This document shows, piece by piece, positions 1 to 39,682 of a stretch of 39,682 bases of DNA (the stretch's first letter is position 1; every line of letters begins with the position of its first letter). The notes beneath the pieces were generated by a model, which was not told the DNA's origin, did no database searches, and saw only the letters and a list, made by a program, of their open reading frames with translations. The stretch lies in the IMG/VR virus record IMGVR_UViG_3300044701_003470, positions 1-39,682 of that record; one strand, written 5' to 3'. Origin of the DNA: a virus. A program made the translations under genes and the position numbers.

Positions 1-28
1 CTGGTCGACGGGAACGAGATGGATCACG
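1..28. repeat. Contig-end overlap, left copy
   Basis: Bases 1-28 match bases 39655-39682 with a single difference at position 8 (A here, T at the right end). The RusA reading frame stays open and in the same phase across the join. The simplest reading is a circular or circularly permuted genome whose contig was not trimmed. A true 28-bp terminal repeat is less likely because the match is imperfect and lies inside a gene. Confidence 0.85.
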
Positions 29-189
29 ACAACGCCGTGGCGCGCTGCAAGTGGCCGCTCGATCTGCTCGTGCAGCTCGGCTATCTGGCCGACGACCGGC
101 GGAAGAACGTCCAGTGGGCCGGCTTCCCCGATCAGATCGTCAGCCGGAAGCAGGAACCCTCCCTCACCCTCATCATTACCCCGCAATGA
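1..189 (+). CDS. rusA: RusA-like Holliday junction resolvase, C-terminal part (gene split by contig ends)
   Basis: RusA-family enzymes are small Mg2+-dependent endonucleases that cut Holliday junctions during phage recombination and before packaging. The first 62 codons hold the family signature: an acidic DxDN motif (MDHDNA), then a lysine (CKWPLD), an aspartate and a GYLADD segment. These match the catalytic acidic cluster and conserved lysine of RusA. The N-terminal half lies at the far right end of the window (ending at 39682), and the two halves join in frame. The stop codon overlaps the start of the next gene (ATGA). The family call is strong; activity is inferred. Confidence 0.85.
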   Translation: MVDGNEMDHDNAVARCKWPLDLLVQLGYLADDRRKNVQWAGFPDQIVSRKQEPSLTLIITPQ

Positions 190-485
190 CCGACACCAAC
201 CCGACCCCCGCCGAGCTCACCGAGCTCCCCGAGACCCCCACGCTCGACGCCGAGGCCGGCGACGACGAGCCCGCGATCGTGCTCCCCCAGTGCCACTTCA
301 CGATGGGCTGGAAGGAATACTGGCGGGCGCTCGACATCGACTCAGCGATGTGCCTCGCGCTGGTCTGCAAGCTGCACGGCCGAACGCCGCAGGACCTCGT
401 CGAGGACGTCCTGCGGTTCCGGTCGCTGATCGTGCCGATGTCGAACTTCGAGGGGCTGGAGCTGGGCTCAGGCCCGCAGTCCTAA
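186..485 (+). CDS. Hypothetical phage protein, 99 aa
   Basis: The start ATG at 186 overlaps the RusA stop codon, so this is the last gene of the rightward replication/recombination operon. The N-terminal 40 residues are rich in Thr, Pro, Glu and Asp and look disordered. The second half (from about VLPQCHFTMGWKEYW) looks folded, with two Cys in CLALVCKLHG. I do not recognise a family. The 3' end overlaps the converging HTH gene by 18 bp. An upstream ATG at 51 in the same frame is rejected because it lies inside the RusA coding region. Confidence 0.7.
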   Translation: MTDTNPTPAELTELPETPTLDAEAGDDEPAIVLPQCHFTMGWKEYWRALDIDSAMCLALVCKLHGRTPQDLVEDVLRFRSLIVPMSNFEGLELGSGPQS

Positions 486-833
486 GCGCCGCTCGAGCTC
501 CACGATCCGCAGCTCGAGCTCCTGCACGATCCGGTTGATCTTCTTCGGGTTCGCCCGGATCGGGACGCCGGCGGTCTTCAGGCGCTTGTGGATCGTGGAG
601 TAGTTCACGCCCTCGAGCTCGGCGATCTGGCGGAGGGTGCGGCGCTCCTCGACGTACATCGTGGCCCAGCGCTGGGTCTGGGCGTCGTCCGGCTTCTGGC
701 CGCGGACCAGCGCCTCGGCCCGGCGCTCGAGCTCGACGTCGCGATCGGGGCGTCCCTTGTAGGGCGTGAGGCGGATGCCGGCATTGGCGCGCTTGGCCTT
801 CTCGGCCCGGTACAGCTCCATCGGATCAGTCAC
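468..833 (-). CDS. Helix-turn-helix DNA-binding protein, last gene of leftward early operon
   Basis: This 121-aa basic protein has a recognisable helix-turn-helix around residues 66-90 (TLRQIAELEGVNYSTIHKRL), resembling the DNA-binding ends of resolvases and sigma-like regulators. A C-terminal leucine-rich helix (INRIVQELELRIVELERRL) could form a coiled-coil dimer. The start is GTG at 833, overlapping the stop of the upstream membrane gene by four bases (GTGA). There is no catalytic recombinase domain, so a transcription regulator is more likely than an enzyme. Its binding site is unknown; the tandem 11-bp repeat near 2529 is one candidate. Confidence 0.8.
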   Translation of the reverse strand: MTDPMELYRAEKAKRANAGIRLTPYKGRPDRDVELERRAEALVRGQKPDDAQTQRWATMYVEERRTLRQIAELEGVNYSTIHKRLKTAGVPIRANPKKINRIVQELELRIVELERRLGLRA

Positions 834-973
834 AGCGGTCTCCAGTGGGAAGGAAGGGTCATCTGGCGACGGAAGCGCCGCCGGTTGCGGAGGGCGAGCA
901 GGACGAGCAGGGCGAAGGCGACGAGCGATCCGGACAGGACCCCGAGCAGGAAGCAGGTGAGGTGGTCAGTCAC
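830..973 (-). CDS. Small single-pass membrane protein, 47 aa
   Basis: The gene reads GTG at 973 to TGA at 830-832. It overlaps the preceding gene by eight bases and the following one by four. The protein has one hydrophobic stretch at residues 6-28 (FLLGVLSGSLVAFALLVLLAL), followed by an Arg-rich cytoplasmic tail (RNRRRFRRQ). This N-out/C-in topology fits the positive-inside rule. The function is not recognisable; small early membrane proteins can alter the host envelope or exclude other phages, but nothing here proves that. Translational coupling on both sides supports it being a real gene. Confidence 0.65.
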   Translation of the reverse strand: MTDHLTCFLLGVLSGSLVAFALLVLLALRNRRRFRRQMTLPSHWRPL

Positions 974-1151
974 TCGTCACCCGCGGCAGGGTGTGGATCA
1001 GGAGCTCGATCAGGCACCTCGGGCAGGAGGCCTCGTCCGGGGTGGCGATGTTCGAGTGCCGCACCACCTTCCCGCACAGGGCCCGGAACAGCAGCCGCCG
1101 CTCGTGCCCGGCCTTCAGGTGGGTGTACTTGGCGTCGGGGCGCGGTCTCAC
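966..1151 (-). CDS. Hypothetical early protein with Cys pairs, 61 aa
   Basis: The GTG start at 1151 overlaps the TGA of the upstream gene (GTGA). The protein begins MRPRPDAKYTHLKAG and contains one Cys in LCGK and two in CPRC, so a small metal-binding knuckle is possible. A longer in-frame reading up to 1277 is low-complexity Gly/Arg/Ala sequence inside the neighbouring gene and is rejected. I recognise no family. It belongs to the chain of overlapping leftward early genes. Confidence 0.65.
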   Translation of the reverse strand: MRPRPDAKYTHLKAGHERRLLFRALCGKVVRHSNIATPDEASCPRCLIELLIHTLPRVTSD

Positions 1152-1351
1152 AGCTCGCTCGCCAGTGAACGCCCCACGGCGTCCCAGAAGTTCGCCCGGC
1201 GCTCCGCCTGCTCGGCCAGCGCCTCCTCCCCCTGCTCGCTGTAGACGTCCAGCCCGGCGTCCGCGGCGACCTTCCACGCCGAGACGAGCGAGAGGGCGAC
1301 GAGCGGGTGGTACTTTTCGAGCATCCGCTGCGCGGTCCCGTGGGGGGTCAT
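1148..1351 (-). CDS. Hypothetical early protein, 67 aa
   Basis: The ATG start at 1351 overlaps the stop of the upstream gene (ATGA), and the stop overlaps the next start (GTGA). The predicted protein is mainly helical (EKYHPLVALSLVSAW, then an Ala/Glu-rich helix EEALAEQAERR) with no membrane segment or metal motif. I do not recognise a family. Its position in a run of four-base overlaps supports expression from one leftward mRNA. Confidence 0.65.
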   Translation of the reverse strand: MTPHGTAQRMLEKYHPLVALSLVSAWKVAADAGLDVYSEQGEEALAEQAERRANFWDAVGRSLASEL

Positions 1352-1542
1352 TCGGCCACCTCCGCGATCACCTTGAAGGTGCGGCGGCCCTTCTGGGTCC
1401 CGTCGTGTCCGCAGCGCTCCGCCTCACGCCGGGCCTTCCGGATCGCCTCGGACTTGCTCGAGGCCTCGACGGTGTAGGGGATGCCGTTGACCTCATTCCA
1501 CGCCGGATACTGGAAGGTCTGGCGAACGGTGTAGGTGCTCAT
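1348..1542 (-). CDS. Hypothetical early protein, 64 aa
   Basis: The protein begins MSTYTVRQTFQYPAW. It alternates predicted beta strands (YTVRQTFQY, GIPYTVEAS, RRTFKVIAEV) around one basic helix (KSEAIRKARREAERCG), consistent with a small alpha/beta fold. The start ATG at 1542 overlaps the preceding TGA and the stop overlaps the next ATG, giving tight translational coupling. The last four residues (EVAE) are the same as those of the adjacent 54-aa gene. No function is recognisable. Confidence 0.65.
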   Translation of the reverse strand: MSTYTVRQTFQYPAWNEVNGIPYTVEASSKSEAIRKARREAERCGHDGTQKGRRTFKVIAEVAE

Positions 1543-1703
1543 TCGGCCACCTCCGCGGGGGCCGTATCCATCGCGATCAGCAGGTCGAGGTTCCGCACCC
1601 AGTGCTCGAGGACGGAGGGGGCGGTGGGCCGGCCGGTGGCGGCGGTCACGATCAGCGAGGCGCGGATCAGGCCGAGGTAGTGGCGCTGCTCTGGGGTCAT
1701 CAT
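1539..1703 (-). CDS. Hypothetical early protein, 54 aa
   Basis: ATG at 1703 (a second ATG follows at 1700) reads MMTPEQRHYLGLIRAS and ends in AEVAE. It is mostly helical and has no known motif. The strong ribosome site at 1707-1717 carries the CAGGAGACCAG motif shared with other early genes, which fixes this start. The stop overlaps the next gene's ATG. The family is unknown; the case for a real gene rests on the ribosome site and operon position. Confidence 0.6.
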   Translation of the reverse strand: MMTPEQRHYLGLIRASLIVTAATGRPTAPSVLEHWVRNLDLLIAMDTAPAEVAE

Positions 1704-1706
1704 TCT

Positions 1707-1717
1707 CTGGTCTCCTG
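1707..1717 (-). promoter_or_regulatory. Early-type ribosome-binding motif CAGGAGACCAG
   Basis: Read on the minus strand this is CAGGAGACCAG, a Shine-Dalgarno core (AGGAG) followed by a conserved ACCAG. The start codon at 1703 follows after three bases. The same 11-mer occurs upstream of the genes starting at 1898, 2433, 27380 and 31197. Confidence 0.8.
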
Positions 1718-1724
1718 TGGTGGG

Positions 1725-1898
1725 TTAGCGGGTCTGGGCAGCCTGAACGTGCATACCGAGGAAGAAGATCGCCAAGTCGCGCGTGGGCTCGGTGGCGATC
1801 ACCTCGCTGGTCTCGAGATCAAGCGCCGACCAGACCTTGTTCGAGCGGTCGTAGCAGATCTGGTAGTGGCGGCCGAAGAGGCTCATCGTCTTTTTCAT
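1725..1898 (-). CDS. Hypothetical early protein, 57 aa
   Basis: The protein starts MKKTMSLFGRHYQICYD and contains a predicted beta hairpin (HYQICYDRSNKVWSALDL) then a helix (TRDLAIFFLGMHVQ). This resembles small phage proteins that carry one mini-domain, but I cannot assign it. Start ATG 1898 is preceded by the CAGGAGACCAG motif at 1902-1912 and, further upstream, by the hairpin at 1921-1939. Unlike the downstream genes it does not overlap its neighbours. Confidence 0.65.
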   Translation of the reverse strand: MKKTMSLFGRHYQICYDRSNKVWSALDLETSEVIATEPTRDLAIFFLGMHVQAAQTR

Positions 1899-1901
1899 CG
1901 T

Positions 1902-1912
1902 CTGGTCTCCTG
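1902..1912 (-). promoter_or_regulatory. Early-type ribosome-binding motif CAGGAGACCAG
   Basis: An exact copy of the 11-base motif on the minus strand, three bases before the ATG at 1898. Confidence 0.8.
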
Positions 1913-1920
1913 AGGTGTGG

Positions 1921-1939
1921 GGGCCGCTCCACGCGGCCC
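1921..1939 (-). repeat. Intergenic hairpin GGGCCGC-TCCAC-GCGGCCC, copy 1
   Basis: A perfect 7-bp stem with a 5-base loop lies between the stop of the 77-aa gene and the ribosome site of the next gene. An identical copy lies at 2215-2233. No T-run follows, so it is not a classical intrinsic terminator. It may set an mRNA end, act as an attenuator or insulate the ribosome site. Confidence 0.75.
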
Positions 1940-1958
1940 GGTGTGGTGGTAGGGTGGG

Positions 1959-2192
1959 TTAGATGGTGTAGGTGCCGAGGCGAATGTCGGCGAGCGTCTC
2001 GCGCACCGCCTCGCGAAGCGTCCCGAACATATCCGCGGACGCGACCAGCATCGTGCCTTCGGTCGCCGTCCAGCGGAGCCCGCAGTTTTCGGGAAGTAGG
2101 ACCTCGACGAGCCCGGTGCTCGAGATCTCCACCTCGCACTCGGGGTGGACCTTCTTCGCGGCCTTCGTGAGTCGCTCGATCATCTTCTGCAT
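1959..2192 (-). CDS. Hypothetical early protein, 77 aa
   Basis: The N-terminal amphipathic helix (MQKMIERLTKAAKKVHP) is followed by four or so beta strands (CEVEISSTGLVEVLL, RWTATEGTMLVAS) and a C-terminal helix (LREAVRETLADI). The fold looks like a small alpha/beta protein of unknown family. The ribosome site is AAGGAGATCAG, a variant of the early motif. The duplicated hairpin at 2215-2233 lies just upstream. No catalytic motif is visible. Confidence 0.7.
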   Translation of the reverse strand: MQKMIERLTKAAKKVHPECEVEISSTGLVEVLLPENCGLRWTATEGTMLVASADMFGTLREAVRETLADIRLGTYTI

Positions 2193-2214
2193 TGCTGATC
2201 TCCTTGTGGTGGGA

Positions 2215-2233
2215 GGGCCGCTCCACGCGGCCC
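2215..2233 (-). repeat. Intergenic hairpin GGGCCGC-TCCAC-GCGGCCC, copy 2
   Basis: Identical in stem and loop to 1921-1939, and again placed between a stop codon and the ribosome site of the next leftward gene. The identity extends a few bases beyond the stem (CCCGGTG), which suggests duplication together with a gene cassette. Confidence 0.75.
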
Positions 2234-2259
2234 GGTGGTGTGTTCGCGTCGATTAGTCG

Positions 2260-2433
2260 TTAGAAGGGGAGGTCTTCGTGCTCCATATACACGGCGTCCT
2301 CGCCGCCCCGGTTCTCTTCCTGCTTGAGCTCCTCGGCGCGGTCGCGGGCGGCTTCGCGATAGATGAAGCCAGCGTCGATGTAGTCGTCGAAGCCGATGGT
2401 CGAACCGAAGTGGGTGGTCTCTGTGCTCTGCAT
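2260..2433 (-). CDS. First leftward early protein, 57 aa, with SSB-like acidic C-terminal tip
   Basis: The ATG at 2433 follows the CAGGAGACCAG motif. The protein begins MQSTETTHFGSTIGFDDYID, has a charged central helix (REAARDRAEELKQEENRG) and ends in YMEHEDLPF. The acidic-DLPF end resembles the C-terminal tip of bacterial SSB (DDDIPF), the docking peptide for many host repair and replication proteins. The phage ERF protein at 32044-32817 ends in DEDLPF. The tip may let this protein compete for SSB partners, which is inference. It is the promoter-proximal gene of the leftward operon. Confidence 0.7.
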   Translation of the reverse strand: MQSTETTHFGSTIGFDDYIDAGFIYREAARDRAEELKQEENRGGEDAVYMEHEDLPF

Positions 2434-2435
2434 TG

Positions 2436-2446
2436 CTGGTCTCCTG
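2436..2446 (-). promoter_or_regulatory. Early-type ribosome-binding motif CAGGAGACCAG
   Basis: An exact copy on the minus strand, two bases before the start codon of the first leftward gene. Confidence 0.8.
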
Positions 2447-2473
2447 CGGTGGCCGGCGTCATTGCCGACACAG

Positions 2474-2504
2474 TGAATACTCACCCGGTAGTCATTCCAC
2501 ACAA
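2474..2504 (-). promoter_or_regulatory. Candidate leftward early promoter
   Basis: On the minus strand TTGTGT (2504-2499) and TATTCA (2479-2474) are separated by 19 bases, a long but usable spacing, upstream of the first leftward gene. A second -10-like TATTGT lies at 2508-2503, so the exact promoter is uncertain. A promoter is expected here because transcription diverges. Confidence 0.35.
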
Positions 2505-2528
2505 TAGGTGTTGAACGCTGTTACAATA

Positions 2529-2550
2529 TCTTAATGTTCTCTTAATGTTC
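2529..2550. repeat. Tandem 11-bp direct repeat TCTTAATGTTC x2, candidate operator
   Basis: Two exact copies of TCTTAATGTTC abut with no spacer, one helical turn apart, in an AT-rich patch between the leftward early operon and the rightward terminase promoter. A protein bound to both copies would sit on one DNA face and could control both directions. Neither phage HTH protein can be assigned to it from sequence. Confidence 0.7.
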
Positions 2551-2555
2551 GGGGT

Positions 2556-2564
2556 TTTTCCACA
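2556..2564 (+). promoter_or_regulatory. DnaA-box-like 9-mer TTTTCCACA
   Basis: The 9-mer fits the relaxed DnaA consensus TTWTNCACA. A second near-match (TTATCCACG, eight of nine to TTATCCACA) lies on the minus strand at 2631-2639. Both flank the rightward promoter in the AT-rich divergent region. A host DnaA role in replication or transcription is possible but unproven. Confidence 0.4.
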
Positions 2565-2569
2565 AACGG

Positions 2570-2597
2570 TTGCGTTGCCACCGCATCGGTGTATTTT
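2570..2597 (+). promoter_or_regulatory. Candidate rightward promoter for the packaging/structural genes
   Basis: TTGCGT (2570-2575) and TATTTT (2592-2597) are separated by 16 bases. Transcription would start near 2604, before the GTG at 2632, and would exclude the earlier in-frame ATG at 2545. The hexamers resemble those at 30890-30918 and 27404-27433 (TTGCG followed by TATTNT), suggesting one promoter class. Confidence 0.5.
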
Positions 2598-2631
2598 CGG
2601 GACAACTCCCCACAGGTTCAACACGGCCAAC

Positions 2632-2970
2632 GTGGATAACTCTGCGCCAAAGCGTGAAAAGAAGGGGCGAGGCTCGGGCTTGATTCCGTTCAAGCGCGGG
2701 CCTGATCCGCGTCGTGGCAAGGGGCCCAAGCCGGGGACGGGGGGACGGCCGCGGGACGAGTTCCGGGCCCTGCTGCGCGAGCTGGCGAGCCGCCCGGAGA
2801 CGGTGGCCGGGCTCGATGCGATCCTGTCCGATCCGGGCCACCCGCAGTACCTGCGGGCGCTCGAGTTCGTGACCGAGCGGGGCTACGGCAAGGAGCCGCA
2901 GGCGATCGAGGGCGGGCTCTCGCTCACCGTCGTGCGGCGTGATGAAACCAGCCTCGGGGATCGGGGCTGA
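2632..2970 (+). CDS. terS: Probable terminase small subunit
   Basis: The small terminase recognises phage DNA and recruits the motor subunit. This gene directly precedes the large terminase, with its stop overlapping the next start. The N-terminus (GLIPFKRGPDPRRGKGPKPGTGGRPRDEF) has the basic FKxGxDPRR...GRP signature common in small-terminase/DUF5681-like phage proteins. It is followed by two helices (FRALLRELASRP and YLRALEFVTERGYG). I chose GTG at 2632 because the likely promoter ends at 2597; an in-frame ATG at 2545 lies upstream of it. No strong ribosome site is visible at GTG 2632, so the start is uncertain. Confidence 0.65.
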   Translation: MDNSAPKREKKGRGSGLIPFKRGPDPRRGKGPKPGTGGRPRDEFRALLRELASRPETVAGLDAILSDPGHPQYLRALEFVTERGYGKEPQAIEGGLSLTVVRRDETSLGDRG

Positions 2971-4490
2971 TGGGCGTCGCGGCGATCCCAGCCCCCGGGG
3001 CAGAGGGTACCCTCTACCTACCGGCACCGCTTCCCCACCAGCGGCCTGTGCTGAACAGCGCCAGTAAGCGCAAGCTCTGGCGGGCCGGGCGACGGACGGG
3101 GAAGAGCCGTGCCGCGCTGCTGGCCGCCGCTGACGGTCACGGACCGCGTGACAAGCAGGGCCTGCCGGCGCTGCGTGGGGCGCTGCAGGGCGGGGACATC
3201 CTCTGGGTGAGCCCGGACTACCCCCAGTCGGCTGCGATCTGGCGTGAGGAGATCCTGCCGCGGTTCGAGGGCCTGCCCGGGGTGGCGGTCTGGAAGAGCG
3301 AGCGCCGGATCGAGATCAGCGGGCTGGGCTCGCTCGAGCTTCGATCGGCTGAGGCGATCGACGGCGTCCGCGGCCGGCGCTTCGACGGGGTGATCGTGGA
3401 CGAGGCGGGCTATCTCGACCTCGAGTACGCGCTGGGCGCGGTCATTATGCCGACCCTCGTCGATCGCGACGGCTGGCTGCTGCTGATCTCGAGCCCCAAC
3501 GGCGGGCACGACGGGAACCAGCAGAAGCGCGTCCCGAGCTGGTTCAACCTGCTGGCCGAGGAGATCGAGCGGGGGCAGCGCTCCGAGTGGTCCGCGTGGC
3601 ACAACCGCACCGAGGACAACCCGACCCTCTCGCGCTCCGTGATCGCGGCGCTGCGGGCCGAGTACCCCGAGGGCTCGCTCACCGCCCAGCAGGAGCTCGA
3701 CGCGCTGCTGGTGGCCGGCGGGGGCCGGTTCTACCCCGAGCTGCTGGGCCCCGAGGGGATGGATCGCTTCCTCGTCTCGCTCGATCGCACCGACAACGTC
3801 TTCTCGCTGCCTGAGTGGGCCGAGTTCTGGGGCAGCTACGACTGGGGCTACAGCCACCCGGCGGCCTTCTCGACCTTCGCCCGGGTGGGCAACACGCTCT
3901 ACCTGCTCGACACGCTCTACCTGCACAAGCGACACGACGAGGAGCAGGCCGCGGAGATCCGCGGCTGGGCCGATCCGCGCTGCCTGCGTCAGGTCTACGC
4001 CGGGCACGACGCCTTCGCCAAGCGGATGGCGCACTCGGCCGCGGTCGAGTCGGTGGCGGACATCTTCGATCGCTACGGGATCGCGTTGGGCCGGGCCAAC
4101 ATCGACCGGGCCGCGGGGGCCAAGGCCGTGCGCCGGCTGCTGTCTGGGACCGCGCCGGTCTCGCTCAAGATCGTGAAGACCGACGGTAACCGGCGGGTGC
4201 TCGAGGAGCTCTCGAGGCTGGTGCCTGATCCGCTCAACCTCGACGTGCCGGCAAAGCGCGACGCGGACGAGCGGGGGCTCAACGGGGACGACGGGGCGGA
4301 CTGCTTCCGGTACGGGGTGGCCTCTGGTGGCTACGAGACCCTCGAGCCGCAGGCGCTCAAAAGCTTCGTGAACGTCTCGACGGGGAAGGACGAGGACGAC
4401 CCGTTCGCGCCGATGCTGGAGCGGCAGCGCGGGATCACGGTGGAATACACGCACCGGCCGCAGGGGCCGGAGGGGCAGTTCGGATGGTGA
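2970..4490 (+). CDS. terL: Terminase large subunit (packaging ATPase and nuclease)
   Basis: This 506-aa protein pumps DNA into the prohead and cuts the concatemer. Walker A is GRRTGKS (residues 40-46). Walker B is the hydrophobic strand GVIVDEAG with D144-E145 as the ATPase acidic pair. The C-terminal RNase-H-like nuclease begins with YDWGYSHP (D291), with further acidic residues in GHDAF and near DGADCFRYG. The length is normal for the family. The start overlaps the small-terminase stop (TGATG). The family call is firm; cos versus headful cutting cannot be read from sequence. Confidence 0.95.
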   Translation: MGVAAIPAPGAEGTLYLPAPLPHQRPVLNSASKRKLWRAGRRTGKSRAALLAAADGHGPRDKQGLPALRGALQGGDILWVSPDYPQSAAIWREEILPRFEGLPGVAVWKSERRIEISGLGSLELRSAEAIDGVRGRRFDGVIVDEAGYLDLEYALGAVIMPTLVDRDGWLLLISSPNGGHDGNQQKRVPSWFNLLAEEIERGQRSEWSAWHNRTEDNPTLSRSVIAALRAEYPEGSLTAQQELDALLVAGGGRFYPELLGPEGMDRFLVSLDRTDNVFSLPEWAEFWGSYDWGYSHPAAFSTFARVGNTLYLLDTLYLHKRHDEEQAAEIRGWADPRCLRQVYAGHDAFAKRMAHSAAVESVADIFDRYGIALGRANIDRAAGAKAVRRLLSGTAPVSLKIVKTDGNRRVLEELSRLVPDPLNLDVPAKRDADERGLNGDDGADCFRYGVASGGYETLEPQALKSFVNVSTGKDEDDPFAPMLERQRGITVEYTHRPQGPEGQFGW

Positions 4491-4783
4491 GCTGGTTCAA
4501 GCGGCTGTTCGGGATCGCGGAGCCCGCCGCGGAGGCCTCGAGCGAGGCTCCGGTGGTGCTGGGCGTGGCGCTGCAGGAGGGCCCGAAGCCGGCCGAGGGC
4601 CGGGTGCTGGTGTGGCGCGGGTTCTCGTGGGTGCAGCGCGGGGCCGCGGACGCGAAGGGGAAGCTGACCTTCGTGCGTGAGGCGTCGATAGATGGTCGGC
4701 CGGTGCCTGTTGAGGTGCAGGTGCTCGAGGCCGATCTCGAGATAATGGCGGATGGGACTCTGACTCTGCGAGGGCGTGCGTAG
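4484..4783 (+). CDS. Hypothetical protein in head-gene block, 99 aa
   Basis: The gene overlaps the terminase end by seven bases. The N-terminus (MVSWFKRLFGIAEP) is an amphipathic helix. The rest alternates beta strands (GRVLVWRGFSWVQRG, GKLTFVREASIDG, VPVEVQVLEADLEI), consistent with a small beta-sandwich or decoration-like fold. I do not recognise a family. Its place between terminase and decoration-like genes suggests a minor virion or head-assembly protein. Confidence 0.65.
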   Translation: MVSWFKRLFGIAEPAAEASSEAPVVLGVALQEGPKPAEGRVLVWRGFSWVQRGAADAKGKLTFVREASIDGRPVPVEVQVLEADLEIMADGTLTLRGRA

Positions 4784-5247
4784 TGCCAAGCTTCGTATAC
4801 AACAAGGCGGCGCAGGAGCTGGCCGACGGGACGATCGATCTGCTGACGGACACCATCAAAACGATGCTGGTGACCTCGCAGTACAGCGCGGCGCGTTCCG
4901 ATCTGGTGGTGGACAACGGCGGGGCGAACGATCCGCTCGACGCCGAGATCAGCGTCTCGGGCTACACTGGCGGCTGGGGCGGCTCAGGGCGCAAGTCGCT
5001 GGCCTCCAAGACGGTGGTGGTGGATCAGCCCAACAACCGGGCCGAGTTCAGCGCTGGCAACCTGACGTGGACGACGCTGGGCAGCGGGGCGACGATCGCG
5101 GCGATGCTGCTGATCAAGGAGGGCGGCTCGAATGACACGACCTCAAGGCTGATCGCCTACCTCGACGTGACGGACACGGCCACGAACGGGGGCGACATTG
5201 CCTTCACGTTCGACGCGCAGGGCATCATCCAGTTCTCGACGGTCTGA
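4783..5247 (+). CDS. Putative minor structural protein, 154 aa
   Basis: A GTG start overlaps the preceding stop by one base (TAGTG). The sequence is rich in Gly, Thr, Ser and Asp and looks all-beta. It includes FVYNKAAQELADGTIDLL near the start, the turn-rich SGYTGGWGGSGRKSLAS and a C-terminal strand pair (DIAFTFDAQGIIQFSTV). Proteins like this commonly sit on phage capsids or tails as decoration or adaptor subunits. The exact role is inferred from composition and position. Confidence 0.6.
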   Translation: MPSFVYNKAAQELADGTIDLLTDTIKTMLVTSQYSAARSDLVVDNGGANDPLDAEISVSGYTGGWGGSGRKSLASKTVVVDQPNNRAEFSAGNLTWTTLGSGATIAAMLLIKEGGSNDTTSRLIAYLDVTDTATNGGDIAFTFDAQGIIQFSTV

Positions 5248-6140
5248 TGACTGACAACGTCGGCTACACCCCGGGCACGGGCGCAACGGTCTCAGCGGAC
5301 GAGGTCACTTACTCGGGTGACACGTCGCTGGTGCAGCTCGTGCGTCCCGTGCTGGTCTCGGGCTCGGAGGGCTCGCGGACGGTGGTCGATCTGCCCGGGG
5401 ACAACAGCAACGGGCTGGATGTGGACGTGACGCGAGTCTCGGGGAACGTGACGGTGGTGCAGAGCACCGCGGCGAACCTGAAGACTGACGCGAACATTAC
5501 GAACAGCTCGCTGACCGTGGTGCAGGCCACGGCCGCCAATCTGAACGCGACGGTCGAAGGCACGGTGACGGCCAACGCGGGCACGGGCAGTTTCACGGTC
5601 GTGCAGAGCACGGCGGCGAACCTGAAGACCGATGCCAACATCACGAACGCGGTGGTCACGATTGGCAATGGCAGTGACGCCATCTCCGTGGACACCAGCT
5701 CGACGGATGCCGAGTCGAACGCCGTCAACACGCTGCACACGCAGGCCCGGCACTTTCAGTGGAACGGGTCAACGTGGGACCGGGTGCGGGCGCACTCAAC
5801 CATTAACGACTGCGCGACGTTTACGTCGGCGCAGACCGGCACCGCGCTGTGGACCCCGGCCAGCAACTTCTCCGTGGTCATCACGGCGCTGCAGATTCAA
5901 AGCTACGGCACGACAGCGGGCACTTGCGTCGTGTGGTTCGGCGCGTCGGGCGATACGACGTACACTCGCGGCACAGATCAAGCGGTTTTCGACGGCGAGT
6001 GGGCCCCCAGCAACACGAACAAGCCGGGGCTCTATATGGCCTACCCAACGCCGATTCGCGGATCGCAGAACTACGTTCTGCGTGTGACCACGACGAACGC
6101 CCAGTCGGTAACGATCAACGTTTGGGGCTACGAGATCTAA
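5247..6140 (+). CDS. Repeat-containing virion surface protein, 297 aa
   Basis: Residues about 69-134 contain three related beta repeats. The first and third share TVVQSTAANLKTDANITN almost exactly (starting near residues 69 and 117); the middle one (near residue 90) reads TVVQATAANLNATVEGTVTA. Such VVQxTAANL repeats are known in phage appendage and head-surface proteins. The C-terminal half (NDCATFTSAQTGTALW... to the end) is a separate beta-rich domain that could bind a host or capsid partner. The start overlaps the previous stop (GATGA). It likely forms a trimeric spike or decoration. Confidence 0.6.
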   Translation: MTDNVGYTPGTGATVSADEVTYSGDTSLVQLVRPVLVSGSEGSRTVVDLPGDNSNGLDVDVTRVSGNVTVVQSTAANLKTDANITNSSLTVVQATAANLNATVEGTVTANAGTGSFTVVQSTAANLKTDANITNAVVTIGNGSDAISVDTSSTDAESNAVNTLHTQARHFQWNGSTWDRVRAHSTINDCATFTSAQTGTALWTPASNFSVVITALQIQSYGTTAGTCVVWFGASGDTTYTRGTDQAVFDGEWAPSNTNKPGLYMAYPTPIRGSQNYVLRVTTTNAQSVTINVWGYEI

Positions 6141-6142
6141 AC

Positions 6143-6748
6143 GTGGCGACGACGCTCTACTTTCGTAATTTGAGCTCCACGCTGGGCGGAGCTGGCGACC
6201 GTGCGATGTCGCAGCGCATCGGTCGTCCGCGCGCCACGGCGACGGCCACCACGACGTCGGGCGGGACGAACATTCAGATCACGGCCACGGCCGGCGGGCA
6301 GGTGCTGACGTGGTACAGCGAGCCGCTGACGGAAGGGGTGACGATCTCGCTGTTGACGAATGTCTCCCTCTGGTGCCGCGAGTCGGCCAATACGGTGAAC
6401 GCCGGCATCGCGCTGCAGGTCGATCGGACGAACAACGCCGGGACGGTGCAGTCCACGATGATTACGCGGCGTGTGATTGGTGCCGAGGCCGGTACGACGT
6501 CAGCGGTGCGAACGGCCAGCATCACGCCAACCTCGACGACGTTCAGCGCAGGCGACCGGATCAAGTTTACGGTCTCTGTGATCAACGTCGGCACGATGGG
6601 CGCGGGCACGTTTGACTTTGACTACAACAACTTTCAGCAGGGTCTTGTGGGCGCAAGTTTTATGACCTTTAACGATGACTTCCGCACGGACGACATCGTC
6701 GAGCTGCCGATGTACGAGATCAGGGGCCTCAACGGGTACAAAGGATGA
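6143..6748 (+). CDS. Putative structural protein, 201 aa
   Basis: Translation probably starts at GTG 6143, two bases after the previous stop; the open frame extends upstream but only inside the neighbouring gene. The protein is Thr/Ser/Gly-rich and all-beta, with VATTLYFRNLSSTLGG at the start and a strand-rich centre (GDRIKFTVSVINVG). It ends in an Asp-rich segment (DDFRTDDIVELPMYE). It resembles the preceding gene in composition but not in repeats. A decoration or spike component is the best guess. Confidence 0.6.
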   Translation: MATTLYFRNLSSTLGGAGDRAMSQRIGRPRATATATTTSGGTNIQITATAGGQVLTWYSEPLTEGVTISLLTNVSLWCRESANTVNAGIALQVDRTNNAGTVQSTMITRRVIGAEAGTTSAVRTASITPTSTTFSAGDRIKFTVSVINVGTMGAGTFDFDYNNFQQGLVGASFMTFNDDFRTDDIVELPMYEIRGLNGYKG

Positions 6749-6903
6749 CGCTGATGCCTGAAATCTGTCTGGGCGCGTATGCGACCCTCGAGGACGCGGA
6801 GGCCGCCAAGGCGCTGCGCCCTGAGCCTCAGAACGAGCTCGCGATTGTGCAGGACGGCGATCCTGAGCACCCGTTTCGTATCTGGTGGTACCGCCCGATC
6901 TAA
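6745..6903 (+). CDS. Small hypothetical protein, 52 aa
   Basis: ATG 6745 overlaps the previous stop (ATGA); a second in-frame ATG follows at 6754. The sequence contains YATLEDAEAAKALRP, a segment EPQNELAIVQDGDPEHPFRIWWY and a short end, and looks like a tiny alpha/beta domain. No family is recognised. Overlap with the upstream gene and a stop just before the next gene support it as part of the structural operon. Confidence 0.6.
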   Translation: MTLMPEICLGAYATLEDAEAAKALRPEPQNELAIVQDGDPEHPFRIWWYRPI

Positions 6904-6909
6904 TCGCCG

Positions 6910-7413
6910 ATGACGTTTCTTACCCTCCTCCAGACGCAGGGCGGCGGATCGCAGACGATCTCGGTCGCGGCCGTGGCGATCCAGATGCTGGCGGTCTCGC
7001 CCGCGGTGGTGCCCGGCACGGCGAGCGTCTCGGTGCCCCCGACGGCGGTGACGGTGGCCGCGGTCGAGCCGGCGGTTAGCAGCTCGGTGACGGTCTCGGT
7101 CTCGCCGACTGGGCTGGTGCTGGCCGCGGTGGCCCCCTCGGTGGCCTCTGGGCTGATCGTGGCGGTGCCGGCGGTGACGGTGAGCGAGGTCGCAATGCCT
7201 CCCGCGGTGACGTCCACGGTGAGCGTGGCGGTGAGCCCGGTCTCGCTCGATCTGGTGGCCGTGGCTCCCGCGGTGCTGGGATTCATCCCGGTGGAGCCCG
7301 CGGTGCTGGTGCTCGGGGCGATCGCCCCCTCGGTGTCTGGCGGTGGCGGGGTCGGTCTGGTGGCGATCCCGCGCAAGGGCGGGGACTCCTCGACCTCGAT
7401 CGTGAACTACTAA
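6910..7413 (+). CDS. Low-complexity Val/Ala/Pro/Ser repeat protein, 167 aa
   Basis: After a short start (MTFLTLLQTQGGGSQT) almost the whole protein is built from imperfect 17-20 residue units of the form VxVSPTxLVLAAVAPxV. There are five or more copies, ending in a Gly hinge (SGGGGVG) and a basic tail. Alternating Val and a Pro at each turn suggests stacked beta strands, as in a stalk or fibrous shaft. It could be a flexible virion fibre linker. There is no clear enzymatic motif. The repeats raise the chance of copy-number change during assembly or evolution. Confidence 0.6.
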   Translation: MTFLTLLQTQGGGSQTISVAAVAIQMLAVSPAVVPGTASVSVPPTAVTVAAVEPAVSSSVTVSVSPTGLVLAAVAPSVASGLIVAVPAVTVSEVAMPPAVTSTVSVAVSPVSLDLVAVAPAVLGFIPVEPAVLVLGAIAPSVSGGGGVGLVAIPRKGGDSSTSIVNY

Positions 7414-7434
7414 CCCATTTTGGAGCTCGTGTAG

Positions 7435-7794
7435 ATGCCACGTTTTGAAGACAAGGCCTTCGCTCCCACGACGTGGACGGTCGTGGACAGCAAGACGAAC
7501 GCGACCGCGACGGCGACGCAGGCCGCGGCGGCCGGGAAGCAGCACTTCGTGACCGGGATCAGCTTTTCGATGTCGGCGCAGCCGGCCGGGGCGGTGACGG
7601 TGCAGGTCAAGGACGGGACGACGGTCATCGACCAGTTCCAGATCCCGGCCGCGGCGCAGGCCCCGCTGATCCACAACTACACCCCGCCGCTGCAGATCAC
7701 GGCCGGGAACCTCGCCGAGGTCACCGTGGGCGCGCTGGGTTCTGGCGTGGTCGGTACGGTGGTGCTCAAGGGCAAGACTTTCCTCAACCCGTAA
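7435..7794 (+). CDS. Putative decoration or minor structural protein, 119 aa
   Basis: An all-beta sequence with a short head (MPRFEDKAFAPTTWTVVDS). A jelly-roll-like alternation follows (HFVTGISFSMSAQPAGAVTVQVKDGTTVIDQF ... NLAEVTVGALGSGVVGTVVLKGKTFL). Proteins of this size and pattern are common head-surface or tail-associated proteins in phage structural operons. No specific family can be claimed. It starts 22 bases after the repeat protein. Confidence 0.6.
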   Translation: MPRFEDKAFAPTTWTVVDSKTNATATATQAAAAGKQHFVTGISFSMSAQPAGAVTVQVKDGTTVIDQFQIPAAAQAPLIHNYTPPLQITAGNLAEVTVGALGSGVVGTVVLKGKTFLNP

Positions 7795-7809
7795 GACGGA
7801 GCGTCTCCG

Positions 7810-8055
7810 GTGCACGAAGTCACGCTGACCCCCGCCGTCTCGGCGCTGATCGCCCGCAAGGAGCTCGAGCGCAACGCGCTGATCGAGTTCGCCAACGCGG
7901 CGTTCACGGACACGATCGCGGTCGCCTGCAAGGACGCCGGGCTGCCCGAGGGGGCGGAGTTCACGCTGGCCCCGACCGATGAGGGGCTGGTGAAGATCAC
8001 CTACACGGTTCCGCAGCCGGAGACGGTGCCGACCGACGCGGAAGGTGCGGAGTGA
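7810..8055 (+). CDS. Small hypothetical protein, 81 aa
   Basis: A GTG start (MHEVTLTPAVSALIARKELERN) leads to two helices and a C-terminal strand region (GLVKITYTVPQPE). The end is acidic (PTDAEGAE). It overlaps the next gene by four bases (GTGA). Its place just before a membrane coiled-coil protein and the portal suggests a head-assembly or scaffold accessory role, which is not demonstrable from sequence. Confidence 0.6.
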   Translation: MHEVTLTPAVSALIARKELERNALIEFANAAFTDTIAVACKDAGLPEGAEFTLAPTDEGLVKITYTVPQPETVPTDAEGAE

Positions 8056-8429
8056 TCGCCGAGCTGGCGCTCGCGGCCGTGGCGGTGGGCGGGCTGGTCC
8101 TCCTGCGGGAGCGGCTGGTGCTGCAGCGCGTCGAGGCTGAGGGCCTGCGGTCCCTCGAGGAGCGCAAGCTCGCGATCGAGGAGCGCCGGCTGGCGATGGA
8201 GGAGAAGCGGCTCGCGGCCAACCTCGAGCCGGAGGAGATCCCCGCGGATCTGCAGATGCGCTTCACGCGCGAGACCGAGCCGTGGGCGCGCGAGCAGGTG
8301 AAGGGGCTGATTCAGGAACTCTTTGGGCGTCACAAGAGCTGGGACGCCGTGCGGGCTGAACTGCAGCGGCTGGATACCGTCGCCGAGGGTAGCCCGGCCG
8401 GCTGGTCGCAGACGAGGGCCGGGCTGTGA
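8052..8429 (+). CDS. Membrane-anchored coiled-coil protein, 125 aa
   Basis: The N-terminal hydrophobic segment (residues 2-18, IAELALAAVAVGGLVLL) is followed by a long charged heptad helix (RLVLQRVEAEGLRSLEERKLAIEERRLAMEEKRLA) and a C-terminal helical domain. This layout is seen in membrane-tethered coiled-coil proteins and some virion internal proteins. It lies directly upstream of the portal, whose GTG overlaps its stop. I do not recognise the family. Confidence 0.6.
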   Translation: MIAELALAAVAVGGLVLLRERLVLQRVEAEGLRSLEERKLAIEERRLAMEEKRLAANLEPEEIPADLQMRFTRETEPWAREQVKGLIQELFGRHKSWDAVRAELQRLDTVAEGSPAGWSQTRAGL

Positions 8430-10639
8430 GCGATCCGACGATGGGCGGGATGGACGAGGAGATGGTGCTGCCTGAGGGGGCGCTGATGGACCCCTTCTTC
8501 GAGCAGGCCTTCCTCGAGGCGAACCGGAACGAGCTCGAGGGGCTGGTGATCGACGGCCAGCCGGTCGAGGCCGAGCTGGAGATGGGCCAGATCACGATCG
8601 AGGCCGAGGAGCCCGAGGAGATGGCCGAGGAGCAGCGCTCGGCGCTGCGCGCGACCTACGGCTCGGACTTCCCGCTGGCGAAGGCGGGCGAGGAGACCGA
8701 GGACGACTGGGTGGACTGGGTGAAGAACCGCTGGGAGGCGCACCGCGCCGGCTCGCAGGACGCTGTGTTTAACGCGCAGCGCAACCGGCTCTTCCGGCAG
8801 GGCATCCAGTGGATCTCGAGCACGGCTAACCGCGGGGCGTGGCGCGAGCCGCCGATGCCCAAGGACGCGGTGCGGGCCGTGGACAACCAGATCGGGCCGG
8901 CGCTCGACTGGTCGCTGCAGGTGCTTTCCGAGCAGCGCCCCGGGTTCCGGTTCAACCCGACGAACCCCGATCCCGATCGCCAGCGGAAGGCGACGGCGAT
9001 GCAGATGGCGACCGAGTACCAGTACCACCGTCAGAAGATGCGCGGGAAGATGGCCGAGGCGGCCTTCTACGCGCAGACGGACGGGGTGGCCTTCCTGCTC
9101 ACCTACTGGGACGCTGAGGCGGGCCCGTGGGAGGAGCTGGTGCAGGGCCGGCCGGCGCGTCCGATCGGGGACGTGAACACGAAGGTCTACACGATCGAGC
9201 AGGTGCGGGTCTCCGCGGAGGCGACCGCGACCTACAAGCCGATGTACTGGGTGCTGCGCGACGTGATGCCGCTCGCGCAGGCCGTGGCGCTCTACGGGCC
9301 TGAGGTTGCGGACGAGATGGACGAGTACTTCGTCGGCGATCAGGCCTTCCAGTCGGACAACTATCGCTTCGCGCAGAACCCGCTCTATCAGGATCAGCGC
9401 ACGGTGGACCGCTTCACGCTGTTCTGCGATAAGAGCGAGGCTCTCCCCGAGGGCCTGACCTGCGTGGTGGTGGGCAAAAAGCTGGTCTTCGGGCCCGCGG
9501 GACTGATCTGCGGGCGGGTGCCGATCGTCCGGATCTCGGACGGCTCGGCGGACCCCAGCTTCTATCCGACGCCGCGGATGAACGAGTGGATCGGCCCGCA
9601 GATGCGGGTGAATATGATCCTCTCCAAGTGGATCGAGAGCGTCCGGGTGAACGCTGGCGGGCGGTTCGTCTCGAAGACTGGGGCGATCGTCGGCGAGACT
9701 TTCGTGGGCGGCCAGACCTCGGTGATCGAGGTGCGCGGCTCGGCCCCAATCAGTGAGACCCTGCAGCCGATCAACGGCTTCTCGCTCGGCAGCGACGCGA
9801 AGGAGCTCCTCAAGCTCGAGACGAAGAAGCTCGAGGACCGCAGCGGGTGGAATGACAACGCCCGCGGGCAGTACTCGACGGACCAGTCGGGCCGGGCGAT
9901 CCTCGCGATCCGCGAGCAGCTCGAGCGGACCTTCGCGCCGTTCGTTTACGCGGTCTCCGAGTCGATGGGGCAGTGGGCCGAGTGCGTGGTGGCGTGGATG
10001 CGCTGGGGCTACCAGATGCCGCGCCTGATCGGGGTGATCGGCGGGAACCGCCCGGACCTCGCGCGAGAGTTCAGCGCGGTGGACTTCGACGGGGTGGTGG
10101 ACGTCTACGTCGATCCCGAGACGCTGATGCCGATGCCGCGGACCCTCAAGCTCTACCTCCTCGAGCAGGACCTCGAGAAGGGCGTGATCGACGCCGCGGA
10201 GTACCGCCGGCTGCGCCCGATGGCCTACACGGCCGACTCGGCGAACCCAAACGAGGTGCAGGAAGCCAAGGCCAAGCGCGTCGCGGAGCAGATCCGGATG
10301 CGGCAGCAGGTCGAGACGATCGAGTGGCAGGACGACGAGTCGATCAATCAGGACGTGTTGGAGCGAGACATCATTCTGGCCGCTGACATCGAGCCCGACG
10401 TGCGCGAGGCCGCCAAGGCCCGCTGGATCGAGCTCGCCAATCAGGCCAGTCAGAAGCAAGGGGGCGCGCCACCGCAGGGCCAGCCGCAGGGACAGGGCTC
10501 GCCTGAGCAGGGCGCTCCGACGGGGACCCCTCTTCCCCCGGATCAGACCCCGACTTTTGGCAGTAACCCGCCGATCGCCACCGCTCCGGTCGCGATGACG
10601 GGTGAATCTGCCGCACCGAACGCCCCGGTGCAGATCTAG
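8426..10639 (+). CDS. Portal protein
   Basis: The portal is the dodecameric ring at one head vertex through which DNA enters and leaves. At 737 aa it is long, as in podovirus portals of the P22/epsilon15/BPP-1 kind. The mid region has signature elements including FNPTNPDPDRQRKATAM and YAQTDGVAFLLTYWD (about residues 173-232). Conserved segments follow (SFYPTPRMNEWIGPQMRVN and SGWNDNARGQYSTDQSGRAIL). The C-terminal tail is Gln/Pro/Gly-rich. Position between head accessory genes and the scaffold supports the call. The GTG start overlaps the preceding TGA. Confidence 0.85.
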   Translation: MSDPTMGGMDEEMVLPEGALMDPFFEQAFLEANRNELEGLVIDGQPVEAELEMGQITIEAEEPEEMAEEQRSALRATYGSDFPLAKAGEETEDDWVDWVKNRWEAHRAGSQDAVFNAQRNRLFRQGIQWISSTANRGAWREPPMPKDAVRAVDNQIGPALDWSLQVLSEQRPGFRFNPTNPDPDRQRKATAMQMATEYQYHRQKMRGKMAEAAFYAQTDGVAFLLTYWDAEAGPWEELVQGRPARPIGDVNTKVYTIEQVRVSAEATATYKPMYWVLRDVMPLAQAVALYGPEVADEMDEYFVGDQAFQSDNYRFAQNPLYQDQRTVDRFTLFCDKSEALPEGLTCVVVGKKLVFGPAGLICGRVPIVRISDGSADPSFYPTPRMNEWIGPQMRVNMILSKWIESVRVNAGGRFVSKTGAIVGETFVGGQTSVIEVRGSAPISETLQPINGFSLGSDAKELLKLETKKLEDRSGWNDNARGQYSTDQSGRAILAIREQLERTFAPFVYAVSESMGQWAECVVAWMRWGYQMPRLIGVIGGNRPDLAREFSAVDFDGVVDVYVDPETLMPMPRTLKLYLLEQDLEKGVIDAAEYRRLRPMAYTADSANPNEVQEAKAKRVAEQIRMRQQVETIEWQDDESINQDVLERDIILAADIEPDVREAAKARWIELANQASQKQGGAPPQGQPQGQGSPEQGAPTGTPLPPDQTPTFGSNPPIATAPVAMTGESAAPNAPVQI

Positions 10640-10664
10640 GGGCCTTCATCTACCCGAGGGAGCA

Positions 10665-11798
10665 ATGTCCGAGACCGCAGTCGCCGTAGAAACCGCCATT
10701 AACGAGGCCTTCCAGCCGCCCGCTGAGCCCGCCGCGCCCCAGATCGTGCGCCGGGACGACGTCCGGGCCCAGATCCTGTCGCAGGACTGGAAGGAAGAGC
10801 CCGAACTGGTCGCCCAGCGGGGCGGAGACGCCCCCGCGGAGGGCTCTGGCAGCCCAGCAGAGGCCCTCGAGGGCGCTGAGGGTGCCTCTGGGCAGGGTGA
10901 AAGCTCTGAGGGCGCAGAAACGAGCGCTGAGCCCGAGTTCGATCTGAGCGAGCCGCCCGCTGAGGCGGTGATCGGCGAGGGTGGGAACCGGGTGGTGGTT
11001 CGGACGCCTGACGGCAAGTACGCCGCGGCCCCTGATGTGAAGCTGCAGTTCCAAGTTGGGGACAAGATCTACCTCAAGTCCCCCGCTGAGTTGGTGCGGA
11101 TGGCCCGCGACGGCGTTGCCGGCCAGCAGTTCCGCGAGGAAGTGAAGCAGTACCGTGAGGCAGTCCCGCAGTTGGCGCAGCGCCTCGAGTCGATGGAGTC
11201 GGAGTTGGAGGCCCAGCGGGCCCTCAACCTCGAGCTTCTGACCGACGAGAGCCGCTATCTCGCCCGGCGGGAGGAGTGGGATCGGCTGAACTCGCCCGAG
11301 GAGCGTCTCCGGCGTATCGAGGCCGAACGAGAGTACGAGTTCACGACCCGACGCGCCCAGCAGGAAGAGGCCCAGCGGCGAAACGTGATCCTCTCGTACT
11401 ACACGCAGGAGGTGAAGCCGGTGCAGGACGACCTGCTGGCCGGTTTCCCCGAGGTTTCACTGGAGGCCAAGATGGGCCGGATCGCCCTTGACACAGCCCC
11501 GCTGCTGGTCAACGGCATCATCCCCCCGGAGCGGCTTCCCGAGTACAAGGCCTACCTGAACGGCCCCTTCCGCGAGTGGGTACAGTCGGAAGCGGCCAAG
11601 CGTTCACAGGCCGAGACTCAGCGCAGAACTCAACTCGACACCGAACGGCGCAAGGCGCAGACGGTGGTGCAGTCCGTGGGGCGACAGCTCGCTCCGAACG
11701 GCAAGGCCGCCCCTGACGCTCCCCCGCCGCGCCCTAAGCCACGCAACCGAGAGGAGGCCAAGCAGGCCATCCTCGGGCGCAACTGGCAGGACTTTTAA
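10665..11798 (+). CDS. Probable scaffolding protein
   Basis: Scaffold proteins guide coat assembly and leave before packaging. This 377-aa protein lies between portal and coat, the usual scaffold position. It has an acidic low-complexity N-terminal third (residues 40-95, Glu/Gly/Ala/Ser-rich), then long charged helices (residues 165-260, e.g. ERLRRIEAEREYEFTTRRAQQEEAQ). A short basic C-terminus (PKPRNREEAKQAILGRNW) could bind coat. The start is ATG 10665, preceded by GAGGGAG; an upstream in-frame start overlaps the portal end and is less likely. Confidence 0.7.
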   Translation: MSETAVAVETAINEAFQPPAEPAAPQIVRRDDVRAQILSQDWKEEPELVAQRGGDAPAEGSGSPAEALEGAEGASGQGESSEGAETSAEPEFDLSEPPAEAVIGEGGNRVVVRTPDGKYAAAPDVKLQFQVGDKIYLKSPAELVRMARDGVAGQQFREEVKQYREAVPQLAQRLESMESELEAQRALNLELLTDESRYLARREEWDRLNSPEERLRRIEAEREYEFTTRRAQQEEAQRRNVILSYYTQEVKPVQDDLLAGFPEVSLEAKMGRIALDTAPLLVNGIIPPERLPEYKAYLNGPFREWVQSEAAKRSQAETQRRTQLDTERRKAQTVVQSVGRQLAPNGKAAPDAPPPRPKPRNREEAKQAILGRNWQDF

Positions 11799-11813
11799 CC
11801 ACACAACTGAACA

Positions 11814-13133
11814 ATGGCTAACCCGATTCTGATCACCGATACCGAGCTTCAGGGCAACCTGAAGAACGTGTATGCCGACATCCGTCAGTCGCTCTTCCCC
11901 ATCTCCACGGTCCTCTTCGCGCAGATCAAGAAGGAAGGCCCGGGCGGGATGCGGAACCTCAAGTGGGGCGGCAAGAATGTGTACTTCGACGTCGTCACGA
12001 CCCCGCCCGTGAACTGGGGCGCGTCTGACGCCGGCTACCTCCCGAACAGCTCGGAGACCACCGAGGTGCAGGGCAATGTCGGCATCAAGCGCTTCTACGT
12101 CACGCGCGAGTTCGACAACCTCGCAATCGTGGGGACGCAGTCCAAGCAGGCCGCCTTCCTCTCCCTCAAGGCGAAGATCACCGAGGAGATCGACGGGGCG
12201 ATGCAGCTCGGTATGCAGGAGCACGTTCACGGTAACGCGCTCGGCATCCGTGCGGTCGTCTCGAGCTACACGGCCGGCCCGCCGACGACCATCGTCGCGA
12301 CCTCGCCCTATGGCGTGAGCGGCGCTGGGCAGGGCGGTCTCTGGCTGTACCCGGGGATGTTCATCGCCGTGCTCGACGCGACCGGCGCGACGCTCCGCGG
12401 CAAGGCGACCGTCACCGCGGTCTCGAACAGCGGCGACAACGTCACCCTGACGCTTTCAACCACGGTCGCTGGCACGACCGGCACGGACATCATCGTCGCC
12501 GCGACGGCCAACGATACGGCGTACAACCAGTACGCGAACGGGCTCATCAACATCACCAACCGCGGCAACGCCTACCAGACCCTCCACGGGATCTCGTCGT
12601 CGTCCGCGGCGCGCTGGGATGCCACGCGCTTCGTCGCCGGCACGGACACGGATGATGCCACGGCCCCGAACGAGATGGACGTGTGGAAGCTCGCGGCCAC
12701 GATCGGCGCGCGCTCCGGCAAGCGTCCGCTCGCCAACCCCGACGAGTTCCTGCTCATCGGGACCTACGGCCTGCAGCAGAAGTTCATCGAGAGCTTCCTC
12801 GCGCAGCGCCGCTTCAACGTCACGGCCGGCGAGGAGCTCGAGCTCAACGGCGGCTACAAGGCCCTTAAGCTGCACAATATGGCCTTCGTGGCGGACGAGT
12901 ATCAGCCGGCGGGCACGGTCTACTGCATCCACAAGCCCTCGCTTGCGTGGGTGGATGCGGCTGACTGGTCGCCGGTGCAGTACGAGAACAGCGGCGCGGT
13001 CCGGTTCATCGACGGCCGCGATGCGTTCCAGACCAGCTTCAAGGTCTACTTCAACCTGATGACGTTCCAGCGCAACGCGCACGGCTCGATCACCGGGTAC
13101 ACCGACACCGCGCGCTACACGCCGGTCGTCTAA
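11814..13133 (+). CDS. Major capsid protein
   Basis: The 439-aa protein follows the scaffold and has the features of an HK97-fold coat: an N-terminal helix-rich arm (MANPILITDTELQGNLKNVY), a spine helix (QAAFLSLKAKITEEIDGAM) and a beta-rich P domain. The middle (about residues 175-230, LRGKATVTAVSNSGDNVTLTLS) resembles an inserted Ig-like or I-domain. The C-terminal strands (AVRFIDGRDAFQTSFKVYF, NLMTFQRNAHGSI) close the fold. There is no sign of a fused protease. A hairpin follows at 13146-13175, consistent with high, separately bounded expression. Confidence 0.85.
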   Translation: MANPILITDTELQGNLKNVYADIRQSLFPISTVLFAQIKKEGPGGMRNLKWGGKNVYFDVVTTPPVNWGASDAGYLPNSSETTEVQGNVGIKRFYVTREFDNLAIVGTQSKQAAFLSLKAKITEEIDGAMQLGMQEHVHGNALGIRAVVSSYTAGPPTTIVATSPYGVSGAGQGGLWLYPGMFIAVLDATGATLRGKATVTAVSNSGDNVTLTLSTTVAGTTGTDIIVAATANDTAYNQYANGLINITNRGNAYQTLHGISSSSAARWDATRFVAGTDTDDATAPNEMDVWKLAATIGARSGKRPLANPDEFLLIGTYGLQQKFIESFLAQRRFNVTAGEELELNGGYKALKLHNMAFVADEYQPAGTVYCIHKPSLAWVDAADWSPVQYENSGAVRFIDGRDAFQTSFKVYFNLMTFQRNAHGSITGYTDTARYTPVV

Positions 13134-13145
13134 CCTGAACTGATG

Positions 13146-13175
13146 GGGAGTGGGTGGGGACGCCTGCCCACTCCC
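13146..13175 (+). terminator. Hairpin after the coat gene (partial terminator or mRNA-stability element)
   Basis: Arms GGGAGTGGG (13146-13154) and CCCACTCCC (13167-13175) form a 9-bp GC-rich stem with a 12-base loop directly after the coat gene stop. No T-run follows, so it may stop RNA polymerase only partly or protect the coat mRNA 3' end. Confidence 0.6.
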
Positions 13176-13193
13176 AGTCAAGGAGACTATTAG

Positions 13194-13625
13194 ATGTTCC
13201 GATTCTTTATGCCGAAGCCGGGTCGGTTCGGGCTGAGCTCCACGATTTTCACCGGGCGGATTCAGGGCAACATTACCGCGTCTGGCGACACGGAGCATTG
13301 CCTCGGGGCCTCGCCGGCGAAGACGTTTGTCAACGCCGCGGTGGTTTCGGCAGAGACCGTCCCGATCGGTGGTGGGACGATTACCGCGATCCTGCGGAAG
13401 TACGACGCCTCGGCGAACGCTTACGTCACCCTGACGAGCGCGGTCGATCTCGAGGCCCTGACGGCGAAGGAGGGGACGGCGCTGTCGTTCCTGACGACCC
13501 TGACGGACGCTCAGCGGACGCTCGATACAGGCGACACGCTGGTGTTCCTGATCACGGCTTCTGGGACGGTTACGACCCAGCCCGACGATCTGATCGTGAA
13601 CACCGAGCTGCTGGTGATGCAGTAA
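13194..13625 (+). CDS. Putative minor capsid or decoration protein, 143 aa
   Basis: AAGGAG precedes the ATG at a good spacing. The protein is beta-rich with short turns (GRFGLSSTIFTGRIQGNITASG, GDTLVFLITASGTVTTQ) and an internal helix (LEALTAKEGTALSFL). Its place right after the coat gene, flanked by two hairpins, is typical of decoration or cement proteins made in quantity. No specific family is identified. Confidence 0.6.
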   Translation: MFRFFMPKPGRFGLSSTIFTGRIQGNITASGDTEHCLGASPAKTFVNAAVVSAETVPIGGGTITAILRKYDASANAYVTLTSAVDLEALTAKEGTALSFLTTLTDAQRTLDTGDTLVFLITASGTVTTQPDDLIVNTELLVMQ

Positions 13626-13632
13626 GACTGGC

Positions 13633-13661
13633 GGGGTGCGCGCCACGCCCGGGCGCACCCC
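13633..13661 (+). terminator. Hairpin after the decoration-like gene
   Basis: Arms GGGGTGCGC (13633-13641) and GCGCACCCC (13653-13661) form a 9-bp stem with an 11-base loop, eight bases after the stop codon. No T-run follows. Together with 13146-13175 it brackets one gene. It also covers the alternative GTG start at 13636. Confidence 0.6.
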
Positions 13662-13683
13662 ATCCACCCTTAATGACGACACG

Positions 13684-14175
13684 ATGCTGATCACGCCGTA
13701 TGGCGAGCCGGTGCCGCCGCAGGAGGCGGTCAAGAAGCTCAAGCAGATCGACTCGCGGCTCTCGCTCAAGTGGGTGCCGAGCGCAGCCGGTGCCTACTGG
13801 GGCATTATCGAGACCTACGCGGAGCACGATCCGCGCTGGACGCGCGTGAACAGCGGGGAGCTCCCGCGGGAGCTGGCCTTCGACCTCCGGGCGATGCTGC
13901 CACCGGACTGCTCGGCCGAGGAGGCCGTGGGGTTCGTGGAGCGCTACTTCCGGCCGGTGGGCGATGCGCGCAAGGAGGCCGCGGCGAAGGTGCAGAAGAT
14001 CGTAAAGACCAACGCCGAGGTGAAGGAGAAGCACATCGAGCGCTTTATGATCGAGCAGGAAGAGAAGACGGCCCGGACCAGCAAGCACGAGTACGAGGTG
14101 CAGCTCGGGCTCGAGAAGGCTCACCCGATGGTGTACGGCGTCGGTGAAGGCAAGAAGCGGAGGAAGGCCGAATGA
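13684..14175 (+). CDS. Hypothetical head/tail-region protein, 163 aa
   Basis: ATG 13684 gives MLITPYGEPVPPQEAVKK. I prefer it to GTG 13636, which lies inside the hairpin, though neither has an obvious ribosome site. The protein has a compact N-terminal domain (IDSRLSLKWVPSAAGAYWGIIE) and a long basic/acidic helix (DARKEAAAKVQKIVKTNAEVKEKHIERFMIEQEEK), consistent with an assembly helper. It precedes the connector gene with a four-base overlap (ATGA). The family is unknown to me. Confidence 0.65.
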   Translation: MLITPYGEPVPPQEAVKKLKQIDSRLSLKWVPSAAGAYWGIIETYAEHDPRWTRVNSGELPRELAFDLRAMLPPDCSAEEAVGFVERYFRPVGDARKEAAAKVQKIVKTNAEVKEKHIERFMIEQEEKTARTSKHEYEVQLGLEKAHPMVYGVGEGKKRRKAE

Positions 14176-14849
14176 GTATGACGCGCGCGCAGCTTCTGGC
14201 GCTGATCGACCAGATGGCGGACACGGAGAACTCGCCGCGCTGGGGGACGCTGCTCAAGAACCAGCTCCTCGGCGAGGTGCACTGGCGTGAGTGGCGCGAC
14301 CTCCTGAACGTCAACAAGATGCTCCGGGTCGGGCAGCGCTCGGTCACGACGGACGGCGACGGGCGCTTCCTCAAGACCGACCTGAACAGCGGCACGGGGG
14401 ACAGCACCCAGACCTTCTACCGCATCCAGACGGTCTATCAGGGCAACCTGTTCTACCAGCCGGCCAAGTATGAGGACTACCCGGTCTCGCCGACCGAGGT
14501 GAGCCTCCCGCAGGTCTGGTACGAGTACGGCGACCAGATCCAGCTCATCCCGGCCGCGCAGGGGAACACGGTCACGGTGACCGTAAACCACCTCCCGCAG
14601 CGCTCCGATCTGCTGGCCTCTGACAGCTCGACGGTCGTCTTCCCGGACGGCTACGATCTGATCCTCGCCTACGAGACGGCCGCCTCGATGTTTATGAAGG
14701 GGGCCGCGGAGTCAAACCTGACCGCCGAGATGCGCCAGAACGCGATGCTGCTCCGCGAGCGGATGCATCAGGACGTGGGCCGGCTGGCCGTGCGCCCGTT
14801 GCGGATGGGCTATCAGGACGATAAGTACGATTGGGGGGCGGTCGGCTGA
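14172..14849 (+). CDS. Head-tail connector/adaptor protein
   Basis: The 225-aa protein is placed between coat-associated genes and the nozzle gene, as are the P22 gp4-like and T7 gp11-like adaptors that dock under the portal. It has an N-terminal helical part (TRAQLLALIDQMADTENS, LLNVNKMLRVGQRS), a beta region with TFYRIQTVYQGNLFYQP and YEYGDQIQLIPAAQGNTVTVTV, and C-terminal helices. These alternating features match podovirus connectors in length and order. The next gene's ATG overlaps its stop (TGATG). Confidence 0.65.
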   Translation: MSMTRAQLLALIDQMADTENSPRWGTLLKNQLLGEVHWREWRDLLNVNKMLRVGQRSVTTDGDGRFLKTDLNSGTGDSTQTFYRIQTVYQGNLFYQPAKYEDYPVSPTEVSLPQVWYEYGDQIQLIPAAQGNTVTVTVNHLPQRSDLLASDSSTVVFPDGYDLILAYETAASMFMKGAAESNLTAEMRQNAMLLRERMHQDVGRLAVRPLRMGYQDDKYDWGAVG

Positions 14850-16387
14850 TGCCGCGCCAACCGCTGCGGGACGCGCAGGGGGACTTCCGGGGTGGGCTCA
14901 ACCTCTCCTACGACGAGGACGCGCTTGCCCCCAATGAGGTGCGCCGGGCCGAGGAGGCGGTGCTGACCGAATACGGAGCGATCTCCAAGCGCCTCGGGAC
15001 ACAGCGCCTGATGGACACCGGGCTGTCTGGAACGGCAGATGTGCAGAACGGCTTCGCGTGGCTCAGGGACAACGGGACGCAGCAGCTCCTCGCGATCGCC
15101 AACGGGACGCTCTACACGGCCTCTTACGGCATTCCCACGACGTGGACGAGCCGCACGGGAACCCCTTCGGCAGGCTTCGCCACCACCGGCGCGCCGGCCT
15201 TCGCCTCCTTCCGGGACGGCTCCGGGGAGGTGGTCTATATCGCCGACGGCGGGGCGACGCTGAGCCTGAACAAGTGGAACGGGACCTCCCTGACCACCGA
15301 TCTGGCGAGCACCCCGGGCGGGATCACCAGCCTCGCGGTCTACAACCAGCGCCTGTTCGGGTGCACGGGCGTAGACCAAAAGATCTACTGGAGCGCGCTC
15401 AACAACGGCGACAGCCTCGGGAACGCCGGCTCTGGGGGCGGCGAGGCCGTCATCCGGACCTTCGGCGACCAGAACATCACGGGGCTGGCGGCCTTCCGCT
15501 CGAGCCTGCTGGTCTTCCACGTCTCGGGCATCTCGCGCTTCACGGGGCTCACGCAGGACGACATCGCGATCGCGGCCGGCGCGCAGGGTGTGACGACCGA
15601 CGTCGGGGCGATCGCCACGCGCTCGATCGTGAACACGCCCGAGGCGGTCTACTTCCTCTCCGACCGCGGCTTCTATGTTGCCACGGAAGCTGGCGTCGCT
15701 CCGATCAGCCTAAAGATCGACACGGTTATTCAGCAGCTTGATCTGTCGAACACCAGCGGTGTCATCGGGGTGCACAACCGGGCCGGGAAGGAGGTCTGGT
15801 GGTATTTGCCCGGGCTGGGGCTCTACCGCTACAACTACGCGCTGCAGGCGTGGACGGGAGCCTGCACTGGCGGGCTCATCTCGCCGACCGCTACCACGGC
15901 AATGTGGGAAGCGATCGACGCCGAGAAGCAGCCGATCGTGTTGATTGGCGACGAGGCCAGTTTTGTAAAGCAGGCCGACAAGGTCGGGATTTACAAGGAC
16001 AATGTGCCTACAGGCGGGGCGGGCGGGACGGCGTTCTCGTTTGCCGTGCGCTGCAAGCGAATGTTCCACGGCGACACGATGCAGATGAAGGCCTACAAGT
16101 GGGCCTATGTAACGGTGACTCTTAAGGGGTCGGCTACCGCAGGCTTCCAGTGGAAAACCGGCAATGGGTCGGAAATCTACACCTTTCCCAATACGGGCAC
16201 GATCGCAGAGTGGGGCACTGGGACGTGGGGCCTTGGAACGTGGGGCGCAGGCGCGAGCAGGCCCTACCGGATTGGCATCAACGGCTACGGACAGTACATC
16301 GACATTCTCCTCACCGACGACGGCGACGCGCAGTCGGTCTGGTCGCGGGTGGAGATCGACGGATTTGACTACGGGAGACGGTATTAA
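14849..16387 (+). CDS. Tail nozzle/hub protein (P22 gp10- or T7 gp12-like)
   Basis: The 512-aa all-beta protein begins with FRGGLNLSYDEDALAPNEVRRAEEA and GAISKRLGTQRLM. This N-terminal region is typical of podovirus tail-tube or nozzle proteins. The body has repeated beta blades (QLLAIANGTLYTASYG, VVYIADGGATLSLNKWNG, TSLAVYNQRLFGCTG, ITGLAAFRSSLLVFHVSG), suggesting a propeller-like hub that seals the head and holds fibres. The start at 14849 overlaps the connector stop. A longer in-frame reading from 14831 lies inside the connector and is rejected. Confidence 0.7.
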   Translation: MPRQPLRDAQGDFRGGLNLSYDEDALAPNEVRRAEEAVLTEYGAISKRLGTQRLMDTGLSGTADVQNGFAWLRDNGTQQLLAIANGTLYTASYGIPTTWTSRTGTPSAGFATTGAPAFASFRDGSGEVVYIADGGATLSLNKWNGTSLTTDLASTPGGITSLAVYNQRLFGCTGVDQKIYWSALNNGDSLGNAGSGGGEAVIRTFGDQNITGLAAFRSSLLVFHVSGISRFTGLTQDDIAIAAGAQGVTTDVGAIATRSIVNTPEAVYFLSDRGFYVATEAGVAPISLKIDTVIQQLDLSNTSGVIGVHNRAGKEVWWYLPGLGLYRYNYALQAWTGACTGGLISPTATTAMWEAIDAEKQPIVLIGDEASFVKQADKVGIYKDNVPTGGAGGTAFSFAVRCKRMFHGDTMQMKAYKWAYVTVTLKGSATAGFQWKTGNGSEIYTFPNTGTIAEWGTGTWGLGTWGAGASRPYRIGINGYGQYIDILLTDDGDAQSVWSRVEIDGFDYGRRY

Positions 16388-18201
16388 TGGCAACCACAGG
16401 CTCACATCAGCAGTCGTCCTTCCTCGATCCGCAGAACGCGCAGTCGCCGATCGACGCGGATCAAGTTCGCGCGAACGACAACGCGCTGCGGGGCGTGTAC
16501 AACGCGCACGACGCTGACCCGACGATCCACATCCAGAGCTCCGTGCTGGCGAGCCGACCGGTTTTTGGCACGACTGGGACGGTCTGGCTGGTCACCGACC
16601 AGATGAAGCTCTACTACGACACGGGGCTGGCGTGGGCGGGGCTCAAGATGGACGCCGCCAACATTGACACGGGTACGCTGCCTTCGGCTCGTCTCAGCGG
16701 GGCCTACACGGGCATCACCGGGCTCGGTACGATCGCCGGCGGGCTTACAGTTTCCTCGGGCGGCATCACCGTCACTGGCAACTCGACCATTACCGGAACA
16801 CTCGGCGGCATCACTACGCTGACTGCTACGACGGTGAGCGCATCGTCTGTTGCGGGCACGCTTACAACCGCGGCGCAGACCAATATCACGTCAGTCGGCA
16901 CACTTTCAAGTTTGACCACAAGTGGAAACGTTATCGTCGGCGGCACGATTCGGTTGAACAGTCGCACCTACACGTTCCCATCTACCGAAACCGCAAACTA
17001 TTACCTGCAGACCAACGGATCGGGTGTGCTGTCGTGGTCGCCTGTGAGCACTGATGGTGACAAAGGCGACATTACCGTGTCTGGATCTGGCGCGACGTGG
17101 ACGATTGACAACAGCGCAGTTAGTTACGCAAAAATACAAAACGTGTCGGCAACTGATAAGTTGCTTGGGCGTAGCAGCGCCGGCGCGGGGGTTGTGGAGG
17201 AAATCACTTGCACGGCCGCTGGACGCGCACTTCTTGACGACGCGAGCGCTTCCGCGCAGCGCACGACTCTTGGACTAGGCGCGCTCGCCACCGCGGCGTC
17301 GGTAGACTTGGCAACACAGGTGACCGGTGATTTGCCGTTGGCAAATCTTGCACAGGCTAGTGCGGCCTCGAGGTTGCTTGGGCGTGGGTCCGCGGCCGGC
17401 GCGGGGGATTTTCAGGAAATTACGCTTGGTTCAGGCCTTACGATGTCCGGAACGGCGTTGTCCGCAACTGCTGGCACGTTTAGCGACGGGACGGCTGTGG
17501 CTCCCGGGATCACGTTCACGAGCGATACCGACACCGGCATCTATCGGCCCGGCGCGAACATTATGGCCTTCGCCACCGCCGGCACCGAGCGGGGGCAGTT
17601 CACCGCGAATGGGTTCCTCAAGGTCGCGCCCGATGGCTCGTATCGCTCTTCGACGCTTGGCTATCACGAGTTTACGCAGACGGCCGACACGAACACGATG
17701 GTTATTAGAAACCGCAACGCCTCAATCACAGCCGGTAGCCCGGGGTTGATCGTTGAGTTTTCTGCGTCGAGCCCAGACAACAACGCTTCGTCATTTTTGT
17801 ACTGCGCCGATTCAACTACGGCCCGCTGCTACATCTACGCGGACGGTGACCTTGCGAACCACGACGGCGTCTACGGCACCATCTCGGACGAGCGCCTGAA
17901 GCAGGACATCATCGACGCCCCGAGCCAGTGGAACGACATCAAGGCAATCCGGTTCCGCAAGTACCGGATGAAGACCGACGTCGCCGCGGACCCGAACGCC
18001 CCGCACTTGCTGGGTGTGGTGGCGCAGGAGCTCGAGCAGACCTCGCCGGGGCTGGTCGATGAGCACCCGGACGGCAACGGCGGGACGACCAAGAGCGTGA
18101 AGTCCTCGATCTTGCTGATGAAGGCCGCGGTCGCACTGCAGGAGGCGATGACGCGGATCGAGGCGCTCGAGGCGCGCATTGCGGCGCTCGAGGCAGTCTG
18201 A
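16387..18201 (+). CDS. Tail fibre/spike with C-terminal S74 intramolecular chaperone
   Basis: The 604-aa protein has a short N-terminal attachment region, a Gly/Thr/Ser-rich repetitive shaft (about residues 90-330, many TGITGL/TVSS type strands) and a tip. A C-terminal Peptidase S74 domain starts at ISDERLKQDI (residue 499). S74 domains fold the trimeric fibre and then cut themselves off using a Ser-Lys pair. Here S500 and K505 have the same five-residue spacing as that pair. A C-terminal coiled coil (LQEAMTRIEALEARIAALEAV) trimerises the chaperone. Receptor specificity is unknown. The start overlaps the nozzle stop. Confidence 0.85.
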   Translation: MATTGSHQQSSFLDPQNAQSPIDADQVRANDNALRGVYNAHDADPTIHIQSSVLASRPVFGTTGTVWLVTDQMKLYYDTGLAWAGLKMDAANIDTGTLPSARLSGAYTGITGLGTIAGGLTVSSGGITVTGNSTITGTLGGITTLTATTVSASSVAGTLTTAAQTNITSVGTLSSLTTSGNVIVGGTIRLNSRTYTFPSTETANYYLQTNGSGVLSWSPVSTDGDKGDITVSGSGATWTIDNSAVSYAKIQNVSATDKLLGRSSAGAGVVEEITCTAAGRALLDDASASAQRTTLGLGALATAASVDLATQVTGDLPLANLAQASAASRLLGRGSAAGAGDFQEITLGSGLTMSGTALSATAGTFSDGTAVAPGITFTSDTDTGIYRPGANIMAFATAGTERGQFTANGFLKVAPDGSYRSSTLGYHEFTQTADTNTMVIRNRNASITAGSPGLIVEFSASSPDNNASSFLYCADSTTARCYIYADGDLANHDGVYGTISDERLKQDIIDAPSQWNDIKAIRFRKYRMKTDVAADPNAPHLLGVVAQELEQTSPGLVDEHPDGNGGTTKSVKSSILLMKAAVALQEAMTRIEALEARIAALEAV

Positions 18202-18488
18202 TGGCATCTCAGGACGCTCGACAGGACGCGATCTGGTTCCGGATCAGACGGCGCTTCTTCACGTCGGCCGGGAACTTCATCGCGCAGGCGGTGACAAGCG
18301 GGGCCAGCTCGGTGGCGGTCAGCTTTCCACGCACCGAGGTGGACACGAACTACGGGGTGGTGGCGACCCCCAACTGGGGCACGACGGTGTGGGTGACGGG
18401 CAAGAGCACGACGGGCTGCACGATTAACTTTGGGACAGCGGCTGGGGCCAGCGCTTCCGTAGACATCGCAACATTCAGGGGGGAGTGA
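18201..18488 (+). CDS. Small beta-rich protein after the fibre, 95 aa
   Basis: The ATG overlaps the end of the fibre gene (TGATGG). The protein contains a basic helix (AIWFRIRRRFF) then beta strands (SVAVSFPRTEVDTNYGVVATPNWG, TVWVTGKSTTGCTINFG), a pattern like the compact H-type-lectin-like or tip domains that often follow fibre genes. It may cap the fibre or bind sugar. No active site is visible; the lectin idea is inference from pattern only. Confidence 0.55.
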   Translation: MASQDARQDAIWFRIRRRFFTSAGNFIAQAVTSGASSVAVSFPRTEVDTNYGVVATPNWGTTVWVTGKSTTGCTINFGTAAGASASVDIATFRGE

Positions 18489-18491
18489 CGG

Positions 18492-19334
18492 ATGGACCCG
18501 TTAACCATTGGCGCGATTATCACAGGCGTTGGAACTGGCCTGAACGCTTACGGCAACTACAGGGGCGCGCAGGAGCAGGCCAAGGCCAATCAGGCCGCTA
18601 CGGCGAACCAGCAGCGGATGAACTTCGGGCAGGTCGGGCAGGACGACCGCCAGTTCGCGCAGACCGCGAATATGAACCGCGCCGGCTATCTCGATCAGCG
18701 CGCGGGCGCGGCCGCGGATATGCGCCGCCGGGCGAATCTCACCCCGCTGGCCGATCGGGCCTCGGCGATGCTCGCCGCGCGCGCGGGGGCAGCTCCGGCA
18801 GCCTTCCAAGCCCGCGACTTCACCCGCGGCACCACCCCGGGCGCTGGGCAGGCCACGGGCGGCTACTCCGACGTGCTCGGGGCGATGCAGCGCGCCGGTC
18901 AGGGCTACACCCCGGGCTCGGGCGGGATGGCGAACCCTGAGCTCGAGGCGGCGATCGCGCGGCTCACCTCGATGGCGGGCGTCCCCGGCGAATACTCCGC
19001 GCAGAGCCCGATGAAGACCCAGCTCGAGTCGGCGCTGGCCGAGCAGATGATGCTCCTCGGGCAGACGACGAAGGCTGACGATCGGATGAAGATCCAGCAG
19101 CGCATCAACCAGATCCGCGCGCAGCTCGCGCAGCTCGGCGGTGGGCAGGGCGCTGGGGCGCAGGGCGGGTCGCAAATCCACGGGCCGTCGCCGGCTCAGA
19201 CTGGGTGGGGGATGATGCAGTCGGCGATGCAGCTCGCGCAGCAGCAGATGCGTAACGCGCCGGGGATGCAGCGCGCGGCAGCGGCCGCGAGCCGGTTCTC
19301 GGGCGCACCCTCGTGGCAGACGGGAGGGCGCTAA
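18492..19334 (+). CDS. Internal virion/ejection protein candidate, 280 aa
   Basis: The N-terminus (DPLTIGAIITGVGTGLNAYGNYRG) is a Gly-rich hydrophobic helix typical of podovirus proteins that insert into the host membrane during DNA ejection. The rest is Ala/Gln/Arg-rich helix with Gly linkers (GGGQGAGAQGGSQ) and a C-terminal Gln-Met-rich helix. It is the first gene of a five-gene block with this character (18492-24938 and beyond). The block's position after the fibre and before lysis supports an internal-protein role. There is no enzymatic signature. Confidence 0.6.
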   Translation: MDPLTIGAIITGVGTGLNAYGNYRGAQEQAKANQAATANQQRMNFGQVGQDDRQFAQTANMNRAGYLDQRAGAAADMRRRANLTPLADRASAMLAARAGAAPAAFQARDFTRGTTPGAGQATGGYSDVLGAMQRAGQGYTPGSGGMANPELEAAIARLTSMAGVPGEYSAQSPMKTQLESALAEQMMLLGQTTKADDRMKIQQRINQIRAQLAQLGGGQGAGAQGGSQIHGPSPAQTGWGMMQSAMQLAQQQMRNAPGMQRAAAAASRFSGAPSWQTGGR

Positions 19335-19337
19335 GCA

Positions 19338-21656
19338 ATGACGAGCATTATGTGGGACGGAGGTGACGTGGGCGCGGCGGGCCGGAGCGGGATGATGGAC
19401 CCCGAAGAGGAGATGCGGAAGCGCCGCCGGGAACAAACGCAAGCGCAGGTCCCGGCCGGGGTGCAGGGCTACGAGGAGCAGGCAGTGTTCACGAGGCGCG
19501 CAGCCCCTCCCGGCAGTCCGTATGACTACGAAGGCAACGGGACAATGAGACAGGCCCCGATGCAGCCCGGGACTTACGCGACGCGCAATGACGCCGGCGG
19601 CCCTCAGGCCCCGCCGCGCGCGCCGCAGCCGACCTTCGACCAGATGCGCCGGCAGGGCCGTGCCCGTCCCGCTCCGCCCCCGCCGCCGGCGCAGCAGCCG
19701 GAGCAGCAGGTGATGGCGCAGGGCCGTCAAGCTCCACAGATCAGCATCGCGCAGCAGCAGCCGCAGGGCGGTCGTATCGTCCCGGGCCAGAACGGGGTGC
19801 CTCTGGGGGTCGATCCTCAGGCCGCGAACGCCGACCCGGAGGGATTCAAGCGCTGGATGCAGGCCTACAACCAGCAGCCGGAAAGCTCCCGGCGCGAGAT
19901 GGAGGCCCACTACCAGCGCACGCAGCAGCAGTCGCAGGGCGGCCAGCAGGGCGTGATGAGAGTCGGCCCGGAAGAGATGATCACGACGCGCGCCGAGCCC
20001 GGCCAGATCAACCCGTGGACCGGGCAGATGACGCCCGCGGAGCAGCCGCAAAGCGGTCAGAACTTCGACGTCGGCAACTGGCTGCAGACGCAGCTCGGCG
20101 GGATGGGCCCGCAGGCGAGCGCGCCGGCGTGGACGCGGCAGTACGGGGCCTCGAACATCTCCGGGCTGATGGGGATGAACGCCCCGGTGACTGGGATGCC
20201 GACGCAGGCCTTCAACCCGGGCCAGTTCGACTCAGGCTCGTATATGGGCGGTCTTCGCGGAGCTATTGACACCGCGGGCGGCAATCTTGCCCCCTCGATG
20301 TACACGAACCCGGGCAGCGGAGTATCGCAGGATCAAGCTGCTGGCCTCTACGGCCGCACCCCGGCTGGCGGAATGCCAGAGATGTACGGCGCTAGCGAGG
20401 GTGCTCCGTCAGCCGGACTGACGCAGAACGTTGCCGGTATGTATGGGCGCGGCGTGGGGCAGGGCGATCTGCCCAACTTCACCGCGCAGGCGCTTTCCGC
20501 TGGCGGACTGGACGTGGCCAGCGAGCTGGCAAACCTCTACCGCTCGGGCTCGCGCGGGGTCTCTGACGAGGTTTCGCAGGCGATCTCGCAATCGATCGCG
20601 AACCCCTCGGCCTACACCAGCGACCGGGTGAAGGAAATCTACGGCCAGCTCGGGCAGAACATTGACGACGAGTTCGCGCAGCGCGAGACCGCGTTGCGTG
20701 AGGAAATGGCCGGCCGCGGGCTGTCGGACTCGAGCATTCAGGGCGGGCGGCTTGCCGATCTGAACGTCGGACGGCGATCGGCCCGTGAGGGGCTCGCCAA
20801 CAGCCTCGGGCAGCAGGCCGCGGCGGACTTTGCCTCAGCGCGCTCCGCAGCGATCGGGCAGGGGATGCAGCGCGACTCTGCCAACCTTGGCGCGACGACC
20901 GGAATGCTTAACCAGCTCCTCGGGACGCAGCAGGCCGGCGCGAACCTCGGCTTTCAAAATCTCGACGCGCGGCTCGGGCTCGATGCGGCTGCGCGCGCGC
21001 GACAGGCGCAGAGCTATGGGCAGGATATGGGCGCGCTCAATATGCAGAATCAGATGAACGAGCAGGCCTTTAACCGGGCGCGTGGTCGCTTTTCCGACCA
21101 GATGGGGATGGCCGGCGAGAACCGCGCGCGCGACGCGCAGAGGTTTGGTCAGGACTTGGCAGCGCTCGGGTTTCAAAATCAGCTTGGGCAGCAGGGCTTT
21201 GATCGTTCGCGCGGGATGTTTGCGGACCAGCTCGCCAACGCCCAGTTCCAGCAGGGCGTCCGGCAGCAGAACGTCCAAAACCAGATGGGGCTGGGCAATC
21301 AGGCGCTCAACTTCTTCAACGCGAACGCCGGCTTCGGGCAGCAGAACTTCAACAACCAGCTCGGGCTCGCGCAGGCAAACGACGCGCTCACTGGGAATCG
21401 TTTCGGTCGCGAGCTCAGCGGGCTCAACTTCCTGACGGGCCTCGATCAGCAGGACTTCCAGAACCAGATGGCCCGCTCGCAGTTCGGCCAGCAGGCTGGC
21501 GACCAGCGCTACCAGCAGGGGCTGGGCTACCTCGATCGCCTGATGGGCTACGGGCAGCAGGCCTTTAACAACGATCTGGCGCAGGCGCAGTTCAACCGTT
21601 CGCTGCAGAGCGATCAGGATCAACTGATGATGCAGCTCCTTGGGCTGGGGGGATAA
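19338..21656 (+). CDS. Large Gln/Asn-rich repeat protein, probable internal virion protein, 772 aa
   Basis: The N-terminal 200 residues are Pro/Gln/Gly-rich and disordered. The C-terminal 250 residues carry tandem repeats of about 43 residues. Two adjacent units read RARxAQx(Y/F)GQD(M/L)xAL..., with QNQ(M/L)xxQxF(N/D)R(A/S)RGxF(S/A)DQ in each, followed by more diverged GQQxFNNQL units. The repeats look like amphipathic helices that could line a channel or coil inside the head. It is the longest of the block after its two downstream neighbours. A tape measure is unlikely as no long-tail genes exist. Confidence 0.6.
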   Translation: MTSIMWDGGDVGAAGRSGMMDPEEEMRKRRREQTQAQVPAGVQGYEEQAVFTRRAAPPGSPYDYEGNGTMRQAPMQPGTYATRNDAGGPQAPPRAPQPTFDQMRRQGRARPAPPPPPAQQPEQQVMAQGRQAPQISIAQQQPQGGRIVPGQNGVPLGVDPQAANADPEGFKRWMQAYNQQPESSRREMEAHYQRTQQQSQGGQQGVMRVGPEEMITTRAEPGQINPWTGQMTPAEQPQSGQNFDVGNWLQTQLGGMGPQASAPAWTRQYGASNISGLMGMNAPVTGMPTQAFNPGQFDSGSYMGGLRGAIDTAGGNLAPSMYTNPGSGVSQDQAAGLYGRTPAGGMPEMYGASEGAPSAGLTQNVAGMYGRGVGQGDLPNFTAQALSAGGLDVASELANLYRSGSRGVSDEVSQAISQSIANPSAYTSDRVKEIYGQLGQNIDDEFAQRETALREEMAGRGLSDSSIQGGRLADLNVGRRSAREGLANSLGQQAAADFASARSAAIGQGMQRDSANLGATTGMLNQLLGTQQAGANLGFQNLDARLGLDAAARARQAQSYGQDMGALNMQNQMNEQAFNRARGRFSDQMGMAGENRARDAQRFGQDLAALGFQNQLGQQGFDRSRGMFADQLANAQFQQGVRQQNVQNQMGLGNQALNFFNANAGFGQQNFNNQLGLAQANDALTGNRFGRELSGLNFLTGLDQQDFQNQMARSQFGQQAGDQRYQQGLGYLDRLMGYGQQAFNNDLAQAQFNRSLQSDQDQLMMQLLGLGG

Positions 21657-21659
21657 CCG

Positions 21660-22901
21660 ATGGACTGGACAGCAATGGGTGGGCTGGGCAAGGGGCTCGA
21701 GAGCCTTGGGCAGAGCCTGCTGCAGCAGCAGATCCTGAAGCGACAGCAGGAAGAAATGAAGCGGCGCGAGGACGCTCAGCGCGCGATGCAGAAGCTCGCC
21801 TTCGATCGCGATATGGCGCTCAAGACATTCGATCTCGGGCTCGAGGAGTATCAGCCGGCCGCCGATCAGGCCAGCCAGCTCGGGCGCGCCGGCGCGGGAA
21901 TGTCTGCCGCGGCTGGGCCCGGGATGGGCGCTGCGGGGATGGGGATGGGCGTGGCCGGGGACGTGCTCTCGGCGATGGCGCAGAGCTCACAGGACCGGCT
22001 GCGCCGCGGGCGCACGGTCGATCTGCCTGACTTCGAGGGCAAGTCGAAGCGCTACTTCCAGCCCTACGAGCGGAGCGCGGAAGGCCGGCGCGACAAGGCC
22101 AAGACGGACTTCCTCACCGCGGCCCGGCAGCGCGGGATTCCTGCCGATCAGATCGCGCAGCTCTCGGTGCTCTTCGACAGCCCGGAGGGGATGGCCGACG
22201 AGATCCTCAAGATCGTGCGGCCTGATTCGCAGCGCATCTCGCGGACGCAGGTGATGGATCTCGGCACCAGCTCGGTGGTGGACATCCTCGAGGACGGGAC
22301 GCGCCGGAAGGTGCGCGATATGACCCCCGCGGAGATCCAGCGCGAGAGCACGGCCCCCGGCCAGCAGCCGTACAACTGGGGCACGGTGCGCGACGACGCG
22401 ACGGGCGAGGTCCTGCAGGTGGACCCGCGCTCGGGCCAGACCCGGCCGATCAGCACCCCGGGCGGACAGCCCGTGCGCGAGATCCCCGAGAGCATCCGGA
22501 AGGAGACCGCGGCGATCGACATCCTCGTGGACGAGCTCGACAACCTCGAGGAGATCATCAAGCGCAACGGGACGACGATCGTCCCGGGCCCGGCGCTGCA
22601 GGAGATCACGACCGCGCTGAACAGCGCCCAGATCGCCTACAAGACCGCGGCTGGGCTCGGGGTCCTGAACGGCCCGGACCTCGCGATTATGGAGCAGGCC
22701 CTCGGCGACCCGACCTCGGCGATCGCCAAGCTTCGCGGCCGTGGCACGTCGGCGCAGGTGCTTACCGCGCTCAAGGGAGTGCGTGAAGCGCAGGCCCGCC
22801 GGCGCGCGATTAACGAGCGGGCCTTCGGCGTCCCGGCCCGTCCAGCCCCTCCGCCGACGACGACTGGCGGCGGCTCCCCCGGCAACCCCTACGGGCGATA
22901 A
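21660..22901 (+). CDS. Internal virion protein candidate, 413 aa
   Basis: The protein starts with a helical N-terminus (LGKGLESLGQSLLQQQILKRQQEEMKRREDAQ), followed by a Gly/Met/Ala-rich segment (about residues 75-105) that could enter a membrane. The rest is mixed helix and strand, with a conserved-looking end (AAGLGVLNGPDLAIMEQAL) and a disordered Pro/Gly tail. The starts and stops of this block are separated by only three or four bases, showing co-expression. No catalytic motif is visible, and I do not recognise the family. Confidence 0.6.
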   Translation: MDWTAMGGLGKGLESLGQSLLQQQILKRQQEEMKRREDAQRAMQKLAFDRDMALKTFDLGLEEYQPAADQASQLGRAGAGMSAAAGPGMGAAGMGMGVAGDVLSAMAQSSQDRLRRGRTVDLPDFEGKSKRYFQPYERSAEGRRDKAKTDFLTAARQRGIPADQIAQLSVLFDSPEGMADEILKIVRPDSQRISRTQVMDLGTSSVVDILEDGTRRKVRDMTPAEIQRESTAPGQQPYNWGTVRDDATGEVLQVDPRSGQTRPISTPGGQPVREIPESIRKETAAIDILVDELDNLEEIIKRNGTTIVPGPALQEITTALNSAQIAYKTAAGLGVLNGPDLAIMEQALGDPTSAIAKLRGRGTSAQVLTALKGVREAQARRRAINERAFGVPARPAPPPTTTGGGSPGNPYGR

Positions 22902-22904
22902 CCG

Positions 22905-24938
22905 ATGCCAGATCCGACACAGGTCGCAAAGTTTAACCGCTGGGAGGCGATCAAGGCCTCCAACCCGTCTCTCAGCAACGCCGAGATCACCGCGCAGGTC
23001 GAGCGGGAGTTCTCGCAGCCGAGTTTCCTGAAGGGCGCGGCCCGCTCACTGGGACAGGGGCTTACGGCCCAGTTCGGCGACGAGATCGAGGCCGGCGTCC
23101 GCTCTGCCTTCAGCCCGCAGAGCTACCGCGAGATTCGCGACCAGATCCGCGGCGAGCAGGCCAGCTTTCAGGCCGACAACCCTAAGCTCTCGACGGCCCT
23201 CGAGATCGGCGGCGGGGTGCTCCCCGTCGTCGCCGGGACGCTGCTCGGCGGGCCGGCGGGTGGCGCGGCTGCAGCCAGCCGTTCGCTCCCCTCGTCGGTC
23301 GCCCGCGGGGCAATCACCGGGGCGGCCTACGGCGGGGCCTCGGGGGCTGGGATGGCCCCTGAGATGCGCGACGTGCCCCGCAGCAGCGCGATCGGGGCCG
23401 GGTTCGGGCTCGCGGCAGGTGGAGCCCTCCCGGTGGCTGGCCGGGCGATCGGCGCGGTCGGCACGGGGGCGATGAACGCGGCCGAAAAGGTGACCCGCGA
23501 CGTGGCGGCCTCTGGCGGCCGGATGGGAGCCCTCGCGCAACGCGCGGTGCCGGCGCTCGACGAGCGGGCGCAGCGGATCGCGCGGCAGAACATCACCCAG
23601 AAGCTCGCCGACGATATGCTCACCCCCGAGCAGGCGGCCGAGAACCTCGCCGGGATGCAGGCTCGCGGGGTGCCGGCTGCGGTGGTGGACGCCGGCGAAG
23701 AGAACACCCTCGAGCTGCTCAACAGCTCGTATCTGGTCCCGGGCCCGGGCCGGCGGGTGGCCTCGCAGTACGCGCAGGAGCGAGTCTCCGGGCTGGCTGG
23801 GCGGCTTTCCGAGCAGGTCGAGCGGCTCTCCGGGGCGCGCATCCAAAACCTCAACCGGGTGCTCGACGACATCGCCGAGAGCCGGAAGGCTCCCGCGCGC
23901 GAGATGTACACGCAGGCCTTCACCGCGGGCCCGGTGGCGCTCAGCGACGACACGGCCCGGCTGCTGACCTCGCCGGCGACCGGCGACCTCCGGCGCGCGT
24001 GGACCGAGGGCTGGCGGCGCTCGACGCTCGACGAGGAGGTCTACGGCAACCTTCCGGCGCTCAAGCCGCTCTTCGGGGCAGCGAAGGACGCTGCGGGCAA
24101 GGAAACCGGCGAGCTGGCGCTGATTCGCCCGATCGAGGTCCGCGACATTGACTACATCAAGCGCGGGCTGGACGCTCAGATCAACCGCGAGCTGGGCCGG
24201 GCCAAGCCTGACGGCGATCTCGTCCGGCTGCTCACGGGCGCGAAGAACAAGCTGCTCGCCGAGGTGGACGGGCAGGTCCCGATCTACCGCGAGGCCCGGC
24301 AGTTCTGGTCCGGGAAGCAGGGTCTGATGGACGCCCTCAACCGCGGCAAGCGCTTCCAGTTCGGCAGCGACGACGACTTCGCCGATCTCGTGCAGACGAT
24401 GACCCCCGACGAGTTGCTGATGTACCGCCGCGGGGTCGCGAACCAGATCGCCGAGACGCTCCGCCGGCGCGACGGGCGCACGGTCTCGACGCTTAACGTG
24501 CTCACCGATCCCACCGCGCAGAACCGGCTTCGGCAGATCTTCCCGGACGAGGAGAGTTTCAACCTCCTCAAGCGGGTGGTGGACGACGAGGTGAAGGGCG
24601 CGGCTCCCTATCGCCGGCTCACGGGCCAGTCGCAGACGGCGCAGAACTTGGCCGGGCTGGGCGATCTCGTGATGACCTCGAGCGCGGGTCTCCCGCTCGA
24701 TCCGAAGACGGCCGCGATGCAGTCGCTCTTCAACCTGATGTCTGGCAACACCCGGGCAGTGGCTGAGCAGCAGGCGAAGCTGCTGACCCGTAGCGGCCCG
24801 CAGGGCGTGGACTTCCTGCGGAGATTGCAGACGGACCCCAACGCGCTCGATCGCACCCTCCGGGCGCTGATCGGGCCCTCGTCGGGCGGGGTGCTCGGCG
24901 GGCGTATCGGTGGCAGCTTCGGGAGTGGCTCTCGATGA
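22905..24938 (+). CDS. Large internal/ejection protein with Gly-rich hydrophobic segments, 677 aa
   Basis: Residues about 85-205 include several Gly/Ala-rich hydrophobic stretches (LEIGGGVLPVVAGTLLGG, AAYGGASGAG, IGAGFGLAAGGALPVAG) that resemble the membrane-inserting parts of podovirus ejection proteins. The rest is a long helical body with Arg/Glu/Gln-rich segments (FSAVVLSGARIQ-like positions near 300, REARQFWSG near 460). The C-terminus is Gly/Ser-rich. It overlaps the next gene by four bases (ATGA). The function is inferred from composition and context only. Confidence 0.6.
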   Translation: MPDPTQVAKFNRWEAIKASNPSLSNAEITAQVEREFSQPSFLKGAARSLGQGLTAQFGDEIEAGVRSAFSPQSYREIRDQIRGEQASFQADNPKLSTALEIGGGVLPVVAGTLLGGPAGGAAAASRSLPSSVARGAITGAAYGGASGAGMAPEMRDVPRSSAIGAGFGLAAGGALPVAGRAIGAVGTGAMNAAEKVTRDVAASGGRMGALAQRAVPALDERAQRIARQNITQKLADDMLTPEQAAENLAGMQARGVPAAVVDAGEENTLELLNSSYLVPGPGRRVASQYAQERVSGLAGRLSEQVERLSGARIQNLNRVLDDIAESRKAPAREMYTQAFTAGPVALSDDTARLLTSPATGDLRRAWTEGWRRSTLDEEVYGNLPALKPLFGAAKDAAGKETGELALIRPIEVRDIDYIKRGLDAQINRELGRAKPDGDLVRLLTGAKNKLLAEVDGQVPIYREARQFWSGKQGLMDALNRGKRFQFGSDDDFADLVQTMTPDELLMYRRGVANQIAETLRRRDGRTVSTLNVLTDPTAQNRLRQIFPDEESFNLLKRVVDDEVKGAAPYRRLTGQSQTAQNLAGLGDLVMTSSAGLPLDPKTAAMQSLFNLMSGNTRAVAEQQAKLLTRSGPQGVDFLRRLQTDPNALDRTLRALIGPSSGGVLGGRIGGSFGSGSR

Positions 24939-27265
24939 TGACTGATCCAGATCCGATTGAACTCGAGCGCCGCCGGAGGCTGGAAGCGCTGCAGCGGATG
25001 ATTGGGATGCCCGCAGACGCCACGCGCGTCTCGCGTCCCGGTCCGCCGCAGGGGCCGCCGGTTCCGACCATCAGCGGCCTGCCATCCGGTACGCCGATGC
25101 CGGTCGAGCCTGAGGAGCCCGGGATACTGGACCGCGCGCTGAGCCTTGGCCGCACCGCGCTCGACTTCACGCCGATAGGTGACGTGCTTGCCGCCGGCAA
25201 TGCTGGGCGGGATGTGGCGCGCGGGAACTTCGGCTCTGCCGCCGTGAACCTGCTCGCCTCGGCTCCGGTGATCGGGGTCGTCGGTGACGCCCTGAAGAAA
25301 AAGAAGAAGGCAACCGCGGCGCTCGAGGCGCTGCTCCCCGGCCAGTCGATCACGCGCGCGACCAGAAGCGGCGGCGCGATCCCGAACTTCCGCGAGATGT
25401 CTCCCGAGGCCGCGCTCGAGGCCGCGCGTCGCGGCGAGCACCTGCGCCGGGTCGGGCAGGCCGACCAGTACGTCGGCGCACCGCGTGGCGTCGAGAGCCC
25501 CAAGCAGCTCCGCGAGCTGCGCGAGAACTACGACCAGCTCGTCGAGCGTGGCGTCGAGGGCGGTGACTGGTACGACCGCGCGCAGGCCTCGGTCGTCGAG
25601 GCGGCCGGATACAACCCGGAGCGTCAGCGACTCTTCGCGCAGGAGGCTGGGCTGTGGAGCGCGCAGGCGAACCCTGACACGAACCTCGGGTTCCTGCTGC
25701 AGGGTCACAACGCCTACGAGCGCGGGCTGCCGCTCGATCGCGTCCGCACGGGTCAGCAGGCGCGGACGTACCGCACGGCGCGCGATGCCGGCACGGACAT
25801 TCGCCTCGGACCCAAGACTGGGGAGTACGTCAACAAGTTCGACCCGACGTCGAAGACCTCGCACATCTCGACGAACGACATCTGGCACTTCCGCAACTGG
25901 GACTACAAGACGCCCGACGGCAAGCCGTGGAGCGCGGGCGGGACGCCGCAGATGCACTCGTTCGTGGATGCGGAAAGTATGCTCGCGGCGGATCGCGCCA
26001 ACGCGCGCGCGCTGGGCGGACGCGCGGACTGGGATGCTGCCTCGACACAGGCCGCGCCGTGGGTCTACGCGAAGGGCGCTGACCTGCACAAGAAGTTCCC
26101 GAAGCGCTTCCCGACGCTGCAGGACGGCATTGACGAGGCCGCCAAGACCTACAACGACTCCTTCCCGAAGTACGCCGCGGCCGGCACATACGAGGCGATC
26201 CCGGGGGCCGGCACCGGACACCTCGAGGGTATCGTCGGCGCACCCGCGGAGCTCCGCGCAGCCTATTCCTCCGATCCGCGCTCGTCGTGGACGCTGCTCA
26301 GCGAGCAGGAGCGCGCGTGGCGCGATCTGCTCCCGGAGCATCTGCGCGTGGCCGACAACCGCGACGTGCTGTATGACGCGGCCGGGATGTACCCGGTGCG
26401 GTCGAAGAACGCGACGGGATTCTTCCGTCCGAGCCCGGGCGCGCCGCTCGAGACCAACCCGGCGTTCGTCGCGCGGCCGCTTGTTGACCTCACGAACTCG
26501 CCCGCCGGCTCGGTGATGACTGAAGGGTCGCAGCGCACGATGGACGCGGTCGAGGCGCTACGGTCCTATCTCGACGCGCAGAACGCCGGGGCGTGGCACA
26601 AGACGCTCCCGGCTGGCAGGACTCGCGAGGCGACCTCTATGCGAGTCCCGATGAATCGGCAGCTCAGCGAGGGTGAGGTGCGGTCGCTGGCTGACCTCGT
26701 CGAGCCGCGTGGCTTCGGCGTGGTCGATACCGGCGACGGCGTCACGCTGCTCAACTTTGGCGAGGGGCCGAGCAGTGGTGCGGATCTCGCCAAGCTGATC
26801 AAGGGATCAAAGGAGACCCCCGGGCTCGGCTCGCAGATCGAAGACGTTCTCCCGGATGCCACTGGGCCGCTCGATCGCGTCCGGGTGAACTCTGGTTATG
26901 TGATGCAGGACGAAGGCTTCAATCCGCTGCTCCGCGCCGAGAACGCCGGCACGGGGCGGGCGACCGCGGCACTCGAGCGCTACCTAACAGATCCTGCGGT
27001 TCCAGCGCTACTCGACAAGCTGGACGCCGATCCTCGCCTCCGGCAGGCCGCGCTCGATCGCTTCACCCGCGACGCCGACTACGCCCAGCAGCTCGGCACC
27101 GCCACGCGCGAGGACATCCAGCGCGCGCGGCAGATCATCGCGGAGCGTGGTCTCAAGGGGCTGTTTGAGGCGGCGCGTCAGGGCGCGGTGCTTCCGGTGC
27201 TGGCGATTGGGATTCTGGGAGGGGCTGCGGCGACGGCTCCGCAGAACGAGGGGCCGACCGGGTGA
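24935..27265 (+). CDS. Large ejected-protein candidate sharing an N-terminal module with 27449-29362, 776 aa
   Basis: Residues 1-115 form a module nearly parallel to the start of the downstream 637-aa protein. Shared blocks are IELERRRRLEALQ, PADAT, GLPxGTPMP, RTALDFTP and a GNxGSAA segment. After residue 120 the two have no visible similarity. The body here has conserved-looking blocks (AQEAGLWSAQANPDTNLGF, HISTNDIWHFRNWD, PWVYAKGADLHKKF) and a hydrophobic C-terminus (VLPVLAIGILGGAAA). I do not recognise the payload domain. The common head may be a virion-loading or ejection signal. Confidence 0.65.
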   Translation: MMTDPDPIELERRRRLEALQRMIGMPADATRVSRPGPPQGPPVPTISGLPSGTPMPVEPEEPGILDRALSLGRTALDFTPIGDVLAAGNAGRDVARGNFGSAAVNLLASAPVIGVVGDALKKKKKATAALEALLPGQSITRATRSGGAIPNFREMSPEAALEAARRGEHLRRVGQADQYVGAPRGVESPKQLRELRENYDQLVERGVEGGDWYDRAQASVVEAAGYNPERQRLFAQEAGLWSAQANPDTNLGFLLQGHNAYERGLPLDRVRTGQQARTYRTARDAGTDIRLGPKTGEYVNKFDPTSKTSHISTNDIWHFRNWDYKTPDGKPWSAGGTPQMHSFVDAESMLAADRANARALGGRADWDAASTQAAPWVYAKGADLHKKFPKRFPTLQDGIDEAAKTYNDSFPKYAAAGTYEAIPGAGTGHLEGIVGAPAELRAAYSSDPRSSWTLLSEQERAWRDLLPEHLRVADNRDVLYDAAGMYPVRSKNATGFFRPSPGAPLETNPAFVARPLVDLTNSPAGSVMTEGSQRTMDAVEALRSYLDAQNAGAWHKTLPAGRTREATSMRVPMNRQLSEGEVRSLADLVEPRGFGVVDTGDGVTLLNFGEGPSSGADLAKLIKGSKETPGLGSQIEDVLPDATGPLDRVRVNSGYVMQDEGFNPLLRAENAGTGRATAALERYLTDPAVPALLDKLDADPRLRQAALDRFTRDADYAQQLGTATREDIQRARQIIAERGLKGLFEAARQGAVLPVLAIGILGGAAATAPQNEGPTG

Positions 27266-27380
27266 ACCCGACTGGCGCGCTCCCGAGCTTTCGCCACAGC
27301 TCGTTCTCCTCAGCTTTGGTCAGTCGGCCAACGCGGAGGAACAGGCGGCCCTTGGACGACACGGGCACAAGTTTGGACAT
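27153..27380 (-). CDS. Lone minus-strand gene inside the late block (moron-like), 75 aa
   Basis: This is the only minus-strand gene outside the 468-2433 cluster that I can support. ATG 27380 directly follows CAGGAGACCAG, and a sigma70-like promoter (TTGCGG-N18-TATTAT) lies just upstream. The protein has a compact N-terminal domain (MSKLVPVSSKGRLFLRVGRL, TKAEENELWRKLG) and a Pro/Ser/Ala-rich tail. Its last 113 bases overlap the end of the 776-aa gene on the opposite strand. Having its own promoter and facing the late operon makes it moron-like; the function is unknown. Confidence 0.7.
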   Translation of the reverse strand: MSKLVPVSSKGRLFLRVGRLTKAEENELWRKLGSAPVGFTRSAPRSAEPSPQPLPESQSPAPEAPRPDAPPQTAP

Positions 27381-27391
27381 CTGGTCTCCTG
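27381..27391 (-). promoter_or_regulatory. Early-type ribosome-binding motif CAGGAGACCAG
   Basis: An exact copy of the motif on the minus strand, directly before the ATG at 27380. It is about 25 kb from the early cluster, so this is not simple local duplication. Confidence 0.85.
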
Positions 27392-27403
27392 AAAAGGTCA
27401 CGA

Positions 27404-27433
27404 ATAATACCCGGCACAACGCTGCTACCGCAA
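27404..27433 (-). promoter_or_regulatory. Promoter for the lone minus-strand gene
   Basis: On the minus strand TTGCGG (27433-27428) and TATTAT (27409-27404) are separated by 18 bases. Transcription would start about 7 bases further on and give a leader of roughly 15 bases to the ribosome site. It lies in the gap between two plus-strand genes. Confidence 0.6.
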
Positions 27434-27448
27434 CGAGGGCCCGATAGG

Positions 27449-29362
27449 ATGAACCCTGACGAGATTGAGCTGGAACGCCGCCGGCGGCTCGAGGCCCTGC
27501 AGCAGATGCTGCGCGGCCAGCGCGCGCCGGCCGACGCCACGAGCACCCGGCAGCCGGGCCCGCCGCGGATGCCTGAGGCGACGATCCGCGGGCTTCCTGC
27601 CGGCACCCCGATGCCGCGCGAGGAGGACCCGGGGAGCTGGGAGTCGCTGCTCAAGAAGGCCGGCCGGGACACCCGGACCGCGCTCGACTTCACGCCGGCG
27701 GGAGACTTCCTCGCCGCCGGAGACGCAGGGCGGGAGCTCTCGCGCGGGAACCTCGGATCGGCGGCGATCAGCGCCCTCGCTGCAGCGGTCCCGTTCGCCG
27801 GCGTCCCGAAGAGCTTCACCGAGGGGCTCTACTCGCGTCTGGGGCGCGCGATCGAGTCGTCCCCCTTCAAGCGCGGGACCGCGGAGCAGTGGAAGGCGCA
27901 GCTCTCCAAGGGCGTCTCGGGCAGCGAGCGGGAATGGACCGGAATCGACCGGCTGCTCGAGGAGAACGCCGGCCGCCCGCTCACCAGCGAGCAGCTCAGC
28001 GACGTCTTCAATCGTGGGCGGATCGATCTGGACGAAGTGCGGCTTGAGGTGACACCGCAGCAGGAGCAGAAGCTGAATGAAGAAAGATACTGGATCGAGT
28101 CCGGCGAGAAGGCCGAGTTTGAAAAGTATCGTGCCGGTACTAACGCCTCTCAGCTTGAGGCTCGACTTAGTGAGCTTCAGCTTGAAGACGCAAACGACCT
28201 AAGGCGCAGCGGCTATGAAAACGCATCTGCTACAGCGGCTGATCGCGATCGGCGCTGGGCGGAGCGGGTAACAATCGGCAACGAGCTGGACGATATACGC
28301 AGGGCCGCTGATACAATGGGCTACCGGTGGTCGCAGCCGTACCGTGAGGAGCTTTCCGAGCTCGCCGACCGATTTCCGAGGTACGAGGACTATACGCAGC
28401 CCGGAAAGAAGAGCAACTACCGCGAGATCCTGCTCACTCTTGGAGAGCATAAGCCAAATCGCGCGATCGAGAGACTAATGGCCCAAAGGGATGAGTTCTT
28501 TGCGCTGCGCGAGGGAATGAGCCCTCTTGATTGGTCTCCTGAATCACACGCTGAGCTCAACGCGATCAACAATCAGTTGGCGGCGATTGACCCGGGATTC
28601 TTCGGTGGAGAGCGCCGGCAGTTTGATGATACATTCCGCTCTAATCACTGGGATGCCGGCGTCGAGAACCCGCTGCTGCACCTTCGGATGTCTGATCGCG
28701 TGAGCCCGGCCGGCGAAAGGACGCTGTTCGTCGAGGAAATGCAAAGCGACTGGCATCAAAGGGGGCGGAAGGAAGGCTACAAGCCACAGAACGAGCGAAT
28801 GGCCGCCGAGTTCAGGGCGCAGCGTCAGGCTTTATCGGACAACGCGATAGCGCAAAATCGCGAGATGACTCCCGACGAAAGGCGGCAGTGGGAAGAGCTC
28901 GGTGCGAAAGCGTTTCGTCTTTCTGGCACTGGCGTTCCCGACGCCCCGTTCAAGAAGACGGGAGAGTGGACCGAACTGGCGCTCAAGCGCGCGCTCGACG
29001 AGGCGGCCCGCGGCGACTACGACCGGATCGCCTTCGTGACGGGCGAGCAGGCCGCCAAGGTGATGGGAGTGAACGACGGCCCCGGCGGAATGCAGGGCTT
29101 TTACGATCAGATCGTGCCGACTGTTGTGCGCGACTACGCCAAGGCGCTTCGTGAGCCGATGCCGCTCGAGCCGATTACTGGCCTTCAATACGACGCCCGG
29201 CCGATCGGGCAGCGGAGCACTCCGCTGACGAACCCGTCCATCCGGATGACCCCGGAGCTGCGTCGCAAGATCCTCAGCGGCCAGCGGCTCCTGACCCCTG
29301 CCCTGCTCTTCGGCGGCGCGGCTGCATCCCTCGCCGATTGGCAGAACCAAGAAAACTACTAA
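27449..29362 (+). CDS. Polyvalent-type ejected protein with N-terminal shared module, 637 aa
   Basis: The N-terminal about 110 residues match the start of the 776-aa protein (IELERRRRLEALQ..., GLPAGTPMP, RTALDFTP, LAAGDAGREL). The C-terminal half contains VEEMQSDWHQRGRKEGY (near residue 430) and a WTELALKRALDEAARGDYDR segment followed by IAFVTGEQ (about 507-537). These are hallmarks of phage large polyvalent proteins, which carry varied effector domains and are thought to enter the host with DNA. The middle of the gene (about 28080-28960) is visibly richer in A/T and rare AAA/AGA/AAT codons, suggesting acquired sequence. A hydrophobic stretch lies near the end. Confidence 0.7.
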   Translation: MNPDEIELERRRRLEALQQMLRGQRAPADATSTRQPGPPRMPEATIRGLPAGTPMPREEDPGSWESLLKKAGRDTRTALDFTPAGDFLAAGDAGRELSRGNLGSAAISALAAAVPFAGVPKSFTEGLYSRLGRAIESSPFKRGTAEQWKAQLSKGVSGSEREWTGIDRLLEENAGRPLTSEQLSDVFNRGRIDLDEVRLEVTPQQEQKLNEERYWIESGEKAEFEKYRAGTNASQLEARLSELQLEDANDLRRSGYENASATAADRDRRWAERVTIGNELDDIRRAADTMGYRWSQPYREELSELADRFPRYEDYTQPGKKSNYREILLTLGEHKPNRAIERLMAQRDEFFALREGMSPLDWSPESHAELNAINNQLAAIDPGFFGGERRQFDDTFRSNHWDAGVENPLLHLRMSDRVSPAGERTLFVEEMQSDWHQRGRKEGYKPQNERMAAEFRAQRQALSDNAIAQNREMTPDERRQWEELGAKAFRLSGTGVPDAPFKKTGEWTELALKRALDEAARGDYDRIAFVTGEQAAKVMGVNDGPGGMQGFYDQIVPTVVRDYAKALREPMPLEPITGLQYDARPIGQRSTPLTNPSIRMTPELRRKILSGQRLLTPALLFGGAAASLADWQNQENY

Positions 29363-29383
29363 CCCTCAGCGTGGTACACGTCG

Positions 29384-29653
29384 ATGTCTCTGCTGCACAC
29401 GATTCAGGCGATGGCTCAGGCGGTGGCCCTCGAGACGGGACTCTCCCTCAGTGACGCGGCGCTCTGGTTTGCCGGTGGCGCGATCGCCTTCTTCTCTCGC
29501 GAGATCTACAGCTTTAAGCGCGAGGTGCTGCGCTGGCAAGCCAAGATCGACACCACGCTGTTCGGTCCCGAGGGCCAGAACGGGATGCACGGCACGGTGA
29601 AGGATCACGAGCTCCGCATCCGCCTGCTCGAGGCGGATCACCACACGCACTGA
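29384..29653 (+). CDS. Small membrane protein with cytoplasmic helix, 89 aa (lysis block)
   Basis: One hydrophobic segment (residues 20-39, LSLSDAALWFAGGAIAFFSR) is followed by a charged helix (EIYSFKREVLRWQAKIDTTLF) and a His-rich tail. It lies first in the lysis block, next to another small membrane protein and the endolysin. It could be a holin partner, antiholin or baseplate-to-membrane linker. The family is not certain. Confidence 0.55.
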   Translation: MSLLHTIQAMAQAVALETGLSLSDAALWFAGGAIAFFSREIYSFKREVLRWQAKIDTTLFGPEGQNGMHGTVKDHELRIRLLEADHHTH

Positions 29654-29654
29654 T

Positions 29655-29957
29655 ATGCCGCTCCTCGAGCTGGTGCAGGATGAGCGCGGCCGGCTGAGCT
29701 CGGCCCGGGTGCTGCTCTGGGTCTGGACGCTCTTCTCGCTCACGCTGATTGCCGCGGCGTGGCGCGAGGTCCCCAACGCCGTGCTGGCCTTCCTGTCTGG
29801 GGTAGAGATCGCCCTGATTGCGTGGGCCGGCGGGGCCCGGATCGCCCAGTACCTCGCCCCTCAGGTTGGCGCGGCGGCCTCTGCGGTCGGCCAGAGCCTG
29901 CGGGCCACGATCCAGAAGCGCCGCGACCCTGAGACCGGGGTCGAGGTGAGCAAGTGA
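29655..29957 (+). CDS. Holin candidate, two membrane segments, 100 aa
   Basis: Holins are small membrane proteins that open the inner membrane at a set time so that endolysin can act. Two hydrophobic segments are seen (residues 18-35, ARVLLWVWTLFSLTLIAA; 43-62, VLAFLSGVEIALIAWAGGA), with a short loop and a basic C-terminal tail (RATIQKRRDPETGVEVSK). Size, topology and the overlapping endolysin gene support the call. An antiholin is possible because a second small membrane gene precedes it. Confidence 0.6.
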   Translation: MPLLELVQDERGRLSSARVLLWVWTLFSLTLIAAAWREVPNAVLAFLSGVEIALIAWAGGARIAQYLAPQVGAAASAVGQSLRATIQKRRDPETGVEVSK

Positions 29958-30397
29958 AGGAGCTCGTCGTCCCGACCGCGGAGCTCTTCGTGGGCTGGGT
30001 GAAGGAGCGCACGGGCCAGAACGACGGCCCGTGGGTGGAGGCGATTCAGCGCACGACCGGGAACAAGCCGGGCGACCCGTGGTGCGCCTCGTTCGTGAAC
30101 TTTGTGCTGACGATCGCGTACCGTGGGCGGAATCCGTTGCCGCCGACGGCCTCGTGTGATGTCCTCCTTGAGACCGCGCGCAACCGGGGGGCGCTGGTAG
30201 ACACCCCGGACCCCGGCGACGTCTTCCTCGTGATGCGCTCGCCGACTGATGCGATACACACCGGGTTCGTGACGGCGGTGAGCCCGGTGGCCGTGAAGAC
30301 GATCGAGGGCAATACCAACACGAACGGCTCGCGCGACGGCTGGGGCGTCTTCGCGCGCGAGCGCCGGCGGGCCGGCCTGCTCTTCGTCCGGGTCTGA
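29954..30397 (+). CDS. Endolysin (CHAP/NlpC-type cysteine amidase or peptidase), 147 aa
   Basis: The protein has the three catalytic elements of a papain-like cell-wall hydrolase: C44 in GDPWCASFV, H102 in DAIHTGFVTAV, and N120 in IEGNTN (with E118). This order and spacing match the CHAP/NlpC-P60 fold that cuts peptidoglycan stem peptides or amides. There is no signal peptide and no binding domain, so release through a holin is expected. GTG 29954 overlaps the holin stop by four bases. The exact bond is unknown. Confidence 0.8.
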   Translation: MKELVVPTAELFVGWVKERTGQNDGPWVEAIQRTTGNKPGDPWCASFVNFVLTIAYRGRNPLPPTASCDVLLETARNRGALVDTPDPGDVFLVMRSPTDAIHTGFVTAVSPVAVKTIEGNTNTNGSRDGWGVFARERRRAGLLFVRV

Positions 30398-30861
30398 TGC
30401 GATCCGCGCTGCTGACGCTGGCCGCGGTGCTGCTCGTGGCGGTGGGGGTGGGAGGGTATCGGGCGGGCTTTGCGCGCGGGGCGCTGTCGAGCTATCGGAC
30501 CCGGACGGACACCCTCCGGGTCGAGATCGCCCGCCTCGATACGGTCTACCAGCGCGATACGGTGGTCTTCTGGCGACTCAAGCGACAGACCGACACGCTG
30601 GTCCGGGTGGACTCCATCCCGGTCATCGCCCGCGACTCTTCCCGCGCGGACTCTTCTTTGCGGGCGCTTTCTTCTGCCCTTTCGGTGTGCTCTTCGGTGC
30701 TGCTGACGTGCGAGGCACGAATCGAGGCTGAACGCCAGCTTCGTGTAGCCGCCGAATCTACGCTCTATATGCAAGCCTTCCGGGGTCGCCGGCTGCCGAT
30801 TATCGCCGTGACGGTCGGTATTTTGACCGGGGCTTTTAGCGCGCTTCTGCTGAGTCGGTAG
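30397..30861 (+). CDS. Spanin-like or membrane-anchored coiled-coil lysis protein, 154 aa
   Basis: An N-terminal membrane segment (residues 5-22, LLTLAAVLLVAVGVGG) is followed by a periplasmic-type helix region with heptads (RTDTLRVEIARLDTVYQRD, RADSSLRALSSALS) and two Cys. A second hydrophobic stretch lies at the end (residues 133-151, LPIIAVTVGILTGAFSALL). The first two parts fit an inner-membrane spanin. The extra C-terminal segment is unusual and might instead reflect a unimolecular linker. The start overlaps the endolysin stop. Confidence 0.55.
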   Translation: MRSALLTLAAVLLVAVGVGGYRAGFARGALSSYRTRTDTLRVEIARLDTVYQRDTVVFWRLKRQTDTLVRVDSIPVIARDSSRADSSLRALSSALSVCSSVLLTCEARIEAERQLRVAAESTLYMQAFRGRRLPIIAVTVGILTGAFSALLLSR

Positions 30862-30889
30862 GTCATTTGCAAGACGGCCGGCGCAGGGG

Positions 30890-30918
30890 TTGCGCTTAGC
30901 CGTCCGCGGGCGTATTCT
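30890..30918 (+). promoter_or_regulatory. Rightward promoter for the 30967-35523 block
   Basis: TTGCGC (30890-30895) and TATTCT (30913-30918) are separated by an ideal 17 bases. The predicted start near 30925 lies at the edge of the palindrome 30927-30944. The promoter sits in the 105-base gap between lysis genes and the HTH gene. Confidence 0.65.
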
Positions 30919-30926
30919 TGTCGGCA

Positions 30927-30944
30927 CGGTGCAACAACGCACCG
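30927..30944. promoter_or_regulatory. Operator palindrome CGGTGC-AACAAC-GCACCG
   Basis: Arms of six bases are separated by AACAAC, starting eight bases downstream of the -10 box. The palindrome resembles the iteron GGTGCAACAGATGCACC at 36057-36073, with the central part one base shorter. The placement over the transcription start predicts repression. Confidence 0.7.
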
Positions 30945-30966
30945 CACACACTTTACCCCACGCGCA

Positions 30967-31176
30967 ATGAAAAAGGAGGGCAAGGCCGTCGCCCTATGCG
31001 ACCGCCGACGGCGGCGGTTGCGGGCTGCACTTGCGATGGCTGGAGGCACTGTGGCGGAGTTCGCCGCGGAGCTGGGCGTTAGCCACTCGCACCTGAACTA
31101 CGTCCTCCGGGGGCTCCGCGCTTCCCCCCGGATCGAGGCCGCGATCGAGAAGCGCATCCGCGCCGTTAAGGCGTAA
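30967..31176 (+). CDS. Small helix-turn-helix regulator, 69 aa
   Basis: The protein begins with a basic patch (MKKEGKAVALCDRRRRRLRAALAMAGG) and has an HTH at about residues 27-48 (GTVAEFAAELGVSHSHLNYVLRG), followed by a basic end (IEAAIEKRIRAVKA). Size and pattern resemble Cro/C1-type or Arc-like phage regulators that bind DNA as dimers. It is the first gene behind the promoter at 30890, so it may control it or its opposite. It is the alternative binder of the GGTGCA palindromes. Confidence 0.7.
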   Translation: MKKEGKAVALCDRRRRRLRAALAMAGGTVAEFAAELGVSHSHLNYVLRGLRASPRIEAAIEKRIRAVKA

Positions 31177-31185
31177 CCCACCTGA

Positions 31186-31196
31186 CAGGAGACCAG
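31186..31196 (+). promoter_or_regulatory. Early-type ribosome-binding motif CAGGAGACCAG
   Basis: An exact copy on the plus strand, directly before the ATG at 31197. It shows that rightward early genes share the motif too. Confidence 0.8.
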
Positions 31197-31355
31197 ATGT
31201 ACAACGAAGAGCTGCAGGACCTGCACGAGATCAACCGCCTGCTGGAGCAGATGCGCCAGTCGCTCGCCGATCAGGCCGCGGCGTTGGCGGAGCTGCGCGC
31301 CGACCTGCTGCGCGAGCGGAGCCGGATCACCTCGCTCACCTACTGGGCCAACTGA
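31197..31355 (+). CDS. Small helical protein, 52 aa
   Basis: The whole protein is a predicted charged helix with heptad-like Leu/Ala (LQDLHEINRLLEQMRQSLAD, LAELRADLLRERSRI), ending in a Trp-containing tip (LTYWAN). It probably forms a coiled coil and may partner with a neighbour. CAGGAGACCAG precedes the ATG at 31197, and its TGA overlaps the next gene's ATG. The family is unknown. Confidence 0.65.
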   Translation: MYNEELQDLHEINRLLEQMRQSLADQAAALAELRADLLRERSRITSLTYWAN

Positions 31356-32029
31356 TGCCGCTCGTCATCGACATCGAGACCGTGCCGCTCGCGGACTCGC
31401 TCACGGCCTCCTACCCCACCGCGGACCGCACCCCGCCGGCGAACTACAAGTCGGAGGACACGATCGCAAAGTGGCGCGAGCAGGACCGCGGGAAGTGGGA
31501 GAACGAGCGCGTCAGCCAGTGCTCGCTCAACGCGCGGCTCGGGCGGGTGCTCTGCCTCGGGACCTCCGAGGGCGTCTTCACGGCCGTCGAGGAGGCCGAC
31601 GAGCCGGTCGTCCTGCAGGAGTTCTGGAATCGCGTCCTGCGCCACGACGGACAGATCGTGACGTGGAACGGGGGCTGGGATCTGCGCTTCCTGATCGTCC
31701 GCTCGCTCTATCACGACATCGAGCCCTCGGTCTCCGGGGAGACGGTGTCGCGCTGGTTCCGGAAGTACACCACCGAGCCGCACTTTGACTGCAAGGCCGT
31801 CCTGCTGAACTGGGACGTCCGGATCGCGGGCGAGGGGCTCGACCAGTGGGCCAAGTTTCTCGGCCTGCCGGGCAAGACTGAAGGGCTGTCGGGGGCCGAC
31901 GTCTACCCCCTCTACCTCGCCGGCCATCTCGACGAGATCGCCGACTACTGCGCCGCGGACGTCGCCGCGACGCAGGCCATCTACGAGCGCATCCAGCCGA
32001 TCTTCGGCTCGTCGCTCGCCACGCTCTAA
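31355..32029 (+). CDS. 3'-5' exonuclease, RNase H-like (PolB-exonuclease-related family), 224 aa
   Basis: This fold degrades DNA ends or single strands using two metal ions. Motif I is VIDIETVPL with D6 and E8. Motif II is TWNGGWDLRFL with D109. Motif III is YCAADVAATQ with D202 near an upstream Tyr. The residue pattern and length fit the predicted 3'-5' exonucleases related to the PolB proofreading domain, and DnaQ-like enzymes in general. It is next to the ERF annealing gene, so the two probably act together on phage DNA ends in recombination. It is not fused to a polymerase. Confidence 0.85.
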   Translation: MPLVIDIETVPLADSLTASYPTADRTPPANYKSEDTIAKWREQDRGKWENERVSQCSLNARLGRVLCLGTSEGVFTAVEEADEPVVLQEFWNRVLRHDGQIVTWNGGWDLRFLIVRSLYHDIEPSVSGETVSRWFRKYTTEPHFDCKAVLLNWDVRIAGEGLDQWAKFLGLPGKTEGLSGADVYPLYLAGHLDEIADYCAADVAATQAIYERIQPIFGSSLATL

Positions 32030-32031
32030 TC

Positions 32032-32040
32032 GGAGACCAG
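32032..32040 (+). promoter_or_regulatory. Early-type ribosome motif, shortened form GGAGACCAG
   Basis: The nine-base core is kept (the bases before it are C-G, not C-A), three bases upstream of the ATG at 32044. Confidence 0.7.
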
Positions 32041-32043
32041 CAG

Positions 32044-32817
32044 ATGCGTTTCTCGGAGTCCCTCGCTCACATCGCTCCAGCTCTCGGCAAGGCGCAGGGA
32101 GAGCTCAAGGCGATCCAGAAGGACAGCGTCAACCCGCACTTCAAGAACAGCTACGCCTCGCTCGACACGATCCTCGAGACCGTCCGCCCGGTGCTCGCGA
32201 AGCACGGGCTCTCGCTCGTGCAGGGCGCGCGGAGCGCCGACTACACCAGCAGCGGCTCGGTCAGCATCGAGGTCGAGACGATGCTCCTTCACGCCTCGGG
32301 CGAGTTCATCGTGAACTCCGCGGTGATCCCGCTCGCCAAGGTGGACCCGCAGGGCGCGGGTGGGGCCCTGACCTACGGCCGGCGCTACTCGGTGGCCGCG
32401 CTGCTCGCTCTTGCGACCGAGGAGGACGACGACGGCAACACGGCCAGCGGCTCGCCGGCTGCCCCGGTGCGTCAGGCTCCGCGCCCCGCTCCGGCCCCGC
32501 AGCGCCCCGCCCCGTCGGCCCCGAAGGCTGAGGGCCCGGTCTCGGTCGCCGAGGTCATCCAGCAGGTCGAGCAGGGGCTCGGGGCCGCGGTGGACCCGTC
32601 CTGCCCGAAGTGTCAGGGCAAGATGTGGGACAATCGGCAGGGCAAGAAGAACCCCAAGGCCCCCGACTTTAAGTGCCGCGACAAGCAGTGCGACGGGGTG
32701 ATCTGGCCGCCCAAGGGCGCAAAGGTCGCTCCTGCCCCGGCGAAGCGCTCTGAGCCGGCTCCTGAGCCGAGCTACGACGATTTCCCGCCCCCGACCGACG
32801 AAGACCTTCCCTTCTAA
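32044..32817 (+). CDS. erf: ERF-family single-strand annealing protein with zinc-like motif and SSB-like tail, 257 aa
   Basis: ERF proteins anneal complementary single strands in phage recombination and replication. The N-terminal domain has the family pattern HIAPALGKAQGELKAIQKDS then NPHFKNSYASLDTILETVRPVL (about residues 7-55). A Pro/Ala-rich linker follows (about 140-170). Then comes a Cys cluster (CPKC ... CRDKQCDGVIW, about 188-217) like a zinc ribbon, and an acidic tip DEDLPF. The tip resembles the SSB C-terminus that docks replication proteins. It pairs with the exonuclease just upstream. Confidence 0.85.
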   Translation: MRFSESLAHIAPALGKAQGELKAIQKDSVNPHFKNSYASLDTILETVRPVLAKHGLSLVQGARSADYTSSGSVSIEVETMLLHASGEFIVNSAVIPLAKVDPQGAGGALTYGRRYSVAALLALATEEDDDGNTASGSPAAPVRQAPRPAPAPQRPAPSAPKAEGPVSVAEVIQQVEQGLGAAVDPSCPKCQGKMWDNRQGKKNPKAPDFKCRDKQCDGVIWPPKGAKVAPAPAKRSEPAPEPSYDDFPPPTDEDLPF

Positions 32818-32831
32818 CCGAGGATGTAGCA

Positions 32832-34130
32832 ATGGGACAAGCCAAGACGTGGAACCCGTGGACGCCAAAGCAGGACGAGCTGCTGCGCGAGTTGATCGCG
32901 CAGCGGCTGACCGATCGCGCGATCGTCGAGCAGTTCGCGCGGCGAGGCGTCCCGCGGACGATTCACTCGGTGCGTGAGCGCATCAAGGCGCTCAGCCTGC
33001 CGATCCAGAGCGATCGGATGGTCTGGCAGGACATCGGCGACGCGCCGGCGGAGCAGGTGGCCGAGCCGATCGAGCTCCCGCCCCCGCCGCCCGATCCGAT
33101 CGAGGTGGAGCGCGAGCGGCAGGAGCGCATCCGGAACCTGCGCGCCGAGCGCGAGGCCCTGAAGGACATCGCCAGCGAGCGCTCGCTGCGGGCGACGCTC
33201 GAGAAGCTCTTCACGGATCTCGTGCCCAGCCTCGAGGCCCCGCCGGCCTTCGTGCCGCGCGTGGTGAAGGGTGCCAAGCCGACCCGCGAGAGCCTGCTGC
33301 TGCACCTCTCCGACTGGCACTACGGCGAGACCGTGGACGCGAGCGGGACGCGCGCGCTGAACGAGTACAACACCAGCATCGCGCAGCGGCGCATCAAGAC
33401 CGTCTTCGACGGGGCGCTCGGGATCGCCGAGAAGATGCGCGCCGGCGGGGGCTGGGAGTTCCCGCGGATGGTCGTGGCCGTCAACGGTGATATGGTCACC
33501 GGGACGATCCACGAGCTCGAGCGGCACGGCGACCATATGAACGTGATCTGGTCGGTCTACTACTGCGCGATGGAGCTCGCTGAGCAGCTCCGCCGGCTGG
33601 CCGCGGAGTTCCCGGAGGTCGATGTGTTCGTGACGAGCGGCAACCACGGCCGGCTCCCGGACGCGCGCAAGATGCAGTCGAAGGACCCGACGCGGAACTG
33701 GGACACGCTGGTCGGGCTGATCGCCAGAACCGCCCTCGAGAACGTGCCGAACGTGACGGTCACGATCCCGAACAGCTACGCGGTGACATACGAGGTCGAG
33801 GGCAACGTGGTGCTGCAGTCGCACGGGCACGACGTGAAGAGCTGGGGCGGCATCCCGTGGTACGGGATCAACCGGATCGTGACGAACTACAACGCCCTCG
33901 AGGCCAGCCGCGGCGGGCGGATTAGCGCCTACCTCTTCGGGCACTTCCACTCGGCGACCAACCTCACCTACCCGGGCGGCGAGGCCTTCGTAAACGGCTC
34001 GCTGATCGGCGGGACCGAGTGGACGGTGAACGCGCTCGGGAAGGCCGACCGGCCCTGCCAGATGATGCTGGGCTTCCACCCCGACCACGGTGTGACGCAC
34101 CGCTGGCCGATCTACGCGGAGGAGCTGTGA
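32832..34130 (+). CDS. Metallophosphoesterase (calcineurin-like, SbcD/Mre11-related), 432 aa
   Basis: The catalytic core carries the family's metal-ligand motifs in order: D161-W-H163 (SDWHYG), D220 (NGDMV), N271-H272 (SGNHG), H331/H333 (SHGHD) and H371/H373 (GHFHS). Mre11/SbcD-type enzymes trim or open DNA ends. The N-terminus (WNPWTPKQDELLRELIAQRLTDRAIVEQFARRG) looks like a helix-turn-helix. A Pro-rich acidic linker follows, an unusual addition that could give DNA binding. It lies in the recombination block behind the exonuclease and ERF genes. Confidence 0.85.
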   Translation: MGQAKTWNPWTPKQDELLRELIAQRLTDRAIVEQFARRGVPRTIHSVRERIKALSLPIQSDRMVWQDIGDAPAEQVAEPIELPPPPPDPIEVERERQERIRNLRAEREALKDIASERSLRATLEKLFTDLVPSLEAPPAFVPRVVKGAKPTRESLLLHLSDWHYGETVDASGTRALNEYNTSIAQRRIKTVFDGALGIAEKMRAGGGWEFPRMVVAVNGDMVTGTIHELERHGDHMNVIWSVYYCAMELAEQLRRLAAEFPEVDVFVTSGNHGRLPDARKMQSKDPTRNWDTLVGLIARTALENVPNVTVTIPNSYAVTYEVEGNVVLQSHGHDVKSWGGIPWYGINRIVTNYNALEASRGGRISAYLFGHFHSATNLTYPGGEAFVNGSLIGGTEWTVNALGKADRPCQMMLGFHPDHGVTHRWPIYAEEL

Positions 34131-34441
34131 CCCCGCAGCGCATCAAGTACCCGCCCCTCCCGAAGGAAGTGGAGGGGCCCGGCGGGACCGTCACGGTGAT
34201 CTGCACAAAGGCGGGCATCAAGCACGAGAACGCCGAGTGCTGGGGGCTCTATGACTCCGAGGCCCGCACGATCACGATCGATATGCGCGCGAAGCCGCGG
34301 CAGCGCTGGCTCACCTTCTACCACGAGCTGGTGCACGTCGCCCTGATCGACGCCGGGCTCAACAACGGCATCCCGGACCAGCTCCACGAGGCGATCTGCG
34401 ACGCCGTGGCGACGGCCCGGATGCGGGAGCGCTTCGGATGA
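34127..34441 (+). CDS. Small HExxH metallopeptidase-like protein, 104 aa
   Basis: GTG 34127 overlaps the stop of the phosphoesterase gene by four bases (GTGA). The motif FYHELVHVAL gives H66-E67-x-x-H70, the zinc site of a metallopeptidase, and HEAICDAVATAR follows about 20 residues later as a likely third ligand region. Short HExxH domains of this kind include ImmA/IrrE-type proteases that cleave phage repressors and SprT-like proteins. The repressor-cleaving idea is attractive but not provable; no HTH is fused. A shorter upstream in-frame extension lies inside the neighbour. Confidence 0.65.
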   Translation: MTPQRIKYPPLPKEVEGPGGTVTVICTKAGIKHENAECWGLYDSEARTITIDMRAKPRQRWLTFYHELVHVALIDAGLNNGIPDQLHEAICDAVATARMRERFG

Positions 34442-34710
34442 GCGCGCGCGAAGAGGAGGGACTCGTGCTGTACCCCGACATCGCTCACGCCTTCGTCGGG
34501 CTGATGGCGCGCTTCAGTGCGCTCGAGCCGGTCGCCTGCTACGACTTCGACGCGGTGATCGCCGGCTACGTCGAGGAGGGGATGACCGAGGAGGAGGCGC
34601 TCGAGCACTTCGAGTACAACGTGATCGGGGCGTGGGTCGGGGAGCGGACCCCCTGCTTTCTGCGCCGGATCTCCCTCGAGCAGGCGATCGAGGAGGCGGA
34701 GGCCGAATGA
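34438..34710 (+). CDS. Conserved-looking phage protein, 90 aa
   Basis: The protein starts MSAREEEGLVLYPDIAHAF and contains YDFDAVIAGYVEEGMTEEEALEHFEYN followed by VIGAWVGERTPCFL, patterns I associate with a small phage protein of unknown role. It is strongly acidic and mostly helical. It overlaps both neighbours by four bases, so it is part of a translationally coupled string. Confidence 0.65.
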   Translation: MSAREEEGLVLYPDIAHAFVGLMARFSALEPVACYDFDAVIAGYVEEGMTEEEALEHFEYNVIGAWVGERTPCFLRRISLEQAIEEAEAE

Positions 34711-34883
34711 TCGCGCGCGACGAGAGCTACTGGGCCTTCGGGCTGGGCGTGATGACGGGGCTGTCGGCAAGCCTCGCGCTGATCGCCGCGGTGGTCTGGA
34801 TCGAGGGCTCGCGTGAGGCCGAGCGGCCGCGATTCCTCGAGCCCAAGTGCACGACGGTCATCCAGCATACGGTGCGGCGATGA
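34707..34883 (+). CDS. Small single-pass membrane protein, 58 aa
   Basis: ATG 34707 overlaps the stop of the preceding gene (ATGA). A hydrophobic segment at residues 8-29 (YWAFGLGVMTGLSASLALIAAVVWIEG) anchors it, and the C-terminal half is basic with one Cys. A longer in-frame reading from 34632 lies inside the neighbour and is rejected. The function is unknown. Confidence 0.6.
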   Translation: MIARDESYWAFGLGVMTGLSASLALIAAVVWIEGSREAERPRFLEPKCTTVIQHTVRR

Positions 34884-35026
34884 ACGGGAAGGGATCAGCG
34901 CGCCGGCCGGGGGCGATCTCGGAGTCTGAGTGGGCGAAGCGCTGGGCGGAGACGTTCGGGCGCAAGCCTGAGCCTGAGCCGCAGCCTGACACCCCGCCCG
35001 ATCAGGAGCCGGGGGCTGAGCCGTGA
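34880..35026 (+). CDS. Small acidic Pro-rich protein, 48 aa
   Basis: ATG 34880 overlaps the previous stop. The first half (MNGKGSARRPGAISESEWAKRW) could be a helix; the second is a PEPEPQPDTPPDQEPGAEP tail, disordered and acidic. It ends with a four-base overlap of the next start (GTGA). Linker-like and of unknown function; kept because both ends are coupled. Confidence 0.55.
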   Translation: MNGKGSARRPGAISESEWAKRWAETFGRKPEPEPQPDTPPDQEPGAEP

Positions 35027-35523
35027 GCCCGCTCGCGATCGCCACGGTGACGGGCCAGCGCCACGAGCGCCGCGGCCGGGCCCTGCTGGGGGCCTTCGCT
35101 GAGCGCTTCAAGGCCCAGCTCGTCGCTACCCCGCCCACCGTCACGGCCCCGATCGACGGGCTCCTGACGCGCCGTGGGGAGCTCGTGGCGGTCGCCGAGG
35201 CCAAGACCCGCACCAGCTACGACCTGCCGGCGATCGAGCGCTTCGGGACGTATCTCGTGACCGCGGAGAAGCTGCAGCAGCTCGTGCAGGTCGGCGGGCT
35301 GCTGGGGGTGCCGTCGTTCGTGGTGACCGAGCTGTCGGACTGCGCCCGGCTCTACTGGCAGGTGGGCGACGCCGGCGGGGCCCGGGTGATGGACTGGGAG
35401 GAGCGCCCGACGCGGACGCTCGCGACCAGTGTGGGAGCTGAGACGGTGGTCCGCGTGAACGCCTTCCTGCCCCTCGATCGGGCGGTGCTGTGGGGGCAGC
35501 CGCTGGGTGTTTCGCGTGATTGA
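35023..35523 (+). CDS. PD-(D/E)xK nuclease-like protein, 166 aa
   Basis: The motif IDGLLTRRGELVAVAEAKTRT (about residues 45-64) supplies the aspartate and the ExK catalytic pair of this nuclease superfamily (Asp46, Glu60, Lys62). A helix and strand pattern follows (YLVTAEKLQQLVQVGGLLG). It lies just before the initiator promoter, in the recombination block, so a role in DNA end processing or nuclease defence is plausible. The last codons overlap the TTGACT -35 box. The superfamily call is moderate as the fold is very divergent. Confidence 0.6.
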   Translation: MSPLAIATVTGQRHERRGRALLGAFAERFKAQLVATPPTVTAPIDGLLTRRGELVAVAEAKTRTSYDLPAIERFGTYLVTAEKLQQLVQVGGLLGVPSFVVTELSDCARLYWQVGDAGGARVMDWEERPTRTLATSVGAETVVRVNAFLPLDRAVLWGQPLGVSRD

Positions 35524-35548
35524 CTTTCCACCGATTCGGTTGTATAAG
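35520..35548 (+). promoter_or_regulatory. Promoter for the replication operon
   Basis: TTGACT (35520-35525) and TATAAG (35543-35548) are separated by an optimal 17 bases, close to the sigma70 consensus. The -35 box overlaps the stop of the preceding gene. The expected start is about 35555, where the palindrome 35556-35574 begins. Confidence 0.8.
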
Positions 35549-35555
35549 TACCCCT

Positions 35556-35574
35556 GCGGTGCACTTTGCACCGC
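35556..35574. promoter_or_regulatory. Operator palindrome GCGGTGCA-CTT-TGCACCGC
   Basis: A perfect 8-bp inverted repeat with a 3-base centre, starting seven bases after the -10 box, i.e. over the transcription start. It contains the same half-sites as the iterons in the downstream gene (GGTGCA/TGCACC), only closer together. Confidence 0.85.
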
Positions 35575-35616
35575 GACCGACCCTGTTGGAGCAGGCGTCG
35601 GACGCCGCTGTTCTGG

Positions 35617-35684
35617 CCCCCGCTCTCAGGGTGCCTTCGTCGCGACTGGTCTCCCGACGAAGGACTCCACCCCTGAGACGGGGG
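35617..35684 (+). ncRNA. Long leader hairpin with an apical loop complementary to the early ribosome motif
   Basis: In the initiator mRNA leader, CCTTCGTCG (35634-35642) pairs with CGACGAAGG (35655-35663). Below that, CTCAGGGTG pairs with CACCCCTGAG (one bulge) and CCCCCG with CGGGGG, giving an imperfect stem of about 25 bp. The 12-base loop holds CTGGTCTCC at 35646-35654, the exact complement of GGAGACCAG. The ribosome site of the initiator (AAAGGAG) follows 13 bases later. A cis regulator or an sRNA released from the leader are both possible; neither is demonstrated. Confidence 0.6.
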
Positions 35685-35703
35685 CCTTGCGCTGGAAAGG
35701 AGA

Positions 35704-36450
35704 ATGAGCCGCTTCGCTATCGTCCCAACCCACTGGCTCGAGAACGAGTCACTGACCCAGACCGACCGGATCGTGCTGGTGGCGCTCTCGTCGTTCGCCG
35801 ACGAGCACGGCTACTGCTGGCCGTCGGTCTCGTCGATCGCCCGGCGCTCTGGCGCGGCCGAGCGCACGGTCCAGTACAGCCTCAAGCGACTGGCCGAGCT
35901 CGGTGCCGTCCGGGTCGCCGAGCGCAGCCGTGAGCAGGGCGGGCAGACCAGCAACGCCTACTGGCTGCTCGGATACGACGCCCTCCCCGGGGTGCAGCAG
36001 GTGCAGGGGGGGGTGCAAGAGATGCACCCCGGGGGTGCAATAGATGCACCGGGGGGGGTGCAACAGATGCACCCTAACAGTACCAGTAAGAACAGACCCA
36101 GTGAAGCAACAACGACGACGACGACAACGCGCGGGCTGTCGTTCGACGATCAGGACCACCAGCAGGTCTACGAGGCCTACCGCCGGGCGCACCACAACCC
36201 CACCGCCTTCGACGCGACCCTCCGCGGCCTGACCCTGCCGATGGGCGGGACGCCGGTCAGCCTCGAGCAGGTCGGGGCGGCGCTCCTCGAGCTGGCGGCG
36301 AATAACGAGGGCTTCAACATATCGCGGCTCCGCGGCTACCTCCGCGGGCTCACCCGGGTCCGCAGCACGGCCGGCCAGTCGCAGGAAGACCGGCAGGCGC
36401 GGATGCTCCGGATTATGGAGGAGACGATGGCCGCCCGGGGGATCGCCTGA
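35704..36450 (+). CDS. Phage replication initiator (winged-helix, lambda O-like), with origin iterons inside the gene
   Basis: The protein (248 aa) has a winged-helix N-terminal domain (about residues 20-80: TQTDRIVLVALSSFADEHGY, SIARRSGAAERTVQYSLKRLAELGAV), like known phage initiators that open the origin and load helicase. A Gly/Gln/His-rich linker (residues 96-135) is encoded by the iteron array at 35991-36073, and a second helical domain follows. Iterons inside the initiator gene are a classic lambda O arrangement. The ATG has a strong AAAGGAG site. It overlaps the next gene, a probable loader, by one base. Confidence 0.85.
   Translation: MSRFAIVPTHWLENESLTQTDRIVLVALSSFADEHGYCWPSVSSIARRSGAAERTVQYSLKRLAELGAVRVAERSREQGGQTSNAYWLLGYDALPGVQQVQGGVQEMHPGGAIDAPGGVQQMHPNSTSKNRPSEATTTTTTTRGLSFDDQDHQQVYEAYRRAHHNPTAFDATLRGLTLPMGGTPVSLEQVGAALLELAANNEGFNISRLRGYLRGLTRVRSTAGQSQEDRQARMLRIMEETMAARGIA
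35991..36073. repeat. Iteron array (candidate replication origin) inside the initiator gene
   Basis: Three imperfect-palindrome units GGTGCAA-N-AGATGCACC lie at 36012-36028 (N=G), 36034-36050 (N=T) and 36057-36073 (N=C). A degenerate fourth, GGTGCAGCAGGTGCAGG, lies at 35991-36007. The unit starts are spaced 21, 22 and 23 bases, close to two helical turns. A stretch of CAA/CGA repeats (36107-36127) follows. The only variable inner base changes each time, as in selected iterons. The encoded linker is low complexity, so DNA rather than protein likely drives the repeat. Confidence 0.85.
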
Positions 36451-36905
36451 TGCGGACCCCGCTCACGAAGCACCAGATGCTCGAGCAGCTCACCCGGCTC
36501 AACCAAGTCTTCGGGAAGTTCGACGACGAGGAGCTCGCCCGGACCTCGGTGGGCTACTACGAGGCGCTCTCCGATCTCGACCTCGAGTCGCTCGCCGGCG
36601 CGGTCGGGATGGCGCTCCGGGCCGAGCAGCGCTTCCCCTACCCGGCCAAGATCCGCGAACACGCCGGGGAGTGGAAGAAGCACAACCGGATCGAGCTGGG
36701 CCCCGAGCCGCGGAAGGCCGCGGAGAGCCGGGTCTGCCCCTTCTGCAGCACCGAGCCGCGTCTCGCGTGGCTCGAGGTGGAGCGCAAGGACGGCCAGCCG
36801 CACGTTCAGCGCTTCATCGCTCCCTGCTATCTCGAGCAGCACCCCAAGGGAATGGGGGGCGTACCGTTCCCAGCCAACTTCGTCGCGTGGGTTGAGGAGG
36901 ACTGA
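36450..36905 (+). CDS. Probable helicase loader or replication partner, 151 aa
   Basis: The gene follows the initiator with a one-base overlap (TGATG), the position of lambda P-type loaders. Its N-terminal helices (MLEQLTRLNQVFGKFDDEELARTSVGYYEAL, DLESLAGAVGMALRAEQRFPYPAKIRE) resemble phage loader-like proteins (FPYPAKIRE is typical of this kind). A Cys pair in RVCPFCST and a C-terminal strand region follow. No helicase gene is present, so the phage would use the host helicase. Exact identity is inferred from order and pattern. Confidence 0.6.
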   Translation: MRTPLTKHQMLEQLTRLNQVFGKFDDEELARTSVGYYEALSDLDLESLAGAVGMALRAEQRFPYPAKIREHAGEWKKHNRIELGPEPRKAAESRVCPFCSTEPRLAWLEVERKDGQPHVQRFIAPCYLEQHPKGMGGVPFPANFVAWVEED

Positions 36906-36909
36906 CGCA

Positions 36910-37092
36910 ATGAGCTACACGCAGAAGGTGTCGTGCGAGCGCTGCGGGGGGACGGGGATCGAGCCGGTCTTCCCCACGCTCGGTGGGCAGCAGGACCCCG
37001 ATCTTCACCTCGTGTGCTCAGGCTGTATGGGCCAGTGCCACGTCTCCCGGAACCCCGACGCCCAGCCGGCGAGGTTCAACGATGCCGATTGA
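36910..37092 (+). CDS. Small zinc-knuckle protein, 60 aa
   Basis: The sequence CERCGGTG then CSGCMGQC gives two CxxC pairs about 27 residues apart, similar to a DnaJ-type zinc finger or rubredoxin-like knuckle. ATG 36910 lies five bases after the loader stop. It probably binds zinc and a protein or nucleic-acid partner. The function is unknown. Confidence 0.65.
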   Translation: MSYTQKVSCERCGGTGIEPVFPTLGGQQDPDLHLVCSGCMGQCHVSRNPDAQPARFNDAD

Positions 37093-37279
37093 CGAGCTCG
37101 AGGAGAAGCTGGCCGAGCGGACGTGGAAGGAGCGCGTCGCCGATCGCCGGAAGCTGATCCCGCTGGATCTCACCACCCAGTACCGCGGCAACCGGATCAT
37201 CTCGCACTTCTACCCGGAGCACTGGGCGCTGGTGCAGCTCGCCCGGCAGCAGGCCGAGCGCTACGGACGGGCCGAGTGA
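37082..37279 (+). CDS. Hypothetical protein, 65 aa
   Basis: ATG 37082 overlaps the zinc-knuckle gene by 11 bases. It encodes an acidic/basic helix pair (DELEEKLAERTWKERVADRRK) and a C-terminal segment (IISHFYPEHWALVQLARQQAERYG). A longer in-frame reading from 36983 is inside the neighbouring gene and is rejected. It is not recognised; the gene's end overlaps the HNH start (GTGA). Confidence 0.6.
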   Translation: MPIDELEEKLAERTWKERVADRRKLIPLDLTTQYRGNRIISHFYPEHWALVQLARQQAERYGRAE

Positions 37280-37623
37280 AGCGCACCCCGCTCAAGCGCT
37301 CGACGCCGATCGCGCGGAAGTCGAAGCTGACGGCCAAGCGCCGCACGGCCTCGGACTACAAGCGGGTCTACGGCTCACGCGCGCGCGTCGCGTGGGTGAA
37401 GAGCCTGCCCTGCTTCGCCTGCTGGGAGTTCGGCGAGATCCACAACGCCCACATCACCACGGGCGGCACGGGCCGGAAGGCGAACGCCGACCAGATCATC
37501 CCGCTTTGCAGCGACTGCCACGGGCTGCAGCACCGGAAGGGCTGGGCGGCGATCGGGCTCGATCTCGAGGAGCGGCTGATGCTGGCCGCGGTCGTCGAGG
37601 AAGGCTGGAGGGCGCGCCAGTGA
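37276..37623 (+). CDS. HNH-type endonuclease-like protein, 115 aa
   Basis: After a basic N-terminus (MKRTPLKRSTPIARKSKLTAKRR) comes a zinc-like site: CFAC, then HNAHI, a GTGRKANADQIIPLC strand and CSDCHGLQH. This arrangement of Cys pairs and His residues is the compact HNH fold of DUF968/Ref-type phage nucleases that nick or cut DNA in recombination. GTG 37276 overlaps the previous stop. Partner enzymes nearby (RusA, exonuclease, ERF) fit a recombination role. Confidence 0.75.
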   Translation: MKRTPLKRSTPIARKSKLTAKRRTASDYKRVYGSRARVAWVKSLPCFACWEFGEIHNAHITTGGTGRKANADQIIPLCSDCHGLQHRKGWAAIGLDLEERLMLAAVVEEGWRARQ

Positions 37624-37853
37624 AGCGCTTCACGACCACCGCCTCGCACCTGCTGGTGAGCTGTCTCGTCGTGCTCGTGATCGTGCCGCTCGCGCTGGCC
37701 GGGGTGGTGATCCTCACCCCCTTCGCGCTGGGCCGGGCGATCGCCACGATCCTCGAGAGCCGCTCGACGCTGCTCCTGCTGCTCCTGCTGGGGAGCTGCA
37801 GCCACCCGCGCGATCTGAACGAGCTGCCGGCTCCCTGCGCGGAGGTCCGGTGA
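37620..37853 (+). CDS. Small membrane protein, possible lipoprotein, 77 aa
   Basis: Two hydrophobic stretches are seen (residues 9-35, ASHLLVSCLVVLVIVPLALAGVVIL; and 47-58, STLLLLLLLGSC). The second ends in LGSC, a lipobox-like site, so an odd lipidated end is possible. The start GTG 37620 overlaps the HNH stop and its end overlaps the next GTG. The function is unknown. Confidence 0.6.
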   Translation: MKRFTTTASHLLVSCLVVLVIVPLALAGVVILTPFALGRAIATILESRSTLLLLLLLGSCSHPRDLNELPAPCAEVR

Positions 37854-38113
37854 ACGTCTCCTACCTGCACGAGTTCGCCGATCCCTTCGACGTCTTCGTG
37901 CGCGAGCTGGGCGAGGGCTCAGCGCGCGTGATGATCTGGGGCTCGGTGAACGCCAACCCGCAGTTCCTCGTCAGGCTCTACGGCTCGGGGAAGGTGGTCG
38001 TGGTGGATATGACCGACCTGCGCGTGGCCGGGAACCCGGGCGATCCGCGCGACGGGCTGCCGGGCTGGGAGATCCCCACGCTCTGGCGGCCGCTGCCGGA
38101 GCTCGAGCTATGA
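37850..38113 (+). CDS. Hypothetical protein, 87 aa
   Basis: A GTG start (MNVSYLHEFADPFDVFVRELGEG) is followed by a beta-rich fold (ARVMIWGSVNANPQFLVRLYGSGKVVVVDM) and a C-terminal Pro-rich tail. It overlaps both neighbours by four bases. I do not recognise it. Confidence 0.6.
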   Translation: MNVSYLHEFADPFDVFVRELGEGSARVMIWGSVNANPQFLVRLYGSGKVVVVDMTDLRVAGNPGDPRDGLPGWEIPTLWRPLPELEL

Positions 38114-38937
38114 TGCGTATCCTTTCGCTCGGTGCCGGCGTCCAGTCGTCTACGGTCGCGCTGCTGATCGCCTCGGGGGAGATCGCCCCAGTCGATGCGG
38201 CCATCTTCTCGGACACGCAGTGGGAGCCGCGCGGCGTGTACGACTGGCTCGACTGGCTGGATGCCGAGATCCAGCGCTCTCCGAACCCGTTCCCGATCCA
38301 CCGCGTCACGGCCGGCAATATCCGCGAGGGCATCCTCGCGAAGCAGAACGCGACGGGGCAGCGCTTTGCCTCGGTCCCGTGGTTTGTCCGCTCACCGGAC
38401 GGAACGATGGGGATGGTCCGCCGGCAATGCACCTACGAGTACAAGCTGGCCCCGCTCACGCGCGAGAAGCGCCGGCTGCTCGGCTACGCGCCGCGGCAGC
38501 GCATCCCGGTCGGATCGTGCGAGACCCTGATCGGGATCTCGCTCGACGAGGCGATCCGGGCAAAGGAGTCGATGGAGCGCTGGAACACGAACGTCTTTCC
38601 GCTGCTCGACCTCCGGATGACGCGGCAGGACTGCCTGCGGTGGATGGAGAGCAAGGGCTACCCGCGGCCGCCGAAGTCGTCCTGCATCGGCTGTCCGTTT
38701 CACTCCGACGCGCAATGGCGTGAGATCAAGGCAGATCCTGAGGCGTGGTCGGACGTGGTGCAGATCGATCGGGCGATCCGCAAACCAGTGGGCAAGATGC
38801 GCGGCGAGCAGTTTATGCACCGATCGGCGACCCCCCTCGAGGACGTGGACTTCTCAACGCCCGAGGAGCGCGGGCAGGGGACGCTGTTCGGCGAGGATGG
38901 GTTCGGCAACGAATGCGAGGGGATGTGCGGTGTCTGA
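38110..38937 (+). CDS. PP-loop (PAPS-reductase/adenine nucleotide alpha-hydrolase-like) protein, 275 aa
   Basis: The start MMRILSLGAGVQSSTVALL holds the PP-loop (SLGAGVQSS), which binds ATP and adenylates or activates a substrate in PAPS reductases, tRNA thiolases and DndC-like DNA-sulfur enzymes. Cys residues lie at RRQCTYEYK and at SSCIGCPFH, and the C-terminus has another Cys pair (ECEGMC). This may ligate a metal or iron-sulfur cluster, as in several PP-loop proteins. No Dnd partner is seen. A DNA or tRNA modification role is possible. Confidence 0.7.
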   Translation: MMRILSLGAGVQSSTVALLIASGEIAPVDAAIFSDTQWEPRGVYDWLDWLDAEIQRSPNPFPIHRVTAGNIREGILAKQNATGQRFASVPWFVRSPDGTMGMVRRQCTYEYKLAPLTREKRRLLGYAPRQRIPVGSCETLIGISLDEAIRAKESMERWNTNVFPLLDLRMTRQDCLRWMESKGYPRPPKSSCIGCPFHSDAQWREIKADPEAWSDVVQIDRAIRKPVGKMRGEQFMHRSATPLEDVDFSTPEERGQGTLFGEDGFGNECEGMCGV

Positions 38938-39301
38938 CGTGATCCCTCCCTTCCCCTGCACGAGCTGCGGGGCCTGCTGCCGGCGTCTGGGGCGGGTCCT
39001 CGAGCTGCGCGAGATCAACACCCTGCTCAACCCCGTGCTGGGGGAGGCGCTGGCAGCCTTCCCCTACGCGGCCCGGCCCGACGGCTCGTGCGAGAAGCTC
39101 GAGGGGAACCTCTGCTCGGTCTACGAGACCCGCCCCGATCTCTGCCGGGTGGAGGTGATGCGCGAGCGGCACCAGTTCTCGCGCGCGATCCACTACGCCG
39201 TGGCCGCTGAGTCGTGCAACGCGATGCAGGAGGAGGACGGGATGGACCCGTCCTACCGCGTCGCTCTTCCCGAGGAGCTCCCCGATGGCTGGCGACTTTG
39301 A
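38930..39301 (+). CDS. YkgJ-type Cys-rich (zinc/iron-binding) protein, 123 aa
   Basis: The protein has CTSCGACCRR near the start, then NLCSVYETRPDLCRVEV about 60 residues on. This is the CxxCxxCC...C...C spacing of the YkgJ/UPF0153 family that binds zinc or iron-sulfur. GTG 38930 overlaps the PP-loop gene by eight bases, so the two are co-translated and may act together. The family's function is poorly known; a metal or cluster donor for its neighbour is inference. Confidence 0.75.
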   Translation: MSDVIPPFPCTSCGACCRRLGRVLELREINTLLNPVLGEALAAFPYAARPDGSCEKLEGNLCSVYETRPDLCRVEVMRERHQFSRAIHYAVAAESCNAMQEEDGMDPSYRVALPEELPDGWRL

Positions 39302-39524
39302 CCTTTCACCCGACGACTATGCCGAGGATCACCCGTCCGATCACCGCCCGTTCCGTCACCCGCCGGGCTCGCACCACGCCCGCGGAGCCGGCTGCACCTG
39401 CCCGATCATCAGCAACGCCTACGGCCGAGGCACCGACGCCGGCGTCAGCGAGCGGCTCTTCGTCATCGACCCCGGCTGCCAGTATCACCTTCCGGCTGCC
39501 CCTCCCGCCGAATCTCGCGAATAG
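39285..39524 (+). CDS. Small Cys/His protein, 79 aa, overlapping the RusA frame
   Basis: ATG 39285 overlaps the YkgJ-like gene by 17 bases. The protein starts MAGDFDLSPDDYAEDHPSDHRP and has CTCPIISNAYGRGTDAG then a His/Cys end (PGCQYH), a pattern recalling small phage zinc proteins. About 200 bases of it overlap the RusA N-terminal extension in another frame. Overlap at both ends and the Cys pattern favour it as genuine. Confidence 0.6.
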   Translation: MAGDFDLSPDDYAEDHPSDHRPFRHPPGSHHARGAGCTCPIISNAYGRGTDAGVSERLFVIDPGCQYHLPAAPPAESRE

Positions 39525-39682
39525 CCGGATGCACTGGACGGTGAAGCACCGCGAGAAGCAGCGCTACGCGGCCGCGGTCTACGCCCTCCAGATGGCCGGG
39601 AAGCTGCCCACGATCCCCTTCCCGCCCTACAAGCGCGTGACGGTCTCGGCGACGCTGGTCGTCGGGAACGAGATGGATCACG
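39319..39682 (+). CDS. rusA: RusA-like Holliday junction resolvase, N-terminal part (gene split by contig ends)
   Basis: The frame holds FRLPLPPNLANSRMHW (39490-39537), the usual RusA start region, then a long segment HREKQRYAAAVYALQMAGKL. It runs off the window in SATLVVGNEMDH, which joins in frame to the left end (bases 1-189). Its only upstream ATG is 39319, giving a 57-residue Ala/Pro/Ser/Thr-rich extension over another gene. ATG 39529 would remove the conserved PPNLANSR part. The true start is therefore uncertain. Without the 28-base overlap the joined gene is 39319-39654 plus 1-189. Confidence 0.75.
   Translation, partial: MPRITRPITARSVTRRARTTPAEPAAPARSSATPTAEAPTPASASGSSSSTPAASITFRLPLPPNLANSRMHWTVKHREKQRYAAAVYALQMAGKLPTIPFPPYKRVTVSATLVVGNEMDH
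39655..39682. repeat. Contig-end overlap, right copy
   Basis: A 28-base match to bases 1-28 with one difference (T at 39662). It supports circular assembly; the difference (Val versus Asp codon) may be a population variant or an error. Confidence 0.85.

Follow-up and report, generated by a model that had tools for sequence, protein, structure and literature searches.

The replication initiator gene of this uncultured phage holds what is, by its anatomy in the sequence and in a structural model, a well-supported candidate for a lambda-type origin, and it is preceded by a structured leader RNA whose first stem-loop (SL1) coincides with a palindrome at promoter 2 (Table 1; the window is the whole stretch of viral DNA that was analysed, 39,682 nucleotides). 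On balance, we consider it probable that the origin and the SL1 stem are two different things with a short sequence in common, and that the palindrome at promoter 1 is a separate element. A first-pass annotation had instead traced one GGTGCA/TGCACC half-site through both promoters and the origin. The elements that it described, palindromes starting 7 (promoter 2) or 8 bases past the -10 box, and three 17-base iterons with a degenerate copy inside the initiator gene, are all present in the sequence.

Table 1. Positions of the features discussed, in window coordinates
Feature	Position	Strand	Sequence or basis
Promoter 1	30890..30918	+	TTGCGC-N17-TATTCT; drives HTH/exonuclease/ERF operon
Promoter 1 palindrome	30927..30944		CGGTGC-AACAAC-GCACCG; 8 bases past -10 box, at expected start of transcript 1
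69-aa HTH_3 (Cro-like) protein, candidate autoregulator	30967..31176	+	Pfam HTH_3 E 1.6e-5; first gene past promoter 1
Predicted 3'-5' exonuclease (DNA_pol_B_exo2)	31355..32029	+	Pfam E 7.5e-25
ERF single-strand annealing protein	32044..32817	+	Pfam E 1.4e-25
Calcineurin-like phosphoesterase / exonuclease	32832..34130	+	PHROG 284 E 1.4e-42
Promoter 2	35520..35548	+	TTGACT-N17-TATAAG; drives initiator operon
Structured 5' leader RNA, ~150 nt	35554..35703	+	SL1 35556-35574, SL2 35577-35601, SL3 35615-35686
Promoter 2 palindrome, read as SL1 of leader RNA	35556..35574	+	GCGGTGCA-CTT-TGCACCGC
Replication initiator, HTH_36 / lambda-O-type, 248 aa	35704..36450	+	Pfam HTH_36 E 6e-13, above cut-off
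Degenerate iteron	35991..36007		GGTGCA-N5-TGCAGG (right arm TGCAGG)
Iteron 1	36012..36028		GGTGCA-N5-TGCACC; sequence, family-wide motif
Iteron 2	36034..36050		GGTGCA-N5-TGCACC; sequence, family-wide motif
Iteron 3	36057..36073		GGTGCA-N5-TGCACC; sequence, family-wide motif
A-rich strand-asymmetric stretch past iterons, presumed unwinding region	36074..36130	+	24 A, 4 T of 57
Gene adjoining initiator, presumed helicase loader (P-like)	36450..36905	+	Position only

The initiator matches PHROG families of replication initiation or O-like proteins (phrog_270 and phrog_391), and its AlphaFold2 model consists of a winged helix, a disordered linker and a helical C-terminal domain. The low-confidence linker spans residues 93–141, and the iterons encode residues 96–123 within it. 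Paired GGTGCA and TGCACC half-sites occur four times, against 0.02 expected under a Markov model of the window. The A-rich stretch past the iterons has an AT content of 0.49 (0.33 for the window), falls in the top 1.5% of 57-base segments, and is near-identical in L242, the single close relative that keeps both promoter 2 and the initiator (55% identical). The product of the adjoining gene is 54–55% identical in L242 and gave no match in a family search; the corresponding position is occupied by an annotated helicase loader in Microbacterium phage Lesiram, and by a P-like protein in others. An initiator with an in-gene iteron origin, as the first-pass annotation proposed, is well supported. 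The winged helix would bind the GGTGCA-N5-TGCACC units encoded in the initiator's own disordered linker, the A-rich stretch beside them would melt, and the product of the adjoining gene would presumably load the helicase.

In the lambda origin, the O-binding sites likewise lie in the middle of the initiator gene (PMC7466680), each of them a 17–19 bp inverted repeat, and have an AT-rich stretch and a partner gene behind them; unlike ori-lambda, the half-site here is GGTGCA and not that of lambda. A second likeness is to staphylococcal RepA_N plasmids (pSK41) and to the chimeric pPR9 Rep, which has a pfam13730 (HTH_36) N-terminal domain: there too, central origin boxes in the rep gene encode the linker. 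The window is from a phage and not from a plasmid, and the structural likeness of its initiator to these Rep proteins is seen in the winged-helix N-domain, for which the best Foldseek matches, all weak, include 4pql, 4pt7 and 5kbj (titled as initiator or Rep–DNA complexes) and the DnaD N-domain 2v79. A PDB sequence search gave chance matches only, and a direct protein search of viral contigs found no relatives of the initiator.

The iteron itself recurs widely. When viral contigs were scanned blindly for the motif alone, 37 of 120 loci fell inside HTH_36 initiator genes, compared with 1 of 120 for a control pattern. GGTGCA-N5-TGCACC is found in many HTH_36 initiators with C-terminal domains that bear little resemblance to one another, and the direct-9 arrangement of the degenerate iteron is seen six more times in other initiators. 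The motif is not universal, as the Parageobacillus, Rhodococcus, Halomonas and Vibrio members examined, and two from Microbacterium, have other repeats or no clear ones.

Neither promoter passes a consensus scan, with 7/12 (promoter 1) and 10/12 (promoter 2) matches to the consensus hexamers in the window. Promoter 1 is nevertheless credible because TTGCGC-17-TATACT is kept at the matching position, before an HTH-like gene and the exonuclease, in L266–L269 and L272 (with TTGCGT as the one variant), and promoter 2 because L242 retains it as TTGACA-N17-TAATCT. The leader that follows promoter 2 folds with a z-score of -5.6 in the window and -3.1 in L242. The two leaders have 38 consensus pairs with six double compensatory changes and none broken, a covariation that comes from two sequences, and slid controls gave 43–51% pairing. 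The apical sequence of SL2, CTGTTGGAGCAG, is identical in L242. SL1 is without compensatory change between the two, and an operator could account for its identical arms as well. L242 has GCGGTG-N7-CACCGC at the matching position, where the outer arms are conserved 6/6, and the inner CA/TG pairs, whose bases create GGTGCA in the window, are broken. Because the outer stem persists while the inner half-site pairs are lost, SL1 is read as RNA, and the promoter 2 palindrome is better read as part of a conserved leader than as a second initiator site. What is conserved would be base pairing at the 5' end of the transcript, not a GGTGCA operator.

Stems at a comparable position after a promoter resembling promoter 2 are found in L269 (GCGATG/CATCGC) and L272 (GCGGUG/CAUCGC, with a G-U pair), and by position and similarity these may be counterparts of SL1. 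Rfam gave no match for the leader, and a covariance model of the window and L242 leaders, run on 68 sources, yielded no additional confident copy; a 23-bit match in L257 and a reverse-strand hairpin of the window were treated as chance. A search with the apical motif of SL2 among viral contigs returned the L242 contig and three others, none of the latter with a leader when inspected by eye, and two of the three look like helicase-type coding sequence. The leader most likely sets the amount of initiator through message stability, translation or elongation, by comparison with plasmid rep-gene leaders, among which that of the pSK41 rep mRNA is under RNA-level control (PMC5703833). An early transcript of phage HK022 also has stem-loops near its 5' end, in the put RNA (PMC9378689). 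This likeness is one of position, and unlike put, the leader in the window has a third long hairpin and is carried by one of two transcripts. We know of no leader RNA of this kind in lambda.

A pure hairpin reading leaves one observation unexplained, namely that the CGGTGC/GCACCG arms are identical at the two promoters, both at the expected transcription start. The pattern CGGTGC-N3..8-GCACCG occurs at these two sites; a Markov model for the window predicts 0.12 occurrences (P about 0.01). At promoter 1 the palindrome folds into a 5' hairpin of 6 bp, with the remaining leader unstructured. It is absent from promoter 1 of the exonuclease-sharing relatives that keep this promoter, and these show neither an HTH_36 initiator nor the 69-aa protein, so that its loss there can be read either way for the first-pass model. 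From sequence comparison, it is probably an operator or a 5' hairpin particular to this phage.

One explanation of the common arms is that the 69-aa Cro-like protein binds CGGTGC-N5/6-GCACCG at both promoters, regulating its own synthesis and repressing the initiator operon, with the resemblance to the iterons coincidental. The protein belongs to the HTH_3 family and is encoded directly behind promoter 1. In L266–L269 and L272 another small HTH-like protein is encoded in first place and the palindrome is missing, so that protein and site change together; a precedent is the small XRE protein CopR, which represses a plasmid rep promoter (PMC5703833). This reading is nevertheless unlikely. The two sites differ by one base pair in spacing, SL2 and SL3 are left unexplained, as is the retention of GCGGTG/CACCGC alone in L242, and a search of named phages and viral contigs found no relatives of the 69-aa protein in which co-variation could be compared.

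Some iteron plasmids have inverted half-iterons at the promoter of rep and use them for autorepression. By this precedent, a single half-site could let the initiator recognise the two promoter palindromes as well as the iterons, so that the origin would fire when the protein is scarce and both early operons would be repressed when it is abundant, as the first-pass annotation envisaged. It would account for the exact GGTGCA half-sites at both promoters, for palindromes above chance at both +1 regions, and for the joint absence of the HTH_36 initiator and the promoter 1 palindrome from exonuclease-bearing relatives. The geometry speaks against it. Half-site starts are 10 bases apart at promoter 1 (where the right arm, CGCACC, has one mismatch), 9 at promoter 2 and 11 in the iterons, and the promoter loops are 6 and 5 bases; the arrangement is thus neither identical at the two promoters nor that of a single palindromic half-site throughout, as had been claimed. 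Among 68 inverted pairs in 32 other GGTGCA-type initiators, the spacing is 11 (63 cases), 12 or 15, and never the 9 or 10 of the promoter sites. None of 38 other HTH_36-initiator loci, nearly all of the GGTGCA type, has a GGTGCA palindrome at its promoters, and the regions upstream of 36 initiators contain 7 half-sites, no more than the 7.0 expected. Half-sites had been expected to persist where the promoters do, as an iteron-autoregulated initiator would imply for its rep promoter; in L242, the one relative that bears on this, they are lost from promoter 2, although the initiator, GGTGCA in the iteron region, the promoter and the outer arms are all kept. The link between promoters and iterons is weak from these comparisons, and a single initiator acting at all three places is, in our judgement, quite unlikely.

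GGTGCA is over-represented across the window (41 versus 20), mostly on the plus strand of the left, structural half, and raw counts were for this reason not taken as evidence. Half-site pairs in L269–L271 (e.g., at 6061 in L269) were set aside, as they lie inside a VRR_NUC gene.

Least probable is that the common hexamer arms are coincidental and each transcript merely opens with a GC-rich 5' hairpin protecting it from decay: both hairpins begin at the expected +1, the window contains 135 perfect inverted repeats of 6 bp with 3–8-base loops, and the unequal loops are as expected for hairpins, but identical arms at both promoters have a probability of only about 1% under the Markov model, and the transcript 1 palindrome is absent from most relatives.

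Returning to the leader with SL1 as its first stem, a further comparison is offered by the exonuclease-sharing relatives. In these partial contigs no HTH_36 initiator is seen, and most carry instead a large, highly covarying ncRNA, which in those examined lies behind a promoter and 5' hairpin resembling those of promoter 2. It has no match in Rfam and is apparently undescribed so far. The promoter 2-like promoter and its 5' stem-loop might then mark a replication-control locus, occupied either by an HTH_36 initiator with in-gene iterons (the window and L242) or by an ncRNA stand-in (L243/L265, L266–L272, L274, L279–L282, L285 and L287–L289), with the leader corresponding to, or left over from, the 5' portion of the ncRNA; we regard this as a speculative and rather doubtful proposal. 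A parallel is known from cluster A mycobacteriophages, where some phages have a Rep protein and their relatives, in its place, a noncoding RNA required for replication (PMC7157519). Unlike that case, which rests on deletion and plasmid assays, the evidence here is an either/or distribution in partial contigs.

Promoter 2 serves as a caution: a palindrome located at +1 may belong to an RNA stem. As a recurrent origin unit, GGTGCA-N5-TGCACC allows origins of uncharacterised phages to be located from sequence, and the finding extends toward a general rule for the origins of HTH_36 initiators. Together, the leader RNA and the ncRNA of the sister phages raise a testable question about protein- versus RNA-based control of replication in related phages.

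The palindromes at the two early promoters and the iterons in the initiator gene, as described in the first-pass annotation, are all present in the sequence. The half-site geometry, claimed to be identical, differs: the start-to-start distance is 10, with one mismatch, at promoter 1 (palindrome 30927–30944), 9 at promoter 2 (palindrome 35556–35574) and 11 in the three iterons (GGTGCA-N5-TGCACC units within 35991–36073). What the two promoters have in common base for base is CGGTGC/GCACCG, with a loop of 6 at promoter 1 and of 5 at promoter 2; two sites of this type are observed, with 0.12 expected per window (P about 0.01). Among 32 distinct GGTGCA-type initiators, inverted half-sites are spaced by 11 (63 cases), 12 (3) or 15 (2) and never by 9 or 10, a count in which selection guarantees at least one case at 11 per gene and about half of the cases are extra pairs. 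The 38 HTH_36-bearing loci besides the window have only two GGTGCA/TGCACC pairs outside the initiator gene; neither resembles a promoter operator, and one is the site that retrieved locus L030, whose initiator has none. Upstream of 36 initiators there is no excess of half-sites (7 found, 7.0 expected). The close relative L242 retains promoter 2 as TTGACA-17-TAATCT, with GCGGTG-N7-CACCGC seven bases past the -10 box, precisely the placement seen in the window; the inner bases are ACTGACA, and GGTGCA is therefore lost at this site, while the iteron region of L242 still has GGTGCA units, in reduced number and degenerate form. With spacing, the other loci and L242 all against it, the proposed link between promoters and origin through one half-site is not supported for promoter 2, whose palindrome appears to differ from the iteron site; for promoter 1 it is undecided.

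In relatives identified by a search with the exonuclease, TTGCGC-17-TATACT lies ahead of a small HTH-like gene and the exonuclease gene, a conservation that argues for promoter 1 being genuine. Contigs L266–L272 share its unusual -35 hexamer, TTGCGC (e.g., L269 about 4619–4660). The CGGTGC palindrome is absent at promoter 1 of the exonuclease-found relatives, and the sequenced stretch of their contigs contains no HTH_36 initiator. In these relatives the HTH-like protein of the first gene, too, is different from the 69-residue protein of the window, and the absence of the palindrome therefore cannot separate the initiator from the 69-residue protein as binder. Transcript 1 folds into one lone 5′ hairpin.

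Judged from sequence, the promoter 2 palindrome is better read as the first stem-loop (SL1) of a conserved leader RNA than as an iteron-type site. An alignment of the leaders of the window and L242 spans the whole distance between transcription start and start codon, and both leaders fold far below shuffles (z -5.6 and -3.1, respectively). Their joint structure has 38 pairs, 6 with compensatory double changes and 0 broken, and when one side is shifted in a slid control, pairing falls to 43–51%. SL1 is followed by SL2, with an apical CTGTTGGAGCAG loop identical in both phages, and by the long SL3; neither leader has an Rfam match. On the 3′ side of SL3, L242 has the T run GGGGGCTTTTT and the window has GGGGGCCTTGCG, so that attenuation would be possible in L242 and doubtful in the window. 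In pSK41 plasmids the rep mRNA leader is under RNA-level control and the origin, as predicted here, lies inside rep (PMC5703833). By analogy, the leader RNA would most likely set the initiator dose.

The product of 35704–36450 matches Pfam HTH_36 (E 6e-13) and PHROG replication-initiation and O-like families. The AlphaFold2 model, with 12 initiators as input, consists of a winged helix (residues 9–90), a disordered linker (93–141) and a helical domain (150–244), and the iterons encode residues 96–123 within the linker. The nearest solved folds, all weak (best E 2.5e-3), include the DnaD N-domain (2v79) and 4pql, 4pt7 and 5kbj, with entry titles that refer to an initiator or Rep-DNA complex. 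Directly past the iterons is an A-rich strand (24 A and 4 T in 57; AT 0.49 versus 0.33), near-identical in L242, and the degenerate unit at 35991–36007 has TGCA at the usual distance and a poor right arm. In lambda, O-binding inverted repeats lie mid-gene, with an AT-rich region next (PMC7466680), the same layout as the in-gene inverted repeats and A-rich flank seen here. The origin predicted from this anatomy within 35704–36450 is a further member of the already known lambda-type class.

When viral contigs were scanned for GGTGCANNNGATGCACC by motif alone, using no protein information, at least 120 loci emerged. The site lies within an HTH_36 initiator frame in 37 of the 120 listed, as scored with an initiator profile iterated on the test loci themselves; a single-sequence search with the N-terminus of the window's own initiator already recovered most initiator-bearing loci. 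For a control pattern of equal composition, 2 of 120 listed loci contain an HTH_36 initiator gene and 1 has the site within it. In a sample of 14 named phages, picked by protein similarity, D_HF5_3, LESphi3, TC7 and PotUPM1 have at least four GGTGCA or TGCACC units in the initiator gene, and the remainder have different repeats or none clear. Part of the LESphi3 array has a 17-base period. The repeats of LESphi3 (L296), TC7 (L301), PotUPM1 (L302) and D_HF5_3 (L293) are inside initiator genes annotated as O, helix-turn-helix or hypothetical. In an alignment of twelve initiators the N-terminal domains align and the C-terminal parts hardly do. By these counts, the GGTGCA-N5-TGCACC iteron is a family trait of HTH_36 initiators.

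Synteny with L242 extends across the initiator region, 31355–36905 of the 39,682-base virus record, with identities of 58% (exonuclease), 53% (ERF), 50% (phosphoesterase), 56% (initiator) and 54% (next gene). In L242 the counterpart of the first open frame of the window comes after the homolog of one of the window's last genes (38720–39301), and the window is therefore, judged from this one relative, probably an almost complete phage genome, circularly permuted. The adjacent long open frames 24935–27265, which has no PHROG match, and 27449–29362 have alike N-termini (M..PDPIELERRRRLEALQ.M / MNPDEIELERRRRLEALQQM) and probably encode duplicated virion proteins. A phosphoadenosine phosphosulfate reductase family gene (38110–38937; PHROG 424, E 1e-45) is an auxiliary metabolic or modification gene. 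Adjoining ERF is a phage phosphoesterase gene (32832–34130); a recent study reports that a phage phosphoesterase aids evasion of host immunity (PMC12287305).

A promoter similar to promoter 2 occurs in the sister-phage contigs L269–L272 (TTGACG-17-TACCTT in L269, TTGACG-17-TAGCTT in L272). It is followed by a 5′ hairpin, with the stem GCGATG/CATCGC in L269 and GCGGUG/CAUCGC, including a G-U pair, in L272, and then by roughly 450 nt of noncoding DNA and no initiator. Over the noncoding segment L269 and L272 share 86% identity; matching parts in L266–L268, L274 and L281 are 70–83% identical. A six-sequence consensus has 68 pairs, 17 with a compensatory change. The core, found by a covariance model in 13 distinct relatives, shows double compensatory changes in 23 of 29 pairs, a proportion somewhat inflated by fitting of the alignment to the model; 0 of 500 shuffles reach the observed values. 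Neither Rfam nor the named phages and plasmids searched gave a match, and the segment apparently represents a large, previously undescribed structured noncoding RNA (ncRNA) of uncultured phages related to the window.

Coordinates of the leader RNA and of the ncRNA in sister phages
Feature	Locus	Coordinates	Remark
Three-hairpin leader RNA of initiator mRNA	Window	35554–35703	Conserved
Three-hairpin leader RNA of initiator mRNA	L242	3718–3868	Conserved
ncRNA	L269	4131–4590	
ncRNA	L272	7206–7670	
ncRNA	L268	6750–7210	
ncRNA	L267	6740–7210	
ncRNA	L281	6900–7375	
ncRNA	L274	1750–2110	
ncRNA	L265	4050–4580	
ncRNA	L285	120–500	
ncRNA core	L266		
ncRNA core	L279		
ncRNA core	L282		
ncRNA core	L287		
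ncRNA core	L288		

Neither the window nor L242 has the ncRNA, and among these phages an HTH_36 initiator was seen in just those two; the ncRNA-bearing L243 encodes a DnaB-type helicase. A gene for a DUF5843 protein, directly upstream of the promoter 2-like promoter in both L242 (3230–3709) and L269 (3645–4130), with the two proteins 52% identical, marks the locus as syntenic between an initiator phage and an ncRNA phage. The either/or distribution of initiator and ncRNA is only suggestive, because the contigs are partial. Related mycobacteriophages differ in having Rep protein or RNA-based origins (PMC7157519), which is a precedent for such a split among the relatives of the window. Further attention is best given to the leader RNA of the initiator mRNA and to the ncRNA of the sister phages.
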